Origin: an uncultured Bacteroidales bacterium
Lineage (GTDB): Bacteria > Bacteroidota > Bacteroidia > Bacteroidales > F082
Length of the DNA stretch: 64,000 bases
Reading direction: 5' to 3'
NCBI GenBank assembly: GCA_905234275.1
Contig: CAJOHD010000005.1
Coordinates: 172,620 to 236,619, forward strand
Positions within the stretch are counted from its first letter, which is position 1. Each line of letters opens with the position of its first letter. A program made the translations under genes and the position numbers. Below the pieces are notes generated by a model that did no database searches, was not told the DNA's origin, and was given only the letters and a program-made list of their open reading frames with translations. This document shows, in pieces, positions 1 to 64,000 of this stretch.

Positions 1-123
1 ATTTAAGCGCGGGAAGTTTGCTCCACCTTTGATGCCATATAAAACCTTGTCGTTGATATGTTGGGCATTTAAGCCGCATATCGACGCAATCAATAATATG
101 GAAAAAATTATACGCTTATACAT
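1..123 (-). CDS. Outer-membrane beta-barrel protein, N-terminal part (cut by window edge)
   Basis: Reading the minus strand from an ATG at 123 gives 41 uninterrupted codons that run off the left edge. The first 21 residues (MYKRIIFSILLIASICGLNA) are a clear Sec signal peptide: basic start, hydrophobic core, small residues before the cut. The mature part begins QHINDKVLYGIKGGANFPRL; GIKGGANF is typical of the first strand of Bacteroidota outer-membrane beta-barrel proteins (PorT/OmpW-like, PF13568 style). It lies 17 nt downstream of the lipoprotein gene that ends at 141 on the same strand, so it is probably the third gene of that transcript. The family assignment rests on a short piece and is tentative; the reading frame and signal peptide are seen directly. 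Confidence 0.6.
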   Translation of the reverse strand, partial: MYKRIIFSILLIASICGLNAQHINDKVLYGIKGGANFPRLN

Positions 124-140
124 AACACTCTATTCTATTG

Positions 141-782
141 TCAATCAGGCCAACTGCTATTCTCAGCCAATCCATCTGGGTCAGTATAGATGAAATAATT
201 GCCAGGAACAAAACTTACAACATAGGGATTATTAATACTGGGAGTTTTCATTATTATTGTACCATGCATTAGGTCGTGAATTCCTTCCTCGGTTTTTTTT
301 CCTGATATGAATATGTTTCTGGTAATATATGAATATGCATTATTGTTTGGCATTATCCTATATTCAGTATAATAAAGTGTAAAATACGGGTCATTACCCA
401 TTATGAAAACAGAATCCGTAACAACTGATCCTCCATCTAATAAATTGATATTGGCTATTCGATTATGCTGGTCAGTAATCTTAAAATACAGTTTGTGGGA
501 GTGAATTGTATCAAAATAATTAGAATAACATATTATCTTGGGATCAATAACATAAACACCTTCAACATTTGGCGGGATATATCCTTCATGGCAGTGATCC
601 CTATGTGAAACAAATATTGTATCAAATATTGCATATAAAGAATCCGGGACAAAGTCTTTAAAAGGCTTGACATATGACTCCTCCCCTAATAATATTATCG
701 TTTCACCGTTTGTATCACCTTTTTGACAGCCGATACATAACACAGATAATAGTACTATTAAAAACAAAAATATTTTTTTCAT
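141..782 (-). CDS. Putative lipoprotein, unknown function
   Basis: About 213 aa. The start chosen is the ATG at 782 (MKKIFLFLIVLLSV); a second ATG two codons upstream at 788 is possible. A lipobox (LCIGC) follows the hydrophobic segment, so the protein is probably a lipid-anchored envelope protein. The rest is rich in Tyr, Asn and Asp, as in secreted Bacteroidota proteins, with no domain I recognise. Its start is 6-12 nt from the stop of the FG-GAP/T9SS gene upstream, so the two are likely co-transcribed, together with the beta-barrel gene that follows. A role on the cell surface is inferred only from the signal and neighbours. Confidence 0.6.
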   Translation of the reverse strand: MKKIFLFLIVLLSVLCIGCQKGDTNGETIILLGEESYVKPFKDFVPDSLYAIFDTIFVSHRDHCHEGYIPPNVEGVYVIDPKIICYSNYFDTIHSHKLYFKITDQHNRIANINLLDGGSVVTDSVFIMGNDPYFTLYYTEYRIMPNNNAYSYITRNIFISGKKTEEGIHDLMHGTIIMKTPSINNPYVVSFVPGNYFIYTDPDGLAENSSWPD

Positions 783-794
783 AGTCATGCCATT

Positions 795-3482
795 TTAATA
801 TATAACAACTCGCTTATATACTTTGTCTTTCATAGTGGTTATTTCAACTATATAAACCCCTCGCTTTAAATCCTGAACATTTATAACCACTTCATTTTGA
901 GGAAGTTCTATAGGATAATTCTTAACAAGTTGACCAGATGTGTTGTAGAATTTTGCCCGCATTAGCAAATCGCCTATAATCGTCAAAGTGTTTCTTGTCG
1001 GATTGGGATATATTTCAGTAGCTACATCAACAATGTTGTCATAAATATGCGAAGCATGCAACCTTAACGAATAAGTGCCGACGCATACATCTTCACAATT
1101 GACACGTGCAGTTAGTGTTGTTGTAACTGTATCCAATACAATCAATCGGCAAACAAACTTATTTCCTGATGTCATCATATTCCATAACGGATTGGAACAA
1201 GTCCATTCCAAATCACAATCCGCCAAATACAATGAATCAGGGATATAATAATTATATGTGCCGGGCCACATATTAGATGACACTATCAAGTCGGTTAGTC
1301 CTTGAACACTAAATTCCAGAGAGTCTTGGATCACAAGATCCAGTTTATAGATACTGTCGCAGTTTTCTTCGTTGTTAATGATATGAATGTGTGTGCCTGA
1401 TTCATAATAAGTGCTGTCGAACCATGTAAACTCGCTGCACGTCTTTTTGTGGACAAAAACTGTATCAGATGCGCCGGAAATTCCTGAAAAGTCAAAGAAT
1501 CCAATGTTGTTTGTCGTGTCACATTCCTGATGATTTAAATCATTTTGAGTGATACTGGCATCGAAACAATTAATTGCGACTACAATATTGTTTAAATCAT
1601 GGTTGCCACAAAGGTCGTTTTTGTCAAGAGCAATAAACTCCACAGCATCTGTAAATTGTGGAAGATTATCTTCAATGATATTGGTGTATAACACTTCACC
1701 GCCGAATTCATTAGCGAATGCAGTGATATTATAAGGACCGTATAGAATGTTATCGCCATCGTTTCTGTATTCGACTTTCAACACGAAGTCATCCATGGTG
1801 ATGTCATGGATAAACACATCAGGCGCTGCAAAAAACGGACGTCCATATTGGTCGAGAGTTGTCGCTTGTTGCAAAAAGTTGTTAAACGGATGACGGACAA
1901 CACCATCGGGGTCAACAAAAGGTGTTGCGTTATTAAAGTGATGTTGCGTTATTGTCAAGTCGTTGTTGACATTTGTCACATTGTACATATACTGGTTCCA
2001 GACCTTTCTTGCCGGAGCCCATAAACTTCCGTCAGACTCGATAAAATTCAGTTTGTTGCTTCCAACTGAAATGATTTCAGCAATTCCATCGTCGTCGGCA
2101 TCTGCAATAACTGGATATTGCATAATGGTGACTTCTTCATACGGGAAAGTCTCCATTACATAAAAAGCAATGGTGTCATTATGTGTGATATGGCTTTTGC
2201 CGCTGCCATTGACAATTCTCAGTTTCTCCTCGTCACAAATAATCAATTCCAACAAACCGTCTTGATTGAAGTCAAATGCAGTGACGCTGTTGGAAAAAGA
2301 GTTCTCTTTAACATTCAAGCCCCACATATAAGAAAATGTGCGACTGTCGGGATTATATTTGTATGTCTGAACCTTTTGGTCGGTGCCAGCTGCACCACAT
2401 TGTATAATCACCTCCATCAAATCGTCATTGTCGATGTCGCCGATCATTGGAATGCTTTTGCCGGAAAACGAAGTGCTTATTGCAAATGGCGTACTGACAA
2501 TATCATTATGGACATCCCAAACGTAACCATATACTGTTCCATTAGACTCATCGGTGTCGCGCACGCTTATAAACACATCCAAAAATCCGTCAGAGTTAAA
2601 ATCTGCGACTTGAGCATGTCCGTCTTCAACAACTCCATCAGGTGGCGTAAGGCTTTTCGCGAGTGTTATGCTATTCGAAGACTGTCCGTTAGGATTATTA
2701 ATCTCAACGGAATAAATCTTATTTCCTAATATTAATTCAAGATTATCATCACCTAACACATTGGCTGCCAAAGGCGAAGACAATTTATAATGCTTTCCAT
2801 GCGACCAGTGTCCAAATGATGAGCCAGTGTTGGAGCCATCAGCTTGTGCCAACAGCACGCCGGTCTCGGCATTGTAAATCTTATCACGCACATACACTTC
2901 CGGTATACCGTCCGAATTAAAATCAGCAAAACTGACATTGACAGCCCAATCGGCAAATTCAGAGCCATAAGGGACATCAGACACCCAATATGGTTCACTA
3001 TAATTGGCTTTTAATATGTCATAAGCCCTTAACATGTAATCACCGCATGCGACCACTATCAAACCTTTTCGATTACTAGTCTTTATAAGTCCATAAGCGG
3101 CAGCATCGTTAGCAGTAATTTTTTGCTCATCAGGAAGAGTTACAATAGCTTTAACGTGTTTTGTAAAGCCGTCGTAAACAATAAACTCATTATTATATCT
3201 ATAAGGTGTGATATGACTGTCGCCATCTTTAGTCCAACAAACAATCTCGGGGACCCCGTCACCATTTAAATCACCGACTAAAGGGATGTTAAGATTGGAT
3301 ATTCTCGGCTCAGAAGACCAGCCGATTTTGACATTCCATGTATTGCCGTCAGGGTAAATAACACAATTCGCTGAATCGATATTATCGGGCAAATAATCAT
3401 CACGCAATTGAAAATCAATACCCTGTGCAAAAACCGACAAGAATGTCGTCAAAAACGCAAAAAAAATAATTGTTTTTTTCAT
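795..3482 (-). CDS. FG-GAP/VCBS repeat protein with T9SS C-terminal sorting domain
   Basis: 895 aa, exported. Residues 1-19 form a signal peptide ending FAQG. The body holds repeated calcium-binding-like loops of the FG-GAP/VCBS type (DLNGDGVPEI, DFNSDGIPEV, DFNSDGFLDV, DIDNDDLMEV, DFNQDGLLEL, DADDDGIAEI), consistent with an integrin-like beta-propeller. The last 75 residues contain the sorting motif IYPNPTRNTLTI and end KGVYIVEITTMKDKVYKRVVIY, a type A T9SS signal, so the protein should cross the outer membrane and be attached to the surface or released. It is the first gene after a good promoter at about 3540 and precedes a lipoprotein and a beta-barrel gene. Substrate or binding partner is unknown. 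Confidence 0.85.
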   Translation of the reverse strand: MKKTIIFFAFLTTFLSVFAQGIDFQLRDDYLPDNIDSANCVIYPDGNTWNVKIGWSSEPRISNLNIPLVGDLNGDGVPEIVCWTKDGDSHITPYRYNNEFIVYDGFTKHVKAIVTLPDEQKITANDAAAYGLIKTSNRKGLIVVACGDYMLRAYDILKANYSEPYWVSDVPYGSEFADWAVNVSFADFNSDGIPEVYVRDKIYNAETGVLLAQADGSNTGSSFGHWSHGKHYKLSSPLAANVLGDDNLELILGNKIYSVEINNPNGQSSNSITLAKSLTPPDGVVEDGHAQVADFNSDGFLDVFISVRDTDESNGTVYGYVWDVHNDIVSTPFAISTSFSGKSIPMIGDIDNDDLMEVIIQCGAAGTDQKVQTYKYNPDSRTFSYMWGLNVKENSFSNSVTAFDFNQDGLLELIICDEEKLRIVNGSGKSHITHNDTIAFYVMETFPYEEVTIMQYPVIADADDDGIAEIISVGSNKLNFIESDGSLWAPARKVWNQYMYNVTNVNNDLTITQHHFNNATPFVDPDGVVRHPFNNFLQQATTLDQYGRPFFAAPDVFIHDITMDDFVLKVEYRNDGDNILYGPYNITAFANEFGGEVLYTNIIEDNLPQFTDAVEFIALDKNDLCGNHDLNNIVVAINCFDASITQNDLNHQECDTTNNIGFFDFSGISGASDTVFVHKKTCSEFTWFDSTYYESGTHIHIINNEENCDSIYKLDLVIQDSLEFSVQGLTDLIVSSNMWPGTYNYYIPDSLYLADCDLEWTCSNPLWNMMTSGNKFVCRLIVLDTVTTTLTARVNCEDVCVGTYSLRLHASHIYDNIVDVATEIYPNPTRNTLTIIGDLLMRAKFYNTSGQLVKNYPIELPQNEVVINVQDLKRGVYIVEITTMKDKVYKRVVIY

Positions 3483-3511
3483 TAAAAAGTAGCATATAAT
3501 TGCTTAGAGTG

Positions 3512-3541
3512 CAAAAATACACATTGTTTTTTAATTTCCAA
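3512..3541 (-). promoter_or_regulatory. Bacteroidota-type promoter of the FG-GAP/T9SS gene
   Basis: On the minus strand TTG (3541-3539) is followed after 19 nt by TATTTTTG (3519-3512), matching the Bacteroidota -33/-7 consensus TTG-N19-TAnnTTTG. Transcription would start near 3506, about 25 nt before the ATG at 3482. The -33 end abuts the terminator of the etf operon. Confidence 0.6.
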
Positions 3542-3551
3542 CAAAAAAATA

Positions 3552-3589
3552 AAAAATTCCCGACAGAATTGCTTCCACCGGGAATTTTT
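3552..3589 (-). terminator. Rho-independent terminator after etfA
   Basis: AAAAATTCCCG (3552-3562) pairs with CGGGAATTTTT (3579-3589) across a 16-nt loop. Read on the minus strand the stem is followed by a T-rich tract (complement of 3541-3556). It lies about 55 nt past the etfA stop and would end the butyrate operon transcript. Confidence 0.6.
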
Positions 3590-3593
3590 GTAG

Positions 3594-3637
3594 TTGAAAC
3601 AAATGTTTCAAATTGGAGACGTTTCAGGAAACGTCTC
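3594..3637. repeat. Pair of small hairpins, one of the GTAGAGACG palindrome family
   Basis: TTGAAAC (3594-3600) pairs with GTTTCAA (3605-3611), and GAGACGTTTC (3616-3625) pairs perfectly with GAAACGTCTC (3628-3637) over a 2-nt loop. On the minus strand the second begins GTAGAGACG, the same start as the 34-bp palindrome at 8956-8989, so both probably belong to one dispersed repeat family. Confidence 0.55.
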
Positions 3638-3643
3638 TACACA

Positions 3644-4663
3644 TTATTTCTCCACTTCTTTCTTCAGTCTTTCTGTCAACATCGGAACGATCTTGTGCAA
3701 ATCGCCTACAATGCCAAGGTCAGCGGCTGAGAAGATTGGTGCGTATTTGTCCTTGTTGATGGCGATGATGAAGTCTGACTCCTCCATACCTGCGAGGTGC
3801 TGGATAGCGCCGGAGATACCGCATGCCATGTAAAGGGCCGGACGCACTGTCTTACCTGTCTGACCGACCTGGAAGCAGTGATCCATGATGCCTGCGTCAA
3901 CCATGGCACGTGATGATGACACCATGCCACCGAGGACATCTGCCAAAGCCTGAAGCTTGTTGAAACCTTCCTTGTCGTGAACGCCACGGCCACCAGAAAC
4001 CAAAATCTTGGCATCGGCGATGTCGTCAGCGCACTTGCAGTTCATCTTGGTCTCAATGACTTTGACTTTGAACTTGCTTGTGTCGAACTTCGGAGCAAAC
4101 ATTGTGATGGTGCCTTTTCTGCCAGCCTCACGGACGCGTTTCTGCATCACACCTGGACGCACTGTCGACATCTGAGGACGTGTGTTAGGGCAAAGAATTG
4201 TTGCCATCAGGTTGCCGCCGAATGCAGGACGTGTTGAACGGAACTGCTTCTCGCCTGTCTCCTCGACGATACCGATTTCAAGCTTGGTGCAGTCTGCTGT
4301 CAGACCGGTCTTCAAACGTGAAGCGATACGTGGTGCGAGGTCACGGCCGATGGTTGTTGCACCGTAAAGGACGATGCTTGGGCAACCGGCTGTAATCATC
4401 TGATACACAACCTGTGAGTACTGTTCTGTCAAGTAATCCTTGAGTTCTGGGCAGTCAGCGACGAGCACTTCGTCAGCACCCATCTCGATGAGGCTCTGAG
4501 CCTGATCTTTCACATTGTGACCAAGTAACATTGCCACGACTTTCTCGCCGAGAGCGTCGGCCAAGTCGCGTGCTTTACCTAAAAGTTCGTATGCTACGGA
4601 TTGAATCATACCTCCGCGCTGTTCTGCGAACACATAAACGTTTTTGTAATCTTTGATATCCAT
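3644..4663 (-). CDS. etfA: Electron transfer flavoprotein subunit alpha
   Basis: 339 aa, cytoplasmic. With EtfB it forms the FAD-containing heterodimer that exchanges electrons with acyl-CoA dehydrogenase. The N-terminal ETF domain is followed by the conserved C-terminal FAD domain: the SGRGV segment (as VSGGRGVHDKEGF), SSRAMVDAG, QVGQTGKTVRPALYMACGISGAIQH and INKDKYAPIFSAADLGIVGDL, all typical of EtfA. Length is normal for the family. The gene is last in the butyrate operon, 8 nt after etfB, with a terminator downstream. In anaerobes the EtfAB-Bcd complex can bifurcate electrons from NADH to crotonyl-CoA and ferredoxin; that activity is inferred from the pathway context, not visible in the sequence. 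Confidence 0.95.
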   Translation of the reverse strand: MDIKDYKNVYVFAEQRGGMIQSVAYELLGKARDLADALGEKVVAMLLGHNVKDQAQSLIEMGADEVLVADCPELKDYLTEQYSQVVYQMITAGCPSIVLYGATTIGRDLAPRIASRLKTGLTADCTKLEIGIVEETGEKQFRSTRPAFGGNLMATILCPNTRPQMSTVRPGVMQKRVREAGRKGTITMFAPKFDTSKFKVKVIETKMNCKCADDIADAKILVSGGRGVHDKEGFNKLQALADVLGGMVSSSRAMVDAGIMDHCFQVGQTGKTVRPALYMACGISGAIQHLAGMEESDFIIAINKDKYAPIFSAADLGIVGDLHKIVPMLTERLKKEVEK

Positions 4664-4671
4664 GGCTACTT

Positions 4672-5454
4672 TTAGATTAAATGTTTCTCTTTCAGTTTAT
4701 TAACAATGATTTCGACTGCTTCTTCCTCGCTCACTTCGAACACCTCACCTGGTGCCTTAAGCTGTTTCGGGAATGACTGCCACACCTTTGTCGGTGAGCC
4801 TTTCAAGCCGAGTTTGTTCTCGTCGACATCGAGTTTGTCGGCGCCCCAAACTTCAACTTCCTTGTCGTAAGCGTCAACGATGCCGGCGACTGTCATGTAA
4901 CGAGCTTCGAATGCTGATGCCAACACTGTGAGGACGCACTTGCCTTCGACTTCGAGAGTCTGCACGCTGTCTTCGTTTTCTTTCTTCACGATGAAGTTGC
5001 CGTTCTTTTCGCGTTCAGCGTCGATGACATATGAAACCTGTGGTAATCCGAGGTGTTCAGCCATCTCAGGACCGACCTGTGCTGTGTCACCGTCGATAGC
5101 CTGACGGCCAGCGATGATGAGGTCATAGTCCAAAGTCTTGATGGCGCCTGCCAATGCGTATGATGTTGCAAGAGTATCAGCACCAGCGAACTTTCTGTCG
5201 CTCAATAAAATAGCTCTGTCAACGCCCATAGCGAAAGCTTCTCTCAGGATGAGGTCGGCTTGTGGAGGTCCCATGGTGATAACTGTGACGTTAGCGCCGT
5301 ATTTGTCTTTCATCTGGAGTGCGAGTTCGAGACCGCCCTTGTCGTCAGGGTTCATGATGCTCGGAACGCCTTCACGGATAAGAGTATTCTTTACCGGATC
5401 GATTTTGATTTCGGTAGTATCAGGTACTTGCTTAATACAAACTATAATATTCAT
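4672..5454 (-). CDS. etfB: Electron transfer flavoprotein subunit beta
   Basis: 260 aa, cytoplasmic partner of EtfA. It starts MNIIVCIKQVPDTTEIKIDP, the usual EtfB opening, and contains NPDDKGGLELALQMKD, TMGPPQADLILREAFAMGVDRAILLSD and AGRQAIDGDTAQVGPEMAEHLGLPQVSYV, which shape the nucleotide site and recognition loop region. It sits 12 nt downstream of the acyl-CoA dehydrogenase gene and 8 nt upstream of etfA on the minus strand, the standard bcd-etfB-etfA order. A function in crotonyl-CoA reduction is supported by crt and hbd in the same operon. Confidence 0.95.
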   Translation of the reverse strand: MNIIVCIKQVPDTTEIKIDPVKNTLIREGVPSIMNPDDKGGLELALQMKDKYGANVTVITMGPPQADLILREAFAMGVDRAILLSDRKFAGADTLATSYALAGAIKTLDYDLIIAGRQAIDGDTAQVGPEMAEHLGLPQVSYVIDAEREKNGNFIVKKENEDSVQTLEVEGKCVLTVLASAFEARYMTVAGIVDAYDKEVEVWGADKLDVDENKLGLKGSPTKVWQSFPKQLKAPGEVFEVSEEEAVEIIVNKLKEKHLI

Positions 5455-5466
5455 AATCCTTCCCTC

Positions 5467-6578
5467 CTATTTAAATAAATGACCGGCGATAACCATTCTC
5501 TGAACCTCTGATGTACCTTCGTAGATCTCGGTAATCTTGGCGTCGCGCATCATGCGCTCGACCGGATATTCACGTGTGTAGCCGTAGCCGCCGTGGAACT
5601 GGACTGCCTTTGTGGTCACTTCCATTGCTGTCTCAGCTGCGAAGAGTTTTGCCATTGCTGCATCTGCCGAGTATGGGAGACCTTTGTCTTTCTTCCATGC
5701 TGCGCTTCTGACGAGCAAACGGGCTGCCTCGACCTTTGTCTTGAGGTCAGCCATCTGGAACTGTGTGTTCTGGAACTGTGCGATAGCCTTTCCGAACTGC
5801 TTACGTTCCTTGGTGTATTTCACTGTCTCATCCATAGCGCCTTGAGCGATGCCGAGAGCCTGTGAAGCGATACCGATACGACCGCCGTCGAGGGTCTTCA
5901 TAGCGATGTTGAAGCCCTTGCCGAGAGGTCCGAGGAGGTTTTCCTTCGGCACTTCGCAGTTTTCGAAAATCAACTCGCAGGTCGCGCTGCCGCGGATACC
6001 CATCTTCAGAAGCCTTTCTCAACGATGAATGCTGAGATGCCCTTGGTACCTTTGCTCTTATCTGTCATTGCCATGACGATGAACACATCGGCGTAAGCTG
6101 CGTTGGTGATGAAAATCTTTGTTCCGTTGAGGATGTATTTGTCGCCAGCGTCAACAGCCATTGTCTGCTGCATGGCTGCGTCGGTACCGGCGTTAGGCTC
6201 GGTGAGACCGAAAGCGCCGATCCATTCGCCTGATGCGAGCTTCGGCAAATATTTCATCTTCTGTTCCTCTGTTCCATTTTCGAGGATAGGTGCCATGCAC
6301 AATGATGTGTGAGCCGAGAGGATGACGCCTGTGGTGGCGCACACTCTTGAGAGCTCCTCAACAGCCATGATGTACATCTGCACTGATCCGCCGGCTCCGC
6401 CGTACTGGCGTGGTACCGGGATGCCCATCAAACCTAATTTCGCCATCTTCTTGACGGTCTCCATAGGGAAACGTTCTGTCTCGTCAACTTCGGCTGCCAA
6501 AGGCTTGACCTCGTTCTCTGCAAACGATCTGATCATCTGCAAGAACAATTCTTCTGTCTTTGAATAGCTAAAATCCAT
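5467..6578 (-). pseudogene. Butyryl-CoA-type acyl-CoA dehydrogenase, frame-disrupted in the middle
   Basis: Two adjacent reading frames together make one acyl-CoA dehydrogenase. The 5' part (6578-6006, 190 aa) has the N-terminal helical domain and FAD/substrate strands (GAFGLTEPNAGTDAAMQQT, ITNAAYADVFIVMA) and stops at ...IVEKGF-TGA. The 3' part (6003-5467, 178 aa) resumes with [16 protein letters not shown] and has the C-terminal helical domain with the catalytic Glu in [18 protein letters not shown]. Family members normally have about ten residues between the GF and KMGIRG segments; here only two bases separate GGCTTC from AAGATGGGT, so roughly 28 bases appear lost, shifting frame. In the pathway this enzyme reduces crotonyl-CoA to butyryl-CoA with EtfAB. 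Whether the break is real or an assembly error cannot be told here. Confidence 0.8.
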
Positions 6579-6588
6579 TATGTTTCAA

Positions 6589-7425
6589 TTAATATTTATA
6601 AAATCCTTCACCAGTTTTGCGTCCCAAAAGACCTGCACGCACCATCTTTCTCAAAAGTGGATGTGGGCGGTATTTCGGATCACCGAACTCGTTGTAAAGC
6701 ACCTCCATGATGGCGAGGTTGACATCGTTTCCGATGAGGTCGGCCAATGCGAGAGGTCCCATTGGGTGATTTGCGCCGAGCATCATGCACTTGTCGATAT
6801 CCTCTGCTGATGCGATGCCGTCGGCCAAGATACCGACCGCCTCGTTGATCATAGGGATGAGGATGCGGTTGACGACGAAACCTGGAGCTTCCTTCACCTC
6901 GACCGGCTGTTTGCCGATTGATGTGGCGAGGTCAACGATGCATTTTGTCACTTCGTCGCTTGTGAGCTGTCCCTTGATGACTTCCACCAATGCCATTCTG
7001 TCGGCCGGGTTGAAGAAGTGCATGCCGATGAACTGTGCAGGACGTGTTGTGCAGGCAGCGATTTCGGTGATTGACAATGATGATGAGTTTGTTGCGAAGA
7101 TTGCTTCCGGTTTGCAGATCTTGTCGAGTTCAGTGAACACCTCTTTCTTAAGAGCCATATCTTCTGATGCAGCCTCGATGACGAGGTCGGCGTCTTTGAA
7201 TGTGGCGTAGTCGGTGGTGGTGGTGATGTTCTTCAAAAGAGCGTCAACGACCTCTTGAGTCATCTTGCCTTTCTCAACGAGTTTTGCGTAACCTTTTGCG
7301 ATTGAACCCATAGCCTTGTCGATGCTGGCCTGAGTTCTGCTCTTCATGACGACCGGCATCTTAGCTGCGAAAGCCTTCACGATGCCTTTTGCCATGGTTC
7401 CTGTTCCGATAACGAATACTTTCAT
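6589..7425 (-). CDS. hbd: 3-hydroxybutyryl-CoA dehydrogenase
   Basis: 278 aa, cytoplasmic, NAD(P)-dependent interconversion of acetoacetyl-CoA and 3-hydroxybutyryl-CoA. The Rossmann domain opens [14 protein letters not shown] (GxGxMxxG). [13 protein letters not shown] and [21 protein letters not shown] carry the conserved Ser and the catalytic His of the HFFNP motif, and [15 protein letters not shown] plus [24 protein letters not shown] form the C-terminal dimerisation domain. Length fits the family. It precedes the acyl-CoA dehydrogenase gene by 10 nt; crt lies upstream but is separated from hbd by an unrelated exported-protein gene. Confidence 0.95.
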
Positions 7426-7459
7426 ATTTTTTAAATTTGATAATTTAGATTCATATAAA

Positions 7460-8131
7460 TTAATGCGAAGAAGCTACTGGGCGAATAGAGCAACCAACGC
7501 TCCGAATGATGCGTCTGACAGCGCAACCATCCGAATCGACTTTAAGAAAATACACTCCATATGAAGCGACTGTAAAAAGCGAACTCGACCAATAGTAGCC
7601 TTGAACCTTTTCATCTTCGTAGTCGATTTCATGTCGATAGCCAGCTGCAGGCAGGAAGAGACTGTTACCATTTGAAGCTGTGAGCAATACTCCGTTAACA
7701 CCATTTTGTGTTGTCCATGTAACGGTTGTGTTATTGTATAGTTCTTCAAAATCTTCCTCAGTTGGTATTCTCCAACCCTCACCCCAATTTGTTGTTGCAG
7801 CATCGTCTTCCGGAAGCAATAAGGTCAAGTTATCAATTGATCCCATTTTGCCAAGTTTAGATTTGCAGCAATATTTAGTTAGGGTTTTGTCACTTCCCTT
7901 GCAGTATTTGTAGTTGCTCCAATCATAATTGTCTTTGTTAGGTGTAGTCTCCCCCCAAGCAAAGAAATCACCATAATCTTCAGGTGTTTCTGCACCTATA
8001 TTACAAGTAGCCCACAAAATTCCGCTTGGTAAACCAAGGTCAACCCACTCATGACCATTAATAATTTGCCCATGCAACGGCATGATACAAACTGCTGCAC
8101 AAGCAAATACGAATAATAATGTCTTTTTCAT
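7460..8131 (-). CDS. Secreted FISUMP-like (Fibrobacter succinogenes major paralogous domain) protein
   Basis: 223 aa. A signal peptide ([21 protein letters not shown]) is followed by [32 protein letters not shown], the hallmark of the FISUMP/TIGR02145 family found in many copies in Bacteroidota and Fibrobacter, and later [15 protein letters not shown] and YWSSSL, also typical. Function is unknown; family members are extracellular. It sits on the same strand between crt and hbd, gaps 25 and 34 nt, inside an otherwise purely metabolic operon, and by eye is more AT-rich than its neighbours, which suggests a later insertion. The crt stop TAG also reads as a TAGTTTTG -7 element, but no good -33 accompanies it. 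Confidence 0.8.
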
Positions 8132-8156
8132 TGTGGTTGACCTTTTTATTACAAAA

Positions 8157-8939
8157 CTATTTTCCGGTGAAGTTAGGTTTACTCTTCGCGAGGAAAGCCT
8201 TCATCCCCTCTTTCTGGTCTTCTGTAGCGAAGCATTTTCCGAAGTTGCGGTTCTCCAGTTCGATGGCGTCGGCAGCAACCATGTCGTAGCTCTCGTTGAT
8301 GCATTCCTTAGCATATTTGATTGCCAAAGGTGCGTTGGCGACGATCTTCTGGGCTGTCTCGATGACTTTTTCCATCAAAACTTCAGGCTCATAAACTGCG
8401 TTCACCAAGCCGATGCGCAATGCTTCGTCGGCACGGATGGCCTTGCCAGTGTAAATCATCTCCTTGGCGTAGCCTTGTCCAATGAGCTTCGCGAGACGGT
8501 ATGTGCCGCTGAAACCTGGTGTGATACCCAGTCCAACCTCAGGCTGACCGAACTTGGCGTTGCTTGAGGCATAACGGAAGTCGCATGCCATTGCCAGCTC
8601 GCATCCGCCGCCGAGGCAGAATCCGTTGACGGCAGCTATGACAGGAATCGGGAGCAGCTCTATCTTACGGAAAGCGATGGCGCCGAGTTTACTGAACTCG
8701 TAGCCTTCTTTCTCGTAGAGATGCACCATCTCGGAGATATCTGCGCCAGCCACAAACGATTTCTCGCCGTCACCAGTGATGATGAGCACTCGAGTCTTCT
8801 TTGTGTCGAGGTTGCTGACGAAGTCGTCGATTTCCTTCAAAACCGTTGAATTCAGTGCATTCAACGATTTAGGAGCCGACACCGTCATGATGGTGATGCC
8901 GTTGTCTTTAAATTCGGTCTTTAAGAATTGATATTCCAT
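8157..8939 (-). CDS. crt: 3-hydroxybutyryl-CoA dehydratase (crotonase)
   Basis: 260 aa, cytoplasmic, crotonase superfamily. It has the oxyanion-hole segments SLNALNSTV and FVAGADISEM, and NGFCLGGGCELAMACDFRYASSNAKFGQPEVGLGITPGFSGTYRL with the two catalytic acidic positions (ELA...E of PEVGLG). The C-terminal helices (KYAKECINESYDM, FGKCFATEDQKEGMKAFLAKSKPNF) are typical. It should dehydrate 3-hydroxybutyryl-CoA to crotonyl-CoA between Hbd and the acyl-CoA dehydrogenase. A 34-bp perfect palindrome lies between this gene and the CoA-transferase gene upstream. Confidence 0.93.
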   Translation of the reverse strand: MEYQFLKTEFKDNGITIMTVSAPKSLNALNSTVLKEIDDFVSNLDTKKTRVLIITGDGEKSFVAGADISEMVHLYEKEGYEFSKLGAIAFRKIELLPIPVIAAVNGFCLGGGCELAMACDFRYASSNAKFGQPEVGLGITPGFSGTYRLAKLIGQGYAKEMIYTGKAIRADEALRIGLVNAVYEPEVLMEKVIETAQKIVANAPLAIKYAKECINESYDMVAADAIELENRNFGKCFATEDQKEGMKAFLAKSKPNFTGK

Positions 8940-8955
8940 AATTTTTAATTATTCT

Positions 8956-8989
8956 GTTGTAGAGACGGACGGCCGTCCGTCTCTACAAC
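8956..8989. repeat. Perfect 34-bp palindrome in the butyrate operon
   Basis: GTTGTAGAGACGGACGG is followed directly by its exact reverse complement. It fills most of the 55-bp gap between the CoA-transferase and crt genes. In RNA it would fold into a strong hairpin without a T-run, so it is more likely an RNA-processing or stability element, or a mobile palindrome, than a terminator. It shares GTAGAGACG with the hairpin at 3616-3640. Confidence 0.75.
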
Positions 8990-8994
8990 GAATA

Positions 8995-9654
8995 TTAATC
9001 AATCATTGATTTCAAATTCGGGCTAATTATCAATTTTGCCTCTGTTGCTTCCTGCACCTGCTCGACGGTAAATTCAGGATGGATCTCTGTGAGGACGATG
9101 CCTTCTTTGGTGATTTCCATCACACCCATCTCGGTGATGATCATGTTGACCTGACCTGCTGCTGTGAGAGGCAGTGTGCATTCCTTCAAGATCTTAGGAG
9201 CACCTTTCTGTGTGTGTTCCATGGTGAGGATAACGCGTTTTGCACCGACCACAAGGTCCATTGCGCCGCCCATACCTGGAGCCATCTTGCCCGGGATGAT
9301 CCAGTTGGCGAGGTTACCCTTCTCATCGACCTGCAATGCGCCGAGGAACGACACGTTGACGTGACCGCCGCGGATGATTGCGAATGATGTTGCAGAATCG
9401 AATGTGCAAGCGCCTGGTGTCAAGGTGATGAAACCGCCGCCTGCGTTGATGAGGTTCTTGTCTTCCTTGCCTTCTTCAGGTGTTGGGCCCATGCCCATAG
9501 CGCCGTTCTCGGTCTGCAGCGTCACTGAAACGCCTTTTGGAAGGTAGTTAGGGATCAATGTCGGGATACCGATACCAAGGTTCACTACATCGCCGTCATG
9601 CAGCTCTTTTGCCGCTCTCTTGGCGATAACTTCTCTCATTTCATTTTTATCCAT
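8995..9654 (-). CDS. CoA-transferase subunit B (butyryl-CoA:acetoacetate type)
   Basis: 219 aa, cytoplasmic, family I CoA-transferase beta subunit. It has [15 protein letters not shown] near the N-terminus, the catalytic-Glu motif ([12 protein letters not shown]), and [23 protein letters not shown] and [31 protein letters not shown], all standard for the AtoA/ScoB type. In lysine fermentation this enzyme exchanges CoA between butyryl-CoA and acetoacetate. The alpha subunit is not next to it and is not in the window, so it must be encoded elsewhere if the enzyme is active. It follows kamE with a 121-nt gap that holds a nested palindrome repeat. Confidence 0.9.
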
Positions 9655-9696
9655 ATTCTGAAATATTTTAATTGTTATTGTAATTCTCTTTTTTCT

Positions 9697-9767
9697 CTGT
9701 CATTTCGAGCTTGTCGAGAAATCCTCAAAGATTTCTCCACTCCGCTTCGCTTCGGTCGAAATGACAG
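9697..9767. repeat. Nested palindrome repeat (GTCATTTCGA family), copy 1
   Basis: CTGTCATTTCGA (9697-9708) matches the inverted TCGAAATGACAG (9756-9767). Inside, GAGAAATC and GATTTCTC form a second hairpin. The same design occurs at 35192-35269 and 54986-55074. This copy lies between kamE and the CoA-transferase gene. Confidence 0.8.
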
Positions 9768-9775
9768 AAACCGCC

Positions 9776-10564
9776 TTACTTCATTCCACGTTTTACCATT
9801 TCTTGAACCACGAATGATGCCACGTCGTCAGCGTAGGTGTTCATGCCGAATCCGGCGTCGAAACCGAGTTCCTTAGCCAATTCGTGCGAGATACGGGCGC
9901 CACCGCAGCAGCAAATCATCTTGTCGCGTAAGCCTTCAGCCTCCATCAGCTCGATGAAGTTGGTCATATTCTTGATGTGAACGTCTTTCTGTGTAACTGT
10001 CTGCGAAACCAACAAAGCATCAGCATGAAGCTCAACGCCTTTGGCGATGAATTCCTCGTTCGGCACCTGCGAACCGAGGTTGTAAGCCTCAATCATCTCG
10101 TAACGCTCGAGTCCGTAGTGACCGGCGTAGCCTTTCATGTTCATGATGGCGTCGATACCCACGGTATGAGCGTCGGTACCAGTACTTGCGCCAACGATGA
10201 CGATCTTACGGCCGATGTTTTCCTTGATGTACTGGTCGGTTTCATACATATCCATTGTATTTGATTCGACCTTAGGAACGTAAATTGTGCTATAGTTGAC
10301 GGTATGTGTACAGCTTCCGTAGCAGTTAAAGAATGTGAATCCAGGTGTCAACTCTTTGTAATACACCACGATAGGATTCTCGAAACCCATAGTTTTGAGG
10401 AGTTGTTTTGCTGCCTCAACAGCTTCTGCGCCGCATGGCACCGGTAATGTGAAACTCAGCTGGGTCTTGCCATCGTTCATCGTGTCGCCATACGGCTTAA
10501 TTTTCGTCAAGTCTAAGGTTTTATCAAAATCCTTAGCTTCCATTGAATATAATCCTTCGCTCAT
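9776..10564 (-). CDS. kamE: Lysine 5,6-aminomutase beta subunit (B12-binding)
   Basis: 262 aa, cytoplasmic, normal family length. KamE binds adenosylcobalamin and, with PLP and the alpha subunit KamD, moves the terminal amino group of lysine or beta-lysine to C5. The B12 domain carries the DxHxxG motif (GASTGTDAHTVGIDAIM), followed by ALLVSQTVTQKDVHIKNM and ICCCGGARISHELAKELGFDAGFG, the usual Rossmann-like cobalamin fold segments. It heads the minus-strand butyrate operon, which makes lysine fermentation the likely purpose of the whole cluster. kamD, kamA and the 3-keto-5-aminohexanoate genes are not adjacent or in the window; the gene upstream is gltS. A good promoter is 78 nt upstream. Confidence 0.93.
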   Translation of the reverse strand: MSEGLYSMEAKDFDKTLDLTKIKPYGDTMNDGKTQLSFTLPVPCGAEAVEAAKQLLKTMGFENPIVVYYKELTPGFTFFNCYGSCTHTVNYSTIYVPKVESNTMDMYETDQYIKENIGRKIVIVGASTGTDAHTVGIDAIMNMKGYAGHYGLERYEMIEAYNLGSQVPNEEFIAKGVELHADALLVSQTVTQKDVHIKNMTNFIELMEAEGLRDKMICCCGGARISHELAKELGFDAGFGMNTYADDVASFVVQEMVKRGMK

Positions 10565-10641
10565 ATATTATATAAATTATTCTTTATCAACGAGTTAAAT
10601 AACAATACAAAACAAAGGCGGATTCACCTTTATCAAGTCAG

Positions 10642-10674
10642 CAAATATAATATATTTTTTTTAATAAAAAACAA
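10642..10674 (-). promoter_or_regulatory. Promoter of the kamE operon
   Basis: On the minus strand TTG (10674-10672) and TATATTTG (10649-10642) are 22 nt apart, close to the Bacteroidota consensus. The start point would be near 10636, giving a leader of about 70 nt before kamE. No lysine or cobalamin riboswitch fold was recognised in that leader. Confidence 0.5.
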
Positions 10675-10699
10675 AAAATTTCGAATTTTTGATAACGGA

Positions 10700-10762
10700 G
10701 ATTATTGGTATCATTTTCGAAATACTCACAGTACTCTGTGGTAAGTCGTAATTCTGCGAATG
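10700..10762. repeat. 63-bp repeat, copy 1 (decayed right arm)
   Basis: Starts GATTATTGGTATCATTTTCG and matches copy 2 (10781-10843) at 59 of 63 positions by direct alignment. The inverted right arm present in copy 2 is here degraded (AATGGCATTAAAAATTAT). Confidence 0.8.
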
Positions 10763-10780
10763 GCATTAAAAATTATAGAA

Positions 10781-10855
10781 GATTATTGGTATCATTTTCG
10801 AAATACTCACAGTACCCTGTGGTAGGTCGTATTTCTGCAAATGATACCAATAATC
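10781..10855. repeat. 63-bp repeat, copy 2, with 17-bp terminal inverted repeat
   Basis: GATTATTGGTATCATTT (10781-10797) is the exact reverse complement of AAATGATACCAATAATC (10839-10855), giving a 75-bp stem-loop unit. It lies in the 325-bp gap between gltS and kamE, which holds no gene; the rest of the gap contains the kamE promoter and AT-rich sequence. A fragment of the same sequence, GGTAAGTCGT, recurs at 10881, right at the gltS stop. Confidence 0.8.
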
Positions 10856-10889
10856 TTTTGATCAGATGGAATAACCTTACGGTAAGTCG

Positions 10890-12308
10890 TTACTTCTTTT
10901 TCCGAAATATTTTCTTTCTGAACATGAAAAGATTGAAAATGATGAAAACGACAATCAAAATTCCCAAAGTGATGAGGGCTTGATTGAAGCCTTGAGGTGC
11001 ATAGCTGACTAAAAGTAGCACTGGAAATCCGAGTGCAACAGCTGGAAGTGACTGTAAAACAAGGTTGTTTGCTGCTGGCGTCTCAAATTTCGGGTCGATT
11101 TCACGAAGCAGAATCATACCGTTGGAAGCAGTGCCTGTGAGCATGCCGAACATGCTGAAAAATCCTTCGTAAGTGTAGTTTGGATAAAGGTGCTTACAGA
11201 CCTTCAGCACGAACCAGAAAGTTGCAATGGCTCCGAGGGTGCAAACGAGTATGTAAGGCAGCGCAAAACCCTTGAATTCTCTGAAGTTTATAGCTGTCGT
11301 ACCTGCCACAATCATGATGTCGAAAAACAATCCGCTGAGACGGTTCAAAAGATAATTGTTGATGTATTCTCGCTTCATGATTTGTCGCTTTCTCAACACT
11401 TTGATGATACCTTTAATCATGATGCCGAACAGTGTGCCAAGCAGGAAGTTGAAGCCCCACATCAACGGCATAAGAGTCTTTTCGCCGAATGTGCCAAGAT
11501 CTAAAGTCTGCAAGAAATGATTGAAAAGATAGACCAATAAATATGTGAAAAATACCAAGCCAATCTGTATTGACAATTTGTCAATTGATTCAGTATCAGG
11601 GATTTCGTTCTCGCTTTCATAGTCGCTGAGTTTATTCATCTGCTTCTCGCGGATCTCAGAGATCTTGATTTTCCCTTTTCGTTTTAGGATATTAAGATAG
11701 ATAACGCCGACAACGCAGCCGATCACGAAACCCATTGCCGCTATTGACAATCCGAAGTCTTTACCTGGGAAAATGATGCTTTGTTCAGCAGCCCTATCCA
11801 TGTAAATAGTGCCAAAATTCAGTGCTTGTCCCGGTCCTTGTCCGTAGCCCATCGGCAGCAGCAATCCAGCGGCATAGAAGATTTTGTTTCCGAAATAAAA
11901 CAACGGAATCGTAACTAACAGACCCACAATGCCTTGGATGATATATGTGCTGGCAGTCAATGTACCTGTCTCAATCACCTTCATCGTGCTTGATTTCGAT
12001 TCTACCTTATTGTTTTTCAATGCAAGAGCCACAAAACCGAGACCTAGAGCGTGGTATGTTATAACTTCCATAGAACTCTTGTCTATCAAGTCTTCCCATC
12101 CGAGGACTTCGGTGTATATCGCTCTGAAAATCAATAATAAAGCCCCTCCTATCAATGCTGACGGGATTAGACTTTTCTGCATGAATGCGACTTTAGTTCG
12201 CACAATGTTTCCTGCAAGAAGTCCGGCTGCGATGATACAAAACTGTAACATTATGTTCCAAACCTCGTCTGTTGCGAAAAATGGTACTGCTAACGTATTC
12301 ATATTCAA
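10890..12308 (-). CDS. gltS: Sodium/glutamate symporter (ESS family)
   Basis: 472 aa, inner membrane, multiple hydrophobic segments in two halves (about residues 14-100 and 250-465) around a charged cytoplasmic loop (residues 200-240). Motifs of the GltS family are visible: SLIPSALIGGALLL, LLLPMGYGQGPGQALNFG, SIAAMGFVIGCVVGV in the first half and FFSMFGMLTGTASNGMILLREID in the second, the repeated Gly-rich GPG/GTAS re-entrant loops. It should import glutamate with sodium. It is the last gene of the run mutL-rhomboid-uvrB-gltS and overlaps the uvrB stop by 4 nt; kamE follows after the repeat region. Confidence 0.9.
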   Translation of the reverse strand: MNMNTLAVPFFATDEVWNIMLQFCIIAAGLLAGNIVRTKVAFMQKSLIPSALIGGALLLIFRAIYTEVLGWEDLIDKSSMEVITYHALGLGFVALALKNNKVESKSSTMKVIETGTLTASTYIIQGIVGLLVTIPLFYFGNKIFYAAGLLLPMGYGQGPGQALNFGTIYMDRAAEQSIIFPGKDFGLSIAAMGFVIGCVVGVIYLNILKRKGKIKISEIREKQMNKLSDYESENEIPDTESIDKLSIQIGLVFFTYLLVYLFNHFLQTLDLGTFGEKTLMPLMWGFNFLLGTLFGIMIKGIIKVLRKRQIMKREYINNYLLNRLSGLFFDIMIVAGTTAINFREFKGFALPYILVCTLGAIATFWFVLKVCKHLYPNYTYEGFFSMFGMLTGTASNGMILLREIDPKFETPAANNLVLQSLPAVALGFPVLLLVSYAPQGFNQALITLGILIVVFIIFNLFMFRKKIFRKKK

Positions 12309-14320
12309 TCGATTTTGTTTAATTTCTCTTCTAATGCGACTATTATATCGCGGTATTTTGCGGCATTCATAAAGTCAAGCTCCTTGACAGACTTCTCCAT
12401 CTCTTTCTTGGCATCTTGAATGGCTTTTTTGATGTCTCTTGGCGAACGATAGATGGCTGTTTTCTCTTCTGCCACCGATCTAACGTGTTCTTCAGTCATC
12501 TCATAATCAACGAGTTTCGCTTTGTTCAGATCACCCCAAGCTGTGTCAAGCGGCTTGATGATAGTCTTAGGTACGATACCGTGAGCTGTATTGTATGCTG
12601 TCTGTTTCTCGCGCCGCCTTTGTGTCTCGTCGATGGTCTTGCGCATCGAGTCCGTGATTTTGTCAGCATACATTATGACTTTGCTGTCGGCGTTGCGGGC
12701 GGCGCGTCCTGCCGTCTGCGTCAACGAACGCTCCGAACGGAGAAATCCTTCTTTATCGGCATCAAGTATTGCAACTAATTGAACCTCAGGCAAATCCAAG
12801 CCTTCGCGAAGCAGGTTGACACCCACCAAAACGTCGAAGTCTCCCCTTCTCAAGCCCATCATAATTTCGACGCGATCCAATGTGTCGACATCGGAATGTA
12901 TGTATCTCGTCTTGATATTCAAGTTGTTAAGATAATTAGTAAGCTCCTCCGCCATACGTTTCGTCAAAGTTGTGACGAGCACACGCTGTTTGCGTGCAAT
13001 CACTCGGATTATCTCATCGACAAGGTCATCAACCTGATTTGTGCATGGACGCACCTCGATTTTCGGGTCAAGAAGTCCTGTCGGGCGGATAAGTTGTTCT
13101 ACGTAAACACCTTGGGTCTGTTGCATCTCGTAGTCTCCAGGCGTAGCACTGACATATATAGTTTGTCCCGTAAGTGCCTCAAACTCATCGAATTTCAATG
13201 GGCGGTTATCGAGCGCCGACGGCAGTCGGAAGCCGTATTCCACCAGAGTTTGCTTACGTGAGCGGTCGCCTCCGTACATGCCACGAATCTGCGACACTGT
13301 GACGTGACTTTCATCGATAATGGTGATAAAATCGTCAGGGAAAAAGTCTAACAAACAGAACGGGCGCGTGCCGGCGGCGCGGCCATCGAAATATCTCGAA
13401 TAGTTCTCGATTCCTGAACAGTAGCCGAGCTCTCGAATCATCTCAACATCATGATTTACACGGTCTTCCAGACGTTTTGCATCCTCGTATTTGCCAATCT
13501 CACGGAAATATTCCGCCTGCTTGAACATGTCGAGCAGAATCTCCTCCGTCGCTTGTTTGATTTTTTCTTTCGAAGTCACGAAAATATTAGCCGGAAACAG
13601 CGTGATGTTCTGCAAACTCTCGATTCTCGTGCCGTTTATCGGATCAAACGACTCCAATTCTTCAATTTCATCATCCCAAAATATAATTCGATATGGAATG
13701 TCAGAATATGCAGGAAAAACATCGACAGTATCGCCTTTTACACGGAATCTGCCACGCGTGAATTCAATGTCATTGCGGTTATACAGAGCATTCGAGAGGT
13801 TGAAAAGCAGGTCGTCGCGACGAATTTTCTGACCGAGCTCTATGTTAATAACATTTTTACTAAAATCTTCCGGGTTCCCGATACCGTAAATACATGATAC
13901 TGAAGACACTACAATGACATCTCGCCTTCCAGAAAGCAAAGCCGAAGTGGTACTCAAACGCAGTCTGTCGATCTCGTCATTTATCGACAAATCTTTCTCA
14001 ATGTATGTATTTGTTTGTGGAATAAACGCTTCAGGCTGATAATAATCGTAATACGAAACGAAATATTCGACCTTATTTTCAGGGAAAAACTGTTTGAATT
14101 CGCTGTAAAGCTGGGCCGCGAGGGTCTTGTTATGGCTCAAAATCAATGCCGGACGGTTCAATTCCGCCAACATATTCGCGATAGTGAACGTCTTGCCGGA
14201 GCCTGTCACACCCATCAGAGTCTGATACCTCTCCCCTGCTAAAATGCCGTTTTTCAGCTGCTCGATAGCTTGAGGCTGGTCGCCAGTGGGCTTAAACTCC
14301 GATGACAACTTGAAATTCAT
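12305..14320 (-). CDS. uvrB: Excinuclease ABC subunit B
   Basis: 671 aa, cytoplasmic nucleotide-excision repair helicase-like protein that loads onto damage with UvrA and recruits UvrC. Walker A is GVTGSGKTFTIAN; the beta-hairpin region YFVSYYDYYQPEAFIPQTNTYIEKD is intact; DESHVTVSQIRGMYGGDRSRK gives the DExH box; QTAGRAARN is motif VI; the C-terminal UVR domain (ELDFMNAAKYRDIIVALEEKL) contacts UvrC. Length is normal. The stop overlaps the gltS start, and its start touches the stop of the rhomboid gene, so it belongs to a tight operon with repair gene mutL. Confidence 0.97.
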   Translation of the reverse strand: MNFKLSSEFKPTGDQPQAIEQLKNGILAGERYQTLMGVTGSGKTFTIANMLAELNRPALILSHNKTLAAQLYSEFKQFFPENKVEYFVSYYDYYQPEAFIPQTNTYIEKDLSINDEIDRLRLSTTSALLSGRRDVIVVSSVSCIYGIGNPEDFSKNVINIELGQKIRRDDLLFNLSNALYNRNDIEFTRGRFRVKGDTVDVFPAYSDIPYRIIFWDDEIEELESFDPINGTRIESLQNITLFPANIFVTSKEKIKQATEEILLDMFKQAEYFREIGKYEDAKRLEDRVNHDVEMIRELGYCSGIENYSRYFDGRAAGTRPFCLLDFFPDDFITIIDESHVTVSQIRGMYGGDRSRKQTLVEYGFRLPSALDNRPLKFDEFEALTGQTIYVSATPGDYEMQQTQGVYVEQLIRPTGLLDPKIEVRPCTNQVDDLVDEIIRVIARKQRVLVTTLTKRMAEELTNYLNNLNIKTRYIHSDVDTLDRVEIMMGLRRGDFDVLVGVNLLREGLDLPEVQLVAILDADKEGFLRSERSLTQTAGRAARNADSKVIMYADKITDSMRKTIDETQRRREKQTAYNTAHGIVPKTIIKPLDTAWGDLNKAKLVDYEMTEEHVRSVAEEKTAIYRSPRDIKKAIQDAKKEMEKSVKELDFMNAAKYRDIIVALEEKLNKID

Positions 14321-15195
14321 CAGCTTTTCTTGCTTTGTTTAAACAGAAATTCCTTCTCTTCTTTGGTCAAGCTATCATATCCGCCTTTGCTAATCTTATC
14401 AAGTATTTCGTCGGTTCTCCGGTCTTCATCATGACGCTCTTTGTTGTAGTCCCAATCGGATTTTGGACGGCTGTCGCTAGAGTTCTTTTTTGTAAACCTC
14501 ATTTTTAACCCGGCAGAACCTCCGTTTTTCCAATAAAGTATTAGCAAAAGTCCGAAAACCATGCCTCCTACGTGAGCAAAATGCGCCACATTGTCGATTG
14601 ATGAAAATCCTGAGAAAAGCTCGAGAAGACCGTAAATCAAAACGAACCATTTTGTCTTGATAGGTATCAGGAAATACAAGTAAATCCTGGAGTTTGGCCA
14701 CATCATGCCGAATGCGAGAAGTATGCCGTAAACAGCACCTGAAGCGCCCACGGTGGTCAGCATGTTCAGATATTCGTCGACAGGAATACTGCGATTGTTA
14801 AGTTGCACATACTCATAGTTTTGCACTATGTCATTAAGCTGGATATATTGCACGAGCTCCTGGGTCAATCCGGCACCTATTCCGCAAACCATGTAAAAGA
14901 ACAGGAATCGTTTCGGTCCCCACGCGTTTTCGATGGCATTGCCGAACATCCATAACGCAAACATGTTGAAAAACAGATGTGCGAAACTGCCATGCATGAA
15001 CATATAAGTCACGAACTGATACGGTCTGAAATCTGACGCTCCGATGTAATGCAAGCCAAGATAATTTGCCAAATCGATGTGCCAAACCATGTCCATTGCG
15101 ATGGTTGCAAGGAAGAATATACCGTTGATTATCAGCAGGTTTTTTACCACCAAGGGTAAAATAGCAAAGCCTTGCGGTCTGAATTGATTGTCCAT
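14320..15195 (-). CDS. Rhomboid family intramembrane serine protease
   Basis: 291 aa, six or so membrane segments from residue 15 to about 225. The catalytic Ser is in GASGAVYGILLAFGM and the catalytic His in VAHFAHVGGMVFGLL; the HGSFAHLFFNMFALWMFG segment supplies the conserved HxxxN of the active site. The C-terminal 60 residues are charged and cytoplasmic. The protease would cleave membrane proteins within the bilayer; its substrate is unknown. The gene overlaps both neighbours (mutL stop and uvrB start) by single bases, so translation is probably coupled. Confidence 0.93.
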   Translation of the reverse strand: MDNQFRPQGFAILPLVVKNLLIINGIFFLATIAMDMVWHIDLANYLGLHYIGASDFRPYQFVTYMFMHGSFAHLFFNMFALWMFGNAIENAWGPKRFLFFYMVCGIGAGLTQELVQYIQLNDIVQNYEYVQLNNRSIPVDEYLNMLTTVGASGAVYGILLAFGMMWPNSRIYLYFLIPIKTKWFVLIYGLLELFSGFSSIDNVAHFAHVGGMVFGLLLILYWKNGGSAGLKMRFTKKNSSDSRPKSDWDYNKERHDEDRRTDEILDKISKGGYDSLTKEEKEFLFKQSKKS

Positions 15196-16997
15196 TAGTT
15201 TAAACGTGTTTTAATGTCGTCAGCATTGATGATTATGAAGATTTTCTTGCCATTTGGCGCCACTTCTGCCACCGCGCAGCCGAAAAGCCTGTCGATGATG
15301 TCCTGCATCTCCACAGAGCTCAATGTCTGACCTGCCTTCACTGCCATCTGTGATGCCAGCGAACGCGCTAAATTCAATTTTCTATCTGATTGATTACCAG
15401 AGAGATTGTTCTTGTAATCTTCTAAAATTTTCTCAATCATTGAAACGGCGTCACTACCTTTGCAATCGACCGGCGTGCCGTTTATCACAAAAGTTGTGTT
15501 GTTCATCGCCTCGATACGGAACCCGATTTTTTCAAGCTCAGGTTTCAGCTCTTTCAAAATCGAAGCATCGTTGATATTCAATGAGATATGATGAGGAAAC
15601 AGCTCTTGTTGCGATGCTATCACCTCGGTCTCCATCTCCTTCAAATATTTCTCGTAAAGTATCCTTTCATGCGCCAGATGCTGGTCAACGACAAGTATAC
15701 CCGACTTCACGGCTGTCACAATATACGACTGTTGTAATTGTATGAAAAGACTCTTCTGCTCTTCATCCAAAGGCTTGTTTTCATTGGTATTTTCGTTAAA
15801 ATCGGTGTTTGCCACGATGTCGTTACTGTTGTCGTACGCAATTCTCCAATTCTGTTGTTGATGTCGTATCGGACTGATTTTGAACGGGTTAAATGTCGGA
15901 TCAAAATCAACTTTTGGGGTGACAACAGGACGGTCCATGCGGCTTGCCTCACCGAAATCGATGCCCATATTCGGGTTGATGTCGAAGTCTAAAGTCGGAG
16001 CTAAGTTATTCTGTCCTATTGCTTTACGCACTGCCGAATGCATGATGGCATAAATCAGCTTCACATCGATGAAGTTGACCTCCGTTTTAGTCGGATGGAT
16101 ATTGATATCAATTTCTTTCGGATCTATCTGAATATCAAGGAAATAGCCTGGGAAACAATCCTGCGGGATCAGCTCTTTATAGGCGTTTTCCACTGCGTGA
16201 TGGAGGTAGGCATGTTTGATGAAACGGCGGTTCACGAAGAAATACTGCTCACCGCGTGTCTTCTTCGAAAACTCAGGTTTCACGATGAATCCATCGATTG
16301 TGACGGACTCGGTTATCTGATTGACTGGCAGCAACTTACTGTCGTAATCCTTGCCGAAAAGCCCGACGATACGCTGTTTCAGAGTGCCTGAATACAGATG
16401 GAAAAGCTCTTTGTCGTTGCTCACAAAGGTAAACCCGATCTCCGGGTTCATTATCGTGATACGGAAAAACTCCTCGTTGATATGTCGAAGCTCTGCCTCA
16501 TTGGATTTCAAGAAGTTACGTCGTGCAGGTACATTGAAAAACAGGTTTTTCACAGTGAAATTCGTACCCACTGATGCCGGTTTCGGAAGCTGTTCTATCA
16601 CTTTCGAACCTTCAATGCGAATCTTAGTGCCTACCTCATCTTCTTTGCGACGTGTTGTCAACTCAACTTGAGCGACAGCCGCTATTGATGCGAGCGCTTC
16701 TCCACGGAATCCCATGGTTTTTATGGCAAAAAGATCATCTGCGCAACTGATTTTCGAGGTTGCATGCCGCTCAAAGCACAGTCTCGCATCCGTTTCCGAC
16801 ATACCACAACCATTATCGATAACTGTAATAAAAGTGCGTCCAGCATCTTTCACTATCAAATCGATTTGCGTAGCACCGGCGTCTATAGCGTTCTCTATCA
16901 GCTCCTTAACGACTGATGCTGGCCGCTGGATCACTTCTCCAGCAGCTATCTGATTGGCAACGGAATCCGGAAGTAACTTGATGATATCCAACGACAT
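15195..16997 (-). CDS. mutL: DNA mismatch repair protein MutL
   Basis: 600 aa, GHKL ATPase. ATP-site motifs: ELIENAIDAGATQI, DNGCGM, RHATSKI and GFRGEALASIAAVA. The C-terminal dimerisation/endonuclease domain has DQHLAHERILYE, which fits the MutL endonuclease motif DQHAxxExxxxE except for Leu in place of Ala; the CPNGxP-like zinc-site end is represented by VAPNGKKIFI with no Cys in the first position. So nicking activity is plausible but not certain. It is followed without gap by the rhomboid gene and preceded by a 108-aa membrane protein gene 2 nt upstream. Confidence 0.97.
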   Translation of the reverse strand: MSLDIIKLLPDSVANQIAAGEVIQRPASVVKELIENAIDAGATQIDLIVKDAGRTFITVIDNGCGMSETDARLCFERHATSKISCADDLFAIKTMGFRGEALASIAAVAQVELTTRRKEDEVGTKIRIEGSKVIEQLPKPASVGTNFTVKNLFFNVPARRNFLKSNEAELRHINEEFFRITIMNPEIGFTFVSNDKELFHLYSGTLKQRIVGLFGKDYDSKLLPVNQITESVTIDGFIVKPEFSKKTRGEQYFFVNRRFIKHAYLHHAVENAYKELIPQDCFPGYFLDIQIDPKEIDINIHPTKTEVNFIDVKLIYAIMHSAVRKAIGQNNLAPTLDFDINPNMGIDFGEASRMDRPVVTPKVDFDPTFNPFKISPIRHQQQNWRIAYDNSNDIVANTDFNENTNENKPLDEEQKSLFIQLQQSYIVTAVKSGILVVDQHLAHERILYEKYLKEMETEVIASQQELFPHHISLNINDASILKELKPELEKIGFRIEAMNNTTFVINGTPVDCKGSDAVSMIEKILEDYKNNLSGNQSDRKLNLARSLASQMAVKAGQTLSSVEMQDIIDRLFGCAVAEVAPNGKKIFIIINADDIKTRLN

Positions 16998-16999
16998 AT

Positions 17000-17326
17000 C
17001 TACTTACCTCCCATCTTCAGGAACATAGTCACAAAATTCTCCAAGAATGGAGTAAAGAATATCACTGAGATCAAAAATCCTGAAATTCCAACTATTATTG
17101 CGATACGCAGCCATTTCATCGAATAGCCTTGTTTAAGTTTTCCATCATCAATACTTCTGCCCCATCTTTGTCGCATCTGCACCCTAAGTCTTTCGCTATC
17201 AGAGAGTTTTGAGTCTAAGCCCATTGCAGCTTTACGTCTCTCCAACTCCTCTTTTTCCGGGTTGTAATATCTCGGAATGTAGTTAAACTTAGGCATTTCC
17301 GGCCTGTGAAACATGAAAAATCCCAT
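17000..17326 (-). CDS. Small membrane protein, unknown function
   Basis: 108 aa. A basic soluble N-terminal part (YIPRYYNPEKEELERRKAAMG, then RLRVQMRQRWGRS) is followed by one or two membrane segments (IAIIVGISGFLISVIFF and ENFVTMFL). Proteins with this Pro/Arg-rich opening followed by a terminal membrane anchor are common beside mutL in Bacteroidota, but no function is known to me. First gene of the mutL-rhomboid-uvrB-gltS run; the mutL start is 2 nt after its stop. Confidence 0.7.
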   Translation of the reverse strand: MGFFMFHRPEMPKFNYIPRYYNPEKEELERRKAAMGLDSKLSDSERLRVQMRQRWGRSIDDGKLKQGYSMKWLRIAIIVGISGFLISVIFFTPFLENFVTMFLKMGGK

Positions 17327-17346
17327 AATTCGTTATTTTAATTTTG

Positions 17347-17399
17347 CAAAATTAAACATTTTTTATCAACAAAACGAAACATTTATTTTATTATTTTTG
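17347..17399. promoter_or_regulatory. Divergent -7 elements between the mutL run and the ABC importer
   Basis: Minus strand TAATTTTG (17354-17347) points at the 108-aa gene; plus strand TATTTTTG (17392-17399) points at the binding-protein gene 29 nt later. Both fit TAnnTTTG. A matching TTG at -33 is not clear for either, so these are weak calls. Confidence 0.4.
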
Positions 17400-17427
17400 C
17401 ATTTTAAAATCGTAAATCATAAGCAAG

Positions 17428-18567
17428 ATGAAGAAATTGCTATTTATTTGTCTATCAATGACTTTCATATTGTTTTCGTGTGGCGATAAATCGAATAATG
17501 CGAATAACAGGTCGACTGCCGAAAACGATGATTTGATGCCGTATGCAAGTTATATTGATGTAATTCATTATAAATCAGGATATTACATAAACGTTTCGTG
17601 TCCATGGAACGAAAAATCGCTTGGTGAGTTTTACCTTTATCCAGATACTTTGCAGCTCCCAGATGAGCTTGAAAATAAGGCAGTGATACGTACTCCTGTA
17701 CAGAATGTGATTGCTTATTCATCGACGCAATGGTCAGTATTTCTTGAGCTTGGCGAAATCTGCAGGGTGAAAGGCATACTTGAGAGTAATTATACCGACA
17801 ATCCTGAAATCAAGCGGCTTTTGGCAGAGAAAAAGATTGAGGATGTGGGCATTGAGACGAGTCTTAAGACCGAAATTGCCATCAATCTTCATCCCAATGT
17901 GATTCTCTATACGCCATATTCAACGGTGCCTAAGACAGAAATAGGTGATCTGACCGGCGCTGTGATGTTTCCTTTCGCTGATTACCTTGAAAATCATCCA
18001 CTTGGACGTGCTGAATGGCTGAAACTGATAGGTTTTCTCACCTGTCGTGAAGCTGACACCGACAAATGGTTCAATGATATCGTAAGTCGTTATGAATCAT
18101 TGAAAAACATCTGCCAAGATGTGAAAAAGCGTCCTACTGTCTTTTCAGATTTGCCGTTTGAAGGACAATGGTATTTGCCTGGTGGCGCAAGCTATATCGC
18201 GCAGATTTTCCATGATGCCGGTGCTGATTATATTTGGAGTGACAACAACTCCACCGCCAGTCTGCCTGTCGATGCGGAAACAGTGCTTTCCAAAGCCCGT
18301 GACGCTGATTTCTGGCGTATCATGAATTCGACTAATACGAAGTATTCTTACGAACGCTTAGCTGTTGAAAATGAATTATATACGTATTTCAAAGCATATA
18401 AAGACAGAAACATTTTGGTTTGCGATATTCGTGAGAGCGGATACTTCGAGAAATCGGAATATGAGCCTGATTTGCTGCTGAAAGATTTCGTGTTGGCATT
18501 TCATCCCGAGCTGATTGAATCTGATTATCAACCGCATTATTTTTACAAACTGACAGATGAAAAATAG
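17428..18567 (+). CDS. ABC importer substrate-binding lipoprotein (metal-chelate/corrinoid type)
   Basis: 379 aa. Signal peptide with lipobox (ILFSC) gives a lipid-anchored periplasmic protein. The rest fits the BtuF/FepB helical-backbone binding fold: NVIAYSSTQWSVFLELGE near the start of lobe 1, a long linker helix (ADTDKWFNDIVSRYESLKN), and WYLPGGASYIAQIFHDAGADYIW in lobe 2. It overlaps the FecCD permease gene by 11 nt, and the ATPase follows, making a complete importer. Substrate (iron siderophore, haem or cobalamin) cannot be read from the sequence. Cobalamin would suit the B12-dependent KamE encoded nearby, but no cobalamin riboswitch is visible upstream. Confidence 0.82.
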   Translation: MKKLLFICLSMTFILFSCGDKSNNANNRSTAENDDLMPYASYIDVIHYKSGYYINVSCPWNEKSLGEFYLYPDTLQLPDELENKAVIRTPVQNVIAYSSTQWSVFLELGEICRVKGILESNYTDNPEIKRLLAEKKIEDVGIETSLKTEIAINLHPNVILYTPYSTVPKTEIGDLTGAVMFPFADYLENHPLGRAEWLKLIGFLTCREADTDKWFNDIVSRYESLKNICQDVKKRPTVFSDLPFEGQWYLPGGASYIAQIFHDAGADYIWSDNNSTASLPVDAETVLSKARDADFWRIMNSTNTKYSYERLAVENELYTYFKAYKDRNILVCDIRESGYFEKSEYEPDLLLKDFVLAFHPELIESDYQPHYFYKLTDEK

Positions 18568-19579
18568 CAAGATAACATTCGGAATTTTAGGGATAATAAT
18601 CGTAGGAATAGCGCTTTTTATCCTCAATTTATTCGTCGGATCGGTCACGGTGCCATTCGATGAAATATTTAAAGTATTACTTGATGATAATCCTGATAAG
18701 ACATTGAGTGTCATTATTTTTAATTATAGACTTCCGCAAGCTTTGACGGCGCTTTTAGCAGGAGCTTCGTTAGCAGTTGCCGGTCTCTTGATGCAGACCT
18801 TGTTCCGCAACCCTCTCGCCGATCCTTCCATGTTGGGAATTTCAAGCGGCGCCAGTTTAGGCGTCGGAATAGTGATACTCTTAACAGGTGCGATTTCCGG
18901 AACCGCCGTCTCATCATTTGGCTGGTGGTCAACCATTGGAGTGAGTCTGGCAGCATTCATTGGTGCAGTGGTGGTTTTGTTCGTGATGTTGGCGTTCAGC
19001 TCACGAATGAAAAACATGACAACCTTGATTATCATAGGATTGATGATTGCTTATCTCGCTGGCTCAATCACCGATATTCTGAAATTTTTCAGTCTTAAAG
19101 AAGACATCCACGCCTTCGTGATCTGGGGAATGGGTAGCTTCTCGGGAGTCGGAACCTCAAAAATGCCTGTTTTCGCAATCAGCATCATTATCGGTCTCGT
19201 GGTGACATTCTTCTTATCTAAGAACCTGAATATCTTGCTTTTAGGTGAGATGTACGCTGAAAATCTCGGTCTCAACCTACGTAAAAACAGTGTGATAATA
19301 ATTCTTGTTTCAGGTTATCTCACGGCTATCGTAACAGCTTACTGCGGTCCTATCGCTTTTGTCGGTTTGGCGATGCCTCATATCGCGCGATTCCTATTTA
19401 AGAGCAGCGACCATCGTCTCCTCATCCCTGCCACAATGCTTATCGGCATGGATATGGCGTTGATTTGCAATCTGATAGCACGCATGCCGGGATTCGACGG
19501 CAACTTACCTATCAATGCTGTTACAGCCTTTATCGGCGCACCAGTTGTTATTTCAGTAATTTTGAAAAGTAGAAAATAA
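18557..19579 (+). CDS. FecCD/BtuC-family ABC importer permease
   Basis: 340 aa, inner membrane, about ten helices. Family signatures: NYRLPQALTALLAGASLAVAGLLMQTLFRNPLADPSMLGISSGASLGV (the FecCD entry motif with RxPR-like NYRLPQ), GEMYAENLGLNLR (coupling-helix region that docks the ATPase) and GPIAFVGLAMPHIARFL. It would pass the chelate across the membrane, driven by the ATPase encoded directly after it (stop and start share one base). The start overlaps the binding-protein gene, indicating coupled translation. Confidence 0.93.
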   Translation: MKNSKITFGILGIIIVGIALFILNLFVGSVTVPFDEIFKVLLDDNPDKTLSVIIFNYRLPQALTALLAGASLAVAGLLMQTLFRNPLADPSMLGISSGASLGVGIVILLTGAISGTAVSSFGWWSTIGVSLAAFIGAVVVLFVMLAFSSRMKNMTTLIIIGLMIAYLAGSITDILKFFSLKEDIHAFVIWGMGSFSGVGTSKMPVFAISIIIGLVVTFFLSKNLNILLLGEMYAENLGLNLRKNSVIIILVSGYLTAIVTAYCGPIAFVGLAMPHIARFLFKSSDHRLLIPATMLIGMDMALICNLIARMPGFDGNLPINAVTAFIGAPVVISVILKSRK

Positions 19580-20328
19580 TGGAAATATTAAAAACATCAG
19601 CATTATCAATCGGTTATGATACCAAAACCGTCGTTTCAAACATCAATGTGACGCTCAATGAGGGTGATATCATCGCTCTCGTGGGTCCTAACGGTGCAGG
19701 AAAATCGACGCTTTTCAAGACGTTTTCGACGCATATCAAGCCTGTTGGCGGTAAGATCGAGCTCTTTGGAAAAGACCTGATTTCATATTCGCCAAAGGAG
19801 CGCGCTAAGCTTCTTGGCATCGTCCTCACCGAACGCCCTGACGATATGTTCCTGAAGGTCTTCGACGTGGTCGCAGCAGGCCGTTATCCTTACACCGGAA
19901 TGTTTGGAAAGCTGACAGAAAACGATGAAAACGAGATTAAAGTATCACTTGAATTGGTTGGTGTTAATCATCTGATTGACAGAGTTTTTAATACTTTGTC
20001 TGATGGTGAAAAACAAAAGGTTATGATAGCTAAAGCGATAGCTCAAAACACCCCTATCATCATGCTTGACGAGCCGACAGCCTTCCTTGATTATCCGAGC
20101 AAGATAGAGCTGTTTTCATTGTTAAAAAAGCTGGCTAAAGAACAGAAAAAAGCTATTCTTTTCAGTTCGCATGACCTCGAGCTTCTGCTTCGTTACACCG
20201 ACAACCTTTGGATTATCGCAAAAGACCAACAGTTCGTCGCAGGAAACAGTACGGAATTATTGAAGAATGGAGTCATCAAAAAATATTTTGGATTAAAAGA
20301 CACTGATAACGATTATCTTTTGAAATAA
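19579..20328 (+). CDS. ABC importer ATP-binding protein (FecE/BtuD type)
   Basis: 249 aa, cytoplasmic face. Walker A GPNGAGKSTLFKT, Q-loop region with LGIVLTERPDD, signature TLSDGEKQKVMIAKAIAQ (LSDGE in place of LSGGE), Walker B IIMLDEPTAFLD, and H-loop SSHDLELLLR. GRYPYTGMFG in the helical domain is characteristic of the iron-chelate/B12 subfamily. Third gene of the importer operon; the gene after it has its own promoter element. Confidence 0.93.
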   Translation: MEILKTSALSIGYDTKTVVSNINVTLNEGDIIALVGPNGAGKSTLFKTFSTHIKPVGGKIELFGKDLISYSPKERAKLLGIVLTERPDDMFLKVFDVVAAGRYPYTGMFGKLTENDENEIKVSLELVGVNHLIDRVFNTLSDGEKQKVMIAKAIAQNTPIIMLDEPTAFLDYPSKIELFSLLKKLAKEQKKAILFSSHDLELLLRYTDNLWIIAKDQQFVAGNSTELLKNGVIKKYFGLKDTDNDYLLK

Positions 20329-20334
20329 AATTTA

Positions 20335-20342
20335 TAACTTTG
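20335..20342 (+). promoter_or_regulatory. -7 element (TAACTTTG) before the first Omp28-like gene
   Basis: TAACTTTG fits TAnnTTTG and lies 23 nt before the ATG at 20365. No well-spaced TTG precedes it, so strength is uncertain. Confidence 0.4.
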
Positions 20343-20364
20343 CAAACATTAAAATTATCATCTT

Positions 20365-22014
20365 ATGAAAAAACTATTATCAATCATTACATTAAGCCTT
20401 ATTATTGGCATCGGCGTTTCAAACGCTCAGAATCAAAGAACCGTTGTGCTTGAATGCTTTACGAGTACGACTTGCGGTCCTTGCGCATCGGCAAATCCAG
20501 CTTTGGACGCCCTTATTAGCAATAACGCCGATCAGCTTATCGCCATCAAATACCATGTTAACTGGCCTGCTGCCGGTGACCCGATGAACCTTCACAATCC
20601 TGGCGATGTGTCGGCTAAAGTCTCTTTTTACAGCATCAATGCTGTTCCTTATTCAGTTGGAGACGGCACTTGGATTGGCAACTCTGGCAGCGTAAGTCAA
20701 AGTTTGGTCAACCAATGGGCTGCAGTTGAATCGCCTATCGAGATGAGAATGACTCATTATTTTAATGCTGCTCAAGACACTATGTTTGTTGTCGTTATGG
20801 GTAAAGCTACTACAGCAATCAACTCTGAAAACTTGAGACTTAACATCTCTGTTATTGAAAAAACGATGGAATATGCTTCTGCTCCGGGATCTAACGGTGA
20901 GAGAATATTCCACAACGTTATGAAAAAACTTCTTCCTGGTGCAAGCGGAACTGGAATAAGAGCAATGGAAGCTGGTGACTATTTCGCATATAAATATTCA
21001 TGGGCATTAGCCAATGTGATGAATGTCAGCGAGTTGACAGCAGTTGCATGGCTCCAGGACAGCAACACAAAACAAATGATTCAGGGATGCAAATCTTCAG
21101 ACGACTTCCAGCCATTTTATGGAAAACAGGCAAAGATAAGCAGTTTAGACCATACGATGAAGACCGTCTGCTCTTCACGCGTCAATCCTGATATCTTTGT
21201 GACCAACTTCGGCTCAGAAACCATCAACTCATTGTCTATCAATGTAACAGTAAACGGAACTAATATCGGTGACTATACTTGGGAAGGCACTATTGCCACT
21301 GGGGCAACAGCTAAGATTAACTTTGGTGTATTGAGTTTTGAAGATGTTGAAATTCTTGAGAACAATGAAATGATCTTTGAAATAACACAAATCAATGGCG
21401 CTGCCGACGATTATGCACCAGATACTTATAAATACAAATTCAATGAGGCATCTCTGGTTATAAATAAACCTTTTAAACTTGTGCTCAGAACTGACGATGA
21501 GCCACAGCTTATCACTTGGGAAGTCACTAATACCTCAGGTGAAGTTGTTGTGAGCGGTGGCCCTTATGAAGAAGCGCACAAACAATACACCGATAACTTT
21601 GAGCTTAACAGCGATGACTGCTATATGTTTACAATTTACGATGCTGGCGGTAATGGTCTTCAAGGCGGAAATGGTCTCTATGGCTTAAAAGTTGGCAGCC
21701 AAACAATCGCTTCAGGTAGCGCATTCACTGATAGAGAATCGAATGAATTTGCATATTCGACAAATGACGACGTTGCTGAAACCCTTGCAAACAACGCTAA
21801 CATCTACCCTAACCCGTCAAATGGTTTGATTACAATTGATGTTGAAGGAACTAATATAATGACAATTTATACAACGGCTGGTCAATTGGTTTATAATCAA
21901 TCAATTAACGATAAAACAACCGTTGATTTGTCAAAGCTTGAAAAAGGCACCTATTTGATGGTCTTAACTGACAAGGACGGTCAAAACACAAAGCAAGTAA
22001 TTGTATTACAATAA
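20365..22014 (+). CDS. Omp28-related thioredoxin-fold protein with T9SS sorting domain
   Basis: 549 aa, exported. Signal peptide residues 1-21 (ending SNAQ). A thioredoxin-like region follows: VLECFTSTTCGPCASANPALDALI has a CGPC active-site pair, and INAVPYSVGDGTWIGNSG corresponds to the cis-Pro side. The central part resembles Omp28 beta domains; ITWEVTNTSGEVV...DDCYMFTIYDAGGNGLQGG is a domain common in T9SS proteins. The C-terminus (NIYPNPSNGLITIDVEG ... KGTYLMVLTDKDGQNTKQVIVLQ) is a type A sorting signal. A surface or secreted redox role is inferred from the CxxC motif. A close relative is at 25014-26633. A terminator follows at 22028. Confidence 0.85.
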   Translation: MKKLLSIITLSLIIGIGVSNAQNQRTVVLECFTSTTCGPCASANPALDALISNNADQLIAIKYHVNWPAAGDPMNLHNPGDVSAKVSFYSINAVPYSVGDGTWIGNSGSVSQSLVNQWAAVESPIEMRMTHYFNAAQDTMFVVVMGKATTAINSENLRLNISVIEKTMEYASAPGSNGERIFHNVMKKLLPGASGTGIRAMEAGDYFAYKYSWALANVMNVSELTAVAWLQDSNTKQMIQGCKSSDDFQPFYGKQAKISSLDHTMKTVCSSRVNPDIFVTNFGSETINSLSINVTVNGTNIGDYTWEGTIATGATAKINFGVLSFEDVEILENNEMIFEITQINGAADDYAPDTYKYKFNEASLVINKPFKLVLRTDDEPQLITWEVTNTSGEVVVSGGPYEEAHKQYTDNFELNSDDCYMFTIYDAGGNGLQGGNGLYGLKVGSQTIASGSAFTDRESNEFAYSTNDDVAETLANNANIYPNPSNGLITIDVEGTNIMTIYTTAGQLVYNQSINDKTTVDLSKLEKGTYLMVLTDKDGQNTKQVIVLQ

Positions 22015-22027
22015 GTTAAATCATAAT

Positions 22028-22055
22028 GGGCTGGCGTTATAAGTCAGCCCTTTTT
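22028..22055 (+). terminator. Rho-independent terminator, directly before the amidohydrolase start
   Basis: GGGCTG (22028-22033) pairs with CAGCCC (22045-22050) across 11 nt, followed by TTTTT. Only 5 nt separate the T-run from the ATG at 22061, so the stem could also affect ribosome access to the next gene. Confidence 0.75.
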
Positions 22056-22060
22056 GTACC

Positions 22061-23635
22061 ATGAGAAGAATACTGTTATTTTTAATAATTGTTTCGATGT
22101 TTTCCTGCAGTGAACGCACCAAAGTCGATCTGATTGTTTACAACGCCAATGTCTATACTGTTGACAATCAGTTCAGTAAGGCACAAGCATTTGCCATTCA
22201 GGATGGAAAGTTTGTTGCCATTGGTTCTAACAGAAATGTTTTACGACATTATAACGCCACTAAAACCCTTGATGCACAAGGACAAAGCATCTATCCTGGC
22301 TTCATCGACGGACACTGCCACTTTGTTGGTTATGGTGAGACGAAAGTGCGTTACGCTGACCTTAATGGCTGCAAATCGTTTGAGGAAGTTCTTGAAAGGC
22401 TTGCAAAACTTAACGAAGGCAACGATTCTGAATGGCTTCTTGGTCGCGGCTGGGACCAGAACCTTTGGGAAGTGAAGGAATTCCCTAAAAACACTGAGCT
22501 TCAGAAACGTTTTCCTGATAAAAAAGTACTTATCACTCGAGTTGATGGTCACGCTGTGCTTGTAAGCGATAATGTATTGAAACTCATTGGATTATACGGA
22601 AAGACCGGGATCGATATTAAGCCAGGAGGAATACTTTTAGATAATGCCGCCGACATGGCGAAAGCAATAGTTCCACCGCTTGATAACGCTCAGAGAATCA
22701 AAGCGTTAAAGATTGCGCAGCGCGACTGTTTAGCTCACGGTTTGACTGGAGTTACTGACGCTGGTCTTGATATAAAATCAATCGCTCTTATTGATTCTTT
22801 ACAGACTGAGGGTGTTTTAAAGATGAAAATCAATGCTATGGTGAATCCGGATGATGAAACCATGGATTACTTCATGAAATTCGGGGTTATCGAAAAAGAA
22901 CGCCTTACAGTTCGTTCCGTGAAAATCTACGCTGACGGTGCTCTCGGTTCGCGTGGCGCCAAGTTGCTTGAGCCATATTCCGATGCACCCGAAGCCACTG
23001 GATTATATGTTGAAAATGAAGAATTCTACGATCATGTCTGCGAAAAGGCTTACAACGCAGGCTATCAGGTGTGCTGTCATGCCATCGGCGACGGCGGCGT
23101 GAGGATGATTCTCAACGAATATGGCAAGTTTTTAAAAGGCGAAAACGACCTCAGATGGCGTATCGAGCACTCTCAGGTGGTTAATCCTCAGGACTTTGCA
23201 TTATATAAAGAATACAGCGTCATTCCTTCGATTCAAGCCACACACTGCACTTCCGACATGCCATGGGCGGAGGAACGCCTGGGTTCAGAAAGGGTTAAAA
23301 ATGCCTACGCATACAAGACCTTACTCGCACAAAACGGCTGGCTCATCAACGGCACGGACTTCCCTATTGAGCACATCTCCCCTCTTAAGACCTTCTATTC
23401 GTCTGTTGCTCGCGAATATCTGACCGACAACAAATTAAGTCGTGAAGAAGCCTTAAAATCAATGACAATTTGGACAGCGAAAGGTTATTTTGCCGAGTCT
23501 CGCAAAGGCAGCATCGAAATCGGTAAAGAGGCTGATTTTGTTATACTTTCAGACGATATCATGACCATTGAGGACGAAAAAATCCCCGAAGTGAAGGTTG
23601 TTAATACCTTTATCAACGGGGAATTAGTTTATTGA
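22061..23635 (+). CDS. Amidohydrolase family 3 (YtcJ-like) lipoprotein
   Basis: 524 aa. N-terminal signal with lipobox (SMFSC), so it is probably lipid-anchored in the periplasm. Amidohydrolase core: beta-domain start VDLIVYNANVYTVD, metal-site GFIDGHCHFVGYG (HxH), ADGALGSRGAKLLEPYSD, CCHAIGDGGVRMIL, WRIEHSQVV, and TDFPIEHISP. These are the metal ligands and fold markers of the YtcJ/PF07969 group, which hydrolyse amide-like substrates; the substrate is unknown. It follows the terminator of the Omp28-like gene so closely that its own promoter must lie inside or before that hairpin. It converges on mpl with 16 nt between stops. Confidence 0.88.
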   Translation: MRRILLFLIIVSMFSCSERTKVDLIVYNANVYTVDNQFSKAQAFAIQDGKFVAIGSNRNVLRHYNATKTLDAQGQSIYPGFIDGHCHFVGYGETKVRYADLNGCKSFEEVLERLAKLNEGNDSEWLLGRGWDQNLWEVKEFPKNTELQKRFPDKKVLITRVDGHAVLVSDNVLKLIGLYGKTGIDIKPGGILLDNAADMAKAIVPPLDNAQRIKALKIAQRDCLAHGLTGVTDAGLDIKSIALIDSLQTEGVLKMKINAMVNPDDETMDYFMKFGVIEKERLTVRSVKIYADGALGSRGAKLLEPYSDAPEATGLYVENEEFYDHVCEKAYNAGYQVCCHAIGDGGVRMILNEYGKFLKGENDLRWRIEHSQVVNPQDFALYKEYSVIPSIQATHCTSDMPWAEERLGSERVKNAYAYKTLLAQNGWLINGTDFPIEHISPLKTFYSSVAREYLTDNKLSREEALKSMTIWTAKGYFAESRKGSIEIGKEADFVILSDDIMTIEDEKIPEVKVVNTFINGELVY

Positions 23636-23651
23636 TACCGGCATTAAAAAT

Positions 23652-25010
23652 TTAAAATAACTGTTTCAAATCTTCTGTGGTGAGACCATTGAAATCACCG
23701 GAGCTCATGAAACCACCGACCATGTTGGTTCGGTCTAAGCCGTTTAACAATGTTACAAGCTCGTCTTTTGAGTGAACCACCTGCAAATCAGGGCGCTGGA
23801 AGCCTTTGATGATTCGTTCGTCGGTCATCATGTCGAGCTTCTTGATGGCAACAGCATGTGGATCGTAGAATACAACGGCTTTGTCGCAGTTGTCCAAGCA
23901 GTGTGCGTAATGGTCGATGAAGACCTCGCTAAGACTGCTGTAAGTGTGCAACTCAAACACTACCAATAAGTTTTTGTTGGCATATTGTTCGCGTAAAGCC
24001 TTCACTGTTGCCAGGACCTTCGACGGAGCATGAGCGAAGTCACGGAACACGAGGTTGCCTTTGGCTTTGTTTTCAAACAACAGCTCAAGTCTTCTGGCAG
24101 CGCCTTTGAACGTCTTGATAGCTTCATAAAATTGCTCGTCGCTGATGCCGACCTGCTTCGCCACATAACGTGCAGCGTTGATATTCTTCATGTTATGCTC
24201 GCCAAAAATCTGCACTTTCTCTTCCTTCCCGTTAGGCAGAATCAAAATAGTATTGTCGCCGTCTGTTCTGTAATGATGAATCTCGTATCCGTAAGTCGGA
24301 ACACTAGCATTTTCTGCTATTTTCTTAGCTTCAACATCGTTGTCGTCGTAAATCAGACAGCCACCTTTTTCAATGGTTTTAACAAAGATTCTGAACTGAT
24401 CTAGATAGCAATCAAATGTTGGGAAAACGTTGACATGATCCCACCCTATTCCGCTAATTACAGCGATATGCGGATGGTATTTGTGGAATTTAGGCACGCG
24501 GTCTATAGGCGAAGTGAGGTATTCGTCGCCCTCAATCACCATATATTTTGCAGTCTCGCTGAGACGCACCATCACGTCAAAACCTTCGAGTTGCGCGCCG
24601 ACCATAAAGTCGGTTTCGATGCCGGCTTGTTTCATCACGTGCAGAATCATCGAGGTGATTGTGGTCTTTCCGTGACTGCCGCCGATCACGATGCGTATTT
24701 TATCTTTGCTTTGTTCGTAAAGATATTCCGGATATGAATAAATTTTAAGTCCAAGTTCTTGAGCACGAACAAGTTCCGGGTTGTCGATACGGGCGTGCAT
24801 TCCCAAAATCACAGCTTCATACGAATTGTCTAAAAGCTCCGGATGCCAGCCAAATTCTTTTGGCAAGATGCCTTCTTTCTCCAATCTGGTTCTTGATGGT
24901 TCAAAAATCTCATCGTCAGAACCTGTCACTTCGTAACCCTTTCTGTGTAAAGCGATTGCAAGGTTATGCATCGCGCTTCCGCCTACTGCAATAAAATGGA
25001 CTTTCTTCAT
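23652..25010 (-). CDS. mpl: UDP-N-acetylmuramate:L-alanyl-gamma-D-glutamyl-meso-diaminopimelate ligase
   Basis: 452 aa, cytoplasmic Mur-ligase family. It recycles murein tripeptide by joining it to UDP-MurNAc. The N-terminal Rossmann segment reads IAVGGSAMHNLAIALHRKGYEVTGSDDE, the ATP loop is GGSHGKTTITSMI, and GDEYLTS, SGIGWDHVNVFPTFD and FRDFAHAPSKVLATVKALRE are the central and C-terminal Mur motifs; HAPSK and the length separate Mpl from MurC. The gene follows an Omp28-like gene on the same strand with a 3-nt gap. NamZ and GH20 genes elsewhere in the window fit the same recycling theme. Confidence 0.92.
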   Translation of the reverse strand: MKKVHFIAVGGSAMHNLAIALHRKGYEVTGSDDEIFEPSRTRLEKEGILPKEFGWHPELLDNSYEAVILGMHARIDNPELVRAQELGLKIYSYPEYLYEQSKDKIRIVIGGSHGKTTITSMILHVMKQAGIETDFMVGAQLEGFDVMVRLSETAKYMVIEGDEYLTSPIDRVPKFHKYHPHIAVISGIGWDHVNVFPTFDCYLDQFRIFVKTIEKGGCLIYDDNDVEAKKIAENASVPTYGYEIHHYRTDGDNTILILPNGKEEKVQIFGEHNMKNINAARYVAKQVGISDEQFYEAIKTFKGAARRLELLFENKAKGNLVFRDFAHAPSKVLATVKALREQYANKNLLVVFELHTYSSLSEVFIDHYAHCLDNCDKAVVFYDPHAVAIKKLDMMTDERIIKGFQRPDLQVVHSKDELVTLLNGLDRTNMVGGFMSSGDFNGLTTEDLKQLF

Positions 25011-25013
25011 ATT

Positions 25014-26633
25014 TTATTTTTTGATGACAATTCTTTGTGAAGTTGTTATTCCGTTGATATTCTTGACATTAACAACATACAAGCCTTCTTCAAATGCTGA
25101 TGTGTCAACCGATTCCACATTACCCGATTTTGAATATACAATCTGACCTAAAGCGTTGTAAATCATCACTTCACAGATATCTTCGCCTTCGATGTTAATC
25201 TGATTTGAGGCTGGATTCGGGAATACTGTCAAATAAGATGATGAATTCTCTTCAACGCCGGCATTTTCACATGTAAACTCGACTGCATACTTATTGGTGA
25301 ATACGTTCATATTTGAACCAAACTGCATGAAAATATCGTTGTTGGCATCTTTAATAACACCCAAACCGTTGCCGCAACCATCGCCATTAGGGCTGATAGC
25401 GCTTATTTGATAGCAACCATTCGATGGAATTGACACATAAAACTTGTATGCATGACCACCTTGATCAAAGTGCCACTCTCCTGTTATCTCATTGGTTTCC
25501 ATGTTTTTGAGCTGCATATAGAATCTGTCTGGATCTGAAGCTGATTTCACTTGGAAGTACAGGTCACCAGGATGTGACTCGGCTGATTCGATACCGATAG
25601 ACAAATAATTGTCAAATGGATAAGCATCGTCATGGTTATTGATCTTTTTTACATTGAAATTCAATGTGTTAGCTCCTTGAATATCAAATTCCGGCATAAT
25701 AACTTCTGCTGTTTCGCCTTGCGGAAGATTTCCGGTCCAGTTGTATGTATTTATAACGTTGCTGTTCTCATCCTTAACTTCAATTTCCATTGATGTAACT
25801 GTCTCAGTACCAAATGTTTTTATCGTCAAACTCGGGTCAGTTTTTCCTGAACAGTTTTTGGTGATAACAGAACCTATTTTGCGAAGTGCCACGTCATAAT
25901 TCACATTTTCAGGCTCCAGTGAAATTCTCACTGCCTGGAACACTTCCTTTGTTGAGAAGCTTTGCACCCAAGCCACAAGATTCATGTTTTCCTTAGGAAA
26001 TCCTGCCATATCAAACGTTTCGGTAACTGTCATTGACTCTCCTGAAAAAGCAGTACCATTCTGAGTTGGAATAAGATCGCGGGTAACAGCATTGAGTTCA
26101 CTCATGCCTTGCCAGTTTTTCTGAATATGTGATTCAGTCAAAGCAATCATGACTTTAAGGTTTGCCGCACTGCAATCGCCCACTTTGTTAACCACAGCAT
26201 TCACCTGACAAATCGAGCCTTCAAGATAATTATATGACAAATCGATTGTGAAAGGGCTTGTCACATTGATGCGATTGTTGTACATGTTTTTGTATTGAGA
26301 ATAATTTGTTTGGCTTGCGCTACCGCCACCAGACATAGTAAGCGTGCCGTCGACTTTTGCTGTAGGATAGCTGCTAATACCATAAAAATTAGCTCTTGCA
26401 TTAGTTTCTGTAGTGTAAAACTCAGGAGTTGAGAAAGCACTTGTGTGTATTGCCACAGGAGCAACCGCAAGACCTTCTTCCATCATCTGGTTGATGGCAT
26501 TAGCCGCTGCAGGGCAATAAGGACAATTGACACCTGTGAAAACTTCAAACAATACACATTCACGTGCTACGTTTTGCGCTGATAATGAGCCTAATAACAT
26601 AAAGGCTGCAATTGATAATAATATCTTTTTCAT
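25014..26633 (-). CDS. Omp28-related thioredoxin-fold protein with T9SS sorting domain (second copy)
   Basis: 539 aa, exported. Signal peptide residues 1-19 (LSAQ). The thioredoxin-like region has VLFEVFTGVNCPYCPAAANAIN with a CPYC pair, ISSYPTAKVDGTL as the cis-Pro side, and later MIALTESHIQKNWQGMSELNAVTRD. Two further domains precede the T9SS tail VFPNPASNQINIEGED ... GLYVVNVKNINGITTSQRIVIKK. It parallels the protein at 20365 in layout, so the two are probably paralogues. It starts the two-gene run with mpl. A -7 element TATCTTTG is 39 nt upstream. Confidence 0.85.
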   Translation of the reverse strand: MKKILLSIAAFMLLGSLSAQNVARECVLFEVFTGVNCPYCPAAANAINQMMEEGLAVAPVAIHTSAFSTPEFYTTETNARANFYGISSYPTAKVDGTLTMSGGGSASQTNYSQYKNMYNNRINVTSPFTIDLSYNYLEGSICQVNAVVNKVGDCSAANLKVMIALTESHIQKNWQGMSELNAVTRDLIPTQNGTAFSGESMTVTETFDMAGFPKENMNLVAWVQSFSTKEVFQAVRISLEPENVNYDVALRKIGSVITKNCSGKTDPSLTIKTFGTETVTSMEIEVKDENSNVINTYNWTGNLPQGETAEVIMPEFDIQGANTLNFNVKKINNHDDAYPFDNYLSIGIESAESHPGDLYFQVKSASDPDRFYMQLKNMETNEITGEWHFDQGGHAYKFYVSIPSNGCYQISAISPNGDGCGNGLGVIKDANNDIFMQFGSNMNVFTNKYAVEFTCENAGVEENSSSYLTVFPNPASNQINIEGEDICEVMIYNALGQIVYSKSGNVESVDTSAFEEGLYVVNVKNINGITTSQRIVIKK

Positions 26634-26671
26634 CTTTTTAAAATTTAATTGCTTATTAATATTTTACCCTG

Positions 26672-26745
26672 CAAAGATATGAAAAGTTTTTCATATCTAT
26701 TAAACTTTTAAACTACTAAACTATTAAACTAAATTTGTATTTTTG
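26672..26745. promoter_or_regulatory. Divergent -7 elements between the Omp28-like gene and xerD
   Basis: Minus strand TATCTTTG (26679-26672) faces the Omp28-like gene; plus strand TATTTTTG (26738-26745) faces xerD, 15 nt before its ATG. Clear -33 TTG elements are missing, so these rest on the -7 pattern and position. Confidence 0.4.
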
Positions 26746-26759
26746 CATAAAATTTAGAA

Positions 26760-27686
26760 ATGTTATTGGATAAAAATCTCATTAAGCATTTCAGCGATTA
26801 TCTGCGTTTGGAACAGTCGTTGTCTGACAATACAATCAATGCGTATTGCCATGATATTGAATTGTTTAGAGAGTTTTGTGAGGAAAAGAAAAGTTCGCCT
26901 TCAATAACAGAAATCTCGCATCACGACATTGAGGATTTCCTTGCTCAGCTTTATGATTTGGGCATTGCCGCATCGTCGCAGGCACGCATCCTGTCGGGAT
27001 TGAAAAGCTTTTACAGATATCTGCTTCAGGAAAAGATTTGTGAATCTGATCCCACATTGCTCGTCAACTCTCCTTCGATAGGCCGTCACATCCCGGATGT
27101 GCTGAGTTATGAAGAGATTGTGAGCATGATGGATTGTATCGATTTAAGTCAGCAATTCGGGCATCGCAACAAGGCAATCATTGAAGTGATGTATGGTTGC
27201 GGATTGCGTGTTTCGGAAGTTGTATCATTGAATATCAGTGACATATACGCTAAAGATGAGTTCGTCCGTGTCATCGGAAAAGGCGACAAAGAACGACTTG
27301 TACCTATTGGTAAAAAGACGCTAAAAGAACTTACAAACTACACTCAAGGCGAGCGGCTTCATCAGGATATCAAGCCGAAATTCAGCGACAAAGTGTTTAT
27401 AAGCGCGCGAGGCTCAAGCCTCACGCGCCAAAGTGTGTTTCTATTGGTGAAAAACCTTGCCGAAAAAGCAGGAATTAAAAAGACAATAAGTCCGCATACA
27501 TTGCGGCATTCGTTTGCGACACATCTTCTTGAAGGTGGCGCCGACCTGCGTGCAGTCCAGCAAATGCTGGGTCATTCAAGCATCTCGACAACCGAGATCT
27601 ATACGCACGTTTCAGACGAATATCTGCGTCAGGTGATAATGGAATATCATCCGCGCTGGCACTCCCAGAATACCTCAACTAATTGA
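26760..27686 (+). CDS. xerD: Tyrosine recombinase XerD
   Basis: 308 aa, cytoplasmic, chromosome dimer resolution at dif. The N-terminal SAM-like domain (FSDYLRLEQSLSDNTINAYCHDIELF) and C-terminal catalytic domain carry the full set: Arg in YGCGLRVSEVVSLNISD, Lys in VIGKGDKERLVPIG, HxxR in SPHTLRHSFATHLLEGGADLRAVQQMLGH and the Tyr nucleophile in STTEIYTHV. Length is normal for XerC/D; XerD is preferred over XerC by the N-terminal sequence, with some doubt. Its 3' end overlaps the convergent 143-aa gene by 40 nt. Confidence 0.92.
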   Translation: MLLDKNLIKHFSDYLRLEQSLSDNTINAYCHDIELFREFCEEKKSSPSITEISHHDIEDFLAQLYDLGIAASSQARILSGLKSFYRYLLQEKICESDPTLLVNSPSIGRHIPDVLSYEEIVSMMDCIDLSQQFGHRNKAIIEVMYGCGLRVSEVVSLNISDIYAKDEFVRVIGKGDKERLVPIGKKTLKELTNYTQGERLHQDIKPKFSDKVFISARGSSLTRQSVFLLVKNLAEKAGIKKTISPHTLRHSFATHLLEGGADLRAVQQMLGHSSISTTEIYTHVSDEYLRQVIMEYHPRWHSQNTSTN

Positions 27687-28078
27687 TTGTTATCGAAATA
27701 GAAGTCGATATTAAGGTCTTCGTATGTGATGCAGTCGCCGTCTTCTTTGTCTTCAACAAAAACTTCGTAGCCGTTTTGTTTCATCAGTTCGACCAATTCT
27801 TCCTTGTTAAGATCAAAGATTTTTGCACCGAAAAGCTCTGATTTCTCGTTAAATGTGTAGAAATTAGAGAGTTGCATCGTCTCATTTCCTTCGAAATAGG
27901 CTGAGAAATCGTTGTCATCGTAATCCAAAACGATAACATGACTGTCGTCTTCGTAGGCCGATTCGATTTCTTCCTGATTTGTAGGCTGACCAAGGATTTC
28001 GACCACATCGTCAATTGGCATTCCAAACTGGAGCTCGCCGTATCCTTTTAAAGGTTCAATTTTAAAATTTTCCATCAT
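27647..28078 (-). CDS. Conserved acidic protein, unknown function
   Basis: 143 aa, soluble, strongly acidic (many Asp/Glu). LKGYGELQFGMPIDDVVEILGQPT resembles the start of small SMI1/BamE-like folds in which a GM..eEV..LGqP segment recurs, but I cannot assign a family. Its stop lies inside the xerD coding region (40-nt convergent overlap). The LolC-like permease gene is upstream on the same strand, ending 17 nt before its start. Confidence 0.65.
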   Translation of the reverse strand: MMENFKIEPLKGYGELQFGMPIDDVVEILGQPTNQEEIESAYEDDSHVIVLDYDDNDFSAYFEGNETMQLSNFYTFNEKSELFGAKIFDLNKEELVELMKQNGYEVFVEDKEDGDCITYEDLNIDFYFDNNQLVEVFWECQRG

Positions 28079-28095
28079 GATGTTTATGTTTTTAA

Positions 28096-29316
28096 TTATT
28101 CAAATCTTATTGATTTTGAAGGTCTTATATTGTTTATAAGCATTGTAGGCAAAAGAAGCATCAGCACCCAAAGAATCATCGTGCCTGCGTTCAATGCCAG
28201 TATGTTCCAGATGTTTAACTCAATGGGAACCGCCGAAAGATAATATGATTCTGGCGAGAGCGTGATTAAGTTTGTGAACTTTTGAATGAAACACAATCCA
28301 ATTCCGACCACATTTCCAATCGCCATACCTATTAATAATATGCGACAAGAACGTTTCAGGAATATGCTTCTGATGAGTCCGTTTGAGGCTCCCATCGATT
28401 TCAGCAGACCTATCGTAGATGTGCGTTCAAGTATGATTATCAACAACATACTGATAATTGTGATACCTGCCACCAGCAACATCAAAACAATGATAATCAC
28501 CACATTCATATCCTGCAGCTCGAGCCAATCGAAGATCTGCGGATATGTCTCCATAGCGGAATACGACACGAGATGCGTCGGGATGCTGTAGTAAATCTGT
28601 TCGTTGTAATCGTTGATTTGCTTCTCATCATCAACCCAAATCTCAAGATGTCCGATTTCGTTGTTATTCCATCCGTTGAGTTTCCTTATTTGATCCAGAT
28701 CGCAGTAAACATAGCGCTCGTCGCATTCCTGCAGCCCCGTCTCGTAAATGCCTTTTACGTTGAACTTCCTACCCCTCGCCTTCAAATCCTGGTCGACAAA
28801 CCATATTCTCACCGGATCGCCAACATTCAATTTCATCTTATTGGCGATGATATTTGAAATCACCACATCGTTAGAACGTTGATTTTCAGCGTATTGCGGT
28901 ATCTCACCATCTACAAGATACGATCCGATGTAGCTCCAGTTGTAATCATGATCCACGCCTTTAAGAACAACAGCCTGAATCTCTTCGTCGGTCTTGATGA
29001 TGCCTGCTTTGTTGGCTGTGGGGTGCATCTCCGTGATAAACGGCTTATCGAGACGCGCATTCAGAACACTGTCAAATAAAAACGGCGTCTCCTCTATCGA
29101 CTCGTTCTGGTTTAATGCCTGAATGTGAATCGGGGCTACAAAACCAACTACCTTATCTTTAATCTGATTTTTGAATCCTACCACTACAGCAATGGAAATC
29201 AACATGATAGCGATTCCAAGAGCCACACTGGCAACGGCTATACGCATCACCGTCGAAGACAGATTTTCCTTCGACAGCGAAAAAATTCTTTTCGATATAA
29301 AGCTCGCCGCGTTCAT
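28096..29316 (-). CDS. LolC/FtsX-family ABC transporter permease
   Basis: About 406 aa from the ATG at 29316 (MNAASFISKRIFSL); an upstream ATG at 29361 would add a non-conserved AT-rich stretch that overlaps the divergent gene, so the shorter form is chosen. One N-terminal membrane helix (VASVALGIAIMLISIAVVVGF), a periplasmic MacB-like domain of about 200 residues, then three C-terminal helices (VVIIIVLMLLVAGITIISMLLIII, LLIGMAIGNVVGIGLCFI, ILALNAGTMILWVLMLLLP). LLKSMGASNGLIRSIFL is the coupling segment seen in LolC/E. A lipoprotein-release role is likely from the family; its ATPase is not in the window. Confidence 0.85.
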   Translation of the reverse strand: MNAASFISKRIFSLSKENLSSTVMRIAVASVALGIAIMLISIAVVVGFKNQIKDKVVGFVAPIHIQALNQNESIEETPFLFDSVLNARLDKPFITEMHPTANKAGIIKTDEEIQAVVLKGVDHDYNWSYIGSYLVDGEIPQYAENQRSNDVVISNIIANKMKLNVGDPVRIWFVDQDLKARGRKFNVKGIYETGLQECDERYVYCDLDQIRKLNGWNNNEIGHLEIWVDDEKQINDYNEQIYYSIPTHLVSYSAMETYPQIFDWLELQDMNVVIIIVLMLLVAGITIISMLLIIILERTSTIGLLKSMGASNGLIRSIFLKRSCRILLIGMAIGNVVGIGLCFIQKFTNLITLSPESYYLSAVPIELNIWNILALNAGTMILWVLMLLLPTMLINNIRPSKSIRFE

Positions 29317-29354
29317 TTTTTTCTTATCATTGCAAAAATAAAAAAATATTGAAT

Positions 29355-30470
29355 ATGACAAAGAAAATTTTGGCTTTATTTGCCATTATAATATCTATCA
29401 CATTGATTATCAAGGCTCAAGGATTAAAACTTCTTGATGCGAGAGATGCTGAAGTGGGTGCGATGCGAACCGAAAAATATCTTCCGATGCTTGAAAACAA
29501 GGCCGTCGGGGTGGTTGCAAACCAAAGTAGCATAATGGATAACGGCACTCATCTCATTGATACTTTATTGAGTTATAATGTAAATATCGTCAAGATTTTC
29601 ACTCCGGAACATGGTTTCCGCGGTACTGCAGAAGCTGGTGCTCTTGTGGCTTCCGGTATTGATGAAAAGACCGGAATTCCGATCGTTTCCCTTTACGGAA
29701 AGAATAAAAAACCTACTGCCGAACAGCTGCAGGGTATCGATATTATTGTTTTCGACCTTCAGGATGTAGGTTGTCGTTTCTACACTTACATCTCAACAAT
29801 GACTTATGTGATGGAGGCTGCTGCTGAAAACAATATCCCTGTTATCGTTCTCGACCGCCCCAATCCTAACGGCTTTTATGTTGACGGTCCGGTGCTTGAC
29901 CCTAAAAACAAATCATTTGTCGGGATGCATTGTGTGCCAATAGTTTATGGGTTGACAATAGGCGAATATGCTTTGATGGTCAACGGTGAGAAATGGCTCA
30001 ACGACAGCATCCAATGTGATTTGACTGTCATTCCGCTTGGAAAATACAACAGAAACGCCATATATAAGCTTCCTGTGAAACCGTCACCTAACCTTCCTAA
30101 CTGGGAAGCGGTTTACCTCTACCCTTCGCTCTGTCTTTTTGAAGGTACCGATGTCAGCGTCGGACGTGGAACAAAATATCCTTTCCAGATTTACTCGCAT
30201 CCGCAGTTGAACGACACCGTCAACCTTCTGGATTACGCGCATCGTTATCGTAAAAACGAGAAAAAACTGAATCTCTCGTGGATTATCGACACTCGTAATA
30301 AGGCTCGGAACGATGAGAAATTTTTCAATAACTATTTTATAAAATTGGCTGGAGTTTCCGATCTGCAACAAAAAATCGATTCCGGAATGTCGGAGGATGA
30401 AATTCGTTCATCGTGGCAAACCGGAATCGATAATTATCTGAAAATCAGAGAAAAATATCTGATTTATTAG
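29355..30470 (+). CDS. DUF1343 exo-beta-N-acetylmuramidase-like protein (NamZ family)
   Basis: About 371 aa from the ATG at 29355; a TTG two codons upstream is less likely. Signal peptide ends KAQG, so it is periplasmic. Family markers: GVVANQSSIMDNGTHLIDTLL, FTPEHGFRGTAEAGA, IPIVSLYGKNKKPT, VFDLQDVGCRFYTYISTM, LDRPNPNGFYVDGPVL and EGTDVSVGRGTKYPFQ. Characterised relatives (GH171 NamZ) remove terminal MurNAc from peptidoglycan fragments, which fits with Mpl in cell-wall recycling. Its stop overlaps the convergent aminotransferase stop by 3 nt. Confidence 0.9.
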   Translation: MTKKILALFAIIISITLIIKAQGLKLLDARDAEVGAMRTEKYLPMLENKAVGVVANQSSIMDNGTHLIDTLLSYNVNIVKIFTPEHGFRGTAEAGALVASGIDEKTGIPIVSLYGKNKKPTAEQLQGIDIIVFDLQDVGCRFYTYISTMTYVMEAAAENNIPVIVLDRPNPNGFYVDGPVLDPKNKSFVGMHCVPIVYGLTIGEYALMVNGEKWLNDSIQCDLTVIPLGKYNRNAIYKLPVKPSPNLPNWEAVYLYPSLCLFEGTDVSVGRGTKYPFQIYSHPQLNDTVNLLDYAHRYRKNEKKLNLSWIIDTRNKARNDEKFFNNYFIKLAGVSDLQQKIDSGMSEDEIRSSWQTGIDNYLKIREKYLIY

Positions 30471-31669
30471 TACATTCTCTTACCTGGATACACTTCAAGA
30501 GCTTTTCCGAGAATCATCATAGCATCTTTCAAATCGTCGCAGTTGAGGCAGTAGCTCAAACGTACTTCCTGACGACCGAGACCGATCGTTGAATAGAATC
30601 CGCTTGCAGGTGCGAGCATCACAGTCTTGCCTTCATAGTTGAAGTCGGTAAGCATCCACTTGCAGAACTTATCTGAATCGTCGATTGGCAAATGTGCTAC
30701 AATGTAGAAAGCACCTTTAGGTGTTGGGCAATATGCTCCAGGAATCTTGTTGATACCTTCAACACAGACATCACGACGTTTCACGTATTCAGCAACGATA
30801 GCGTCGAAATATGAAAGAGGTGTGTCGAGAGCTGCTTCACCAGCCACCTGACCGTATGTTGGAGGCGACAGACGTGCCTGAGCGAACTTCATTGCTGTAG
30901 CGATGACTTCACGGTTGCGTGTCACCATACGACCGACGCGGATGCCGCAAGCGCTGAAACGCTTTGACACTGAGTCGATCAAGATGACGTTATCGTCAAC
31001 ACCTTTAAGGCTCATTGCTGAGTAATGTTTTGAACCGTCGTAGCAGAACTCACGATAAACCTCATCAGAGATAAGATAAAGGTCATATTTCAAGATAATC
31101 TGGCGAAGACGTTCCATTTCCTCTTCTGAATAAAGGTAACCTGTCGGGTTGTTAGGGTTGCAGATGAGGATAGCCTTTGTGTGCTCGGTGATAGCCTTCT
31201 CGAAGTCCTCGATTGGAGGCAATGCGAAACCGTTGCTGATCTCTGAATAGATTGGGCGAACACGCACTCCAGCTGTCTGTGCGAAACCGTTGTAGTTTGC
31301 ATAGAATGGTTCCGGGATGACGATCTCGTCATCTGGGTCCATGATTGTCTGGAATGCAATCGACAGAGCCTCAGAAGCGCCGTTTGTAACGATGATATCA
31401 TCCGGAGTTACGTGGATGTTCAGTCTGTCATAATATTCGCAAAGTTTCTTTCTGTATGAAAGAGTACCTGCTGAATGTGTATATTTGATAACTTTTTCGT
31501 CATAATTCTTGACAGCTTCAAGTGCATATGGAGTTGTCGCGATATCTGGCTGACCGATATTCAAGTGATAAACGTGAATACCTCTTGATTTTGCTTCGTC
31601 TGCGTAAGGAACAAGCTTTCTGATTGGCGAAGCCGGCATGAAATGGCCTTTTTTAGAAATCTTCGGCAT
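30467..31669 (-). CDS. PLP-dependent aminotransferase, class I/II
   Basis: 400 aa, cytoplasmic fold type I. HLNIGQPDIATTPYALEAV is the N-terminal substrate segment, TNGASEALSIAFQTIMDP the cofactor-phosphate loop, ICNPNNPTGYLYSEEEMERL carries the conserved Asn, SDEVYREFCYDG the Asp/Tyr, and SVSKRFSACGIRVGRMV the PLP lysine with phosphate-binding Arg. RLSYCLNCDDL near the end holds the carboxylate Arg. Most likely an aspartate or broad-range aminotransferase; substrate not determined. It follows a DUF1573 gene (gap 20 nt) on the same strand. Confidence 0.9.
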   Translation of the reverse strand: MPKISKKGHFMPASPIRKLVPYADEAKSRGIHVYHLNIGQPDIATTPYALEAVKNYDEKVIKYTHSAGTLSYRKKLCEYYDRLNIHVTPDDIIVTNGASEALSIAFQTIMDPDDEIVIPEPFYANYNGFAQTAGVRVRPIYSEISNGFALPPIEDFEKAITEHTKAILICNPNNPTGYLYSEEEMERLRQIILKYDLYLISDEVYREFCYDGSKHYSAMSLKGVDDNVILIDSVSKRFSACGIRVGRMVTRNREVIATAMKFAQARLSPPTYGQVAGEAALDTPLSYFDAIVAEYVKRRDVCVEGINKIPGAYCPTPKGAFYIVAHLPIDDSDKFCKWMLTDFNYEGKTVMLAPASGFYSTIGLGRQEVRLSYCLNCDDLKDAMMILGKALEVYPGKRMY

Positions 31670-31689
31670 AATATTAATTAGGTATTAGA

Positions 31690-32154
31690 TTAATTATTCT
31701 TTACTGGTGAACTGATTGGCTCCATCTTTAAAGGAGCAGCGTCAGTTGCTTCTGGTTCGACAGTGCCCTTGATATGCAACTTCACTTCTTTGTTTACCAC
31801 TGCGTTAGAAAACACGGTAACATATTTGTTGAAGTTACCCGGACGGTCGGTGTTTTTGTAAGTCACCTTGATGACGTTCGATTGACCTGGTAAAATTGGC
31901 TGTTTAGGCCATTCAGGCACTGTGCATCCGCATGATGACTTAGGTTGGGTAAGGATAAGCGGCTCGTTGCCGGTATTGACGAACACGAATTCGTATGAAC
32001 CATTGCCTTTGAAAGGAATTGATCCGAAATCGTGGTTTGTCTCTTTGAATGTGATTTCAGCACCGTTTTGTTTTTCTGCTTTTTCTTCAGTCTGTGCAAA
32101 TGCGATGGTGCACATCAAAAACAGGGCGCTAAATAAAACAAATAACTTTTTCAT
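31690..32154 (-). CDS. DUF1573 periplasmic protein
   Basis: About 154 aa from the ATG at 32154; the longer frame would need a TTG start at 32163. Signal peptide (MKKLFVLFSALFLMCTIAFAQ). The mature part is one DUF1573 domain: KETNHDFGSIPFKGNGSYEFVFVNTGNEPLILTQPKSSCGCTVPEWPKQPILPGQ, with the characteristic SCGCT. This Ig-like domain is frequent in Bacteroidota envelope proteins; its function is unknown. A TATTTTTG -7 element is at 32191-32184, with TTG 23 nt further up. Confidence 0.88.
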   Translation of the reverse strand: MKKLFVLFSALFLMCTIAFAQTEEKAEKQNGAEITFKETNHDFGSIPFKGNGSYEFVFVNTGNEPLILTQPKSSCGCTVPEWPKQPILPGQSNVIKVTYKNTDRPGNFNKYVTVFSNAVVNKEVKLHIKGTVEPEATDAAPLKMEPISSPVKNN

Positions 32155-32249
32155 ATCGAACAAATTTTAATATTTTCAACCTACAAAAATACAAATATTT
32201 CTGATATGTGACGACAAAAATATTTTTTTTAAAAAATTGAAAAAAATTG

Positions 32250-32279
32250 TTGGAGGTATAAAAAATATGTGTACTTTTG
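32250..32279 (+). promoter_or_regulatory. Promoter of tRNA-Met
   Basis: TTG (32250-32252), 19 nt, TACTTTTG (32272-32279): a full Bacteroidota consensus 12 nt before the mature tRNA start. Confidence 0.7.
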
Positions 32280-32291
32280 CACCCTGAAAAC

Positions 32292-32365
32292 GGCGGGGTA
32301 GCTCAGTTGGTTAGAGCGTCGGATTCATAACCCGGAGGTCATGAGTTCAATTCTCATCCCCGCTA
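32292..32365 (+). tRNA. tRNA-Met (CAT), elongator type
   Basis: 74 nt cloverleaf. Acceptor GGCGGGG pairs with CCCCGCT (one G-T pair at the end), D-arm GCTC/GAGC, T-arm ATGAG-TTCAATT-CTCAT, discriminator A, no encoded CCA. The anticodon loop is TTCATAA. Elongator rather than initiator is called because the first base pairs with its partner and the GGG/CCC anticodon-stem pairs of initiators are absent. A31-C39 is unpaired. Confidence 0.9.
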
Positions 32366-32375
32366 CATAAAAAAA

Positions 32376-32398
32376 GGAGCCAAACGGCTCCTTTTTTT
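32376..32398. terminator. Terminator shared by tRNA-Met and the transketolase genes
   Basis: GGAGCC-AAAC-GGCTCC followed by TTTTTTT on the plus strand and A-run on the other side, so it can work in both directions. It lies between the tRNA and the stop of the convergent transketolase C subunit gene. Confidence 0.85.
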
Positions 32399-33347
32399 AT
32401 TTGCGTGCGATAACTTTTTTCACCGCCTCTACGATGTCTGGAGTATCCAAATGATAGTGTTTTAGCAGCTCATCTGGAGTGCCGCTCTGGCCGAAAACAT
32501 CGTCAACAGCGACCATTTCAATAGGCTTTGGATTGTTCAAGGCAAGAACCTGTGCGATGCTGTCACCGAGACCGCCGTTGCGCATGTGCTCTTCAGCTGT
32601 GACAACGCAACCTGTCTTTGCCACTGACTTCAACACTGCTTCCACATCCAACGGCTTGATGGTGTGAATGTTTATAAGTTCAGCATTGATGCCCATTTCT
32701 TTCAAAATCGGGAGTGCCTCTATGGCTTTCCATACGAGGTGACCGCAAGCGAAGATTGAAACATCCTTGCCTTCCTGAATCATCTGGGCTTTACCGATGA
32801 CGAACGGCTCGTCGGCTGGTGTGAAGTTAGCCACTTTCGGGCGACCGAAACGCAGATAAACCGGACCGTCGTGCTCTGCAGCTGCGATGGTAGCAGCTTT
32901 TGTCTGGTTGTAGTCGCAAGGAACGAGAACCGTCATGTTAGGCAACATCTTCATCATGCCGACATCTTCCAGTGTCTGGTGTGTTGCACCGTCTTCACCG
33001 AGGGTGACGCCTGCGTGTGATGCAGCAATCTTCACGTTTTTGTTTGAATAAGCCACAACCATACGAATCTGGTCATAGATGCGTGCCGATGAGAAGTTGG
33101 CAAATGTTCCAGTGAACGGGATATAGCCGCCAATGGCTAATCCTGCTGCAATTCCCACCATGTTGGCTTCAGCAATGCCCACCTGGAAGAATCTCTCAGG
33201 GAATGCTTTTGCAAAGTCGCCCATCTTCAGCGAGCCTGTGAGGTCGGCGGTGAGACCCACCACCTTAGGGTTGCGCTTTCCAGCTTCGAGCAAACCGTCG
33301 CCGAAGCCGCTTCTTGTATCTTTAAAATTCTGTACTTCTATTTTCAT
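32397..33347 (-). CDS. Transketolase, C-terminal subunit (pyrimidine-binding part)
   Basis: 316 aa, cytoplasmic. It holds the second and third domains of transketolase: GLTADLTGSLKMGDFAKAFPERFFQVGIAEANMVGIAAGLAIGG includes the catalytic Glu of the TPP site (GIAEANM), SHAGVTLGEDGATHQTLEDVGMM is the substrate loop, and the C-terminal domain runs to the end. The N-terminal subunit gene is directly upstream with a 2-nt gap, so the enzyme is assembled from two chains as in many Bacteroidota and Firmicutes. It moves two-carbon units in the non-oxidative pentose phosphate pathway. Confidence 0.93.
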   Translation of the reverse strand: MKIEVQNFKDTRSGFGDGLLEAGKRNPKVVGLTADLTGSLKMGDFAKAFPERFFQVGIAEANMVGIAAGLAIGGYIPFTGTFANFSSARIYDQIRMVVAYSNKNVKIAASHAGVTLGEDGATHQTLEDVGMMKMLPNMTVLVPCDYNQTKAATIAAAEHDGPVYLRFGRPKVANFTPADEPFVIGKAQMIQEGKDVSIFACGHLVWKAIEALPILKEMGINAELINIHTIKPLDVEAVLKSVAKTGCVVTAEEHMRNGGLGDSIAQVLALNNPKPIEMVAVDDVFGQSGTPDELLKHYHLDTPDIVEAVKKVIARK

Positions 33348-33349
33348 AA

Positions 33350-34192
33350 TTAATAATCTCCTAATGTTTCTTTTAATTGACTCAGAGCGTTTGCGGCCTG
33401 TTCATCATTCGGAGGTGTTCCGTGCCATTTATGCGTGCCCATCATGAAATCCACACCCATACCCATTTCTGTGTGAGCTAAGATGACCTGAGCCTGTCCT
33501 TTGTGAGCATTCTTGCGTGTGATATTAAGAGTATCAACGATTTGCTGCATGTCGTTACCGTTGCATTCATACACTTTCCAGCCGAATGCCTCATATTTAG
33601 CCTTAAGGTCGCCGAGGTTCATCACTTCGTCGGTCGGACCGTCGATCTGTTTCTTGTTGTAATCGACGATAGCCACGAGATTGTCGACGTTCTTTGCAGG
33701 GACGTACATCACTGCTTCCCAAATCTGACCTTCCTCCTGTTCGCCGTCTCCCATGAGGCAGAACACAAGATGATTGTCGCCATTGAGTTTTTTGGCCTGT
33801 GCAACGCCAGCTGCCACCGAAAGTCCCTGTCCAAGTGAGCCGCTTGCCACACGGATTCCCGGGAGCCCCTCAACAGGTGTCGGGTGACCCTGGAGGCGAG
33901 TTCCAAGACGACGGAATGTTGCCAATTCAGCCACCGGGAAGTATCCGCGGCGAGCCAAAATGCTATACAGCATCGGGCTGATGTGACCGTTCGAGAGGAA
34001 GAACATATCCTCTCCTGCCCCATCCATCTTGAAGTTCTTCGGGTCGATCTGCATCTGGTCGAAATACAAGGCCGTCACAATGTCGGTAGCACCAAGCGAG
34101 CCGCCTGGATGTCCCGACTGACAACCATGAACCATACGGATGATATCACGTCTGACTTGCGACGCAACATCTTTTAATTCATTGATAGTCAT
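33350..34192 (-). CDS. Transketolase, N-terminal subunit (TPP diphosphate-binding part)
   Basis: 280 aa, cytoplasmic. Contains VRRDIIRMVHGCQSGHPGGSLGATDIVTALYF at the start, GHISPMLYSILA, GSLGQGLSVAAGVAQAKKL and the metal/TPP motif GDGEQEEGQIWEAVM...NKKQIDG. Ends after the TPP domain, as expected for the split form. A TAAATTTG -7 element lies 40 nt upstream (34239-34232). Confidence 0.93.
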   Translation of the reverse strand: MTINELKDVASQVRRDIIRMVHGCQSGHPGGSLGATDIVTALYFDQMQIDPKNFKMDGAGEDMFFLSNGHISPMLYSILARRGYFPVAELATFRRLGTRLQGHPTPVEGLPGIRVASGSLGQGLSVAAGVAQAKKLNGDNHLVFCLMGDGEQEEGQIWEAVMYVPAKNVDNLVAIVDYNKKQIDGPTDEVMNLGDLKAKYEAFGWKVYECNGNDMQQIVDTLNITRKNAHKGQAQVILAHTEMGMGVDFMMGTHKWHGTPPNDEQAANALSQLKETLGDY

Positions 34193-34246
34193 ATTATTAT
34201 CAGAGTGTTATTGTTAATTCGTTTTCTTTTGCAAATTTATACATTT

Positions 34247-34279
34247 TTGTGAAAGCTTATAAAAAAAATATTATTTTTG
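34247..34279 (+). promoter_or_regulatory. Promoter of the RluA-like gene
   Basis: TTG (34247-34249), 22 nt, TATTTTTG (34272-34279), 17 nt before the ATG at 34297. Slightly long spacing but a good -7. Confidence 0.45.
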
Positions 34280-34296
34280 TGTAAAATAATTTTTCT

Positions 34297-35178
34297 ATGC
34301 AGAACAGAAAAAACGACAGTAATAAGGAATTGATTTTCAAAGTTTTGGATAATGACGAGCTTTTACCGTTCATCATGAAGAAAATGAATGGCATCAGTCG
34401 CACCAAAGCAAAGAACATTCTTACTGGAGGATCGGTTTATGTCAACGATAAAAATGTGACTCAGCATAACTTCCAACTCACACCGGGTATGGAGGTGAAA
34501 ATTGGGAAGAATCATAAGCTGAATCATCTTGAAAACCAATGGGTTAAGATTGTTTATGAAGATCAGTATCTTTTTGTCGTTGAGAAAAAAGCCGGTATAA
34601 TCTGCCATTCGCCAAATCCTGAAGACGAGACAGTGCAAAGCATTCTGAATCAATATCTTGAGAAAAATCATCAGAGATGTCATGCACATACTATTCATCG
34701 TTTGGATAGAGACACTTCCGGACTGCTTCTTTTTGCAAAAGACAAGAAAATCGCGTTGAAATTTGAGGAAAACTGGAAGGAGACGGTTTACGACCGCCGT
34801 TATGTGGCTCTGGTTCACGGTGAGATGCGCAAACAAGAAGGAACGATAAGCTCTTGGCTCAAAGATAACGCGCAGTTTGTGACATATTCGAGCAAATTCG
34901 ACAACGGAGGCAAGTTCGCAGTGACACATTATAAATTAATAAAGGTATCGGACGGCTATTCTCTCGTTGAGTTGAGATTGGATACCGGCCGTAAAAATCA
35001 GATTCGCGTTCATCTGCAAGACATAGGTTTTCCAGTTGTCGGTGACCCGAAATACGGCGACGGAGACGATAAGATCGGACGTTTGGGACTTCACGCCTAC
35101 AAACTGTGTTTCAAACATCCGGTTACTGGCAAAGATTTGAAGTTTGAGACGGAGTTTCCCGCGTCATTTCGACTGTAG
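34297..35178 (+). CDS. RluA-family pseudouridine synthase with S4 domain
   Basis: 293 aa. N-terminal S4 RNA-binding domain (LLPFIMKKMNGISRTKAKNILTGGSVYVNDKNV), then the pseudouridine synthase domain with catalytic Asp in HTIHRLDRDTSGLLLFAKD, YVALVHGEM, and VELRLDTGRKNQIRVHLQDIGFPVVGDPKYG. It converts uridines in rRNA or tRNA; the exact position is unknown. The final residues ASFRL and the stop codon are encoded by a piece of the GTCATTTCGA repeat family, so the natural C-terminus may have been replaced. Confidence 0.9.
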   Translation: MQNRKNDSNKELIFKVLDNDELLPFIMKKMNGISRTKAKNILTGGSVYVNDKNVTQHNFQLTPGMEVKIGKNHKLNHLENQWVKIVYEDQYLFVVEKKAGIICHSPNPEDETVQSILNQYLEKNHQRCHAHTIHRLDRDTSGLLLFAKDKKIALKFEENWKETVYDRRYVALVHGEMRKQEGTISSWLKDNAQFVTYSSKFDNGGKFAVTHYKLIKVSDGYSLVELRLDTGRKNQIRVHLQDIGFPVVGDPKYGDGDDKIGRLGLHAYKLCFKHPVTGKDLKFETEFPASFRL

Positions 35179-35180
35179 CG
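35161..35180. repeat. Partial GTCATTTCGA repeat overlapping the end of the RluA gene
   Basis: GCGTCATTTCGACTGTAGCG repeats the left end of the full element that begins 11 nt later (CGTCATTTCGACTGGAGCG). It encodes the last five RluA residues and the TAG stop. Confidence 0.7.
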
Positions 35181-35191
35181 ACAACACATCC

Positions 35192-35269
35192 CGTCATTTC
35201 GACTGGAGCGAAGCGAAACGGAGAAATCTCATTCTTGCAGGAGATTTCTCGACTACACTCGAAATGACG
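35192..35269. repeat. Nested palindrome repeat (GTCATTTCGA family), copy 2
   Basis: Outer arms CGTCATTTCGA (35192-35202) and TCGAAATGACG (35259-35269); inner arms GAGAAATCTC (35221-35230) and GAGATTTCTC (35241-35250). It lies between the RluA gene and the nfeD promoter. Confidence 0.85.
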
Positions 35270-35277
35270 AAAAAATT

Positions 35278-35307
35278 TTGAAATATAAAATATGTTTCAT
35301 AACTTTG
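35278..35307 (+). promoter_or_regulatory. Promoter of the NfeD-SPFH pair
   Basis: TTG (35278-35280), 19 nt, TAACTTTG (35300-35307), 27 nt before the ATG at 35335. It begins 8 nt after the palindrome repeat. Confidence 0.65.
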
Positions 35308-35334
35308 CAAATTAAACATTTAATCTAAAAAGAT

Positions 35335-35772
35335 ATGACAATTTGGCAAATTTGGTTATTGATAGCAGCTGTGTTTGTGGTGATTGAGATATTTACCGCA
35401 GGATTCGCAGTTGCATGTTTCTCAGTAGGTTGCGTATGTGGTGCTATAATAGCTGCATGCGACGGTTCACTCACCTGGCAGATAGTGGCGTTCGCTATCG
35501 GCACATTCCTCGCATTTGTCTTCATCCGTCCTTTCGTCATGAAGTATATCGACAAAAAGACCAACGACGACCATGTTAAAACCAATATGGATAACATAAT
35601 CGGTAAAACCGCCGTTGTGACTGAACGCATCGAGGAAAACGGCTATGGTCGTGTGAAAATCGACGGCGACGACTGGAAAGCACAAACCACCGACGGCACC
35701 CCGGCCGAAGTCGGCGAGAAAGTTAAAATTGAATCATTCGAAAGCATAATATTAACCGTTAAAAAACTCTAA
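35335..35772 (+). CDS. NfeD-family membrane protein
   Basis: 145 aa. Two or three membrane helices in the first 65 residues (IWQIWLLIAAVFVVIEIFTAGFAVACFSVGCVCGAII, TWQIVAFAIGTFLAFVFI), then a cytoplasmic OB-fold (IIGKTAVVTERIEENGYGRVKIDGDDWKAQT...VKIESFESIILTVKKL). This short NfeD type is usually encoded next to an SPFH protein, as here (2-nt gap). The pair is thought to organise membrane microdomains and quality control; the precise role is unknown. Confidence 0.88.
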   Translation: MTIWQIWLLIAAVFVVIEIFTAGFAVACFSVGCVCGAIIAACDGSLTWQIVAFAIGTFLAFVFIRPFVMKYIDKKTNDDHVKTNMDNIIGKTAVVTERIEENGYGRVKIDGDDWKAQTTDGTPAEVGEKVKIESFESIILTVKKL

Positions 35773-35774
35773 TC

Positions 35775-36743
35775 ATGATTTATGTTGTAATAGTAATAGC
35801 AGCGATAGTTATCATCTTCGCTTTAGCAGGACTTAAGGTCGTCCCGCAGTCTGAAACAAGAGTAATCGAACGCCTCGGAAAGTTCCATAAGGTGCTTCCT
35901 GCAGGTCTCAATATCATCTGGCCTATCATCGACCGCCCGAAAATCATCGTTACCAGAAAAGTCGTCGAAGGCTATCAGGGTCGTCAGGTTGTCCGCATGA
36001 GCGAGACGGCTAAAATCGACCTTCGCGAACAGGTTTACGACTTCCCGAAACAGAACGTTATTACTAAAGATAACGTCACTACCGAAATCAACGCTTTGCT
36101 GTATTTCCAGATTGTCGATCCTGTAAAGTCGGTATATGAAATCGACAACCTCCCGAACGCTATCGAAAAACTTACCCAGACCACTCTCCGTAATGTTATC
36201 GGCGAGCTTGAACTCGATGAAACCCTCACCTCACGCGATACTATTAACGCCAAACTTCGTGCCGTGTTGGACGATGCAACCAACAAATGGGGTGTTAAGG
36301 TGAACCGTGTTGAGCTTCAGGATATTACACCTCCTGAGACAGTGCGCCAGGCTATGGAGAAACAAATGCAGGCCGAACGTAACCGTCGTGCTGAGATTCT
36401 GAAAGCCGAGGGTGAGAAACAGTCGGCAATCCTTAACTCTGAAGGTGAAAAGACATCGGCAATCAACAAAGCTGAAGCTGTTAAACAGTCAACCTTGCTC
36501 GAGGCGGAAGGTGTAGCAAAAGCTAAGATTATGCAGGCAGAAGCAGAGGCAAAAGCCATCCAGCTTGTGGCCGATGCTATCAAAGCCACAAAAACCGACC
36601 CAGCATCATATCTGCTCGCTACAAAATATATCGAGACCCTGAAGGAAATGACCAGCGGCAAAGACAACAAGACGGTCTATCTGCCGTATGAGGCAACAAA
36701 CCTGCTCGGTTCAATTGGCGGAATTAAAGAAATATTTAAATGA
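35775..36743 (+). CDS. SPFH/band 7 (stomatin, QmcA-like) protein
   Basis: 322 aa. One N-terminal membrane helix (MIYVVIVIAAIVIIFALAG), then the band 7 domain: VVPQSETRVIERLGKFHKVLPAGLNIIWPIID, VITKDNVTTEINALLYFQIVDPVKSVYEI, LRNVIGELELDETLTSRDTIN and WGVKVNRVELQDI. A long Ala/Glu-rich coiled coil follows (residues about 200-280, AEILKAEGEKQSAILNSEGEK). Members form large ring-like assemblies at the inner membrane. Co-transcribed with nfeD. Confidence 0.92.
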   Translation: MIYVVIVIAAIVIIFALAGLKVVPQSETRVIERLGKFHKVLPAGLNIIWPIIDRPKIIVTRKVVEGYQGRQVVRMSETAKIDLREQVYDFPKQNVITKDNVTTEINALLYFQIVDPVKSVYEIDNLPNAIEKLTQTTLRNVIGELELDETLTSRDTINAKLRAVLDDATNKWGVKVNRVELQDITPPETVRQAMEKQMQAERNRRAEILKAEGEKQSAILNSEGEKTSAINKAEAVKQSTLLEAEGVAKAKIMQAEAEAKAIQLVADAIKATKTDPASYLLATKYIETLKEMTSGKDNKTVYLPYEATNLLGSIGGIKEIFK

Positions 36744-36776
36744 GATTCCTCACCTCGTTCAAACTTAACGATAACT

Positions 36777-37286
36777 ATGTCAGAACATGTACTTTCCGAA
36801 CGACAGAAAAAAGTCGTCGACAAGCTGAATGAATTAGGCATTCCTTTTAAGTTGATATTCCATCCGGCACTGCCAACCATTGAGGATGCGCTGAATTATT
36901 GGGGCAAGTTCGAGTGGACGCACTGCAAGAACCTCTTCTTCAGGAATCACAAGGGAAACCGCCATTATCTGGTGATTTTCGACTGTATGCAGCAGCTTGC
37001 GATTCATGACCTTGAACATCGTCTGAAACAAGGAAAACTGAGTTTTGCATCGGAGGCGCGTATGGATAAATATTTAGGTTTGAAGCCTGGCAGCGTCTCT
37101 CCTTTCGGCATCATCAACGACGAGGAACATCATGTTTATCTGTATCTCGACAAGAATCTGCTTGACCGCGAATACATCAGCTTCCATCCGAACGACAACA
37201 CTGGCACTTGCGTCATCAAGACAAAGGATTTGGTGAAGTTCTTGGATGCGATGGGGAACGGTTATGAGTTCATAGAACTCTATTAG
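36777..37286 (+). CDS. YbaK/ProX-type aminoacyl-tRNA deacylase
   Basis: 169 aa, cytoplasmic. LNELGIPFKLIFHPALPTIEDALNYWGKFEWTHCKNLFFRNHKGNRHYLVIFD and LKPGSVSPFGIINDEEHHVYLYLDKNLL match the PrdX/ProXp-ala group that removes Ala wrongly attached to tRNA-Pro; KNLF carries the conserved Lys. Free-standing form, fitting a proofreading enzyme in trans. It follows the SPFH gene by 33 nt and may share its transcript. Short direct copies of GTGTAGAGTT follow the gene at 37288-37310. Confidence 0.85.
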   Translation: MSEHVLSERQKKVVDKLNELGIPFKLIFHPALPTIEDALNYWGKFEWTHCKNLFFRNHKGNRHYLVIFDCMQQLAIHDLEHRLKQGKLSFASEARMDKYLGLKPGSVSPFGIINDEEHHVYLYLDKNLLDREYISFHPNDNTGTCVIKTKDLVKFLDAMGNGYEFIELY

Positions 37287-37339
37287 TGTAGAGTTTAGAG
37301 TGTAGAGTTGAGAGTAGTTTTAAAGTTTAAAGTTAAAAG

Positions 37340-37372
37340 TTGTTAGAGATTATCAAAAAAGTTGTATTTTTG
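37340..37372 (+). promoter_or_regulatory. Promoter of arcA
   Basis: TTG (37340-37342), 22 nt, TATTTTTG (37365-37372), 24 nt before the ATG at 37397. Good -7, acceptable spacing. Confidence 0.55.
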
Positions 37373-37396
37373 CAGTCTAATTCTAAATAAATTTTT

Positions 37397-38638
37397 ATGG
37401 ATTATTTTCGACGTGTTAAACCGTGTGTTGAATCAGAGATTGGTAAATTAGATTATGTCATTTTGCACGCTCCAGGCAAGGAGATTGAGCACATGACACC
37501 GGAAAACGCCCACAAATTCCTTTTCAGTGACATTTTGAACTATCGCGAAGCAATGGAAAACTACAAAGACTTTGAAGGAAGTCTGCGTAAGATTACCAAT
37601 GTGTTGACTTTCAAGGATTTGTTGATTGATATTTTGAAAGACCAAGAAGTCAGGGAAAGTTTGGTAAAAAGCATTTGCGAGAGGGAAAACCTGCCGTATA
37701 TAGCGGAGCTTCTCTGCAGCTTTGACGTGGAAAAACTGGCAACAGCGCTCATCGAAGGCTACGACAACAGCAGTCTCAAGGAACGTTACATATTCCATCC
37801 TATCCCGAATCTGTTCTTCATGCGCGACGCCGCGTTCACGATGTATAACAACGTGATAATCAGCAAGATGGCAACAGATGTCCGCGATCGCGAGACCATG
37901 CTCTGGACAGCCATTTTCAAACACTCGAGAATAATTGACGTCGAAGGCATCAACCCTATCAACCGTTACAGCATGAACGGAATAGGCTCTGTTGAAGGCG
38001 GCGACGTTGAGATTGCACGTCATGACATCATTCTTAGCGGATGTGGCTCAAGAACGAGCAAAGAAGGCGTCAATGCGCTGCTCGAACATCTGAGAAGCCT
38101 CGGTGGTGTTCGCCATCTCATCACCCAGCAGCTGCCTTTTGAACCTGAGTCGTTCATCCATCTTGACATGGTGTTCACCTTCCTCGACAGAGACCGCTGC
38201 ATGGCATACAAGCCGGTTATCATGAACGATAATTTCAAGACCACACACTACGAAGTTAATGGTTACGAATATACAAGAATTACTGAGGAAAACAACCTCG
38301 TTGAAGCATTAGGTAAGCTCGGAATGAACCTCGAGCCTATCTTCTGTGGTGGTGGCGACGATTATTTCGGACCGCGCGAACAATGGCATAGTGGCGCCAA
38401 CTTCTTCGCTTTCGCTCCCGGCAAAGTGCTCGGTTATGCAAGAAACTACAACACAATAGAAGCTCTCAACCAGAACGGTTTTGAGGTACTTAAAGCTGCC
38501 GATGTGGCTTCAGGAAAAGTCAGTGTTGACGACTATAAACGTTGTGTTGTCGCTTTCGAGGGCAACGAGCTCTCACGTGGCGGCGGCGGTGCCAGATGCA
38601 TGACAATGCCTCTTAAGAGACAGCCTGTCGAATGGTAA
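37397..38638 (+). CDS. arcA: Arginine deiminase
   Basis: 413 aa, cytoplasmic. Hydrolyses arginine to citrulline and ammonia. Guanidino-modifying fold markers: IPNLFFMRDAAFTMYNNVIISKMA, SVEGGDVEIARHDIILSGCGSRTSKEGV, FIHLDMVFTFLDRDRCM (catalytic His) and the nucleophile Cys in ELSRGGGGARCMTMPLKR at the end. Length is typical. No ornithine transcarbamylase, carbamate kinase or antiporter gene is next to it, so the rest of the pathway must be elsewhere or absent. It has its own promoter and converges with the MalY-like gene, stops 4 nt apart. Confidence 0.93.
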   Translation: MDYFRRVKPCVESEIGKLDYVILHAPGKEIEHMTPENAHKFLFSDILNYREAMENYKDFEGSLRKITNVLTFKDLLIDILKDQEVRESLVKSICERENLPYIAELLCSFDVEKLATALIEGYDNSSLKERYIFHPIPNLFFMRDAAFTMYNNVIISKMATDVRDRETMLWTAIFKHSRIIDVEGINPINRYSMNGIGSVEGGDVEIARHDIILSGCGSRTSKEGVNALLEHLRSLGGVRHLITQQLPFEPESFIHLDMVFTFLDRDRCMAYKPVIMNDNFKTTHYEVNGYEYTRITEENNLVEALGKLGMNLEPIFCGGGDDYFGPREQWHSGANFFAFAPGKVLGYARNYNTIEALNQNGFEVLKAADVASGKVSVDDYKRCVVAFEGNELSRGGGGARCMTMPLKRQPVEW

Positions 38639-38642
38639 CAGT

Positions 38643-39803
38643 CTAAAATACCGATTTCATTCTTCTCATCGCTTCTTCCACGGTGCTACGTGGACATGCG
38701 AGATTTATCCTCAAGCATTGTTCTCCTTGCTTGCCGAATTCTTTTCCGTTGTTCAATCCCAATCCCACCTCAAATATCATCTTGTGGTTAAGTGCCTGGT
38801 TGTCAAGTCTATAGGCTGAGAAATCCAGCCAAAGCATATAGGTGGCTTGTGCCTTATGGACTCTGATCTTAGGCAACTCCTTATTAATATATTCAACAAC
38901 GTAATCGATATTGCCTTTAATGTATTGCAGCAACTGTTGCAGCCACTCCTCGCCTTTCTCCATTGCTGTCTTTGTGGCGATCTTACCGAAGATGTTCCCC
39001 AGATTGATCTCTGTGCTGTCAACAAAATCAACGTATTTCTTACGTAAATCTTCGTTCGGGATGATGATTGTCGAAGTCGCCATTCCGGCAAGGTTAAACG
39101 TCTTGCTGGCTGCATGGGCTGTAATGCTGTGTTGCTCAAACTCCTTGCAAATACTGGCAAAAGGCACATGTTTATAACCAGGCAGCACCAGGTCGCAATG
39201 AATCTCGTCAGAGAAAACCAAAACGTTGTTTCTCATGCAGATGTCACCCAATTTATGCAGTTCTTCACGAGTCCAGCAACGTCCTACTGGGTTATGCGGA
39301 TTGCTGAGTATCAACATCTTAGCCGTTTTAGCCTGTTTCTCAAGAAGCTCGTAATCCATCACAAAACCGTTGTCAGTATCAATCAGGGGATTCAGCACAA
39401 GCTTGCGGTTGTGACTCTCAACAGCGTGGAAAAACGGCGGATAGACCGGTGGCTGGATAATAACCTCGTCGCCTTCTTTCGTCATTCCCATCACTGCCAT
39501 GTTAAAGGCTGCGACAACACCAGGGGTGTAGGTCATCCATTCTTTCTGTACGTCCCACTGATGACGGCGGCGAATCCAGTTGGCGATAGCCTCAAAATAA
39601 GCGTCCTCACGGAAAGTGTATCCGTAAACATCATATTTTGCGCGCTCAATAACAGCTTCGCGAACGAAATCAGGGGTGCGGAAATCCATGTCGGCAACCC
39701 ACATCGGTATCACGTCGGCTTTGCCGAAAACTTTCTCTCTCAAATCGTATTTTACACTCTCGGTGCCTGCACGGTTTATTATCTCGTCGAAATTGTACTT
39801 CAT
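38643..39803 (-). CDS. MalY/PatB-type aminotransferase (cystathionine beta-lyase)
   Basis: 386 aa, cytoplasmic, PLP fold type I. VIPMWVADMDFRTPDFVREAV is the signature opening of the PatB/MalY group; ILSNPHNPVGRCWTREEL carries the Asn, FSDEIHCDLVLPGYKHVPF the Asp, and HAASKTFNLAGMATSTIIIPN the PLP lysine. Family members cleave cystathionine or cysteine C-S bonds. Free-standing; a TAATTTTG -7 element is at 39827-39820. Confidence 0.88.
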   Translation of the reverse strand: MKYNFDEIINRAGTESVKYDLREKVFGKADVIPMWVADMDFRTPDFVREAVIERAKYDVYGYTFREDAYFEAIANWIRRRHQWDVQKEWMTYTPGVVAAFNMAVMGMTKEGDEVIIQPPVYPPFFHAVESHNRKLVLNPLIDTDNGFVMDYELLEKQAKTAKMLILSNPHNPVGRCWTREELHKLGDICMRNNVLVFSDEIHCDLVLPGYKHVPFASICKEFEQHSITAHAASKTFNLAGMATSTIIIPNEDLRKKYVDFVDSTEINLGNIFGKIATKTAMEKGEEWLQQLLQYIKGNIDYVVEYINKELPKIRVHKAQATYMLWLDFSAYRLDNQALNHKMIFEVGLGLNNGKEFGKQGEQCLRINLACPRSTVEEAMRRMKSVF

Positions 39804-39839
39804 ATCCGATATTTTTCTGCAAAATTACAAAAAAAAGTA

Positions 39840-39847
39840 TATCTTTG
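39840..39847 (+). promoter_or_regulatory. -7 element of the TonB receptor gene
   Basis: TATCTTTG fits the consensus and lies 19 nt before the ATG at 39866; the -33 region reads CTG rather than TTG. An apparent TTG start codon at 39845 falls inside this element, which argues for the ATG start. Confidence 0.5.
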
Positions 39848-39865
39848 CAGTCCAATTATGACTTT

Positions 39866-42193
39866 ATGAAAAAAACGTATATTTTATTGATTATGATGCT
39901 GTTAGCCTCGTTGAGTGCTTTTGCTCAATCGGGCATCTACGGTGTTATAAAAGATGAAGATACGGGTGAAGTGCTTGTTGGAGCTGCCATTTACAACGAT
40001 TCGTTGCAGAAAGGAACCGTCACCAATTACAACGGCTATTACGATTTTCAGCTCAATCCGGGCAAATATAAAATTCGTTTTTCATATCTCGGCTATACTA
40101 CCATCGAAAAATATATAGTGGTTGACAATTCGCGCAAGCGATTGAATATCAGCATGAAGATGGAGTCGCAGATGCTTGAGGGCGTCGTCGTAACCAGCGA
40201 GAAAGCGGATGCCAATGTGCGTGAGCTCGCAATGAGTGTTCAAAAGTTGGAGATCAAGAGAATCAAGAGGATTCCGGCACTCATGGGAGAAGTCGACGTC
40301 ATCAAGGCCATACAGCTGCTTCCTGGCGTTCAGGCCGCATCAGAAGGCTCATCAGGATTCAGCGTACGTGGTGGCGCTCCAGACCAGAACCTTATCACTC
40401 TTGACGACGCTCCGGTTTATAACGCATCGCATTTTCTGGGATTTTTCTCAATTTTCAACAATGATGTGGTGAAAGACGCTACGTTATATAAAGGTGATAT
40501 CCCTGCAAGTTACGATAGCCGATTGTCTTCCGTGCTTGATGTCAGGACAATTGACGAAGTCCCGGACCGTTTCACCATGACTGGAGGTGTCGGCATACTC
40601 ACAAGCCGTCTCATGCTTGACATGCCGTTCAACCAACAGCGCACCTCAGTGATGCTCGCCGGACGTGTCACTTACGGCGGTCTCATAACGCCATATCTCT
40701 TTCAAAAGCTGAAAGATACACGTTTGTATTTCTACGACCTAAATGGAAAGATAACGCACGTTTTCAACGAAAACAACCGTCTTTTCGTCTCAATGTATAA
40801 AGGATACGACAGAATTGGCGTGGTCAACCTGATGAACATCGGTTATGGAAACACCACTTCTACAATACGTTGGAATCACATCTTCACTGATAAGCTAACC
40901 TCCAATCTGTCACTGCTTTACACAAAATATCAATACGATATTGACGTGATGATGAGTCCATACGACTTCACCATTAAAGCTGGCATCAACGACCTTACCG
41001 GAAAATATGATTTCACTTGGCTGATCAACGATAAGATTACATCAAAGTTCGGTGTATCAATGATTTACCATAAGTATAACCAAGGTGAGTTACACGACAG
41101 AACTGGTGTTGTATCACAGTTTTTAGGTATCAGTGAAAGTGCAGCGGTATATCGTAAAGCCATTGAGTCGGCGTTGTATTACAGCCATGATCACAACATA
41201 ACTCCTTTCCTGTCAGTGAGATACGGATTGCGTTTGTCAATGTATCAAAATATCGGAGCTGAGACCTTATATCTCTTCGACGAGAATTACGATTATTACG
41301 ACTCGATTATTTACGGCAAAGGCGAGATTTTCAACACTGAGGTCAACCTCGAGCCCCGTCTTGCTGTGATGTACCGTCTGGGTGCCACCTCGTCAGTAAA
41401 AGCCTCATATTCAAGGACTGTGCAATATGCGCAGCTCGCCACCAACGCCACAGGCGGACTGCCTTTCGACGTGTGGTTCCCTACCAATCCTAACATCAAA
41501 CCACAAAAGTGTGACCAGTTTGCAGTGGGTTATTTCCGCAACTTCCGCGGTAACGACATCGAGTCGTCGGTCGAGCTGTTCTATAAAAACCTCACCGATG
41601 TCATTGATTTTGTTGACGATGCCTTCTTCTACGGCAACCTCTTGATCGACGGTGAGGTGCGAGTTGGAAAAGGCCGCTCATACGGCGCCGAGTTTCTAGT
41701 AAGAAAGAACTACGGCAAGCTGACAGGCTGGGTTGCTTACACCTACAGCCGTTCGTTCCGCACGGTGCCCGGCATCAACCACAATGAGGAATACCGCTCG
41801 CCTTACGACCGTCCGCACTGCATAAGCATAGTGGTCAATTACGAGTTCAGCGACCGCTTCAACGCATCCGCCAACTGGATTTACAACACCGGTCAGCCTA
41901 TCACCTATCCTTACGGAAAATACACCGACCACGGCTCAACATACGCCATATACAATGGATATCGCAACCAAAGCCGCTATCCCGACTATCATCGACTCGA
42001 CCTCTCAGCTACCTGGAAAGGCAAGAAACACCAACGCTGGCAAGGAGAGTGGAATGTTTCGATCTACAACGTCTACGGACGACACAACACCTGGGCTGTG
42101 ATGTTCACTCCGGGCGACAACAACACTTTGGAAACAAAACAGATGTATCTTTTCTCTGTAATACCTTCAATATCATACAACTTCAAATATTAA
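39866..42193 (+). CDS. TonB-dependent outer-membrane receptor with carboxypeptidase-regulatory-like domain
   Basis: About 775 aa from the ATG at 39866 (MKKTYILLIMMLL, cut after FAQ). Residues 22-105 form a CarboxypepD_reg-like domain (GVIKDEDTGEVLVGAAIYNDS...FSYLGYTTIEKYIV). The plug follows (MGEVDVIKAIQLLPGVQAASEGSSGFSVRGGAPDQNLITLDDAPVYN), then a 22-strand-type barrel ending with an aromatic residue (SYNFKY). No SusD gene is present; a DUF4249 lipoprotein gene follows by 4 nt, a common pairing. The ligand is unknown; energy would come from TonB. Confidence 0.92.
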   Translation: MKKTYILLIMMLLASLSAFAQSGIYGVIKDEDTGEVLVGAAIYNDSLQKGTVTNYNGYYDFQLNPGKYKIRFSYLGYTTIEKYIVVDNSRKRLNISMKMESQMLEGVVVTSEKADANVRELAMSVQKLEIKRIKRIPALMGEVDVIKAIQLLPGVQAASEGSSGFSVRGGAPDQNLITLDDAPVYNASHFLGFFSIFNNDVVKDATLYKGDIPASYDSRLSSVLDVRTIDEVPDRFTMTGGVGILTSRLMLDMPFNQQRTSVMLAGRVTYGGLITPYLFQKLKDTRLYFYDLNGKITHVFNENNRLFVSMYKGYDRIGVVNLMNIGYGNTTSTIRWNHIFTDKLTSNLSLLYTKYQYDIDVMMSPYDFTIKAGINDLTGKYDFTWLINDKITSKFGVSMIYHKYNQGELHDRTGVVSQFLGISESAAVYRKAIESALYYSHDHNITPFLSVRYGLRLSMYQNIGAETLYLFDENYDYYDSIIYGKGEIFNTEVNLEPRLAVMYRLGATSSVKASYSRTVQYAQLATNATGGLPFDVWFPTNPNIKPQKCDQFAVGYFRNFRGNDIESSVELFYKNLTDVIDFVDDAFFYGNLLIDGEVRVGKGRSYGAEFLVRKNYGKLTGWVAYTYSRSFRTVPGINHNEEYRSPYDRPHCISIVVNYEFSDRFNASANWIYNTGQPITYPYGKYTDHGSTYAIYNGYRNQSRYPDYHRLDLSATWKGKKHQRWQGEWNVSIYNVYGRHNTWAVMFTPGDNNTLETKQMYLFSVIPSISYNFKY

Positions 42194-42197
42194 AGAC

Positions 42198-43067
42198 ATG
42201 CAGCGAATCATCACCATATTATTCTCAGTTTTCGTGCTTGCAGCCTGCACCGAGCCTATCACCATAACCCCTCAGGAGGGCGAGCAGCTTGTAGGTGTCA
42301 GCGGTTCGGTTACCGACGAGTTTAAGAAACAGGAGGTCATCGTCAGTCGCACTATGCCGTTCTACGGAGGTGAGCCTGAGATGATATCCGATGCCATAGT
42401 TTATGTTGTTGACGGCGCAGATACCATCTGGTATGAGGAAAGCGAGAAACCAGGCTATTATTTGTCAGTCAACGAATTTGCCGGGCAAACAGGTCATACC
42501 TATCATCTCTCAATCGACTTCTCAGATGATAACGGCAACCACCATTTCTTTGCCGAATCGACCATGAACGAAAACGTTGAGTGCATCGACTCGATACGTG
42601 TGAAGCCGTGGGTGTTCAATTCACTTGAGGTTGACGATTATCTGGGGGTTTACCCATATTTCCAGACCACCGACGATCCAAACACATACTATATGGCTCG
42701 CGTCAGAATCAACAACCAAGATGTTGGAGGCGACACCTTGACAAAATGTGAGATTTTTGAGATGTACGGCTATGCGGGCGTTTATTTCAACGGTCCGTTT
42801 ATGGTGATGATAGCCGGTGAGTTCCCGCTTTACGGACTCAACCAGCTTGACAGTCTGCAGGTGGTGCATCCTGGCGACACTGTCACCATGGATTTATGGT
42901 CGGTGCCTGGAGTTTACGCACATTATATTGTCGATATTTCGGCGAGCACAGGTACCAACCCTATGATGGGAACGCCTTCAAATGTGCGTACCAACATCTA
43001 TCCTGAAGGCGAGGCCGTGGGCTGTTTTCATGCCTCATCATTACGGCAATGCTCTGTAATATATTGA
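42198..43067 (+). CDS. DUF4249 outer-membrane lipoprotein
   Basis: 289 aa. Lipobox (VLAACT) after a short hydrophobic stretch. VGVSGSVTDEFKKQEVIVSRT, AIVYVVDGADTIWYEE and GHTYHLSIDFSDDNG fit DUF4249, a family encoded next to TonB receptors. GEAVGCFHASSLRQCSVIY at the C-terminus is the usual family end. Probably a surface-facing partner of the receptor; mechanism unknown. Confidence 0.85.
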   Translation: MQRIITILFSVFVLAACTEPITITPQEGEQLVGVSGSVTDEFKKQEVIVSRTMPFYGGEPEMISDAIVYVVDGADTIWYEESEKPGYYLSVNEFAGQTGHTYHLSIDFSDDNGNHHFFAESTMNENVECIDSIRVKPWVFNSLEVDDYLGVYPYFQTTDDPNTYYMARVRINNQDVGGDTLTKCEIFEMYGYAGVYFNGPFMVMIAGEFPLYGLNQLDSLQVVHPGDTVTMDLWSVPGVYAHYIVDISASTGTNPMMGTPSNVRTNIYPEGEAVGCFHASSLRQCSVIY

Positions 43068-43111
43068 TTTATAGGTTATTAAGACTCGTAAAAATTTTTT
43101 AATAAAAATTG

Positions 43112-43141
43112 TTGCGGATTGCAGAAAAAGTAGTAACTTTG
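43112..43141 (+). promoter_or_regulatory. Promoter of tRNA-Tyr
   Basis: TTG (43112-43114), 19 nt, TAACTTTG (43134-43141), 16 nt before the tRNA. Full consensus. Confidence 0.7.
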
Positions 43142-43156
43142 CACCGCAAAATCCTT

Positions 43157-43238
43157 GGGGGAGTCGCATAGCGGCAATTGCAACAGACTGTAAATCTGTC
43201 CTCGGATGAGTTCGGTGGTTCGAGTCCACCCTCCCCCA
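43157..43238 (+). tRNA. tRNA-Tyr (GTA)
   Basis: 82 nt with a long variable arm (class II). Acceptor GGGGGAG/CTCCCCC is perfectly paired, anticodon loop in CAGACTGTAAATCTG, T-arm GGTGG-TTCGAGT-CCACC, discriminator A, no encoded CCA. Confidence 0.95.
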
Positions 43239-43256
43239 CAAAAAATTTCACATTTT

Positions 43257-43289
43257 TTGAATAACCAATAAAAAAATGTTGTAATTTTG
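43257..43289 (+). promoter_or_regulatory. Promoter of tRNA-Arg
   Basis: TTG (43257-43259), 22 nt, TAATTTTG (43282-43289), 17 nt before the tRNA. Confidence 0.6.
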
Positions 43290-43305
43290 CAGCGCAAAAC
43301 GCAAT

Positions 43306-43379
43306 GGACTAGTAGCTCAATTGGATAGAGTCCCTGACTACGGATCAGGCGGTTGTGGGTTCGACTCCCGCCTAGTTCA
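43306..43379 (+). tRNA. tRNA-Arg (ACG)
   Basis: 74 nt. Acceptor GGACTAG/CTAGTTC with one G-T pair, anticodon stem-loop CCTGACTACGGATCAGG, T-arm GTGGG-TTCGACT-CCCGC, discriminator A. The 3' 16 nt belong to the 17-bp attachment core of the element that follows, so the tRNA stays intact after integration. Confidence 0.95.
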
Positions 43380-43380
43380 C
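43364..43380. other. attL core (3' end of tRNA-Arg)
   Basis: ACTCCCGCCTAGTTCAC, identical to 51021-51037. Flanking bases differ on both sides (G/T before, A/T after), so the 17 bp define the shared core. Confidence 0.85.
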
Positions 43381-43387
43381 AACCTCG

Positions 43388-43424
43388 AACGCTAACATTT
43401 TGAAAATCAAGTGTTAGCGTTTTT
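43388..43424 (+). terminator. Element-borne terminator behind tRNA-Arg
   Basis: AACGCTAACA (43388-43397) pairs perfectly with TGTTAGCGTT (43412-43421) and runs into TTTTTC. It replaces the original tRNA terminator displaced to 51041. Confidence 0.75.
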
Positions 43425-43425
43425 C

Positions 43426-43457
43426 TTTTGTCCGTTTTTGTCCACCATTTGTCCACG
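43426..43457. promoter_or_regulatory. Three tandem putative integrase arm sites, left end
   Basis: TTTTGTCCG (43426-43434), TTTTGTCCACC (43436-43446) and ATTTGTCCACG (43447-43457) are spaced 10 and 11 bp, about one helical turn. The same TTTTGTCCACC recurs in both orientations at the right end (50852-50882). Together this fits arm-type sites of a tyrosine integrase. Confidence 0.6.
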
Positions 43458-43463
43458 AACACT

Positions 43464-43500
43464 AAAAAAGCACCTCAAAATGGCTTTTCGGGGTGCTTTT
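43464..43500 (-). terminator. Terminator of the element's minus-strand genes
   Basis: AAAAGCACC (43466-43474) pairs with GGTGCTTTT (43492-43500); on the minus strand the stem is followed by a T-run (complement of 43464-43469). It is about 90 nt past the 96-aa gene stop and insulates the att site. Confidence 0.65.
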
Positions 43501-43588
43501 CGTGTGTGTTAAATAAATGTCTTAATGACGATGCAAAGATAATAAAAATATTTGATCTGCCGGAGTGGACGCAAAAAACTATTTTTGT

Positions 43589-43879
43589 TTACAATCCTTT
43601 GAAATCCAGCAAACTCAATGAATTACTAGTAATATAGTCACTAACTTCTTTTGCGTAGACATCACAAAACGGCTGCCAGGCATCTAACAAGCGTTTTGTT
43701 ATGTCGCTTTCTACAACAGTATCATCATAAGGCGCGGCCAACAGTGTGATAGTATCGTTTAACAGACCCTCCATCTTAAGTATATTTGCAAATAGTTTGG
43801 CGGTCTCTTCTGTAATTGCAATTTGCCCGGTCTTTTGGGCTTCTTCAAACGCTTGTAGACGTGTTTTTTGTACTTCCAT
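43589..43879 (-). CDS. Small element protein, unknown function
   Basis: 96 aa, soluble, mostly helical (RLQAFEEAQKTGQIAITEETAKLFANILKMEGLLNDTITLLA). No family recognised. It is separated from the other element genes by 197 nt that hold its own promoter (43933-43902) and two identical dyads, so it may be expressed independently, for instance as a regulator or accessory factor; that is speculation. Confidence 0.6.
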   Translation of the reverse strand: MEVQKTRLQAFEEAQKTGQIAITEETAKLFANILKMEGLLNDTITLLAAPYDDTVVESDITKRLLDAWQPFCDVYAKEVSDYITSNSLSLLDFKGL

Positions 43880-43901
43880 GATATTTAATTTATTAGTTAA
43901 G

Positions 43902-43933
43902 CAAATTTAGCATTTTATTTTATTGATTGTCAA
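43902..43933 (-). promoter_or_regulatory. Promoter of the 96-aa element gene
   Basis: Minus strand TTG (43933-43931), 21 nt, TAAATTTG (43909-43902), 23 nt before the ATG at 43879. Confidence 0.5.
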
Positions 43934-43953
43934 TGCCTTGACAAATATTTTTT

Positions 43954-44066
43954 GGTTTCATAGTGAAAACAACAAGATTTTTACTGCCTTGCAATTCAAT
44001 TGGTTACAATTTTACACCATTTTAACGGTAAAAGCCCAAAACTTCCCCTGGTTTCATAGTGAAACC
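43954..44066. promoter_or_regulatory. Two operator-like dyads GGTTTCATAGTGAAA
   Basis: The same 15 bp occur at 43954-43968 and 44050-44064. The second extends to a perfect GGTTTCA-TAG-TGAAACC dyad (44050-44066). They lie upstream of the 96-aa gene promoter and just behind the 77-aa gene. A repressor or activator binding pair is likely; the protein is unknown. Confidence 0.55.
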
Positions 44067-44076
44067 GATTTTTACG

Positions 44077-44310
44077 CTAATTTCGTTGCTCAACCGTTTC
44101 TTTATTCATCGGCTCCGGCGGATCAACGTTTATTTCTTCCGCACTTCCCTCAATAAAAATATCTCGAGCAATTATTTTGCTTGCATATCTTTTTGTTATA
44201 CAAAAATCGTTGCCAACACGTTCAACGACTTCGATTACAAATGTTTCCGGGCTTGGTTTATTGCCTTTTGCAACGCTCATCAACAAATCAATATAACTGC
44301 TATTGCTCAT
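44077..44310 (-). CDS. Small element protein, unknown function
   Basis: 77 aa (SYIDLLMSVAKGNKPSPETFVIEVVERVGNDF...), soluble, no recognised family. Its start overlaps the end of the 113-aa DUF5681-like gene by 11 nt, which supports coupled translation and that it is a real gene. Last gene of the main element operon. Confidence 0.55.
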   Translation of the reverse strand: MSNSSYIDLLMSVAKGNKPSPETFVIEVVERVGNDFCITKRYASKIIARDIFIEGSAEEINVDPPEPMNKETVEQRN

Positions 44311-44641
44311 TGTTACTATCCTTGTTTAATTCCAAAATCTTATTTGTTATTTCATTTATTGCCTTTTCGGGCAACTCTTCAAGTAATCGCCTTAATTCGT
44401 TATATTCAGCCTCTTTCTGTTCTTTGATACTAACCGCCTGCAGTTTTGGAACTGAAAAGCTTAGAAGCTTCACAATAGCTGCAACATGGTCATCGGGTGA
44501 CAAACTTTTAAGATTTTCAATAAATTTATCTCTCTGGTCGTTGATAATTTCTTCAATCCATGTTTTGAGCTCAGTTGTCACTTTATTTTTAGTACCCTTT
44601 TTCCTTCCCCCTGTTTTGGGGCTGCCTTTTGTCCTGCTCAT
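44300..44641 (-). CDS. DUF5681-like / terminase-small-subunit-like phage protein
   Basis: 113 aa. The opening SPKTGGRKKGTKNKVTTELKTWIEEIINDQRDKFIENLKSLSPDD followed by LLSFSVPKLQAVS matches a protein type frequent beside terminase genes in Bacteroidota phages (basic GRKKGTKNK tail, helical domain, VPK). It may be a small terminase or DNA-packaging adaptor; no large terminase is present, which would fit a satellite that redirects a helper's packaging. Function is inferred from recalled family resemblance only. Confidence 0.6.
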   Translation of the reverse strand: MSRTKGSPKTGGRKKGTKNKVTTELKTWIEEIINDQRDKFIENLKSLSPDDHVAAIVKLLSFSVPKLQAVSIKEQKEAEYNELRRLLEELPEKAINEITNKILELNKDSNNEQ

Positions 44642-44671
44642 ATCTAATCTAATTTCTTCTATTTTAGGTTA

Positions 44672-45445
44672 TTACGACATAACTAGTCCCAGCCTTCTGT
44701 TTCTTTCTTCCAAAGCAGCTTCGTTAACACGTCTATTTTCCAATAAACAACGGATATCCTTACCCATTAACTTTAAGCTATCAAAATAATCTATAACGTA
44801 AAGATCTTTTGCTTTAGTAACAACCTCTTCGTTGTTATTGTCTAGCTGCTCCAATTCTTTGATAATGCTGGCTCTGTCAAACTCATTCCCCCTCCTCATT
44901 CTATCTGGCTTTAGTTCCTTTAATTTGTTTATAGCCCTATCAATATACTCTCGAGGCGGTGTGTCATAATCTATCATGCCCAAAAGAAACAAATCATCAA
45001 AAAGGAGACCGCCACAATATGACACCACCTGGCCACTGCAATGAAGATTATACATCACCGTAAGCAGGGCTTTAATATCGTATTCAGTTATCGGTCTTTT
45101 GCGATCCGTAGTATGACTCTGACAATTAATTTTATTATCCAGGCCTTTTTCCGACCTATAAGCACGGACAAACGCCAACACCTTATCTGCGTATATTCCT
45201 GCTCTAAACTCCCCATATTTGCCAGAAAACCCATTTTCCAGAGCCTCTTCAAGCTCCGACAATGATATATGTGGAAAACTTTTAATAAGCATCTCCGAAA
45301 CATCCTTTGTCAGTTCTACCAAAGTATCTGCATCTGGTGTTTTATAACCTCCCCTTCTATACCTGGTCAAAAGCAATTCCGCTAATTTAACCTGGTAATC
45401 TTCAGAATCAAACAAGGAGCAACTGTCTTTGTTATAACCTTCCAT
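44672..45445 (-). CDS. Phage replication-associated protein (primosome-like), tentative
   Basis: 257 aa, soluble. SLSELEEALENGFSGKYGEFRAGIYADKVLAFVRAYRSEKG is a motif I know from replication-region proteins of Bacteroidota phages (helix, GxyGe(f/y) turn, then AY..e). The C-terminal half is helical and charged (DRAINKLKELKPDRMRRGNEFDRASIIKELEQL). Its start overlaps the DUF6291-like gene end by 14 nt. A role in element replication is inferred from this and the neighbour. Confidence 0.55.
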   Translation of the reverse strand: MEGYNKDSCSLFDSEDYQVKLAELLLTRYRRGGYKTPDADTLVELTKDVSEMLIKSFPHISLSELEEALENGFSGKYGEFRAGIYADKVLAFVRAYRSEKGLDNKINCQSHTTDRKRPITEYDIKALLTVMYNLHCSGQVVSYCGGLLFDDLFLLGMIDYDTPPREYIDRAINKLKELKPDRMRRGNEFDRASIIKELEQLDNNNEEVVTKAKDLYVIDYFDSLKLMGKDIRCLLENRRVNEAALEERNRRLGLVMS

Positions 45446-45836
45446 TTTCTTTTAATTTTTCGATTAATTCTTTATCTTTTATCTTATTACTTATACTTAT
45501 ATCTTGCTGTGAGGCTACCTGTGGGGATTGCCCTTGAGGTAAATTTTTGCAATTTGTTGATTGTAAGGAGTTTATAAATCCATTTCGTTGCCTTTTAAGT
45601 AGTGAAAAAAGTATACCAATTTGTCTCCTTTTGGTATCCGAAAAGGTATCCAAATTGGGTTCTATTCCGTACACCAAATAGAGAAAGGAACGGTCGTAAT
45701 AATCACACCTTTCTTTGTCAGACTGTTGCAGAATAAAATCAATCACATTGTCATAAAGGGTCGCCCTCTCTTTAATCGGCGTCTTGCTTTCCTTTGCCTT
45801 ATCGATAGCCGTTTTAATATCCCTGCGTTTCATCAT
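45432..45836 (-). CDS. DUF6291-like phage protein
   Basis: About 134 aa from the ATG at 45836 (MMKRRDIKTAIDKAKE). This start overlaps the VRR-NUC TGA (ATGA) and has AGGAG 5 nt upstream, a strong Shine-Dalgarno unusual among the window's genes; a longer start at 45866 would overlap more. ERCDYYDRSFLYLVYGIEPNLDTFSDTKRRQIGILFSLLKRQRNGF matches the DUF6291 pattern (dY.G.eP.l......f.llk.q), found near phage replication genes. The C-terminal part is Gln/Ser-rich. Confidence 0.6.
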   Translation of the reverse strand: MMKRRDIKTAIDKAKESKTPIKERATLYDNVIDFILQQSDKERCDYYDRSFLYLVYGIEPNLDTFSDTKRRQIGILFSLLKRQRNGFINSLQSTNCKNLPQGQSPQVASQQDISISNKIKDKELIEKLKENGRL

Positions 45837-46336
45837 ACATCTCCTTTCGTATAGGAGCTCCACCAATTGACAAACTCCGTGAAGTTGTGAACGAGTAAAT
45901 AAACGCCTCCGGCTGCCTCAACCTCTTGTTGATATCTTCGCTGAGCGTCGCTCTGAACATCTCGACCGACCTTGATTTCTATTTTAACGCTGCGACCTTT
46001 GATTGTCGCCGATATGTCCGCACTTCCGTTGGTGGTCGTTGAATAAACCCAGCGAACCGACCCGATCTGACGCGTTCTACCTGTCACATCTTCGACGTTG
46101 TAACGCTCATCAATCATTCGCCCAGTGGTATTGATACGCTCAGCCTGGCAACCATGAAGCTTGAGCCATATAATGACACATTTTGTCAAGCCGTTAGCTG
46201 TGTCGTCTCGATAGCTCGCCTTTACGGGGTATGGGAAATTTGGGTAACACGCAAACTCTTTTTCATTCGCCAGGCGTTCTAGTTCCTTGACTGATTCCGG
46301 CTTTATATATCTTTTTGTTTTACGTCTTGTTTCCAT
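45833..46336 (-). CDS. VRR-NUC domain nuclease
   Basis: 167 aa. The C-terminal half is a VRR-NUC domain of the PD-(D/E)xK type: NGSADISATIKGRSVKIEIKVGRDVQSDAQRRYQQEVEAAGGVYLLVHNFTEFVNWW, with the D, ExK and SxxQ residues in place. The N-terminal half contains LTKCVIIWLKLHGCQAERINTTGR, the usual strand before the active site. Such stand-alone nucleases are common in phages, where they may process recombination or packaging intermediates. It follows the 680-aa gene by 3 nt and overlaps the next gene. Confidence 0.8.
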   Translation of the reverse strand: METRRKTKRYIKPESVKELERLANEKEFACYPNFPYPVKASYRDDTANGLTKCVIIWLKLHGCQAERINTTGRMIDERYNVEDVTGRTRQIGSVRWVYSTTTNGSADISATIKGRSVKIEIKVGRDVQSDAQRRYQQEVEAAGGVYLLVHNFTEFVNWWSSYTKGDV

Positions 46337-46339
46337 GTC

Positions 46340-48382
46340 CTAAAGTCTTAACAGTTTAACTTCTGAAGTCCGACGATCGCTGCTCCAGCGTACCGAGATT
46401 ATAGCGAAATATCTGCCGTATTTCTTCAGATACACTGGTTTTGTAAAGTTAATAGTCTTGAGTTCGTATTCGTTAAGCAAAAAATTATCAGTGATAATCA
46501 TTGGGCGTTTTATTATGTCTTGGTATTCCGCATAATGAGAATTTATCAAACTACCAGCCTCGAGTGATGGCGTAAAAGACAGTTTTATTTCATTTCCCCA
46601 TTTCACAACCCTCATTAAGCGGTATTCACAATCAACAAAAGCAGCTTTATCACCTTCCAGCTTGTATTGAGTTATTTTGTTGCCGCTCGATGCCGCCCAT
46701 GGGAATTCAATAATTGTTTTTTCTTCGTTGAGCGTCTCGTTTTCGACTATCAAAAAACCTTCTGAATTGTTTGGGTATTCCTCTTTCTCATCGACTTTGT
46801 AACAAACCTTATTACGCTGCGAATAATCACCTATAACAAAATTGGTTTCTTCTGCTGAGTCTCTCCCGGTGTCGATGTGTTTGTTACTCCAATCGTAGAC
46901 GTTACCGCTATCCGCATTGTCCGCAAATACGGTAAATGGCACAAAATCAACCGTCTCGGCATCGTTGGGGTTTGTTACGGCAAACAGGCCGTACATTTGG
47001 CAAACAGCTTTTATGTATTCTATTTGCGACATATCCGGCAAATTCTTAACGAGTTCAAAATCAACAAGCGGATACTGGTTGGTTGTGCCCTGTTGGTATG
47101 AATATGAAGCGAAATTGTCTTGAGTAGTGAGCTGAGCGTTTGTGGCAAGATATATATAAGAATCCATCCCACCGCTCCATGTTGGATTACTCGGCGGAGT
47201 GCTCCACGGGTGCTCCCAAACATCATCCGGGAATGATGGTAATTTTTTGCAATTGATAAACATATAGACAATTGGCCAACCAGTTGAGGAGGCTTCAACC
47301 GTAAATGTCTGATTTACGACGTACTTTATATTTGGTTCCCCGTCTCCTTGTGCTGGTGTGATATCTGTACGATTCCTCCCTGCAATGATAGTTAATTTAT
47401 AGTCGTTAGGGTTGTTAAGAATATCTGTCAAAAAAGCGGTAGTAAAACCGCCTGACTTAACACATTTTAGATAAATTGTGTTTATGGTAATATTTACGAC
47501 TCCTTCGCCTTTGTGGATAAACGCCGATTTTGTGTTATTGAAGTATTCAGCAAACTCCGGCTTCATACAGAAAAACCATTTTCTCTTTGTGTCCGTCGCT
47601 CCTCCATGAGTTATCAGCTTAAACACCGCGTCTATTTGTTGGGTTTCAAATGCTATTCCGTTGTTATTGTTTTTTGTCAAAACAATGGCGTTATTTTCCA
47701 TATCCGTTTTAAACTCCCATGGAATATTAAAATTAAGCTTGTTTTCTGCAGTGATTCTCTCCCAAATCTCACGAAGATTAACAAACGGATGAATATTGCA
47801 AAGCGATATCGTTTTATCGTTTCGCTCAACTCCATAGTCATACAATCCGAAAAATATACTACCCGCGCCAGGGTATGGGTTTTCACTTGGTGGGTAACAA
47901 TGACTAACACCGCTCAGCCACATGGGGTCACTGTGTTCGTTGTTTCCCGAACCCTCAAACCATTTTATATAATCGTATTCGCCTTGTGTTAAGTCCCTCA
48001 ATCCAGGCTTATTATCCAGCCAATCTTCAAGAGTATGCATAAGCCCAAACGATATCACAATACTATAGCTGTCACGTTTGCACGTGGTAAAGTAACACCA
48101 CGCCGGGCCGATCATATCAATTCCATTAACATAGACCCTACAATTAATTTTCCTATATGGTTTGCTACTATTACGAGACGGCACCTTGGCTAGATCGAGA
48201 ATCCTGTCATTGTTGATCGTGTGTGGGATATCGACCGTATATGAGGACGAACACGTTATATCCGAAATAGAAGTCAACAAGTTGGATCGATATTCAAGCG
48301 TTATGGGGGTGTTTTCCCAAAGGTCTAACGGCTGATAATCACCATCTGATATCTCAACCTCTATTACAACATTATTTTTCAT
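46340..48382 (-). CDS. Phage-structural-like protein (tail or receptor-binding candidate)
   Basis: 680 aa, the largest gene of the element, no signal peptide. The N-terminus (LWENTPITLEYRSNLLTSISD then SSSYTVDIPHTINNDRILDLA, and YRKINCRVYVNGIDM) resembles a module at the start of Bacteroidota phage structural proteins, in which a target value for a physical coordinate frame is followed by ...sys.ti.iP.t..N..i. The rest is rich in aromatic and polar residues (WFEGSGNN, NPTWSGGMDSY), beta-rich in appearance, and ends RWSSDRRTSEVKLLRL. I call it structural on this resemblance alone. It overlaps the HTH gene by 11 nt and is co-transcribed with the nuclease. Confidence 0.5.
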   Translation of the reverse strand: MKNNVVIEVEISDGDYQPLDLWENTPITLEYRSNLLTSISDITCSSSYTVDIPHTINNDRILDLAKVPSRNSSKPYRKINCRVYVNGIDMIGPAWCYFTTCKRDSYSIVISFGLMHTLEDWLDNKPGLRDLTQGEYDYIKWFEGSGNNEHSDPMWLSGVSHCYPPSENPYPGAGSIFFGLYDYGVERNDKTISLCNIHPFVNLREIWERITAENKLNFNIPWEFKTDMENNAIVLTKNNNNGIAFETQQIDAVFKLITHGGATDTKRKWFFCMKPEFAEYFNNTKSAFIHKGEGVVNITINTIYLKCVKSGGFTTAFLTDILNNPNDYKLTIIAGRNRTDITPAQGDGEPNIKYVVNQTFTVEASSTGWPIVYMFINCKKLPSFPDDVWEHPWSTPPSNPTWSGGMDSYIYLATNAQLTTQDNFASYSYQQGTTNQYPLVDFELVKNLPDMSQIEYIKAVCQMYGLFAVTNPNDAETVDFVPFTVFADNADSGNVYDWSNKHIDTGRDSAEETNFVIGDYSQRNKVCYKVDEKEEYPNNSEGFLIVENETLNEEKTIIEFPWAASSGNKITQYKLEGDKAAFVDCEYRLMRVVKWGNEIKLSFTPSLEAGSLINSHYAEYQDIIKRPMIITDNFLLNEYELKTINFTKPVYLKKYGRYFAIISVRWSSDRRTSEVKLLRL

Positions 48383-48692
48383 TACCGCTCCTTTCTTTCA
48401 ATAGCTGTTTTATGTCGCTCATCTTGTAACGTACTTTCCCTCCAATTCGCACCGGAACTAGGTAGCCGGATTTCTCCCATCGCCATAATGTAGGTTTGGA
48501 CACGCTCAGCATTTCAGCCACTTTGTCTGCGCTCGGATATGTCTCGGCCGCTGTGTCAGTTAGTTTCTGCTCCAGTGCCTTGACTGTCTCTGTCACTAGT
48601 TCCCTGTTTGCTTTGAGCAAATCCCTAACGTTGATAGTCACTTGCATTGTTGGGAATGCTTCTGCAAGTTCTGATAAATTCAATTCTGCCAT
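48372..48692 (-). CDS. Excisionase/MerR-like helix-turn-helix protein
   Basis: 106 aa. Residues about 52-98 form a HTH_17-type winged helix: YPSADKVAEMLSVSKPTLWRWEKSGYLVPVRIGGKVRYKMSDIKQLL. The N-terminal half is helical and could dimerise. Proteins of this type act as excisionases or regulators (AlpA/Xis-like) in mobile elements. First gene of the main element operon, with a TAATTTTG -7 element at 48804-48797 and an inverted repeat in its leader. Confidence 0.8.
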   Translation of the reverse strand: MAELNLSELAEAFPTMQVTINVRDLLKANRELVTETVKALEQKLTDTAAETYPSADKVAEMLSVSKPTLWRWEKSGYLVPVRIGGKVRYKMSDIKQLLKERSGNEK

Positions 48693-48724
48693 ATTGACAA
48701 CTTTTTGTTAATTGTTTCCGGCTT

Positions 48725-48750
48725 CGCTTTTTGATAGCGGACAAAAAGCG
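48725..48750. repeat. Inverted repeat in the leader of the HTH gene
   Basis: CGCTTTTTG (48725-48733) pairs perfectly with CAAAAAGCG (48742-48750) across 8 nt. It lies between the -7 element (48804-48797) and the ATG at 48692; an operator or leader hairpin is possible. Confidence 0.5.
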
Positions 48751-48841
48751 TTTGGCCGTGTCAATACCGACCGCTATTTCGGTTATGTTGACAATGCAAA
48801 ATTAGATATACGATGATTTTACGGCGGTGGTGCTGTGGTGG

Positions 48842-48884
48842 TAAAAACAAACCGCAACACACAGATTATTAGCGTATTGCGGTT
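48842..48884 (-). terminator. Terminator after the integrase/203-aa pair
   Basis: AACCGCAA (48850-48857) pairs with TTGCGGTT (48877-48884); on the minus strand the stem is followed by TTTGTTTTTAC. It separates the integrase transcript from the main operon. Confidence 0.6.
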
Positions 48885-48917
48885 AAATATCGGTGGTTAT
48901 TTTCTCCACCACCTAAT

Positions 48918-49529
48918 TTATGCTATTTTGTACGGATTAAATTCGTTGTTATGATCTTGATTTTGACAATTATAGTTGTCTAATAGCTCTTGTATTGCTT
49001 GTTTTGAATTAGATTTTTTTGATACGTATTGAGTTGAATAACCAATACTCTCGGCGGCTGCTTTTTTCCACTCTTTATCTGTCTTAATACGCCCTTGAAT
49101 AAATAAGATGATACCGCAAATTTTGTTTTTACTAAAATCTTTCAAACTTGAAAAATTGGCACTACTGACACTGTTTAACAAATCGGCATAATCTATCTTT
49201 AACGCTTGTGCCAAATTGTATAAAAGTTGCTTATCTTGCTCTGATATGGCCAGCTTTATTTGTTGAGCGTTTGAATGCTGGTACCAGTATTCGACATCTT
49301 CTTTTAGTCCTTCCGTTTGGGAATAGTGGGCAAAATCCTCGTTGATTGTGTCTATCACTTTCTTTTTAAATCCCAATTTTGATTTAAAGACATCGTCTTT
49401 AGACAGCTGTTTATATAAGCCGTCAAGCATCTCAACCCTTGCATCAGTACACTTGTACAACAAATCTCGATGAATAATTAAATTCAGTTTTACCCTGCTA
49501 ATACTTTTCATAATCTTTGTTTTAATCAT
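48918..49529 (-). CDS. Element protein of unknown function, coupled to integrase
   Basis: 203 aa, soluble, helical. Start at 49529 overlaps the integrase stop by 8 nt; an ATG at 49511 is an alternative. The first half (LIIHRDLLYKCTDARVEMLDGLYKQL...EDVEYWYQHSNAQQ) and a C-terminal HTH-like stretch (EWKKAAAESIGYSTQYVSKKSNSKQAIQELLDNY) suggest DNA binding, but I recognise no family. Coupling to the integrase suggests a role in integration control. Confidence 0.6.
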   Translation of the reverse strand: MIKTKIMKSISRVKLNLIIHRDLLYKCTDARVEMLDGLYKQLSKDDVFKSKLGFKKKVIDTINEDFAHYSQTEGLKEDVEYWYQHSNAQQIKLAISEQDKQLLYNLAQALKIDYADLLNSVSSANFSSLKDFSKNKICGIILFIQGRIKTDKEWKKAAAESIGYSTQYVSKKSNSKQAIQELLDNYNCQNQDHNNEFNPYKIA

Positions 49530-50805
49530 CCAGTAATTTCATCGCGTTTGCTTTTGCATTTTCCGTTATATCAATATACGGTCGCATTGCCTTATAGTCA
49601 CTGTGTCCCGTAAATTTCATAACCATTTGGGGTGCTATGCCTTTACTCAACGCGTTACAAATGAATGTCCTGCGCCCCGTGTGCGTTCCAATCCATTCAT
49701 ATTTAGGGCGTGTCTCCTCGACTCGCTTGCTTCCAACGTAATATGTTTTTGTTATTGGTTGGTCTATCCCGCAAATCTTTGCCATCTCTTTTAAATAGAT
49801 ATTCATTTTCTGATTGGTGATAACCGGTAGGGCTTTCGCGTTCGGATTATCTTCATCGTGATACTTTGCGAGTATTGCCCGCGTCGTATTATTCAGATTG
49901 ATTGTTATTGTGTCGTTTGTTTTTATGGTTGTGATGTGCAGCATATCATCATAAACGCTGTTTTGTGTCAGATGCTCAACGTCAGAATATCTCAACCCGG
50001 AATAACAGCAAAACAAAAAAACGTCTCTCACCTGTTCCAGTCTCTTATTATCAGAAAAATCAAAGTCTCGAACGGTTTTTAATTCGTCCTCATTCAGAAA
50101 TACAATCACTTTCTTTTCGGCCTTGACTCCTTTGGTTTTGCACACTCCCGGGGTGTACATTTCAAAGAATGTGTTTTGATTATATCCGTTGAGCGTCGCC
50201 CATCTCAAAAACCATTTTAACAGCTTTAAATTTTTTGCATTGGTTGAGTTCCTCATCTCTTTCGACTTCAAAAGAAAATCAGCAAAATCATCGAAAAACT
50301 CTTTGTCCAACATTTTAAAAGTGATAGCGAGCCCCCTGTCATCTTCATAACTTCTCAGATGATGCATCAACGTAATAAAACGCTCCGCCGTCGTTGCTTT
50401 CCAGTTGCTATCCTTGCTCTCGGTTTTAATAAATATGTCCATCACCTCAAAAAACGGCATCTCAGAGGCTCTTTTATGGCTTTCGGGGTGATTGTACTCG
50501 TCAATAACATCTTTCAACCAGTCGCGCGTAATGTCCTCACCCGGGATTTTTAAACTTTCCTCCTCGATGTGTTTGCACAACTCGTCAAGTTGTAATTTTA
50601 TTTTGTTGGCTTTTATGACTTCCGTCGTTTGGATTCTGTTAGTCGATTTAATTTGGTTGTTTTTCCTGTCCCAAAAGCTGGGAGTAATATAAATACCGCT
50701 TTTAGCACGCAAACGACAAGCACGCCCCATCGAACAACGGAGCATTATTTCACTTTCCCCGGTTGTGCGACTGATTTTGTCCGACAATGATAAGGTGATT
50801 TTCAT
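49522..50805 (-). CDS. Tyrosine integrase (site-specific recombinase)
   Basis: 427 aa, Bacteroidota phage/transposon integrase type. N-terminal arm-binding part (CRLRAKSGIYITPSFWDRKNNQIK), SAM-like core-binding domain (FFEVMDIFIKTESKDSNWKATTAERFITLMHHL), and a catalytic domain with Arg in CCYSGLRYSDVEHLT, Lys in ITTIKTNDTI, HxxR in GTHTGRRTFICNALSKGI, His in FTGHSDYKAM and Tyr in RPYIDI. It should recombine the tRNA-Arg att core. It sits at the tRNA-distal end, 216 nt from attR, with its promoter inside an arm-site pair. Confidence 0.92.
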   Translation of the reverse strand: MKITLSLSDKISRTTGESEIMLRCSMGRACRLRAKSGIYITPSFWDRKNNQIKSTNRIQTTEVIKANKIKLQLDELCKHIEEESLKIPGEDITRDWLKDVIDEYNHPESHKRASEMPFFEVMDIFIKTESKDSNWKATTAERFITLMHHLRSYEDDRGLAITFKMLDKEFFDDFADFLLKSKEMRNSTNAKNLKLLKWFLRWATLNGYNQNTFFEMYTPGVCKTKGVKAEKKVIVFLNEDELKTVRDFDFSDNKRLEQVRDVFLFCCYSGLRYSDVEHLTQNSVYDDMLHITTIKTNDTITINLNNTTRAILAKYHDEDNPNAKALPVITNQKMNIYLKEMAKICGIDQPITKTYYVGSKRVEETRPKYEWIGTHTGRRTFICNALSKGIAPQMVMKFTGHSDYKAMRPYIDITENAKANAMKLLDD

Positions 50806-50827
50806 AATTCATTTATTTAACACAATG

Positions 50828-50860
50828 CAAAGATAATAAATAATTTCATTTGGTGGACAA
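50828..50860 (-). promoter_or_regulatory. Integrase promoter overlapping an arm site
   Basis: Minus strand TTG (50860-50858), 22 nt, TATCTTTG (50835-50828), 23 nt before the ATG at 50805. The -33 TTG lies within the inverted arm motif GGTGGACAAAA, so integrase binding could repress its own transcription. Confidence 0.55.
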
Positions 50861-50882
50861 AAACACGAAAATTTTGTCCACC
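50852..50882. promoter_or_regulatory. Inverted pair of putative integrase arm sites, right end
   Basis: GGTGGACAAAA (50852-50862) and TTTTGTCCACC (50872-50882) are exact inverted copies separated by 9 bp; the same 11-mer is at 43436-43446 at the other end. Confidence 0.6.
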
Positions 50883-51020
50883 ACAACGAAATTTATTGAA
50901 ATTTAGTGTTATTCCATGAAATATAAAAGACGCTCAGCAGTTTCGTCAAACCCTTAAAATACACAATGTTTCAGCTATTGTTTACAAGTGTTTTAGTTTT
51001 TTGGTTCGTTTCATTCGGTT

Positions 51021-51037
51021 ACTCCCGCCTAGTTCAC
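51021..51037. other. attR core
   Basis: ACTCCCGCCTAGTTCAC, the second copy of the tRNA-Arg 3' end. The 270-nt gap 50806-51075 also holds the integrase promoter, arm sites and the displaced tRNA terminator; no gene is seen in it. Confidence 0.85.
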
Positions 51038-51040
51038 TAA

Positions 51041-51071
51041 AAAAAGCTGACAGAGATGCCAGCTTTTTTTT
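51041..51071. terminator. Original tRNA-Arg terminator, shared with sbcC
   Basis: AAAAAGCTGACA-GAGA-TGCCAGCTTTTT with one mismatch, followed by T-run on the plus strand and A-run on the other. It lies 3 nt past attR and 5 nt from the sbcC stop, as expected for the terminator that originally followed tRNA-Arg. Confidence 0.75.
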
Positions 51072-51075
51072 ATTT

Positions 51076-53715
51076 CTAGACGACAGTAACTTCGCTTGCG
51101 GCTTTGCCTCGTTTTGTTACTCTGATCTGGGCCGGAATGCGCTCTTTGAGGCTGTCGACATGTGAGATGATTCCCACTTTCTTGCCGAATTTCTGCATGT
51201 TTCCGAGGGCTGTTACCGCCATCTCAAGACTCTCGCCGTCGAGGGTGCCGAATCCCTCGTCGATGAAGAGCATGTCGATGTTGAGATTCTCGTCGTTGAG
51301 CGAAGCCAATCCCAATGCAAGTGCCAATGAAACAAGGAATGTCTCGCCGCCCGAAAGCGAGCTGGCACTACGAAGCTCCCCTCCCATCTCCTTATCCATC
51401 ACCATGATAGCCAACGAGTTGGAATAACATGTGAGCTCATATCGCTGACTGAGTTTATGAAGAAAATAGTTAGCCTGACCGAGTAATATGCGCATGGTGT
51501 GAGCCTGCGCCACATCGCGGAAATTGTTGGTTGCAGTGGTACCGATAGCATCGGCCAGCTGAGTCCACATCGTAAGCTGAGTGGTTTTTGCCTGCAGGTC
51601 GTCTTTTGCAGCTTGCGATTGCTTGGAGTTTTGGTCGTTGAGAGATATTCTGGCTCGCATATCGGCGACTGCTTTTCCTAGCGTTTCGAGGGTTTCTTGC
51701 ACCTGAGCCTTATCAATATCTTTCAATGTGACCTCAACAAGCTGCTTCTCGTCGTTTTTAGTCTTCAGGTTAGTCTGCACAACGCCCTCCAGATGCTTGA
51801 TGCCATTGGCTTTCTCGGTGTTTTTAACAATGTCAGCATCGACTTTCAGCAACTCGTCGTTGAGATGTTTCCATTTATATGCCAGCTTCCTCAGAATCGA
51901 CTTATAAGCCTCTTCGGCGTCGGTTTTACGCTTTTGAAGCTGTTTTAACTCGTCTTGAATGACCAAAGCAGCCTGTTTCTTCACGTTGATTTCGTTCAAT
52001 GCCGATTGTTCGGCTGAAATCTTTAACTCGCAGTCGTTCAAGCCTTTATCCAAGATACTCATGTCGTAAATAGGCTTGTCATTGCACTGCTGCTTGAGGT
52101 TTGTTTCGAGGTTTTGCAGCTGACGGCGTTCGTTGTCGATACTATTGCCGAGAAGTCGTATCTCGCCTTCGGTCTTGTTTTTGCTGTCTTTAGCCTTCTC
52201 AAAGGCGCTTCTTGCCTCGTTCCATGCCTTCTCGACCGATGCGAATAATGAGTCGACCACTTTATCGTCGTGATACTGATGCGAGGTGCTGCCGCAAAGC
52301 GGACAAGGTTTGCCGTCTTCGAGTTTCGAACGCAGCGATTTCATGAAGTCGGCTACCATGTTTTTCTGTATCTGATAGTCGGAATCTTTGGCTTCAAAAG
52401 CCACTTTTGCCTTCTGAAACTCGCTTTCGCAAATATTAAAGTTTTCCTTTAATTTATTTAATTCAACTAATTTATTATCAATTATTTGTTTTTTGTTCAA
52501 ATAATCGGTTAAAATCTGTTTTACGAGCAGATAACGACGCTTGCGGTTATCTTGAGCGGCGAGCGCGTCATTGTGGATGTTGAACTGGTTTTGGAGGCCT
52601 TCGAGGTCGGCTTTTTCAAGTCGGGAACTGCATTCCTCAAAGGCGATATTGGCTTCGTTTTTGGCTGTTTCAGCCTTCGCAAGATTGTTAGATATTTTCG
52701 AGAAATCGGATTCATTATCGATTTTAATCTCGGAGCTCTTTGAGAACTCGCCTTGTAGCATGCTGACAATCAGCGGCATTTGCTCTGCCAATGTTTTATT
52801 GCCGGCCACCTCGTCGATGCGCTTTTTCAGTTCATCACGACGGGTTTGCAACTTGCCTTTCTCCTCAATACTTTGGTTGTATGACGACTGATGCTGAGTG
52901 AGTTGCGTATTGAGGTCGGCTATTTCGCCATTCAGTCGCTCGAGTTTCTCGATGTTAGCTGCTGCCTGTTGGGTAGTCTTCAGCTCTGCTTCGTTTTTTG
53001 TCAGTTCGGCATTGAGAGCGACCAGTTCCTCGTCTGGTAAGATGTTGTTTTTTAATGTGTTATACAACTCGGCAGCTCTCTCCTCGTCGGCACGGGCGGC
53101 GTTTTTCTTTTTTCCCACCATATCGGCAATCTTCGAGTAAATCTCAGTGCCGGTAAGCATTTCCAAGATTTCTGTCTGCTTCGATTTCTCAGAAGTCAAG
53201 AAGGTGTTGAACTGACCTTGAGCCAGCATCACCGAGCGCACAAACTGGTCGTAAGTGAGCCCTACAAGCTCTGCAACCTGTTGATTTACAGCGTCAACTC
53301 TGGTCTCGAGAACTATCCTCTCCTCGCCTTTCACCACCTCGAGTTTGCGGCGGTTACTTTTGTCGTACGTGCCGTTACGGGTGCGGTGCATCTGCCAGGT
53401 GGCGATATACCTCTCGTTGCCAACACTGAACCACAGCTCGGCTTTTCCGTCGTTGGTGCCTTTTCGCAACGCGTTGGTAGTGCTCTGCATGGTCGACAGT
53501 CCGTTTTCGACAACCTCCTTGTTTTTGGTGTTCTCGTAACGGGGCGACTTATCGTAAAGCGCGAGCGTTATAGCGTCTAAAATAGTCGTTTTGCCGCTTC
53601 CAGTCTCTCCGGTGATAAGGAATAACGGTTCGTTCGCCAAAGAGCCCTCTGTGAAGCTTATTTTGGCTTTTTCGATGGAATTTATATTCTCGATGATTAT
53701 TTTTTCTATCTTCAT
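51076..53715 (-). CDS. sbcC: Exonuclease subunit SbcC
   Basis: About 879 aa from the ATG at 53715 (MKIEKIIIENINSIEKAKI), which overlaps the sbcD stop (ATGA); the longer frame starts inside sbcD. Rad50-like ATPase: Walker A GETGSGKTTILDAITLALYD, long coiled coils either side of a zinc hook CPLCGSTSHQYH, signature SLSGGETFLVSLALALGLASLN and Walker B DMLFIDEGFGTLD. With SbcD it cleaves hairpins and DNA ends, notable given the many palindromes in this window. Confidence 0.94.
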   Translation of the reverse strand: MKIEKIIIENINSIEKAKISFTEGSLANEPLFLITGETGSGKTTILDAITLALYDKSPRYENTKNKEVVENGLSTMQSTTNALRKGTNDGKAELWFSVGNERYIATWQMHRTRNGTYDKSNRRKLEVVKGEERIVLETRVDAVNQQVAELVGLTYDQFVRSVMLAQGQFNTFLTSEKSKQTEILEMLTGTEIYSKIADMVGKKKNAARADEERAAELYNTLKNNILPDEELVALNAELTKNEAELKTTQQAAANIEKLERLNGEIADLNTQLTQHQSSYNQSIEEKGKLQTRRDELKKRIDEVAGNKTLAEQMPLIVSMLQGEFSKSSEIKIDNESDFSKISNNLAKAETAKNEANIAFEECSSRLEKADLEGLQNQFNIHNDALAAQDNRKRRYLLVKQILTDYLNKKQIIDNKLVELNKLKENFNICESEFQKAKVAFEAKDSDYQIQKNMVADFMKSLRSKLEDGKPCPLCGSTSHQYHDDKVVDSLFASVEKAWNEARSAFEKAKDSKNKTEGEIRLLGNSIDNERRQLQNLETNLKQQCNDKPIYDMSILDKGLNDCELKISAEQSALNEINVKKQAALVIQDELKQLQKRKTDAEEAYKSILRKLAYKWKHLNDELLKVDADIVKNTEKANGIKHLEGVVQTNLKTKNDEKQLVEVTLKDIDKAQVQETLETLGKAVADMRARISLNDQNSKQSQAAKDDLQAKTTQLTMWTQLADAIGTTATNNFRDVAQAHTMRILLGQANYFLHKLSQRYELTCYSNSLAIMVMDKEMGGELRSASSLSGGETFLVSLALALGLASLNDENLNIDMLFIDEGFGTLDGESLEMAVTALGNMQKFGKKVGIISHVDSLKERIPAQIRVTKRGKAASEVTVV

Positions 53716-54917
53716 GACTCTTTCCCGGCTTCCTCGCACACTTTTTTAAACATTTCCTTGAGTTCCTGAGGCATCTCACAGCCATTTTTCTTTTGATAAA
53801 CATCGCATCCGAGGTCGAAAGGACTCATAGCCTTGAGATCGTGCAACGTCTTAATAGGTTGATAATCACCACTTTCTGACTTTTCAGGGAAATACGACTG
53901 CACTCCGCAAAACATCGCCTGATGACCCTCGAAAGCCTGCACTATAGCCATCGAATCGGCTTGCGACAAAGGCTTTTCGGCTTGGATATGCACTCTGACA
54001 TAGGCCTTTTCGTTGAGAACTTCAATAAGTTGCATCATCACTGTCTCGAACGGCAGCGCATCGTCGTAACCCTTAGGTTTTGCAGGGAAATCGACAACGG
54101 GGATGAGGGTTTTCAGAGGGATGACTTTTGACTCTGTTTTTCCTCCTTCTATTGTTACCGACACCACCGAATGCTCATAATTCTCGTTAAACGATATAGG
54201 CAACGGCGAGCCTGCATAGCGCATATTGGCAATTCCGCGGATAGCTTGCGGGAAGTGAATATGACCAAAAGCCCAGTAATCGATGCCTTTTACACCGCTG
54301 AAGTCGTCAACATCCATGGTTTCGAGCTTGCCGATGATATCGGTGCTATGACCTGCGATATCGGCACTTCGGACAGCCAGATGGCCTGTAGCCACAATAG
54401 CATGATCAGGTTTGTAATCGGGACGCGATTTCAGGTGCTCCAAGAGCTTTGCGTAATGATTCTGCCTGCCGCTGAGATATGGAACAGCCAACACCCAACC
54501 TATAATATCACCGTTTTTCGTTATCGGGATCTCGATTTTTGTCGCATCGAAGTTGAGGTCGGAATCTTCGTCAACTGCATGATAATCAAGCATTCCGATC
54601 ACTGAGACGTTAAAAGCCTCCCACAAAGGACGCGGAGCCTCAAGGCGAGACGGCGAATCATGGTTGCCGCTGGTGATAACTATCTGTAAATCAGGGTCTA
54701 ATCGCGACAAATCGACTATGAAGTTGTAATACAGCCTCTGAGACACTATGGTCGGAGTAGCGGTGTGAAACACATCGCCGGTAACCACTAGCACATCAGG
54801 TTTCTCATTGACAATGATAGACTTAAGTTGCTCGAAGAAGTAGCGATGCTCCTCCTCGCGGCTGTAGTTGTGGAAAATCTGACCGATGTGCCAATCGGCT
54901 GTATGCAGTAGCTTCAT
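53712..54917 (-). CDS. sbcD: Exonuclease subunit SbcD
   Basis: 401 aa, Mre11-like phosphoesterase. LLHTADWHIGQIFHNYSREEEH (DxH), VLVVTGDVFHTATP (GDxxH), ITSGNHDSPSRLEAPR (GNHD), ATGHLAVR and YWAFGHIHFPQ (GHIH) are the metal-binding motifs in order. The C-terminal capping domain binds SbcC. First gene of the sbcDC pair, divergent from the GH20 gene. Confidence 0.95.
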   Translation of the reverse strand: MKLLHTADWHIGQIFHNYSREEEHRYFFEQLKSIIVNEKPDVLVVTGDVFHTATPTIVSQRLYYNFIVDLSRLDPDLQIVITSGNHDSPSRLEAPRPLWEAFNVSVIGMLDYHAVDEDSDLNFDATKIEIPITKNGDIIGWVLAVPYLSGRQNHYAKLLEHLKSRPDYKPDHAIVATGHLAVRSADIAGHSTDIIGKLETMDVDDFSGVKGIDYWAFGHIHFPQAIRGIANMRYAGSPLPISFNENYEHSVVSVTIEGGKTESKVIPLKTLIPVVDFPAKPKGYDDALPFETVMMQLIEVLNEKAYVRVHIQAEKPLSQADSMAIVQAFEGHQAMFCGVQSYFPEKSESGDYQPIKTLHDLKAMSPFDLGCDVYQKKNGCEMPQELKEMFKKVCEEAGKES

Positions 54918-54953
54918 TAGCGAAAAATTAGGGTGTAAAATTACAAAATAAAA

Positions 54954-54982
54954 TTGAAATTAAAGTATTTTTTTTATCTTTG
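54954..54982 (+). promoter_or_regulatory. Promoter of the GH20 gene, upstream of a palindrome repeat
   Basis: TTG (54954-54956), 18 nt, TATCTTTG (54975-54982). Transcription would start near 54988, at the left end of the palindrome at 54986-55074, which would then be the leader. Confidence 0.6.
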
Positions 54983-54985
54983 TAA

Positions 54986-55074
54986 CGTCATTTCGAGCGA
55001 AACGCAGTGAAGTCGAGAAATCTCCGACAAAAAGCTTGAGATTTCTCCGCTCCCTTCGGTCGGTCGAAATGACG
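54986..55074. repeat. Nested palindrome repeat (GTCATTTCGA family), copy 3
   Basis: Outer arms CGTCATTTCGA (54986-54996) and TCGAAATGACG (55064-55074); inner arms GAGAAATCTC (55015-55024) and GAGATTTCTC (55038-55047). It ends 16 nt before the GH20 start codon. Confidence 0.85.
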
Positions 55075-55090
55075 ATTAAATAATTATCAT

Positions 55091-57406
55091 ATGAAAAAGT
55101 ACATTTTTATTATCGGAGCCTTGTTCGCATTGGCTTTTGCTTCGTGCAATAATCGTATTGAAACCGCTGATTATCGGGTCGTACCGTTGCCAAAAGAGAT
55201 AAATTTGAGCGACGAGAAGCCTTTTGTGCTCGACAAAAACACGGTGATTACTTATTCTGTTGCCGACGAAGAAGTGGCTAAAGAAGCCGGTTTTCTCGCC
55301 GATTATATCGACGATATCCTGGGGTTCAGACCTGAGGTTAGATGCACCGACAAGGAGGTTAAAAACAGCATAAATCTGGTGCTGAACAGAAATTCATTCG
55401 ACGATGAAGAGTCATATCAAATAATTGTCAATGAAAATGTTATAAAGATTACTTCAAGTAATACTTCAGGTATTTTTTACGGCACACAAACGATTAGAAA
55501 GAGTCTGCCGGTGAGCACTGGAAGCACCCATATTGAGCTTCCGGCCGGTATCATAAGCGACTGGCCGCGATTCGCCTACCGAGGCATGCATCTCGATGTG
55601 AGCCGCCATTTCTTCCCTCTCGACTCGGTGAAAGAGTATATTGATGTTATGGCGTTGCATAACCTGAATAGATTCCACATTCATCTCACCGACGACCAAG
55701 GCTGGCGTGTGGAGATTAAGAAATATCCGAAGCTCACTGAAATCGGGGCTTGGCGTTCTGGGACCATCATCGGGAAGACCATGGCTTACGACACCATCCG
55801 CCACGGTGGTTTTTACACCCAGGAGCAGCTGCGAGACCTTGTAAAATATGCCGAAGACCGTCATATCACCATCATTCCTGAGATAGATTTGCCGGGTCAC
55901 ATGCTGGCGGCTCTCGCATCTTATCCTGAGCTGGGCTGCACGGGCGGTCCTTACGAGGTCTGGAAGCAATGGGGAGTGTCGGAAGATGTGATATGTGCGG
56001 GCAATGAGCAGGCTTTGCAGTTCCTTGAGGATGTGCTGCTTGAGGTGATGGACATCTTCCCGAGCGAGTACATCCACATCGGAGGCGACGAGGTGCCGCG
56101 CGACCGCTGGGTTGAATGCCCGAAATGCCAGGCGAAGATCAAAGAGCTTGGAATTAAAGGCGATGACAAGCATTCTGCCGAGGATTATCTGCAGAGCTAT
56201 GTGATGTCGCGCATGGAGCAATTCGTTGAAAGTCATGGCCGTCACATCATCGGGTGGGACGAGATGCTTGATGGCGAGCTGGCTCCTAACGCCACCGTGA
56301 TGAGCTGGCGAGGCAGTTCGGGAGGCTACAAGGCGGCAAAGATGCATCACAACGTCATCATGACACCTTGTGATTATCTCTATTTCGATTATTATCAGTC
56401 ACTTGAGACCGAAAGTGAACCTGAAGCAGGCGGCGGATACAACTCTGTGAAAAAAGTTTATTCTTTCGAGCCTATCCCCGAAGGACTCACCAGTGAAGAA
56501 GAGAAATACATCTTAGGCCCTCAAGCCAACATCTGGACCGAGTACGCCAGCGAGTTTCACGTGGTGTTATTCAGACTGTTACCTCGCATTGGAGCACTTT
56601 CCGAGGTGCAGTGGTGCAACCCTGAACAAAAGAATTACGACGATTTTGTAAAGCGCGAATACCGCCTCACTAAGCTTTACGACTTATATCATTGGAGATA
56701 TGCCACTCATATTTTTGATATCGACGTGAAAATCACACCAAACATTCAGGATGGCGTTATCGATGTCACGATGACCAAGCAAGTTGACGGAACTATAATG
56801 TATTCTGTTGACAATCAAGGTTTTAAAGAATATTCAAAGCCATTGAAGATTGACAAAAACTGTCATTTGGAGGGTTATGTGCAGTATCCTGACGGCGGCA
56901 AGGGCAAGGTGTTCAGGACCGATTTCGATTTCAGCAAGGCCTCAATGAAACCTATAGTTTTGAAGGATCAGCCGCATCGTAACTATGCTTACGACGGGGC
57001 TCAGATGCTGATTGACGGCTTGCGTGGCGGCTCTAACTATCGCAGTGGACGCTGGCTCGGATGGTACGGCAAGAACCTCGATGCGACCTTTGATTTACAG
57101 GAGGTTACAGAAGTCAGTTCGGTGAGATTCACTCTTCTCGTCAACATGAAAGACTGGATTTTCAACGCCAAGACGGTGAAGGTGTTGGTTTCAGACGATG
57201 GTGAGGACTTCACTGAGATTGCATCACAAGATTTCGACCTCTTGCCGGCCGATTACGGGAGCAGCTTCTACCCTGTTGAGATTTCGTTTGAGCCAGTAAA
57301 CACACGTTATGTGGAGGTTATAGTTGAGCCTTTTGACTGTCCAGAGGGGCATTCGGGCTATGGATATCCTGCGTGGATTTTTGTGGATGAGGTTGGGGTG
57401 TATTGA
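55091..57406 (+). CDS. GH20 beta-N-acetylhexosaminidase lipoprotein
   Basis: 771 aa. Lipobox (AFASC) at residues 15-19. Residues about 25-150 are the GH20b domain (YRVVPLPKEINLSDEKPFVLDK). The catalytic barrel follows: DWPRFAYRGMHLDVSRHFFPLDSVKEYID, LHNLNRFHIHLTDDQGWRVEIKKYPKL, EIDLPGHMLAAL and the catalytic Asp-Glu pair in EYIHIGGDEVPRDRW; WDEMLDG and LGPQANIWTEY form the rest of the site. The last 130 residues look like an F5/8-type carbohydrate-binding domain (SGRWLGWYGKNLDATFDLQ...VKVLVSDDGEDFTEIA). It cleaves terminal GlcNAc or GalNAc from glycans at the cell surface or periplasm. Confidence 0.95.
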   Translation: MKKYIFIIGALFALAFASCNNRIETADYRVVPLPKEINLSDEKPFVLDKNTVITYSVADEEVAKEAGFLADYIDDILGFRPEVRCTDKEVKNSINLVLNRNSFDDEESYQIIVNENVIKITSSNTSGIFYGTQTIRKSLPVSTGSTHIELPAGIISDWPRFAYRGMHLDVSRHFFPLDSVKEYIDVMALHNLNRFHIHLTDDQGWRVEIKKYPKLTEIGAWRSGTIIGKTMAYDTIRHGGFYTQEQLRDLVKYAEDRHITIIPEIDLPGHMLAALASYPELGCTGGPYEVWKQWGVSEDVICAGNEQALQFLEDVLLEVMDIFPSEYIHIGGDEVPRDRWVECPKCQAKIKELGIKGDDKHSAEDYLQSYVMSRMEQFVESHGRHIIGWDEMLDGELAPNATVMSWRGSSGGYKAAKMHHNVIMTPCDYLYFDYYQSLETESEPEAGGGYNSVKKVYSFEPIPEGLTSEEEKYILGPQANIWTEYASEFHVVLFRLLPRIGALSEVQWCNPEQKNYDDFVKREYRLTKLYDLYHWRYATHIFDIDVKITPNIQDGVIDVTMTKQVDGTIMYSVDNQGFKEYSKPLKIDKNCHLEGYVQYPDGGKGKVFRTDFDFSKASMKPIVLKDQPHRNYAYDGAQMLIDGLRGGSNYRSGRWLGWYGKNLDATFDLQEVTEVSSVRFTLLVNMKDWIFNAKTVKVLVSDDGEDFTEIASQDFDLLPADYGSSFYPVEISFEPVNTRYVEVIVEPFDCPEGHSGYGYPAWIFVDEVGVY

Positions 57407-57503
57407 GAAAATCATTTGCAAGTTCCGAGAGGCTTGCGCGAGCCACATTGGTGAGACGCATCTCCGTTTCCTTTGATGTGGCAATTGGAAAAAGCAAAAA
57501 ATC

Positions 57504-57553
57504 AAAATTTTGTCAATTTTTGTGAATTATTGACGAAAATTTGTTTATCTTTG
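57504..57553 (+). promoter_or_regulatory. Promoter and dyad operator of the AbiE-like pair
   Basis: TATCTTTG (57546-57553) with TTG at 57520-57522 (23 nt spacing). AAAATTTTGTCAAT (57504-57517) and ATTGACGAAAATTT (57529-57542) are inverted near-copies that bracket the -33 element. AbiEi antitoxins repress their own promoter at inverted repeats, so this dyad is a candidate operator. Confidence 0.55.
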
Positions 57554-57573
57554 CAGCGCAAAATAATAATACA

Positions 57574-58264
57574 ATGTCCAATAATCTACACATAGAAGAA
57601 CTCCGAAAGGAATTTGGCCATCAAAGGGAAATCGTCTTCGAGGATATCGATGACTTTTACCGTAGCTTTACTCCTGATATTCCGATTGCCACTGTGAGAT
57701 GGCGTATCCATGCCTTGCTAGAAAAAAGAGTTTTGTATAGTATTGGACGGGGCGTTTATCGTTTAGGGACAAAAGAGGCGTTTTTCCCAGTCATTCATCA
57801 GAAAACAAAGAAAATTGGTTGTATGATGCGTGACAAATTCCCGTGTGAACTCATTTGCCCAACACATGATAAACACTCAGATTTACTTTGTGGATGTTGA
57901 ACGTGATGCCACCGAATCGGTTTATTATGCAATTCGCGACCTTTATCCTCGCTCCACCATGCTTTACCATAATCTTGATGGCGATTTGTCCTATTACGAT
58001 GGTTATGTCGTGGTGAGAAATCTCGTTTCTGGAGCACCTGTCCGAGAAGATGCCGATTGGGGGTTCCCAATGGCCACGCTTGAGAAGATGCTGGTTGACT
58101 GGGCATTAGATCGCATGTTCCCGTTCCAGAACACTGAGATACTTCGCATTTATGAGAATGCACTTGCTTCTTGTGCTGTAAGCACTAGCAAGATGCTTCG
58201 ATATGCCGGACGACGTGGCCGCCATAAAGTTATTGAAGATTTACTTGACGAAATAGATTATTAA
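57574..58264 (+). pseudogene. AbiEi-type antitoxin (DUF6577-like), frameshifted
   Basis: The start is the ATG at 57574 (MSNNLHIEELRKEFG). The first frame (to 57900) gives a winged-helix domain (DIPIATVRWRIHALLEKRVLYSIGRGVYRLG) and then loses family sense after KTKKIGCMM, ending at a stop. A second frame (+1, open from at least 57830) carries the rest, NSFAQHMINTQIYFVDVERDATESVYYAI...LRYAGRRGRHKVIEDLLDEIDY, with the expected effector domain. One extra base (or two lost) near 57820-57835 explains the break. It is 3 nt upstream of the toxin gene. If real, the antitoxin would be truncated; it could also be a sequence error. Confidence 0.75.
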
Positions 58265-58267
58265 GCC

Positions 58268-59323
58268 ATGATTACACCACAATCGTTTTCTTTGGAATGG
58301 ATAAATGCTGTATCTCGGCAATATAAAGCCGATCGAATTCTTGTTGAGAAAACCATCCATGCGCTGTCTCTGTTGGAGGGTCTTGCCGAATCCTCAGTTC
58401 CATTTGTCTTTAAGGGAGGCACGGCAATGATGCTGATGATGCAGGTTTCGCATCGATTATCGATAGATATTGATATCACCGTTGCCCCACAAAACAGCAA
58501 TCTGCAAGACGTTCTGCAAAACATAGCCAAAAACAAAGGCTTTATCAGATATGAAGAGCAACAGCGAACTCCGATATCAAACATTCCCAAAAAGCATTTT
58601 AAGTTTTTCTATAGCTCCACAGTAGAAAACAAAGAATCCCATATTCTTTTGGATGTGTTGTTTGAGACAACACCATACAGCAATCATGTGGCAATTCCCA
58701 TTGCGAATCGTTTTCTTAAGATGGAAGGACCTGATTGCCAAATATATGTGCCAGATGTCAACAACTTGCTTGCCGACAAGCTAACAGCCTTTGCTCCTAG
58801 AACCATAGGTATTCCCTATCGTAAGAACGGCGCTGAATGTGGCATGGAGATTATCAAGCAGTTGTATGACATCGGACATCTGTTCGACCGTGCGGATGAC
58901 ATCACTTCCATAGCAAACACCTATTGTAGAATTGCCAGACAGGAATTGACCTATCGTGCTGGTAATTTCACTTTGGACGATGTTTTCCACGACACCATTG
59001 ACAATGCGCTATCTATTTGTTTCCGTCGCGATTACAATGGCACCGAGTTCAGCATACTTCAGAAAGGCATAAAGGATATAACCAGCCACATCTTTTCAGA
59101 ATCATTTCATATTGAAAAAGCCATTCTATCAGCAGCAAAAATAGCCTATCTTGCTTCACTGATACAAAACCAATTTCAATCGTTTGAAAAGTTCAATTCC
59201 AAGCATTTAACAATAATCAAAGATTGGGTGTTTTTACAATATGAATATACAAAACTTAACAAGCTGAAGAAAACCAATCCCGAAGCATTCTTTTATTTAT
59301 ACAAGGCGTTAAACAATTTGTAG
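58268..59323 (+). CDS. AbiEii/AbiGii-type nucleotidyltransferase toxin
   Basis: 351 aa, cytoplasmic, type IV toxin of the AbiE family. The nucleotidyltransferase core is visible in VPFVFKGGTAMMLMMQVSHRLSIDIDITV (GG(T) then RxSxDxD), and NNLLADKLTAFAPRTIGIPYRKN provides the conserved K-containing motif. ESFHIEKAILSAAKIAYLASLI is the helical C-terminal part. Relatives inhibit growth by nucleotide transfer to tRNA or related targets, giving phage protection. It follows the frame-disrupted antitoxin gene with 3 nt between stop and start. Confidence 0.88.
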   Translation: MITPQSFSLEWINAVSRQYKADRILVEKTIHALSLLEGLAESSVPFVFKGGTAMMLMMQVSHRLSIDIDITVAPQNSNLQDVLQNIAKNKGFIRYEEQQRTPISNIPKKHFKFFYSSTVENKESHILLDVLFETTPYSNHVAIPIANRFLKMEGPDCQIYVPDVNNLLADKLTAFAPRTIGIPYRKNGAECGMEIIKQLYDIGHLFDRADDITSIANTYCRIARQELTYRAGNFTLDDVFHDTIDNALSICFRRDYNGTEFSILQKGIKDITSHIFSESFHIEKAILSAAKIAYLASLIQNQFQSFEKFNSKHLTIIKDWVFLQYEYTKLNKLKKTNPEAFFYLYKALNNL

Positions 59324-59610
59324 CATCGCAAAACATCGGTCCTTATATCGATGGCAACAAAAAGGAATGGTGTAAAGAGTTTGCCGGTATTAACTTTGTC
59401 TGCCTTGTGGATTTGACAGCCGAGTGCAAGCCCGAATTCTGTTATTCTTTGCACATCATCCAATGTAAGCGACAAATTATGCCCTCCATTCAGCCTGTCC
59501 GCTTGAACAGCAATGCCTGTCCCCTCCCCTAATAAACAAGCCGCCTATGGATTAGACAACAAAGTTTGATTTTTGCAGTCTGTTTAGCGACTGCCCTAAA
59601 AAAGGGAAGT
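59324..59610. other. Gene-free interval after the AbiE toxin
   Basis: 287 nt without a convincing gene. A minus-strand frame of 60 codons (59475-59293) reads MSLTLDDVQRITEFGLALGCQIHK and could be a remnant, but it overlaps the toxin gene end and has no support. GCAGTC and GACTGC around 59576-59597 form a weak hairpin without T-run. Likely a junction between the AbiE pair and the restriction locus. Confidence 0.4.
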
Positions 59611-60456
59611 TTACATTTTCAGGGAAGGGGACACAGAATCCACATTGTTTCCACGGTTTCTATTAGACAACATTTCAAAGAGTTCTTCATTGCCTTTCTC
59701 TGGAATGTTTCTGAGTAATTTATTTACATTGATTGTTCCGTCGGCACTTATGAAGCTTTTAATTCCTTTGGCACTTACAACCTTACTACATGCCGAACAA
59801 AACGCTTTCTTTGCATGCCCTCGAATATCCTTGGGTATTTGATTCAACACAGGCTTGTAATAACTAAATATTGTGTTCACTATCAAATTTTCATCCAGTG
59901 CATCAATGGCTGCAAGGGCAAAAACAAGCATACCCTGCCTATTGGCTGGGGAATTCCAAAGATTATCGTCTTTTAAAGCGTCACGTATTATAGCTTCATT
60001 TATTCTTCTTTCTGCCACAGCAATCTTTATACACTTTCGCAATAAAGTTTGGCGAGAGACCGGATTCCCATTACCGGTTATTAAATCGGAAATAGTCAAT
60101 TTATCAACAGATTCCAATAAATTCTCCTCTGTTAACCAAGTGGGCAACTCAAAACCCAATGCAAACCCATAAGAGCCCCTTTTCAATCTTTCCTTAGCAT
60201 TTTCACGTAATTCATCAACCTGGATTTCTGGATGTTCTTGGATGTACTTAGCTTTATCATATGCTTTTCCTTGAGCAAATCTTGGTTTAGGTTTTTTAGA
60301 TTCTTCTTGCTTAGCCTTATACTCAGCAAACTTTTCCGGATTACTACGACATAAGTTCTCAAGCGCATTTATCGCTTCAGTTCGTACATAACGTAAGTCG
60401 GATGTTTGATCCCTTACGGCGATTAGATAGTCACTGTAACTTTTAATAACTCGCAT
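59611..60456 (-). CDS. Unknown protein downstream of the type III restriction gene
   Basis: 281 aa, soluble, basic N-terminal half with a Lys/Gln-rich coiled region (KFAEYKAKQEESKKPKPRFAQGKAYDKAKYIQEHPE) and a helical C-terminal half (RKCIKIAVAERRINEAIIRDALKDDNLWNSPANRQGMLVFALAAIDALDENLIVNTIFSYYKPVLNQ). No family recognised. It starts 10 nt after the Res stop and is surely co-transcribed with it, so it may be an accessory subunit of the system. By eye its base composition is more AT-rich than Res. Confidence 0.65.
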   Translation of the reverse strand: MRVIKSYSDYLIAVRDQTSDLRYVRTEAINALENLCRSNPEKFAEYKAKQEESKKPKPRFAQGKAYDKAKYIQEHPEIQVDELRENAKERLKRGSYGFALGFELPTWLTEENLLESVDKLTISDLITGNGNPVSRQTLLRKCIKIAVAERRINEAIIRDALKDDNLWNSPANRQGMLVFALAAIDALDENLIVNTIFSYYKPVLNQIPKDIRGHAKKAFCSACSKVVSAKGIKSFISADGTINVNKLLRNIPEKGNEELFEMLSNRNRGNNVDSVSPSLKM

Positions 60457-60466
60457 AATCTTTACT

Positions 60467-63400
60467 TTAATCCATTGATTTCATTATATCCAATAGACTA
60501 CTATACGTGTCTACGCAACCATACTTCACATTGCTGGTTGATACATTGTTGAACAACTTCTTGGCACAGTCAATCTTCGCTTTTTCCACGCCTTTCAGTT
60601 GCATGGAATCCATCGAGCCTTTGGTTTCGGCTATGAAGAACACATGCTTGATGCCCATGTTGTCGTTGAAGGCGATGGCCCAGTCGGGAGCGTAGTTGCC
60701 TACGGGTGTCGGTATTTGGAACGACCTCGGCAGTTTGGCATAAACACACACCTCTTCCGCTTTATCCAAATCTTCGGCAAAAGCGCGTTCGCCTTGGCTG
60801 TCGGGGAACACATAATCGAGAATGTGCTTCTTGGCTTCGTATGCTTTGTCAACGGTTTGGCGACTCTTCTCTTTTGTGAAGATGTCGGAATCGTATTGGT
60901 TTTCCGTGCGGTTGTAGCTGATGTGCTCCACAATCATCGTGGCTTTCTGCTCGCGGATGATATGGCTTACCTTACGGATAAACTCTTCAGGGTTGTTCTT
61001 GAACATGTACAACTTCGACCGCTGAATGCCTTTCAAAATGCGGGTAACCGTGCGACGCGTCAATGTGGCGGCTTTGGCAATGTCGCCCACCAAGTCGTAA
61101 GGCACATTGCTGGTTGACACATCGCGCATCTCCTTCGTCCGCGTGCTCTGTTCGCCAGTGAAATCCAACTCGTCATCGCCTTGCATGCCTGTAGTCACCA
61201 CATACTTCAGCTGCGTGACATTCAACTCGCTATTGATGGCGGCAATGGCCTTCTGTATCAGTTCCTCACTGTCGTAATGCACCGTATAGACATATCGGTG
61301 GTTGATTTCATTCCACAAAGCCTTGAATTCTTTCTTTTCGGCATTGTCGTTCAAACGCTCGTTCACCACTTCCGCCTTGCCATTGGCATCTTCCACCATG
61401 TCGTCCAAAGCGGACGGGTCAAAGATGCTCTGGATCAGTTTATGCACTTGCTCTTCGATGGGTTGCAGCTTCTTGCTCATCGGGGCCAAAGTACCTTTTT
61501 CCATATCGGTGTGATAACCTTGCAGGATGTTGCCCTTCTCGTCGATATAGTCGTTGTCGAACAGATAACTAAGGATGCTGGCGGCCTCTTGCTCCGAAAT
61601 GGTGTGCTTCTCCTCGCCCACTTTGACGGTGACACCTTTGAAGTAATCGACCGTGGCTTGCGTCGGACGTTCGCGCAAAGTGTCCTTGGTCTCTTTTTGC
61701 AAGGCATCGACGAAGGTGCTGTAGTTCTCGTTGGCGACGACGGTCAGTTTATTGGTGTCGTGCACGGCGTCACCCAAACGTTCCTTGTCCATGCGGTTGC
61801 CGTCGTTATCAACGCAGATACGCAGACCGCGTCCCACTTCCTGTCGTTTGGCGGTGCTGGAGTTGGCGTGGCGCAACGTGCAGATTTGGAACACATTGGG
61901 ATTGTCCCAACCTTCGCGCAAGGCAGAATGGGAAAAGATGAATCGAGTCGGTTCATCGAAACTCAACAGGCGTTCCTTGTTCTTCAGAATCAAGTCGTAA
62001 GCCGAGATATCGTCCGATGTATCCTTGCCGCGTTTCACCTCACTATCAATTGAATGGCCTTTCTTGTCGATAGAGAAATAGCCGTTGTGTACTTGTGCGG
62101 CCGAAAACCGATGCAGGTAATTCTGATAATTGTCTTCAAACAGAGTCAGGTTCTCGTTCAGATAGTGGTTGTATTCGTCTTCAAACATTTTCCACAGCGG
62201 GCCTTTCACCTCGTTTCCATCTGTATCATAGCTCTTGTAGTTGGCCACCTCGTCAATGAAGAAAAGCGAAAGGGTCTTGATGCCTTGCTGGAACAAAGCT
62301 CTCTCCTTCTCAAAATGCGACTTGATGGTTTCCCGTATCTGAATCAGTTGGATGGCTTTCTCGCTCACATCGCCCATCACCTCGCCTTGGCGCAGTTGTT
62401 TGCCGTTTTGGAAATAGACCGTGTTGGTCAGCGGGTTGATTTCCGTGATGACAAAATCCTTGTAGGCAGGAAGTTCTGAAACAGCAAACAGCGAATCGCC
62501 TTGCTCGAACTTGCAGAGTTGTCGACGGGTGGCAGCGGCACCTTTCACCTCGATTTCCAACTTGACCACTGGCGCATGGTTCTTCGAGAGGATGATACTG
62601 TCGAAATAGATGTAGCTTTGCGTACCCAACAGGTTCTGCACCGTAATGCCCTTTACTTGGATTTTCTTCACCAAGCGTTGCTTGTAGGCATCGTAGGCAT
62701 CCAGCGCATAGATGCAGTTATGCGAGGTCTTGTGGGTGGCGGAATAGTTGAGCACAAACAGCGGCTTGAAGTTGCGCAAGGCCTTTTGTGTGGCTTCGCC
62801 CTCCATCTTTTGCGGCTCGTCCATAATGATGATGGGACGGTTGGCAGCAATCACGTCGATGGGGCGGCGGCTTTGGAAATCGTCGCGCTTGGAGTAGATG
62901 ATACGCGCCTCCTTGTTGGCCGCGCCTTCCTTGAACGAAGTGTTGAACGCCTGCACATTGATAATCATCACGTTGATGCTGGCATCGCTGCTGAACGAGT
63001 CGATTTGGGTGAGGTTGGCGCTGTTGTAGATGAAATAGCGGGCTTTCTTGCCGTAGAGTTCCATGAAATGCTCCTCCAGCATGGTGAAGCTCTTGTACAC
63101 GCCTTCACGGATGGCGATGCTGGGTACCACCACGATGAACTTCGACCAGCCGAAGCGTTTGTTCATCTCGAACATGGTCTTGATATAAACATAGGTCTTG
63201 CCCGTACCCGTCTCCATCTCCACATCCAAAGAGCAGGCACCGAGGCCGTTGGTGGCTGCCAGCGACTTGCTCAGCGGGATGTCATTCTGCACCTGCTGAT
63301 GATGAATGTTCTCCAACAACTGACTTGAACTGAGTTCCACATCGGCATTGCGGTAGCCCACATAGTCCTCCTCAAACTCTGCCTTCAACTGTTGCTTCTG

Positions 63401-63517
63401 CTTGCCCAAGTCGCGGCGATACTGCGCATTGGTCTTCGAGGGTTGTCCCGCAAACACGCTCACCGTGCTTTCCACCGCGTCAGTCTGGTATTGCTGTATC
63501 TTGAATTTGAATTTCAT
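60467..63517 (-). CDS. Type III restriction enzyme Res subunit
   Basis: 1016 aa, cytoplasmic SF2 helicase with nuclease. Motif I DVEMETGTGKTYVYIKTMFEMN, motif Ia VVVPSIAIREGVYKSF, DEAD-like box IIMDEPQKMEG, motif III NYSATHK, motif V/VI SHSALREGWDNPNVFQICTLR and RQEVGRGLRICVD. The C-terminal PD-(D/E)xK nuclease is APDWAIAFNDN...HVFFIAETKGSMDS. Normal length for Res. The cognate methylase (Mod) gene is normally upstream and is not in the window; an unknown gene follows directly upstream (63537). The gene is visibly more GC-rich than both neighbours. Confidence 0.9.
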   Translation of the reverse strand: MKFKFKIQQYQTDAVESTVSVFAGQPSKTNAQYRRDLGKQKQQLKAEFEEDYVGYRNADVELSSSQLLENIHHQQVQNDIPLSKSLAATNGLGACSLDVEMETGTGKTYVYIKTMFEMNKRFGWSKFIVVVPSIAIREGVYKSFTMLEEHFMELYGKKARYFIYNSANLTQIDSFSSDASINVMIINVQAFNTSFKEGAANKEARIIYSKRDDFQSRRPIDVIAANRPIIIMDEPQKMEGEATQKALRNFKPLFVLNYSATHKTSHNCIYALDAYDAYKQRLVKKIQVKGITVQNLLGTQSYIYFDSIILSKNHAPVVKLEIEVKGAAATRRQLCKFEQGDSLFAVSELPAYKDFVITEINPLTNTVYFQNGKQLRQGEVMGDVSEKAIQLIQIRETIKSHFEKERALFQQGIKTLSLFFIDEVANYKSYDTDGNEVKGPLWKMFEDEYNHYLNENLTLFEDNYQNYLHRFSAAQVHNGYFSIDKKGHSIDSEVKRGKDTSDDISAYDLILKNKERLLSFDEPTRFIFSHSALREGWDNPNVFQICTLRHANSSTAKRQEVGRGLRICVDNDGNRMDKERLGDAVHDTNKLTVVANENYSTFVDALQKETKDTLRERPTQATVDYFKGVTVKVGEEKHTISEQEAASILSYLFDNDYIDEKGNILQGYHTDMEKGTLAPMSKKLQPIEEQVHKLIQSIFDPSALDDMVEDANGKAEVVNERLNDNAEKKEFKALWNEINHRYVYTVHYDSEELIQKAIAAINSELNVTQLKYVVTTGMQGDDELDFTGEQSTRTKEMRDVSTSNVPYDLVGDIAKAATLTRRTVTRILKGIQRSKLYMFKNNPEEFIRKVSHIIREQKATMIVEHISYNRTENQYDSDIFTKEKSRQTVDKAYEAKKHILDYVFPDSQGERAFAEDLDKAEEVCVYAKLPRSFQIPTPVGNYAPDWAIAFNDNMGIKHVFFIAETKGSMDSMQLKGVEKAKIDCAKKLFNNVSTSNVKYGCVDTYSSLLDIMKSMD

Positions 63518-63536
63518 TAGTTTAGCTCTTTAGTTG

Positions 63537-64000
63537 TTATTTGTGTATGATTGCCACATGAGCAAGCCCGACTTTGTCTCTAACCACATTCAATATCAGA
63601 TTATTAGAAAACTTGAACAACAACAGTCCTTCCTCCTTGCTTAAAGAATCATGAGGGGTCAATTGCGTTTTATTCTTTATATAATGTCTAGTCTCTTTAC
63701 GGTTATTGCAAAGTCCCATTAAATCTTTAATTGTATAACCTTCACAAACATCCTCAAGCTCAGGAAAATAATCATATATCCTATTATCTTTTTTACCTTT
63801 TAGAGGATATATTGCATTAATTATTTCCAAAGCTTTCCCAATTAACATATACACATTGGAATCCGTTGAAGTCAAAATGGCATTATTCAAAAAAATAAGG
63901 TATTTTATCTCTTCACCTAACAAATCATAGTTGTTCATTAGTGTATTCAAGTCTCCTAAAGGAGAACTATCCATAATAGAATAAGGCCTAAAACCTTCAA
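63537..64000 (-). CDS. Unknown protein, 5' end may lie outside the window
   Basis: Frame open from the right edge: an ATG at 63974 starts MDSSPLGDLNTLMNNYDLLGEEIKYLIF, but eight codons upstream (EGFRPYSI) are also open to the edge, so the true start may be beyond 64000. At least 145 aa, helical, soluble, AT-rich. It ends KFSNNLILNVVRDKVGLAHVAIIHK. No family recognised. Its stop is 19 nt before the Res start, so it is probably part of the restriction operon. Confidence 0.5.
   Translation of the reverse strand, partial: EGFRPYSIMDSSPLGDLNTLMNNYDLLGEEIKYLIFLNNAILTSTDSNVYMLIGKALEIINAIYPLKGKKDNRIYDYFPELEDVCEGYTIKDLMGLCNNRKETRHYIKNKTQLTPHDSLSKEEGLLLFKFSNNLILNVVRDKVGLAHVAIIHK

What the first reader, a model, noticed from the sequence alone, without database searches (positions are those of the whole stretch)
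43364..51037. Compact phage-satellite-like element in tRNA-Arg with a structural-like gene but no capsid or large terminase
Seen: a 17-bp att duplication, integrase, HTH, VRR-NUC, and gene types I associate with Bacteroidota phage replication and packaging regions, all in 7.66 kb. Known: phage satellites (P4, PICI, cf-PICI, PLE) carry integration, replication and packaging-redirect genes but depend on a helper phage. Inference: this could be a Bacteroidota satellite of a new kind that supplies its own tail or receptor-binding protein (680 aa) while borrowing the capsid. A reduced prophage is the main alternative.
Basis: partly seen in the sequence, partly recalled or inferred. Interest (0 to 1): 0.78.

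Follow-up and report, generated by a model that had tools for sequence, protein, structure and literature searches.

The report
Phage satellite carrying its own tail-tip
A 7.7-kb DNA element inserted at a tRNA gene of a Bacteroidia bacterium carries a relative of phage tail-tip hub genes but no recognisable capsid gene, and it likely spreads as a phage parasite that would fit its own tail tip onto stolen phage particles, so the parasite rather than the phage may help decide which cells are entered.

Summary
A 7,657-bp element lies between 17-bp repeats of the tRNA-Arg 3' end; five related genomes show the site empty. The same element sits at the same site in rumen MAG RUG13238. Three more genomes of the genus carry same-order elements, two of them in tRNA-Leu.

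All five hold the 680-aa gene in one slot, between the HTH gene and the nuclease gene (four intact; the fifth is split over two contig ends and may be broken). Nine sibling elements have no hub.

The 680-aa protein is predicted to be a gp27/gp44-type baseplate hub with an inserted TNF/C1q-like jelly roll. Phage homologues adjoin the tape-measure gene.

The 113-aa protein belongs to a family that often lies directly upstream of the large terminase gene in phages, so it is TerS-like. RUG13238 carries an unrelated, recognised TerS there.

No large terminase, capsid or portal family was found among its ten proteins, and no PF03237 terminase in its genome.

Best reading: a Bacteroidota satellite that packages itself through its own TerS and likely builds chimeric tails with its own hub. 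Experimental precedent: Vibrio PLEs (Nature 2026). Packaging, helper and hub incorporation are untested.

The parts
43306..43380 (+). tRNA-Arg(acg), integration target; its 3' end is one att copy
   Evidence: ARAGORN; empty site in 5 relatives
43364..43380 (.). att copy 1 (17 bp)
51021..51037 (.). att copy 2 (17 bp)
49522..50805 (-). tyrosine integrase, 427 aa
   Evidence: PF13102/PF00589/PF17293, phrog_1; 98.6% identical in L011
48918..49529 (-). 203-aa gene directly after the integrase (its longest reading overlaps int by 8 nt); function unknown
   Evidence: 84% in L011; 307-309-aa genes without detected similarity hold the place in L012, L013 and L017
48372..48692 (-). HTH_17 / excisionase (AlpA-like) regulator, 106 aa
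   Evidence: PF12728 2e-11, phrog_66 3e-10
46340..48382 (-). tail-tip (baseplate) hub protein, 680 aa; overlaps the HTH gene by 11 nt
   Evidence: phage tail homologues, AlphaFold2 and PDB matches, dN/dS, spacing
47087..47668 (-). residues about 239-432 of the hub: variable TNF/C1q-like jelly-roll insert, candidate receptor-binding head
   Evidence: 21% mean pairwise identity against 44-48% elsewhere; PDB matches below the safe Z level
45833..46336 (-). VRR-NUC-like nuclease candidate, 167 aa (PD-(D/E)XK-like residues; motif recalled)
   Evidence: phrog_93 endonuclease 6e-5; invariant D107, E120, K122 in 25 rows; PF08774 weak in 4 of 25 family members
45432..45866 (-). 144-aa gene of the exchangeable replication/packaging cassette
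   Evidence: 36-38% relatives in hub-less siblings L070 and L072; no match in L011
44672..45445 (-). 257-aa gene, conserved in the cassette, function unknown (probably replication)
   Evidence: 50% in L011, 25-26% in L070-L072
44300..44641 (-). TerS-like protein, 113 aa
   Evidence: phage homologues directly upstream of TerL
44077..44310 (-). 77-aa gene, function unknown
43589..43879 (-). 96-aa gene at the att end; relatives in three other satellites
   Evidence: 35-41% in L012, L013, L018; no match in L011

Best explanation
The element is most likely a phage satellite that excises from tRNA-Arg, has its DNA packaged by a helper phage through its own TerS-like protein, and would replace the helper's tail-tip hub with its own 680-aa hub, so that it travels in chimeric particles. 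Shown by sequence: integration at tRNA-Arg with the empty site in relatives; the same element in another species; an integrase and an AlpA-like regulator; a TerS-family gene that is exchanged for an unrelated TerS in the sister element; an intact hub gene of phage-tail ancestry set between early genes; and no large terminase, capsid, portal or tape-measure family among its ten proteins. Predicted: the hub fold and its TNF/C1q-like head. Inferred: induction by a helper, replication by the 144/257 cassette, TerS-directed packaging, incorporation of the hub, and a change of receptor or escape from tail-directed interference as the benefit.
Confidence: 0.6

Rival explanations
1. The element is a phage satellite, but the 680-aa hub would act as a decoy or dominant-negative part that spoils the tails of competing phages (tail-assembly interference, as Tai or Rta do), not as a part of the satellite's own particles.
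For: Tail-targeting defence genes occur on PICIs, P4-like elements and PLE11 (PMC11364771 and PMC12987554, passages). The hub is an optional accessory gene and overlaps the early HTH gene, so early expression is plausible.
Against: The protein keeps the full length and all domains of phage hubs, including the variable head, with low dN/dS. Tai is described as targeting a tail fibre, not as a tail-part copy. No PADLOC model hits it.
Confidence: 0.15
2. The element is a reduced or decaying prophage that has lost most late genes.
For: The early order HTH - nuclease - replication - TerS - TerL also occurs in phage-like contigs (L147, L154). A tail gene is present. The G030 hub copy may be broken.
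Against: Same compact organisation in five elements of two lineages with different integrases (25% identical) and att sites; nine hub-less siblings with the same backbone, one cut at a contig end; hub inserted between early genes rather than beside its late-operon neighbours; low dN/dS in the two pairs tested.
Confidence: 0.06
3. The element is an autonomous or conjugation-mobilised integrative element that picked up phage genes as passengers, and the hub serves the host or the element in a way unrelated to particles.
For: No transfer by phage has been shown; siblings are common in this genus (13 of 99 genomes by the nuclease).
Against: No relaxase or mobilisation family among the ten proteins; two unrelated TerS-type genes occupy the same place in sister elements, and TerS has no known use outside packaging (the last point recalled).
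Confidence: 0.12

Closest known systems
PLE (Vibrio cholerae satellites of ICP1), chimeric tails
   Same: Satellite that carries tail genes, including in PLE11 a baseplate hub, and borrows the rest of the particle (PMC12987554, section 8 and passages read).
   Different: PLEs carry a tape measure and a chaperone, and not all carry a hub. Here the hub is the only tail gene found; it is a 680-aa gp27-type protein with a likely jelly-roll head, whereas the ICP1 hub was probed among blot pieces below 25 kDa. Backbone and host phylum are unrelated, and a TerS-like gene is present.
PICI (phage-inducible chromosomal islands)
   Same: Integrase, excisionase/AlpA-type regulator, replication genes and a TerS, no capsid genes (definition recalled).
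   Different: No Stl or Pri-Rep recognised; hub gene; Bacteroidota.
PICMI (Vibrionaceae minimalist islands)
   Same: Very small; integrase, AlpA of PF12728, a gene overlapping int, often a single gene between alpA and the primase (PMC10803314 passages); DUF3987 is present in L012, by Pfam, and so by 91% identity in L018.
   Different: The window element lacks DUF3987, is in tRNA-Arg rather than fis, has a TerS-like gene and a hub.
cf-PICI
   Same: Some are shown with putative tape-measure genes (legend of Extended Data Fig. 10 in PMC12987554).
   Different: cf-PICIs make their own capsids (recalled); no capsid, portal or large terminase family was found here.
Charybdis elements (marine, archaeal hosts; 2025 preprint)
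   Same: Small elements with tail- or protrusion-like proteins, for which the authors discuss a satellite that supplies tail elements and pirates the capsid (PMC12324425, passages).
   Different: In the passages seen: marine, archaeal hosts, no terminase and no recognisable replication gene; different proteins from those here.
Tai tail-assembly inhibition systems
   Same: Satellite-borne genes acting on phage tails (PMC11364771, abstract and passages).
   Different: Tai blocks tail assembly; here the gene is a full-length copy of a tail part.

Membership tests
PICI-type satellite | site-specific integration with att repeats and an integrase | tested here: met
PICI-type satellite | own TerS, no large terminase, capsid or portal | tested here: met
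   TerS-like by homology and position in phages, not by a curated TerS model; none of the ten proteins hits a TerL, capsid or portal family
PICI-type satellite | Stl repressor, Pri-Rep replication module | tested here: inconclusive
   an HTH_17 regulator is present, but the 144- and 257-aa proteins have no clear family
PICI-type satellite | induction and packaging by a helper phage | not testable with these tools
   needs a culture; no PF03237 terminase in the genome
PLE | PLE-encoded tape measure and tail chaperone (tmp, tac in all PLEs) | tested here: not met
   no tape-measure or chaperone family among the ten proteins
PICMI | integrase plus AlpA (PF05930/PF12728) | tested here: met
PICMI | DUF3987/DUF5906 primase | tested here: not met
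   absent in the window element; present in L012 by Pfam and by 91% identity in L018
PICMI | insertion at fis | tested here: not met
   tRNA-Arg
cf-PICI | own capsid and head genes | tested here: not met
prophage (complete or recently reduced) | late gene block with TerL, portal, capsid, tape measure | tested here: not met
   the prophage L014 of the same genus shows what such a block looks like
gp27/gp44-type baseplate hub | hub fold over the whole chain apart from the insert | tested here: met
gp27/gp44-type baseplate hub | sits in the tail tip of a particle | not testable with these tools
   needs particles
TNF/C1q-like jelly roll (insert) | jelly-roll fold | tested here: inconclusive

The most novel reading that the evidence does not exclude
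Bacteroidota carry a widespread, undescribed class of minimal satellites (integrase - AlpA-like HTH - nuclease - replication - TerS) that customise stolen phage tails part by part: a hub with a receptor-binding jelly-roll head in one lineage, a tape measure from the same group of phages in another. In the hub lineage the satellite itself sets the host range of the particle it rides in.
Probability: 0.4. Interest if true: 0.87.

Novelty: new variant of a known kind. Interest (0 to 1): 0.75.

Why it matters
Satellites are usually thought to inherit the helper's host range because they borrow its tail. In my paper searches the one experimental exception was PLE (2026), where the benefit of swapping tail parts is stated to need further work. 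A satellite in another phylum whose only recognised tail gene is the tip hub, with a variable head domain and with siblings that lack the gene, makes the question directly testable: does a satellite choose its own recipients? It also gives an anatomy of PICI-like satellites in Bacteroidota, a dominant gut and rumen phylum.

Tried and rejected
Reduced prophage: rejected for the reasons given under rivals. Resident helper: the hub profile finds only the satellite copy in G000 and PF03237 finds nothing; other terminase families were not searched. Hub against viral contigs with the single sequence: 2 pattern matches, none confirmed; the alignment found 10. Nuclease, 113-, 257-, 126- (L018) and 156-aa (L013) proteins against phage records: no match. 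The 156-aa protein of L013, also read in L012, is TerS-like by position only; it did not match the 121-aa protein that precedes TerL in L030. Defence models: no hit in 10 proteins given, 8 of them from the window; the integrase and HTH were not given. Insert folded alone: low confidence. The viral fold library gave 135 matches at E 0.001 or better; the 50 listed are mostly uncharacterised phage proteins and none bears a tail name. PDB sequence search: one weak hit for the hub profile (7x30, major structural protein, E 0.055), none for the nuclease. Att repeats for L070-L072 and L081 were not found in the stretches tried. G030: the hub matches L012 residues 1-402 on one contig end and from 584 on another, with an in-frame stop near each end; the pieces were left apart, and whether that copy is broken or misassembled is open. 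Hub survey of the order: 9 of 393 genomes including the window's own. I read 6 of the other 8: in G262, G290, G201, G419 and G089 the next gene is tape-measure-like, in G466 it lies beyond small open frames. G460 and G477 (E about 7e-4) were not read. (113-aa family, 25 of 173 family genomes) was not followed into contexts beyond elements already held. Contexts of the protein hits could not be seen. A second viral scan, for the nuclease, was capped at 80 loci and was read only as gene tables.

Papers: PMC12987554 outline, section 8 and passages; PMC11364771, PMC10803314, PMC11389934 and PMC12324425 passages only; others listing only. That no Bacteroidota satellite with a tail gene is in print rests alone, in an open-licence library.

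Changed on re-check: G030 is now called possibly broken; the empty-site distances, GC range, title counts, redundancy of the IMG/VR loci and the Charybdis precedent were corrected or added.
Full report
WHAT IS THERE. tRNA-Arg(acg) lies at 43306-43380. Its last 17 bases (43364-43380) recur perfectly at 51021-51037 and nowhere else in the window. Between them are ten minus-strand genes in DNA that is on the whole lower in GC than the flanks. In five same-genus genomes (L170, L172, L174, L175, L181; of 20 loci examined) the tRNA is whole and the end of the neighbouring SbcC-type gene follows after about 41-47 bp: the empty site. So this is an insertion of 7,657 bp.

IT RECURS AS A UNIT. Rumen MAG RUG13238 (L011; G127 gives the same coordinates and identical proteins) has the element at the same tRNA with the same 17-bp repeats 7,708 bp apart. 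From the integrase end 5.2 kb is 91.5% identical, the other end is 95% identical, and the block between is largely replaced: of the 144-, 257- and 113-aa genes only the 257-aa one has a relative there (50%). Three more genomes of the genus, G007 (L012), G018 (L013) and G030 (L017 and L018, two contig ends), carry elements in the same order with integrases only about 25% identical to this one. L012 and L013 are bounded by a tRNA-Leu sequence, about 9.1 and 8.2 kb apart. In all, 6 of 99 genomes of the genus and 6 of 173 of the family match the hub profile: these five and the prophage of G041.

HOW THE HUB GENE IS HELD. It sits between the HTH gene (overlap 11 nt) and the nuclease gene (gap 3 nt), not among late genes. 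In the genus, 14 nuclease matches in 13 of 99 genomes gave 5 elements with a hub and 9 without. One of the 9, L073, is cut at a contig end, but its genome has no hub match elsewhere. In G030 the hub is split over two contig ends with in-frame stops near both, so that copy may be broken or misassembled. In a tree of 30 hubs the five satellite rows form two groups separated by phage rows; 16 rows have no known context and G030 entered as its N-terminal piece. Whether the hub was captured twice or exchanged by recombination cannot be told. Window against L011: dN/dS 0.16; L012 against L013: 0.10. Residues 1-110 differ strongly between window and L011 (64.5% nucleotide identity, dS saturated), while the other four parts are 91-96% identical: an exchanged N-terminal part. 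In gp27-type hubs that part belongs to the ring that meets the tube (recalled), so fitting to another helper is a possible reason (inference).

PACKAGING GENE. The 113-aa protein has no TerS library hit. Its relatives in L018 (126 aa) and L080 (112 aa) led to 44 IMG/VR loci. I examined 32 of these; 27 had a readable gene at the match, and in 15 of the 27 one of the next three genes matches a TerL by BLAST; several of the 15 are near-copies, and my frame filter dropped some neighbours. Of nine such neighbours sent to Pfam, eight are terminases and one (L205) had no hit; the L014 control also hit. A profile of 17 of these phage proteins (15 with a TerL hit, plus L193 and L202) picks out the 113-aa protein (E 9.8e-14) and the L018 protein from a small set of element proteins and filtered window frames, and nothing else. 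RUG13238 has instead a 170-aa TerS (phrog_309, E 7e-14), 42% identical to the TerS of IMG/VR phages that also encode a hub homologue (L027). Exchange of one TerS type for another in the same place is what a satellite that changes packaging partners would show (inference).

WHAT IS MISSING. None of the ten proteins hits a large terminase, portal, capsid, tape-measure or relaxase family, and none of the eight given hits a defence model. The genome has no PF03237 match; the same search rang in 6 of 14 control genomes.

WIDER FAMILY. The nuclease profile finds relatives in 7 of 396 sampled genomes of the class, the window's included. Contexts of the other six show integrase, HTH and nuclease together in several (L081, L082, L083 for example). 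L081 (G905) is telling: int - 280 - HTH - nuclease - DnaD-like - helicase-like - 163 - 98 - tape measure (phrog_3336, 7e-12; E 4e-46 to the tape measure beside the hub of L049) - 138 - TerS (PF03592, 4e-37), then genes that do not look like phage late genes; no TerL match in the 28.5-kb contig. So a distant sibling carries a different tail part from related phages.

MECHANISM. Committed reading: on helper infection the AlpA-like protein and integrase excise the element; the cassette replicates it; the TerS-like protein directs it into helper heads; the satellite hub is built into the helper's tail tip in place of the helper's hub. Benefit: different recipients through the head domain, or escape from interference aimed at the helper's hub. 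Everything after 'the genes are there and intact' is inferred. The precedent is experimental: PLE11 virions contain the PLE tape measure and hub and lack those of ICP1 (PMC12987554, section 8). The authors call PLEs the first such family and show putative tape-measure genes in cf-PICIs. A 2025 preprint on Charybdis elements discusses satellites that supply tail elements themselves (PMC12324425, passages).

KNOWN OR NEW. As a satellite it works like a PICI or PICMI but fails or cannot be shown to meet several defining features, so I do not file it in either. As a tail-modifying satellite it is another, unrelated backbone in another phylum, with the hub as the only recognised tail gene. Hence: new variant of a known kind.

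DOUBT. The element has not been seen packaged; helper unknown; hub optional and possibly broken in one of five; jelly-roll evidence moderate; the genomes of the G series are unnamed and many are fragmentary assemblies.

Noticed in passing
L081 (G905:C3:1-13000), 465-9353: Sibling compact element with a tape-measure gene (871 aa) and a Terminase_2 TerS but no TerL: a second kind of tail part on the same backbone.
   Followed up: partly
L083 (G719), 8162-9084: A TerS (GP3_package, phrog_606) directly next to the nuclease in a compact element with an integrase.
   Followed up: no
Protein hits P0150-P0167 and P0001: For 8 of 18 relatives of the L018 TerS-like protein the longest contig is 6.6-7.8 kb, and the closest hub relative sits on an 8,120-bp contig: element size, as excised or packaged circles would give. 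Contigs could not be read.
   Followed up: no
G030 C45 end and C15 end (L017, L018): Both contigs end inside the hub gene with an in-frame stop near each end; an insertion in the gene, strain variation in the head domain or misassembly could cause this.
   Followed up: partly
window 48918-49529; L012 7726-8649: A gene follows the integrase directly in these elements but differs between lineages (203 against 307 aa), like iolg of PICMIs, which is needed for excision there (PMC10803314 passages).
   Followed up: no
L147 and L154 (IMG/VR): Phage-like contigs with HTH - nuclease - replication genes - TerS - TerL in that order, a possible ancestor of the satellite backbone.
   Followed up: partly
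L072 9967-11196: A DDE transposase (PF07592) inside a hub-less sibling element.
   Followed up: no
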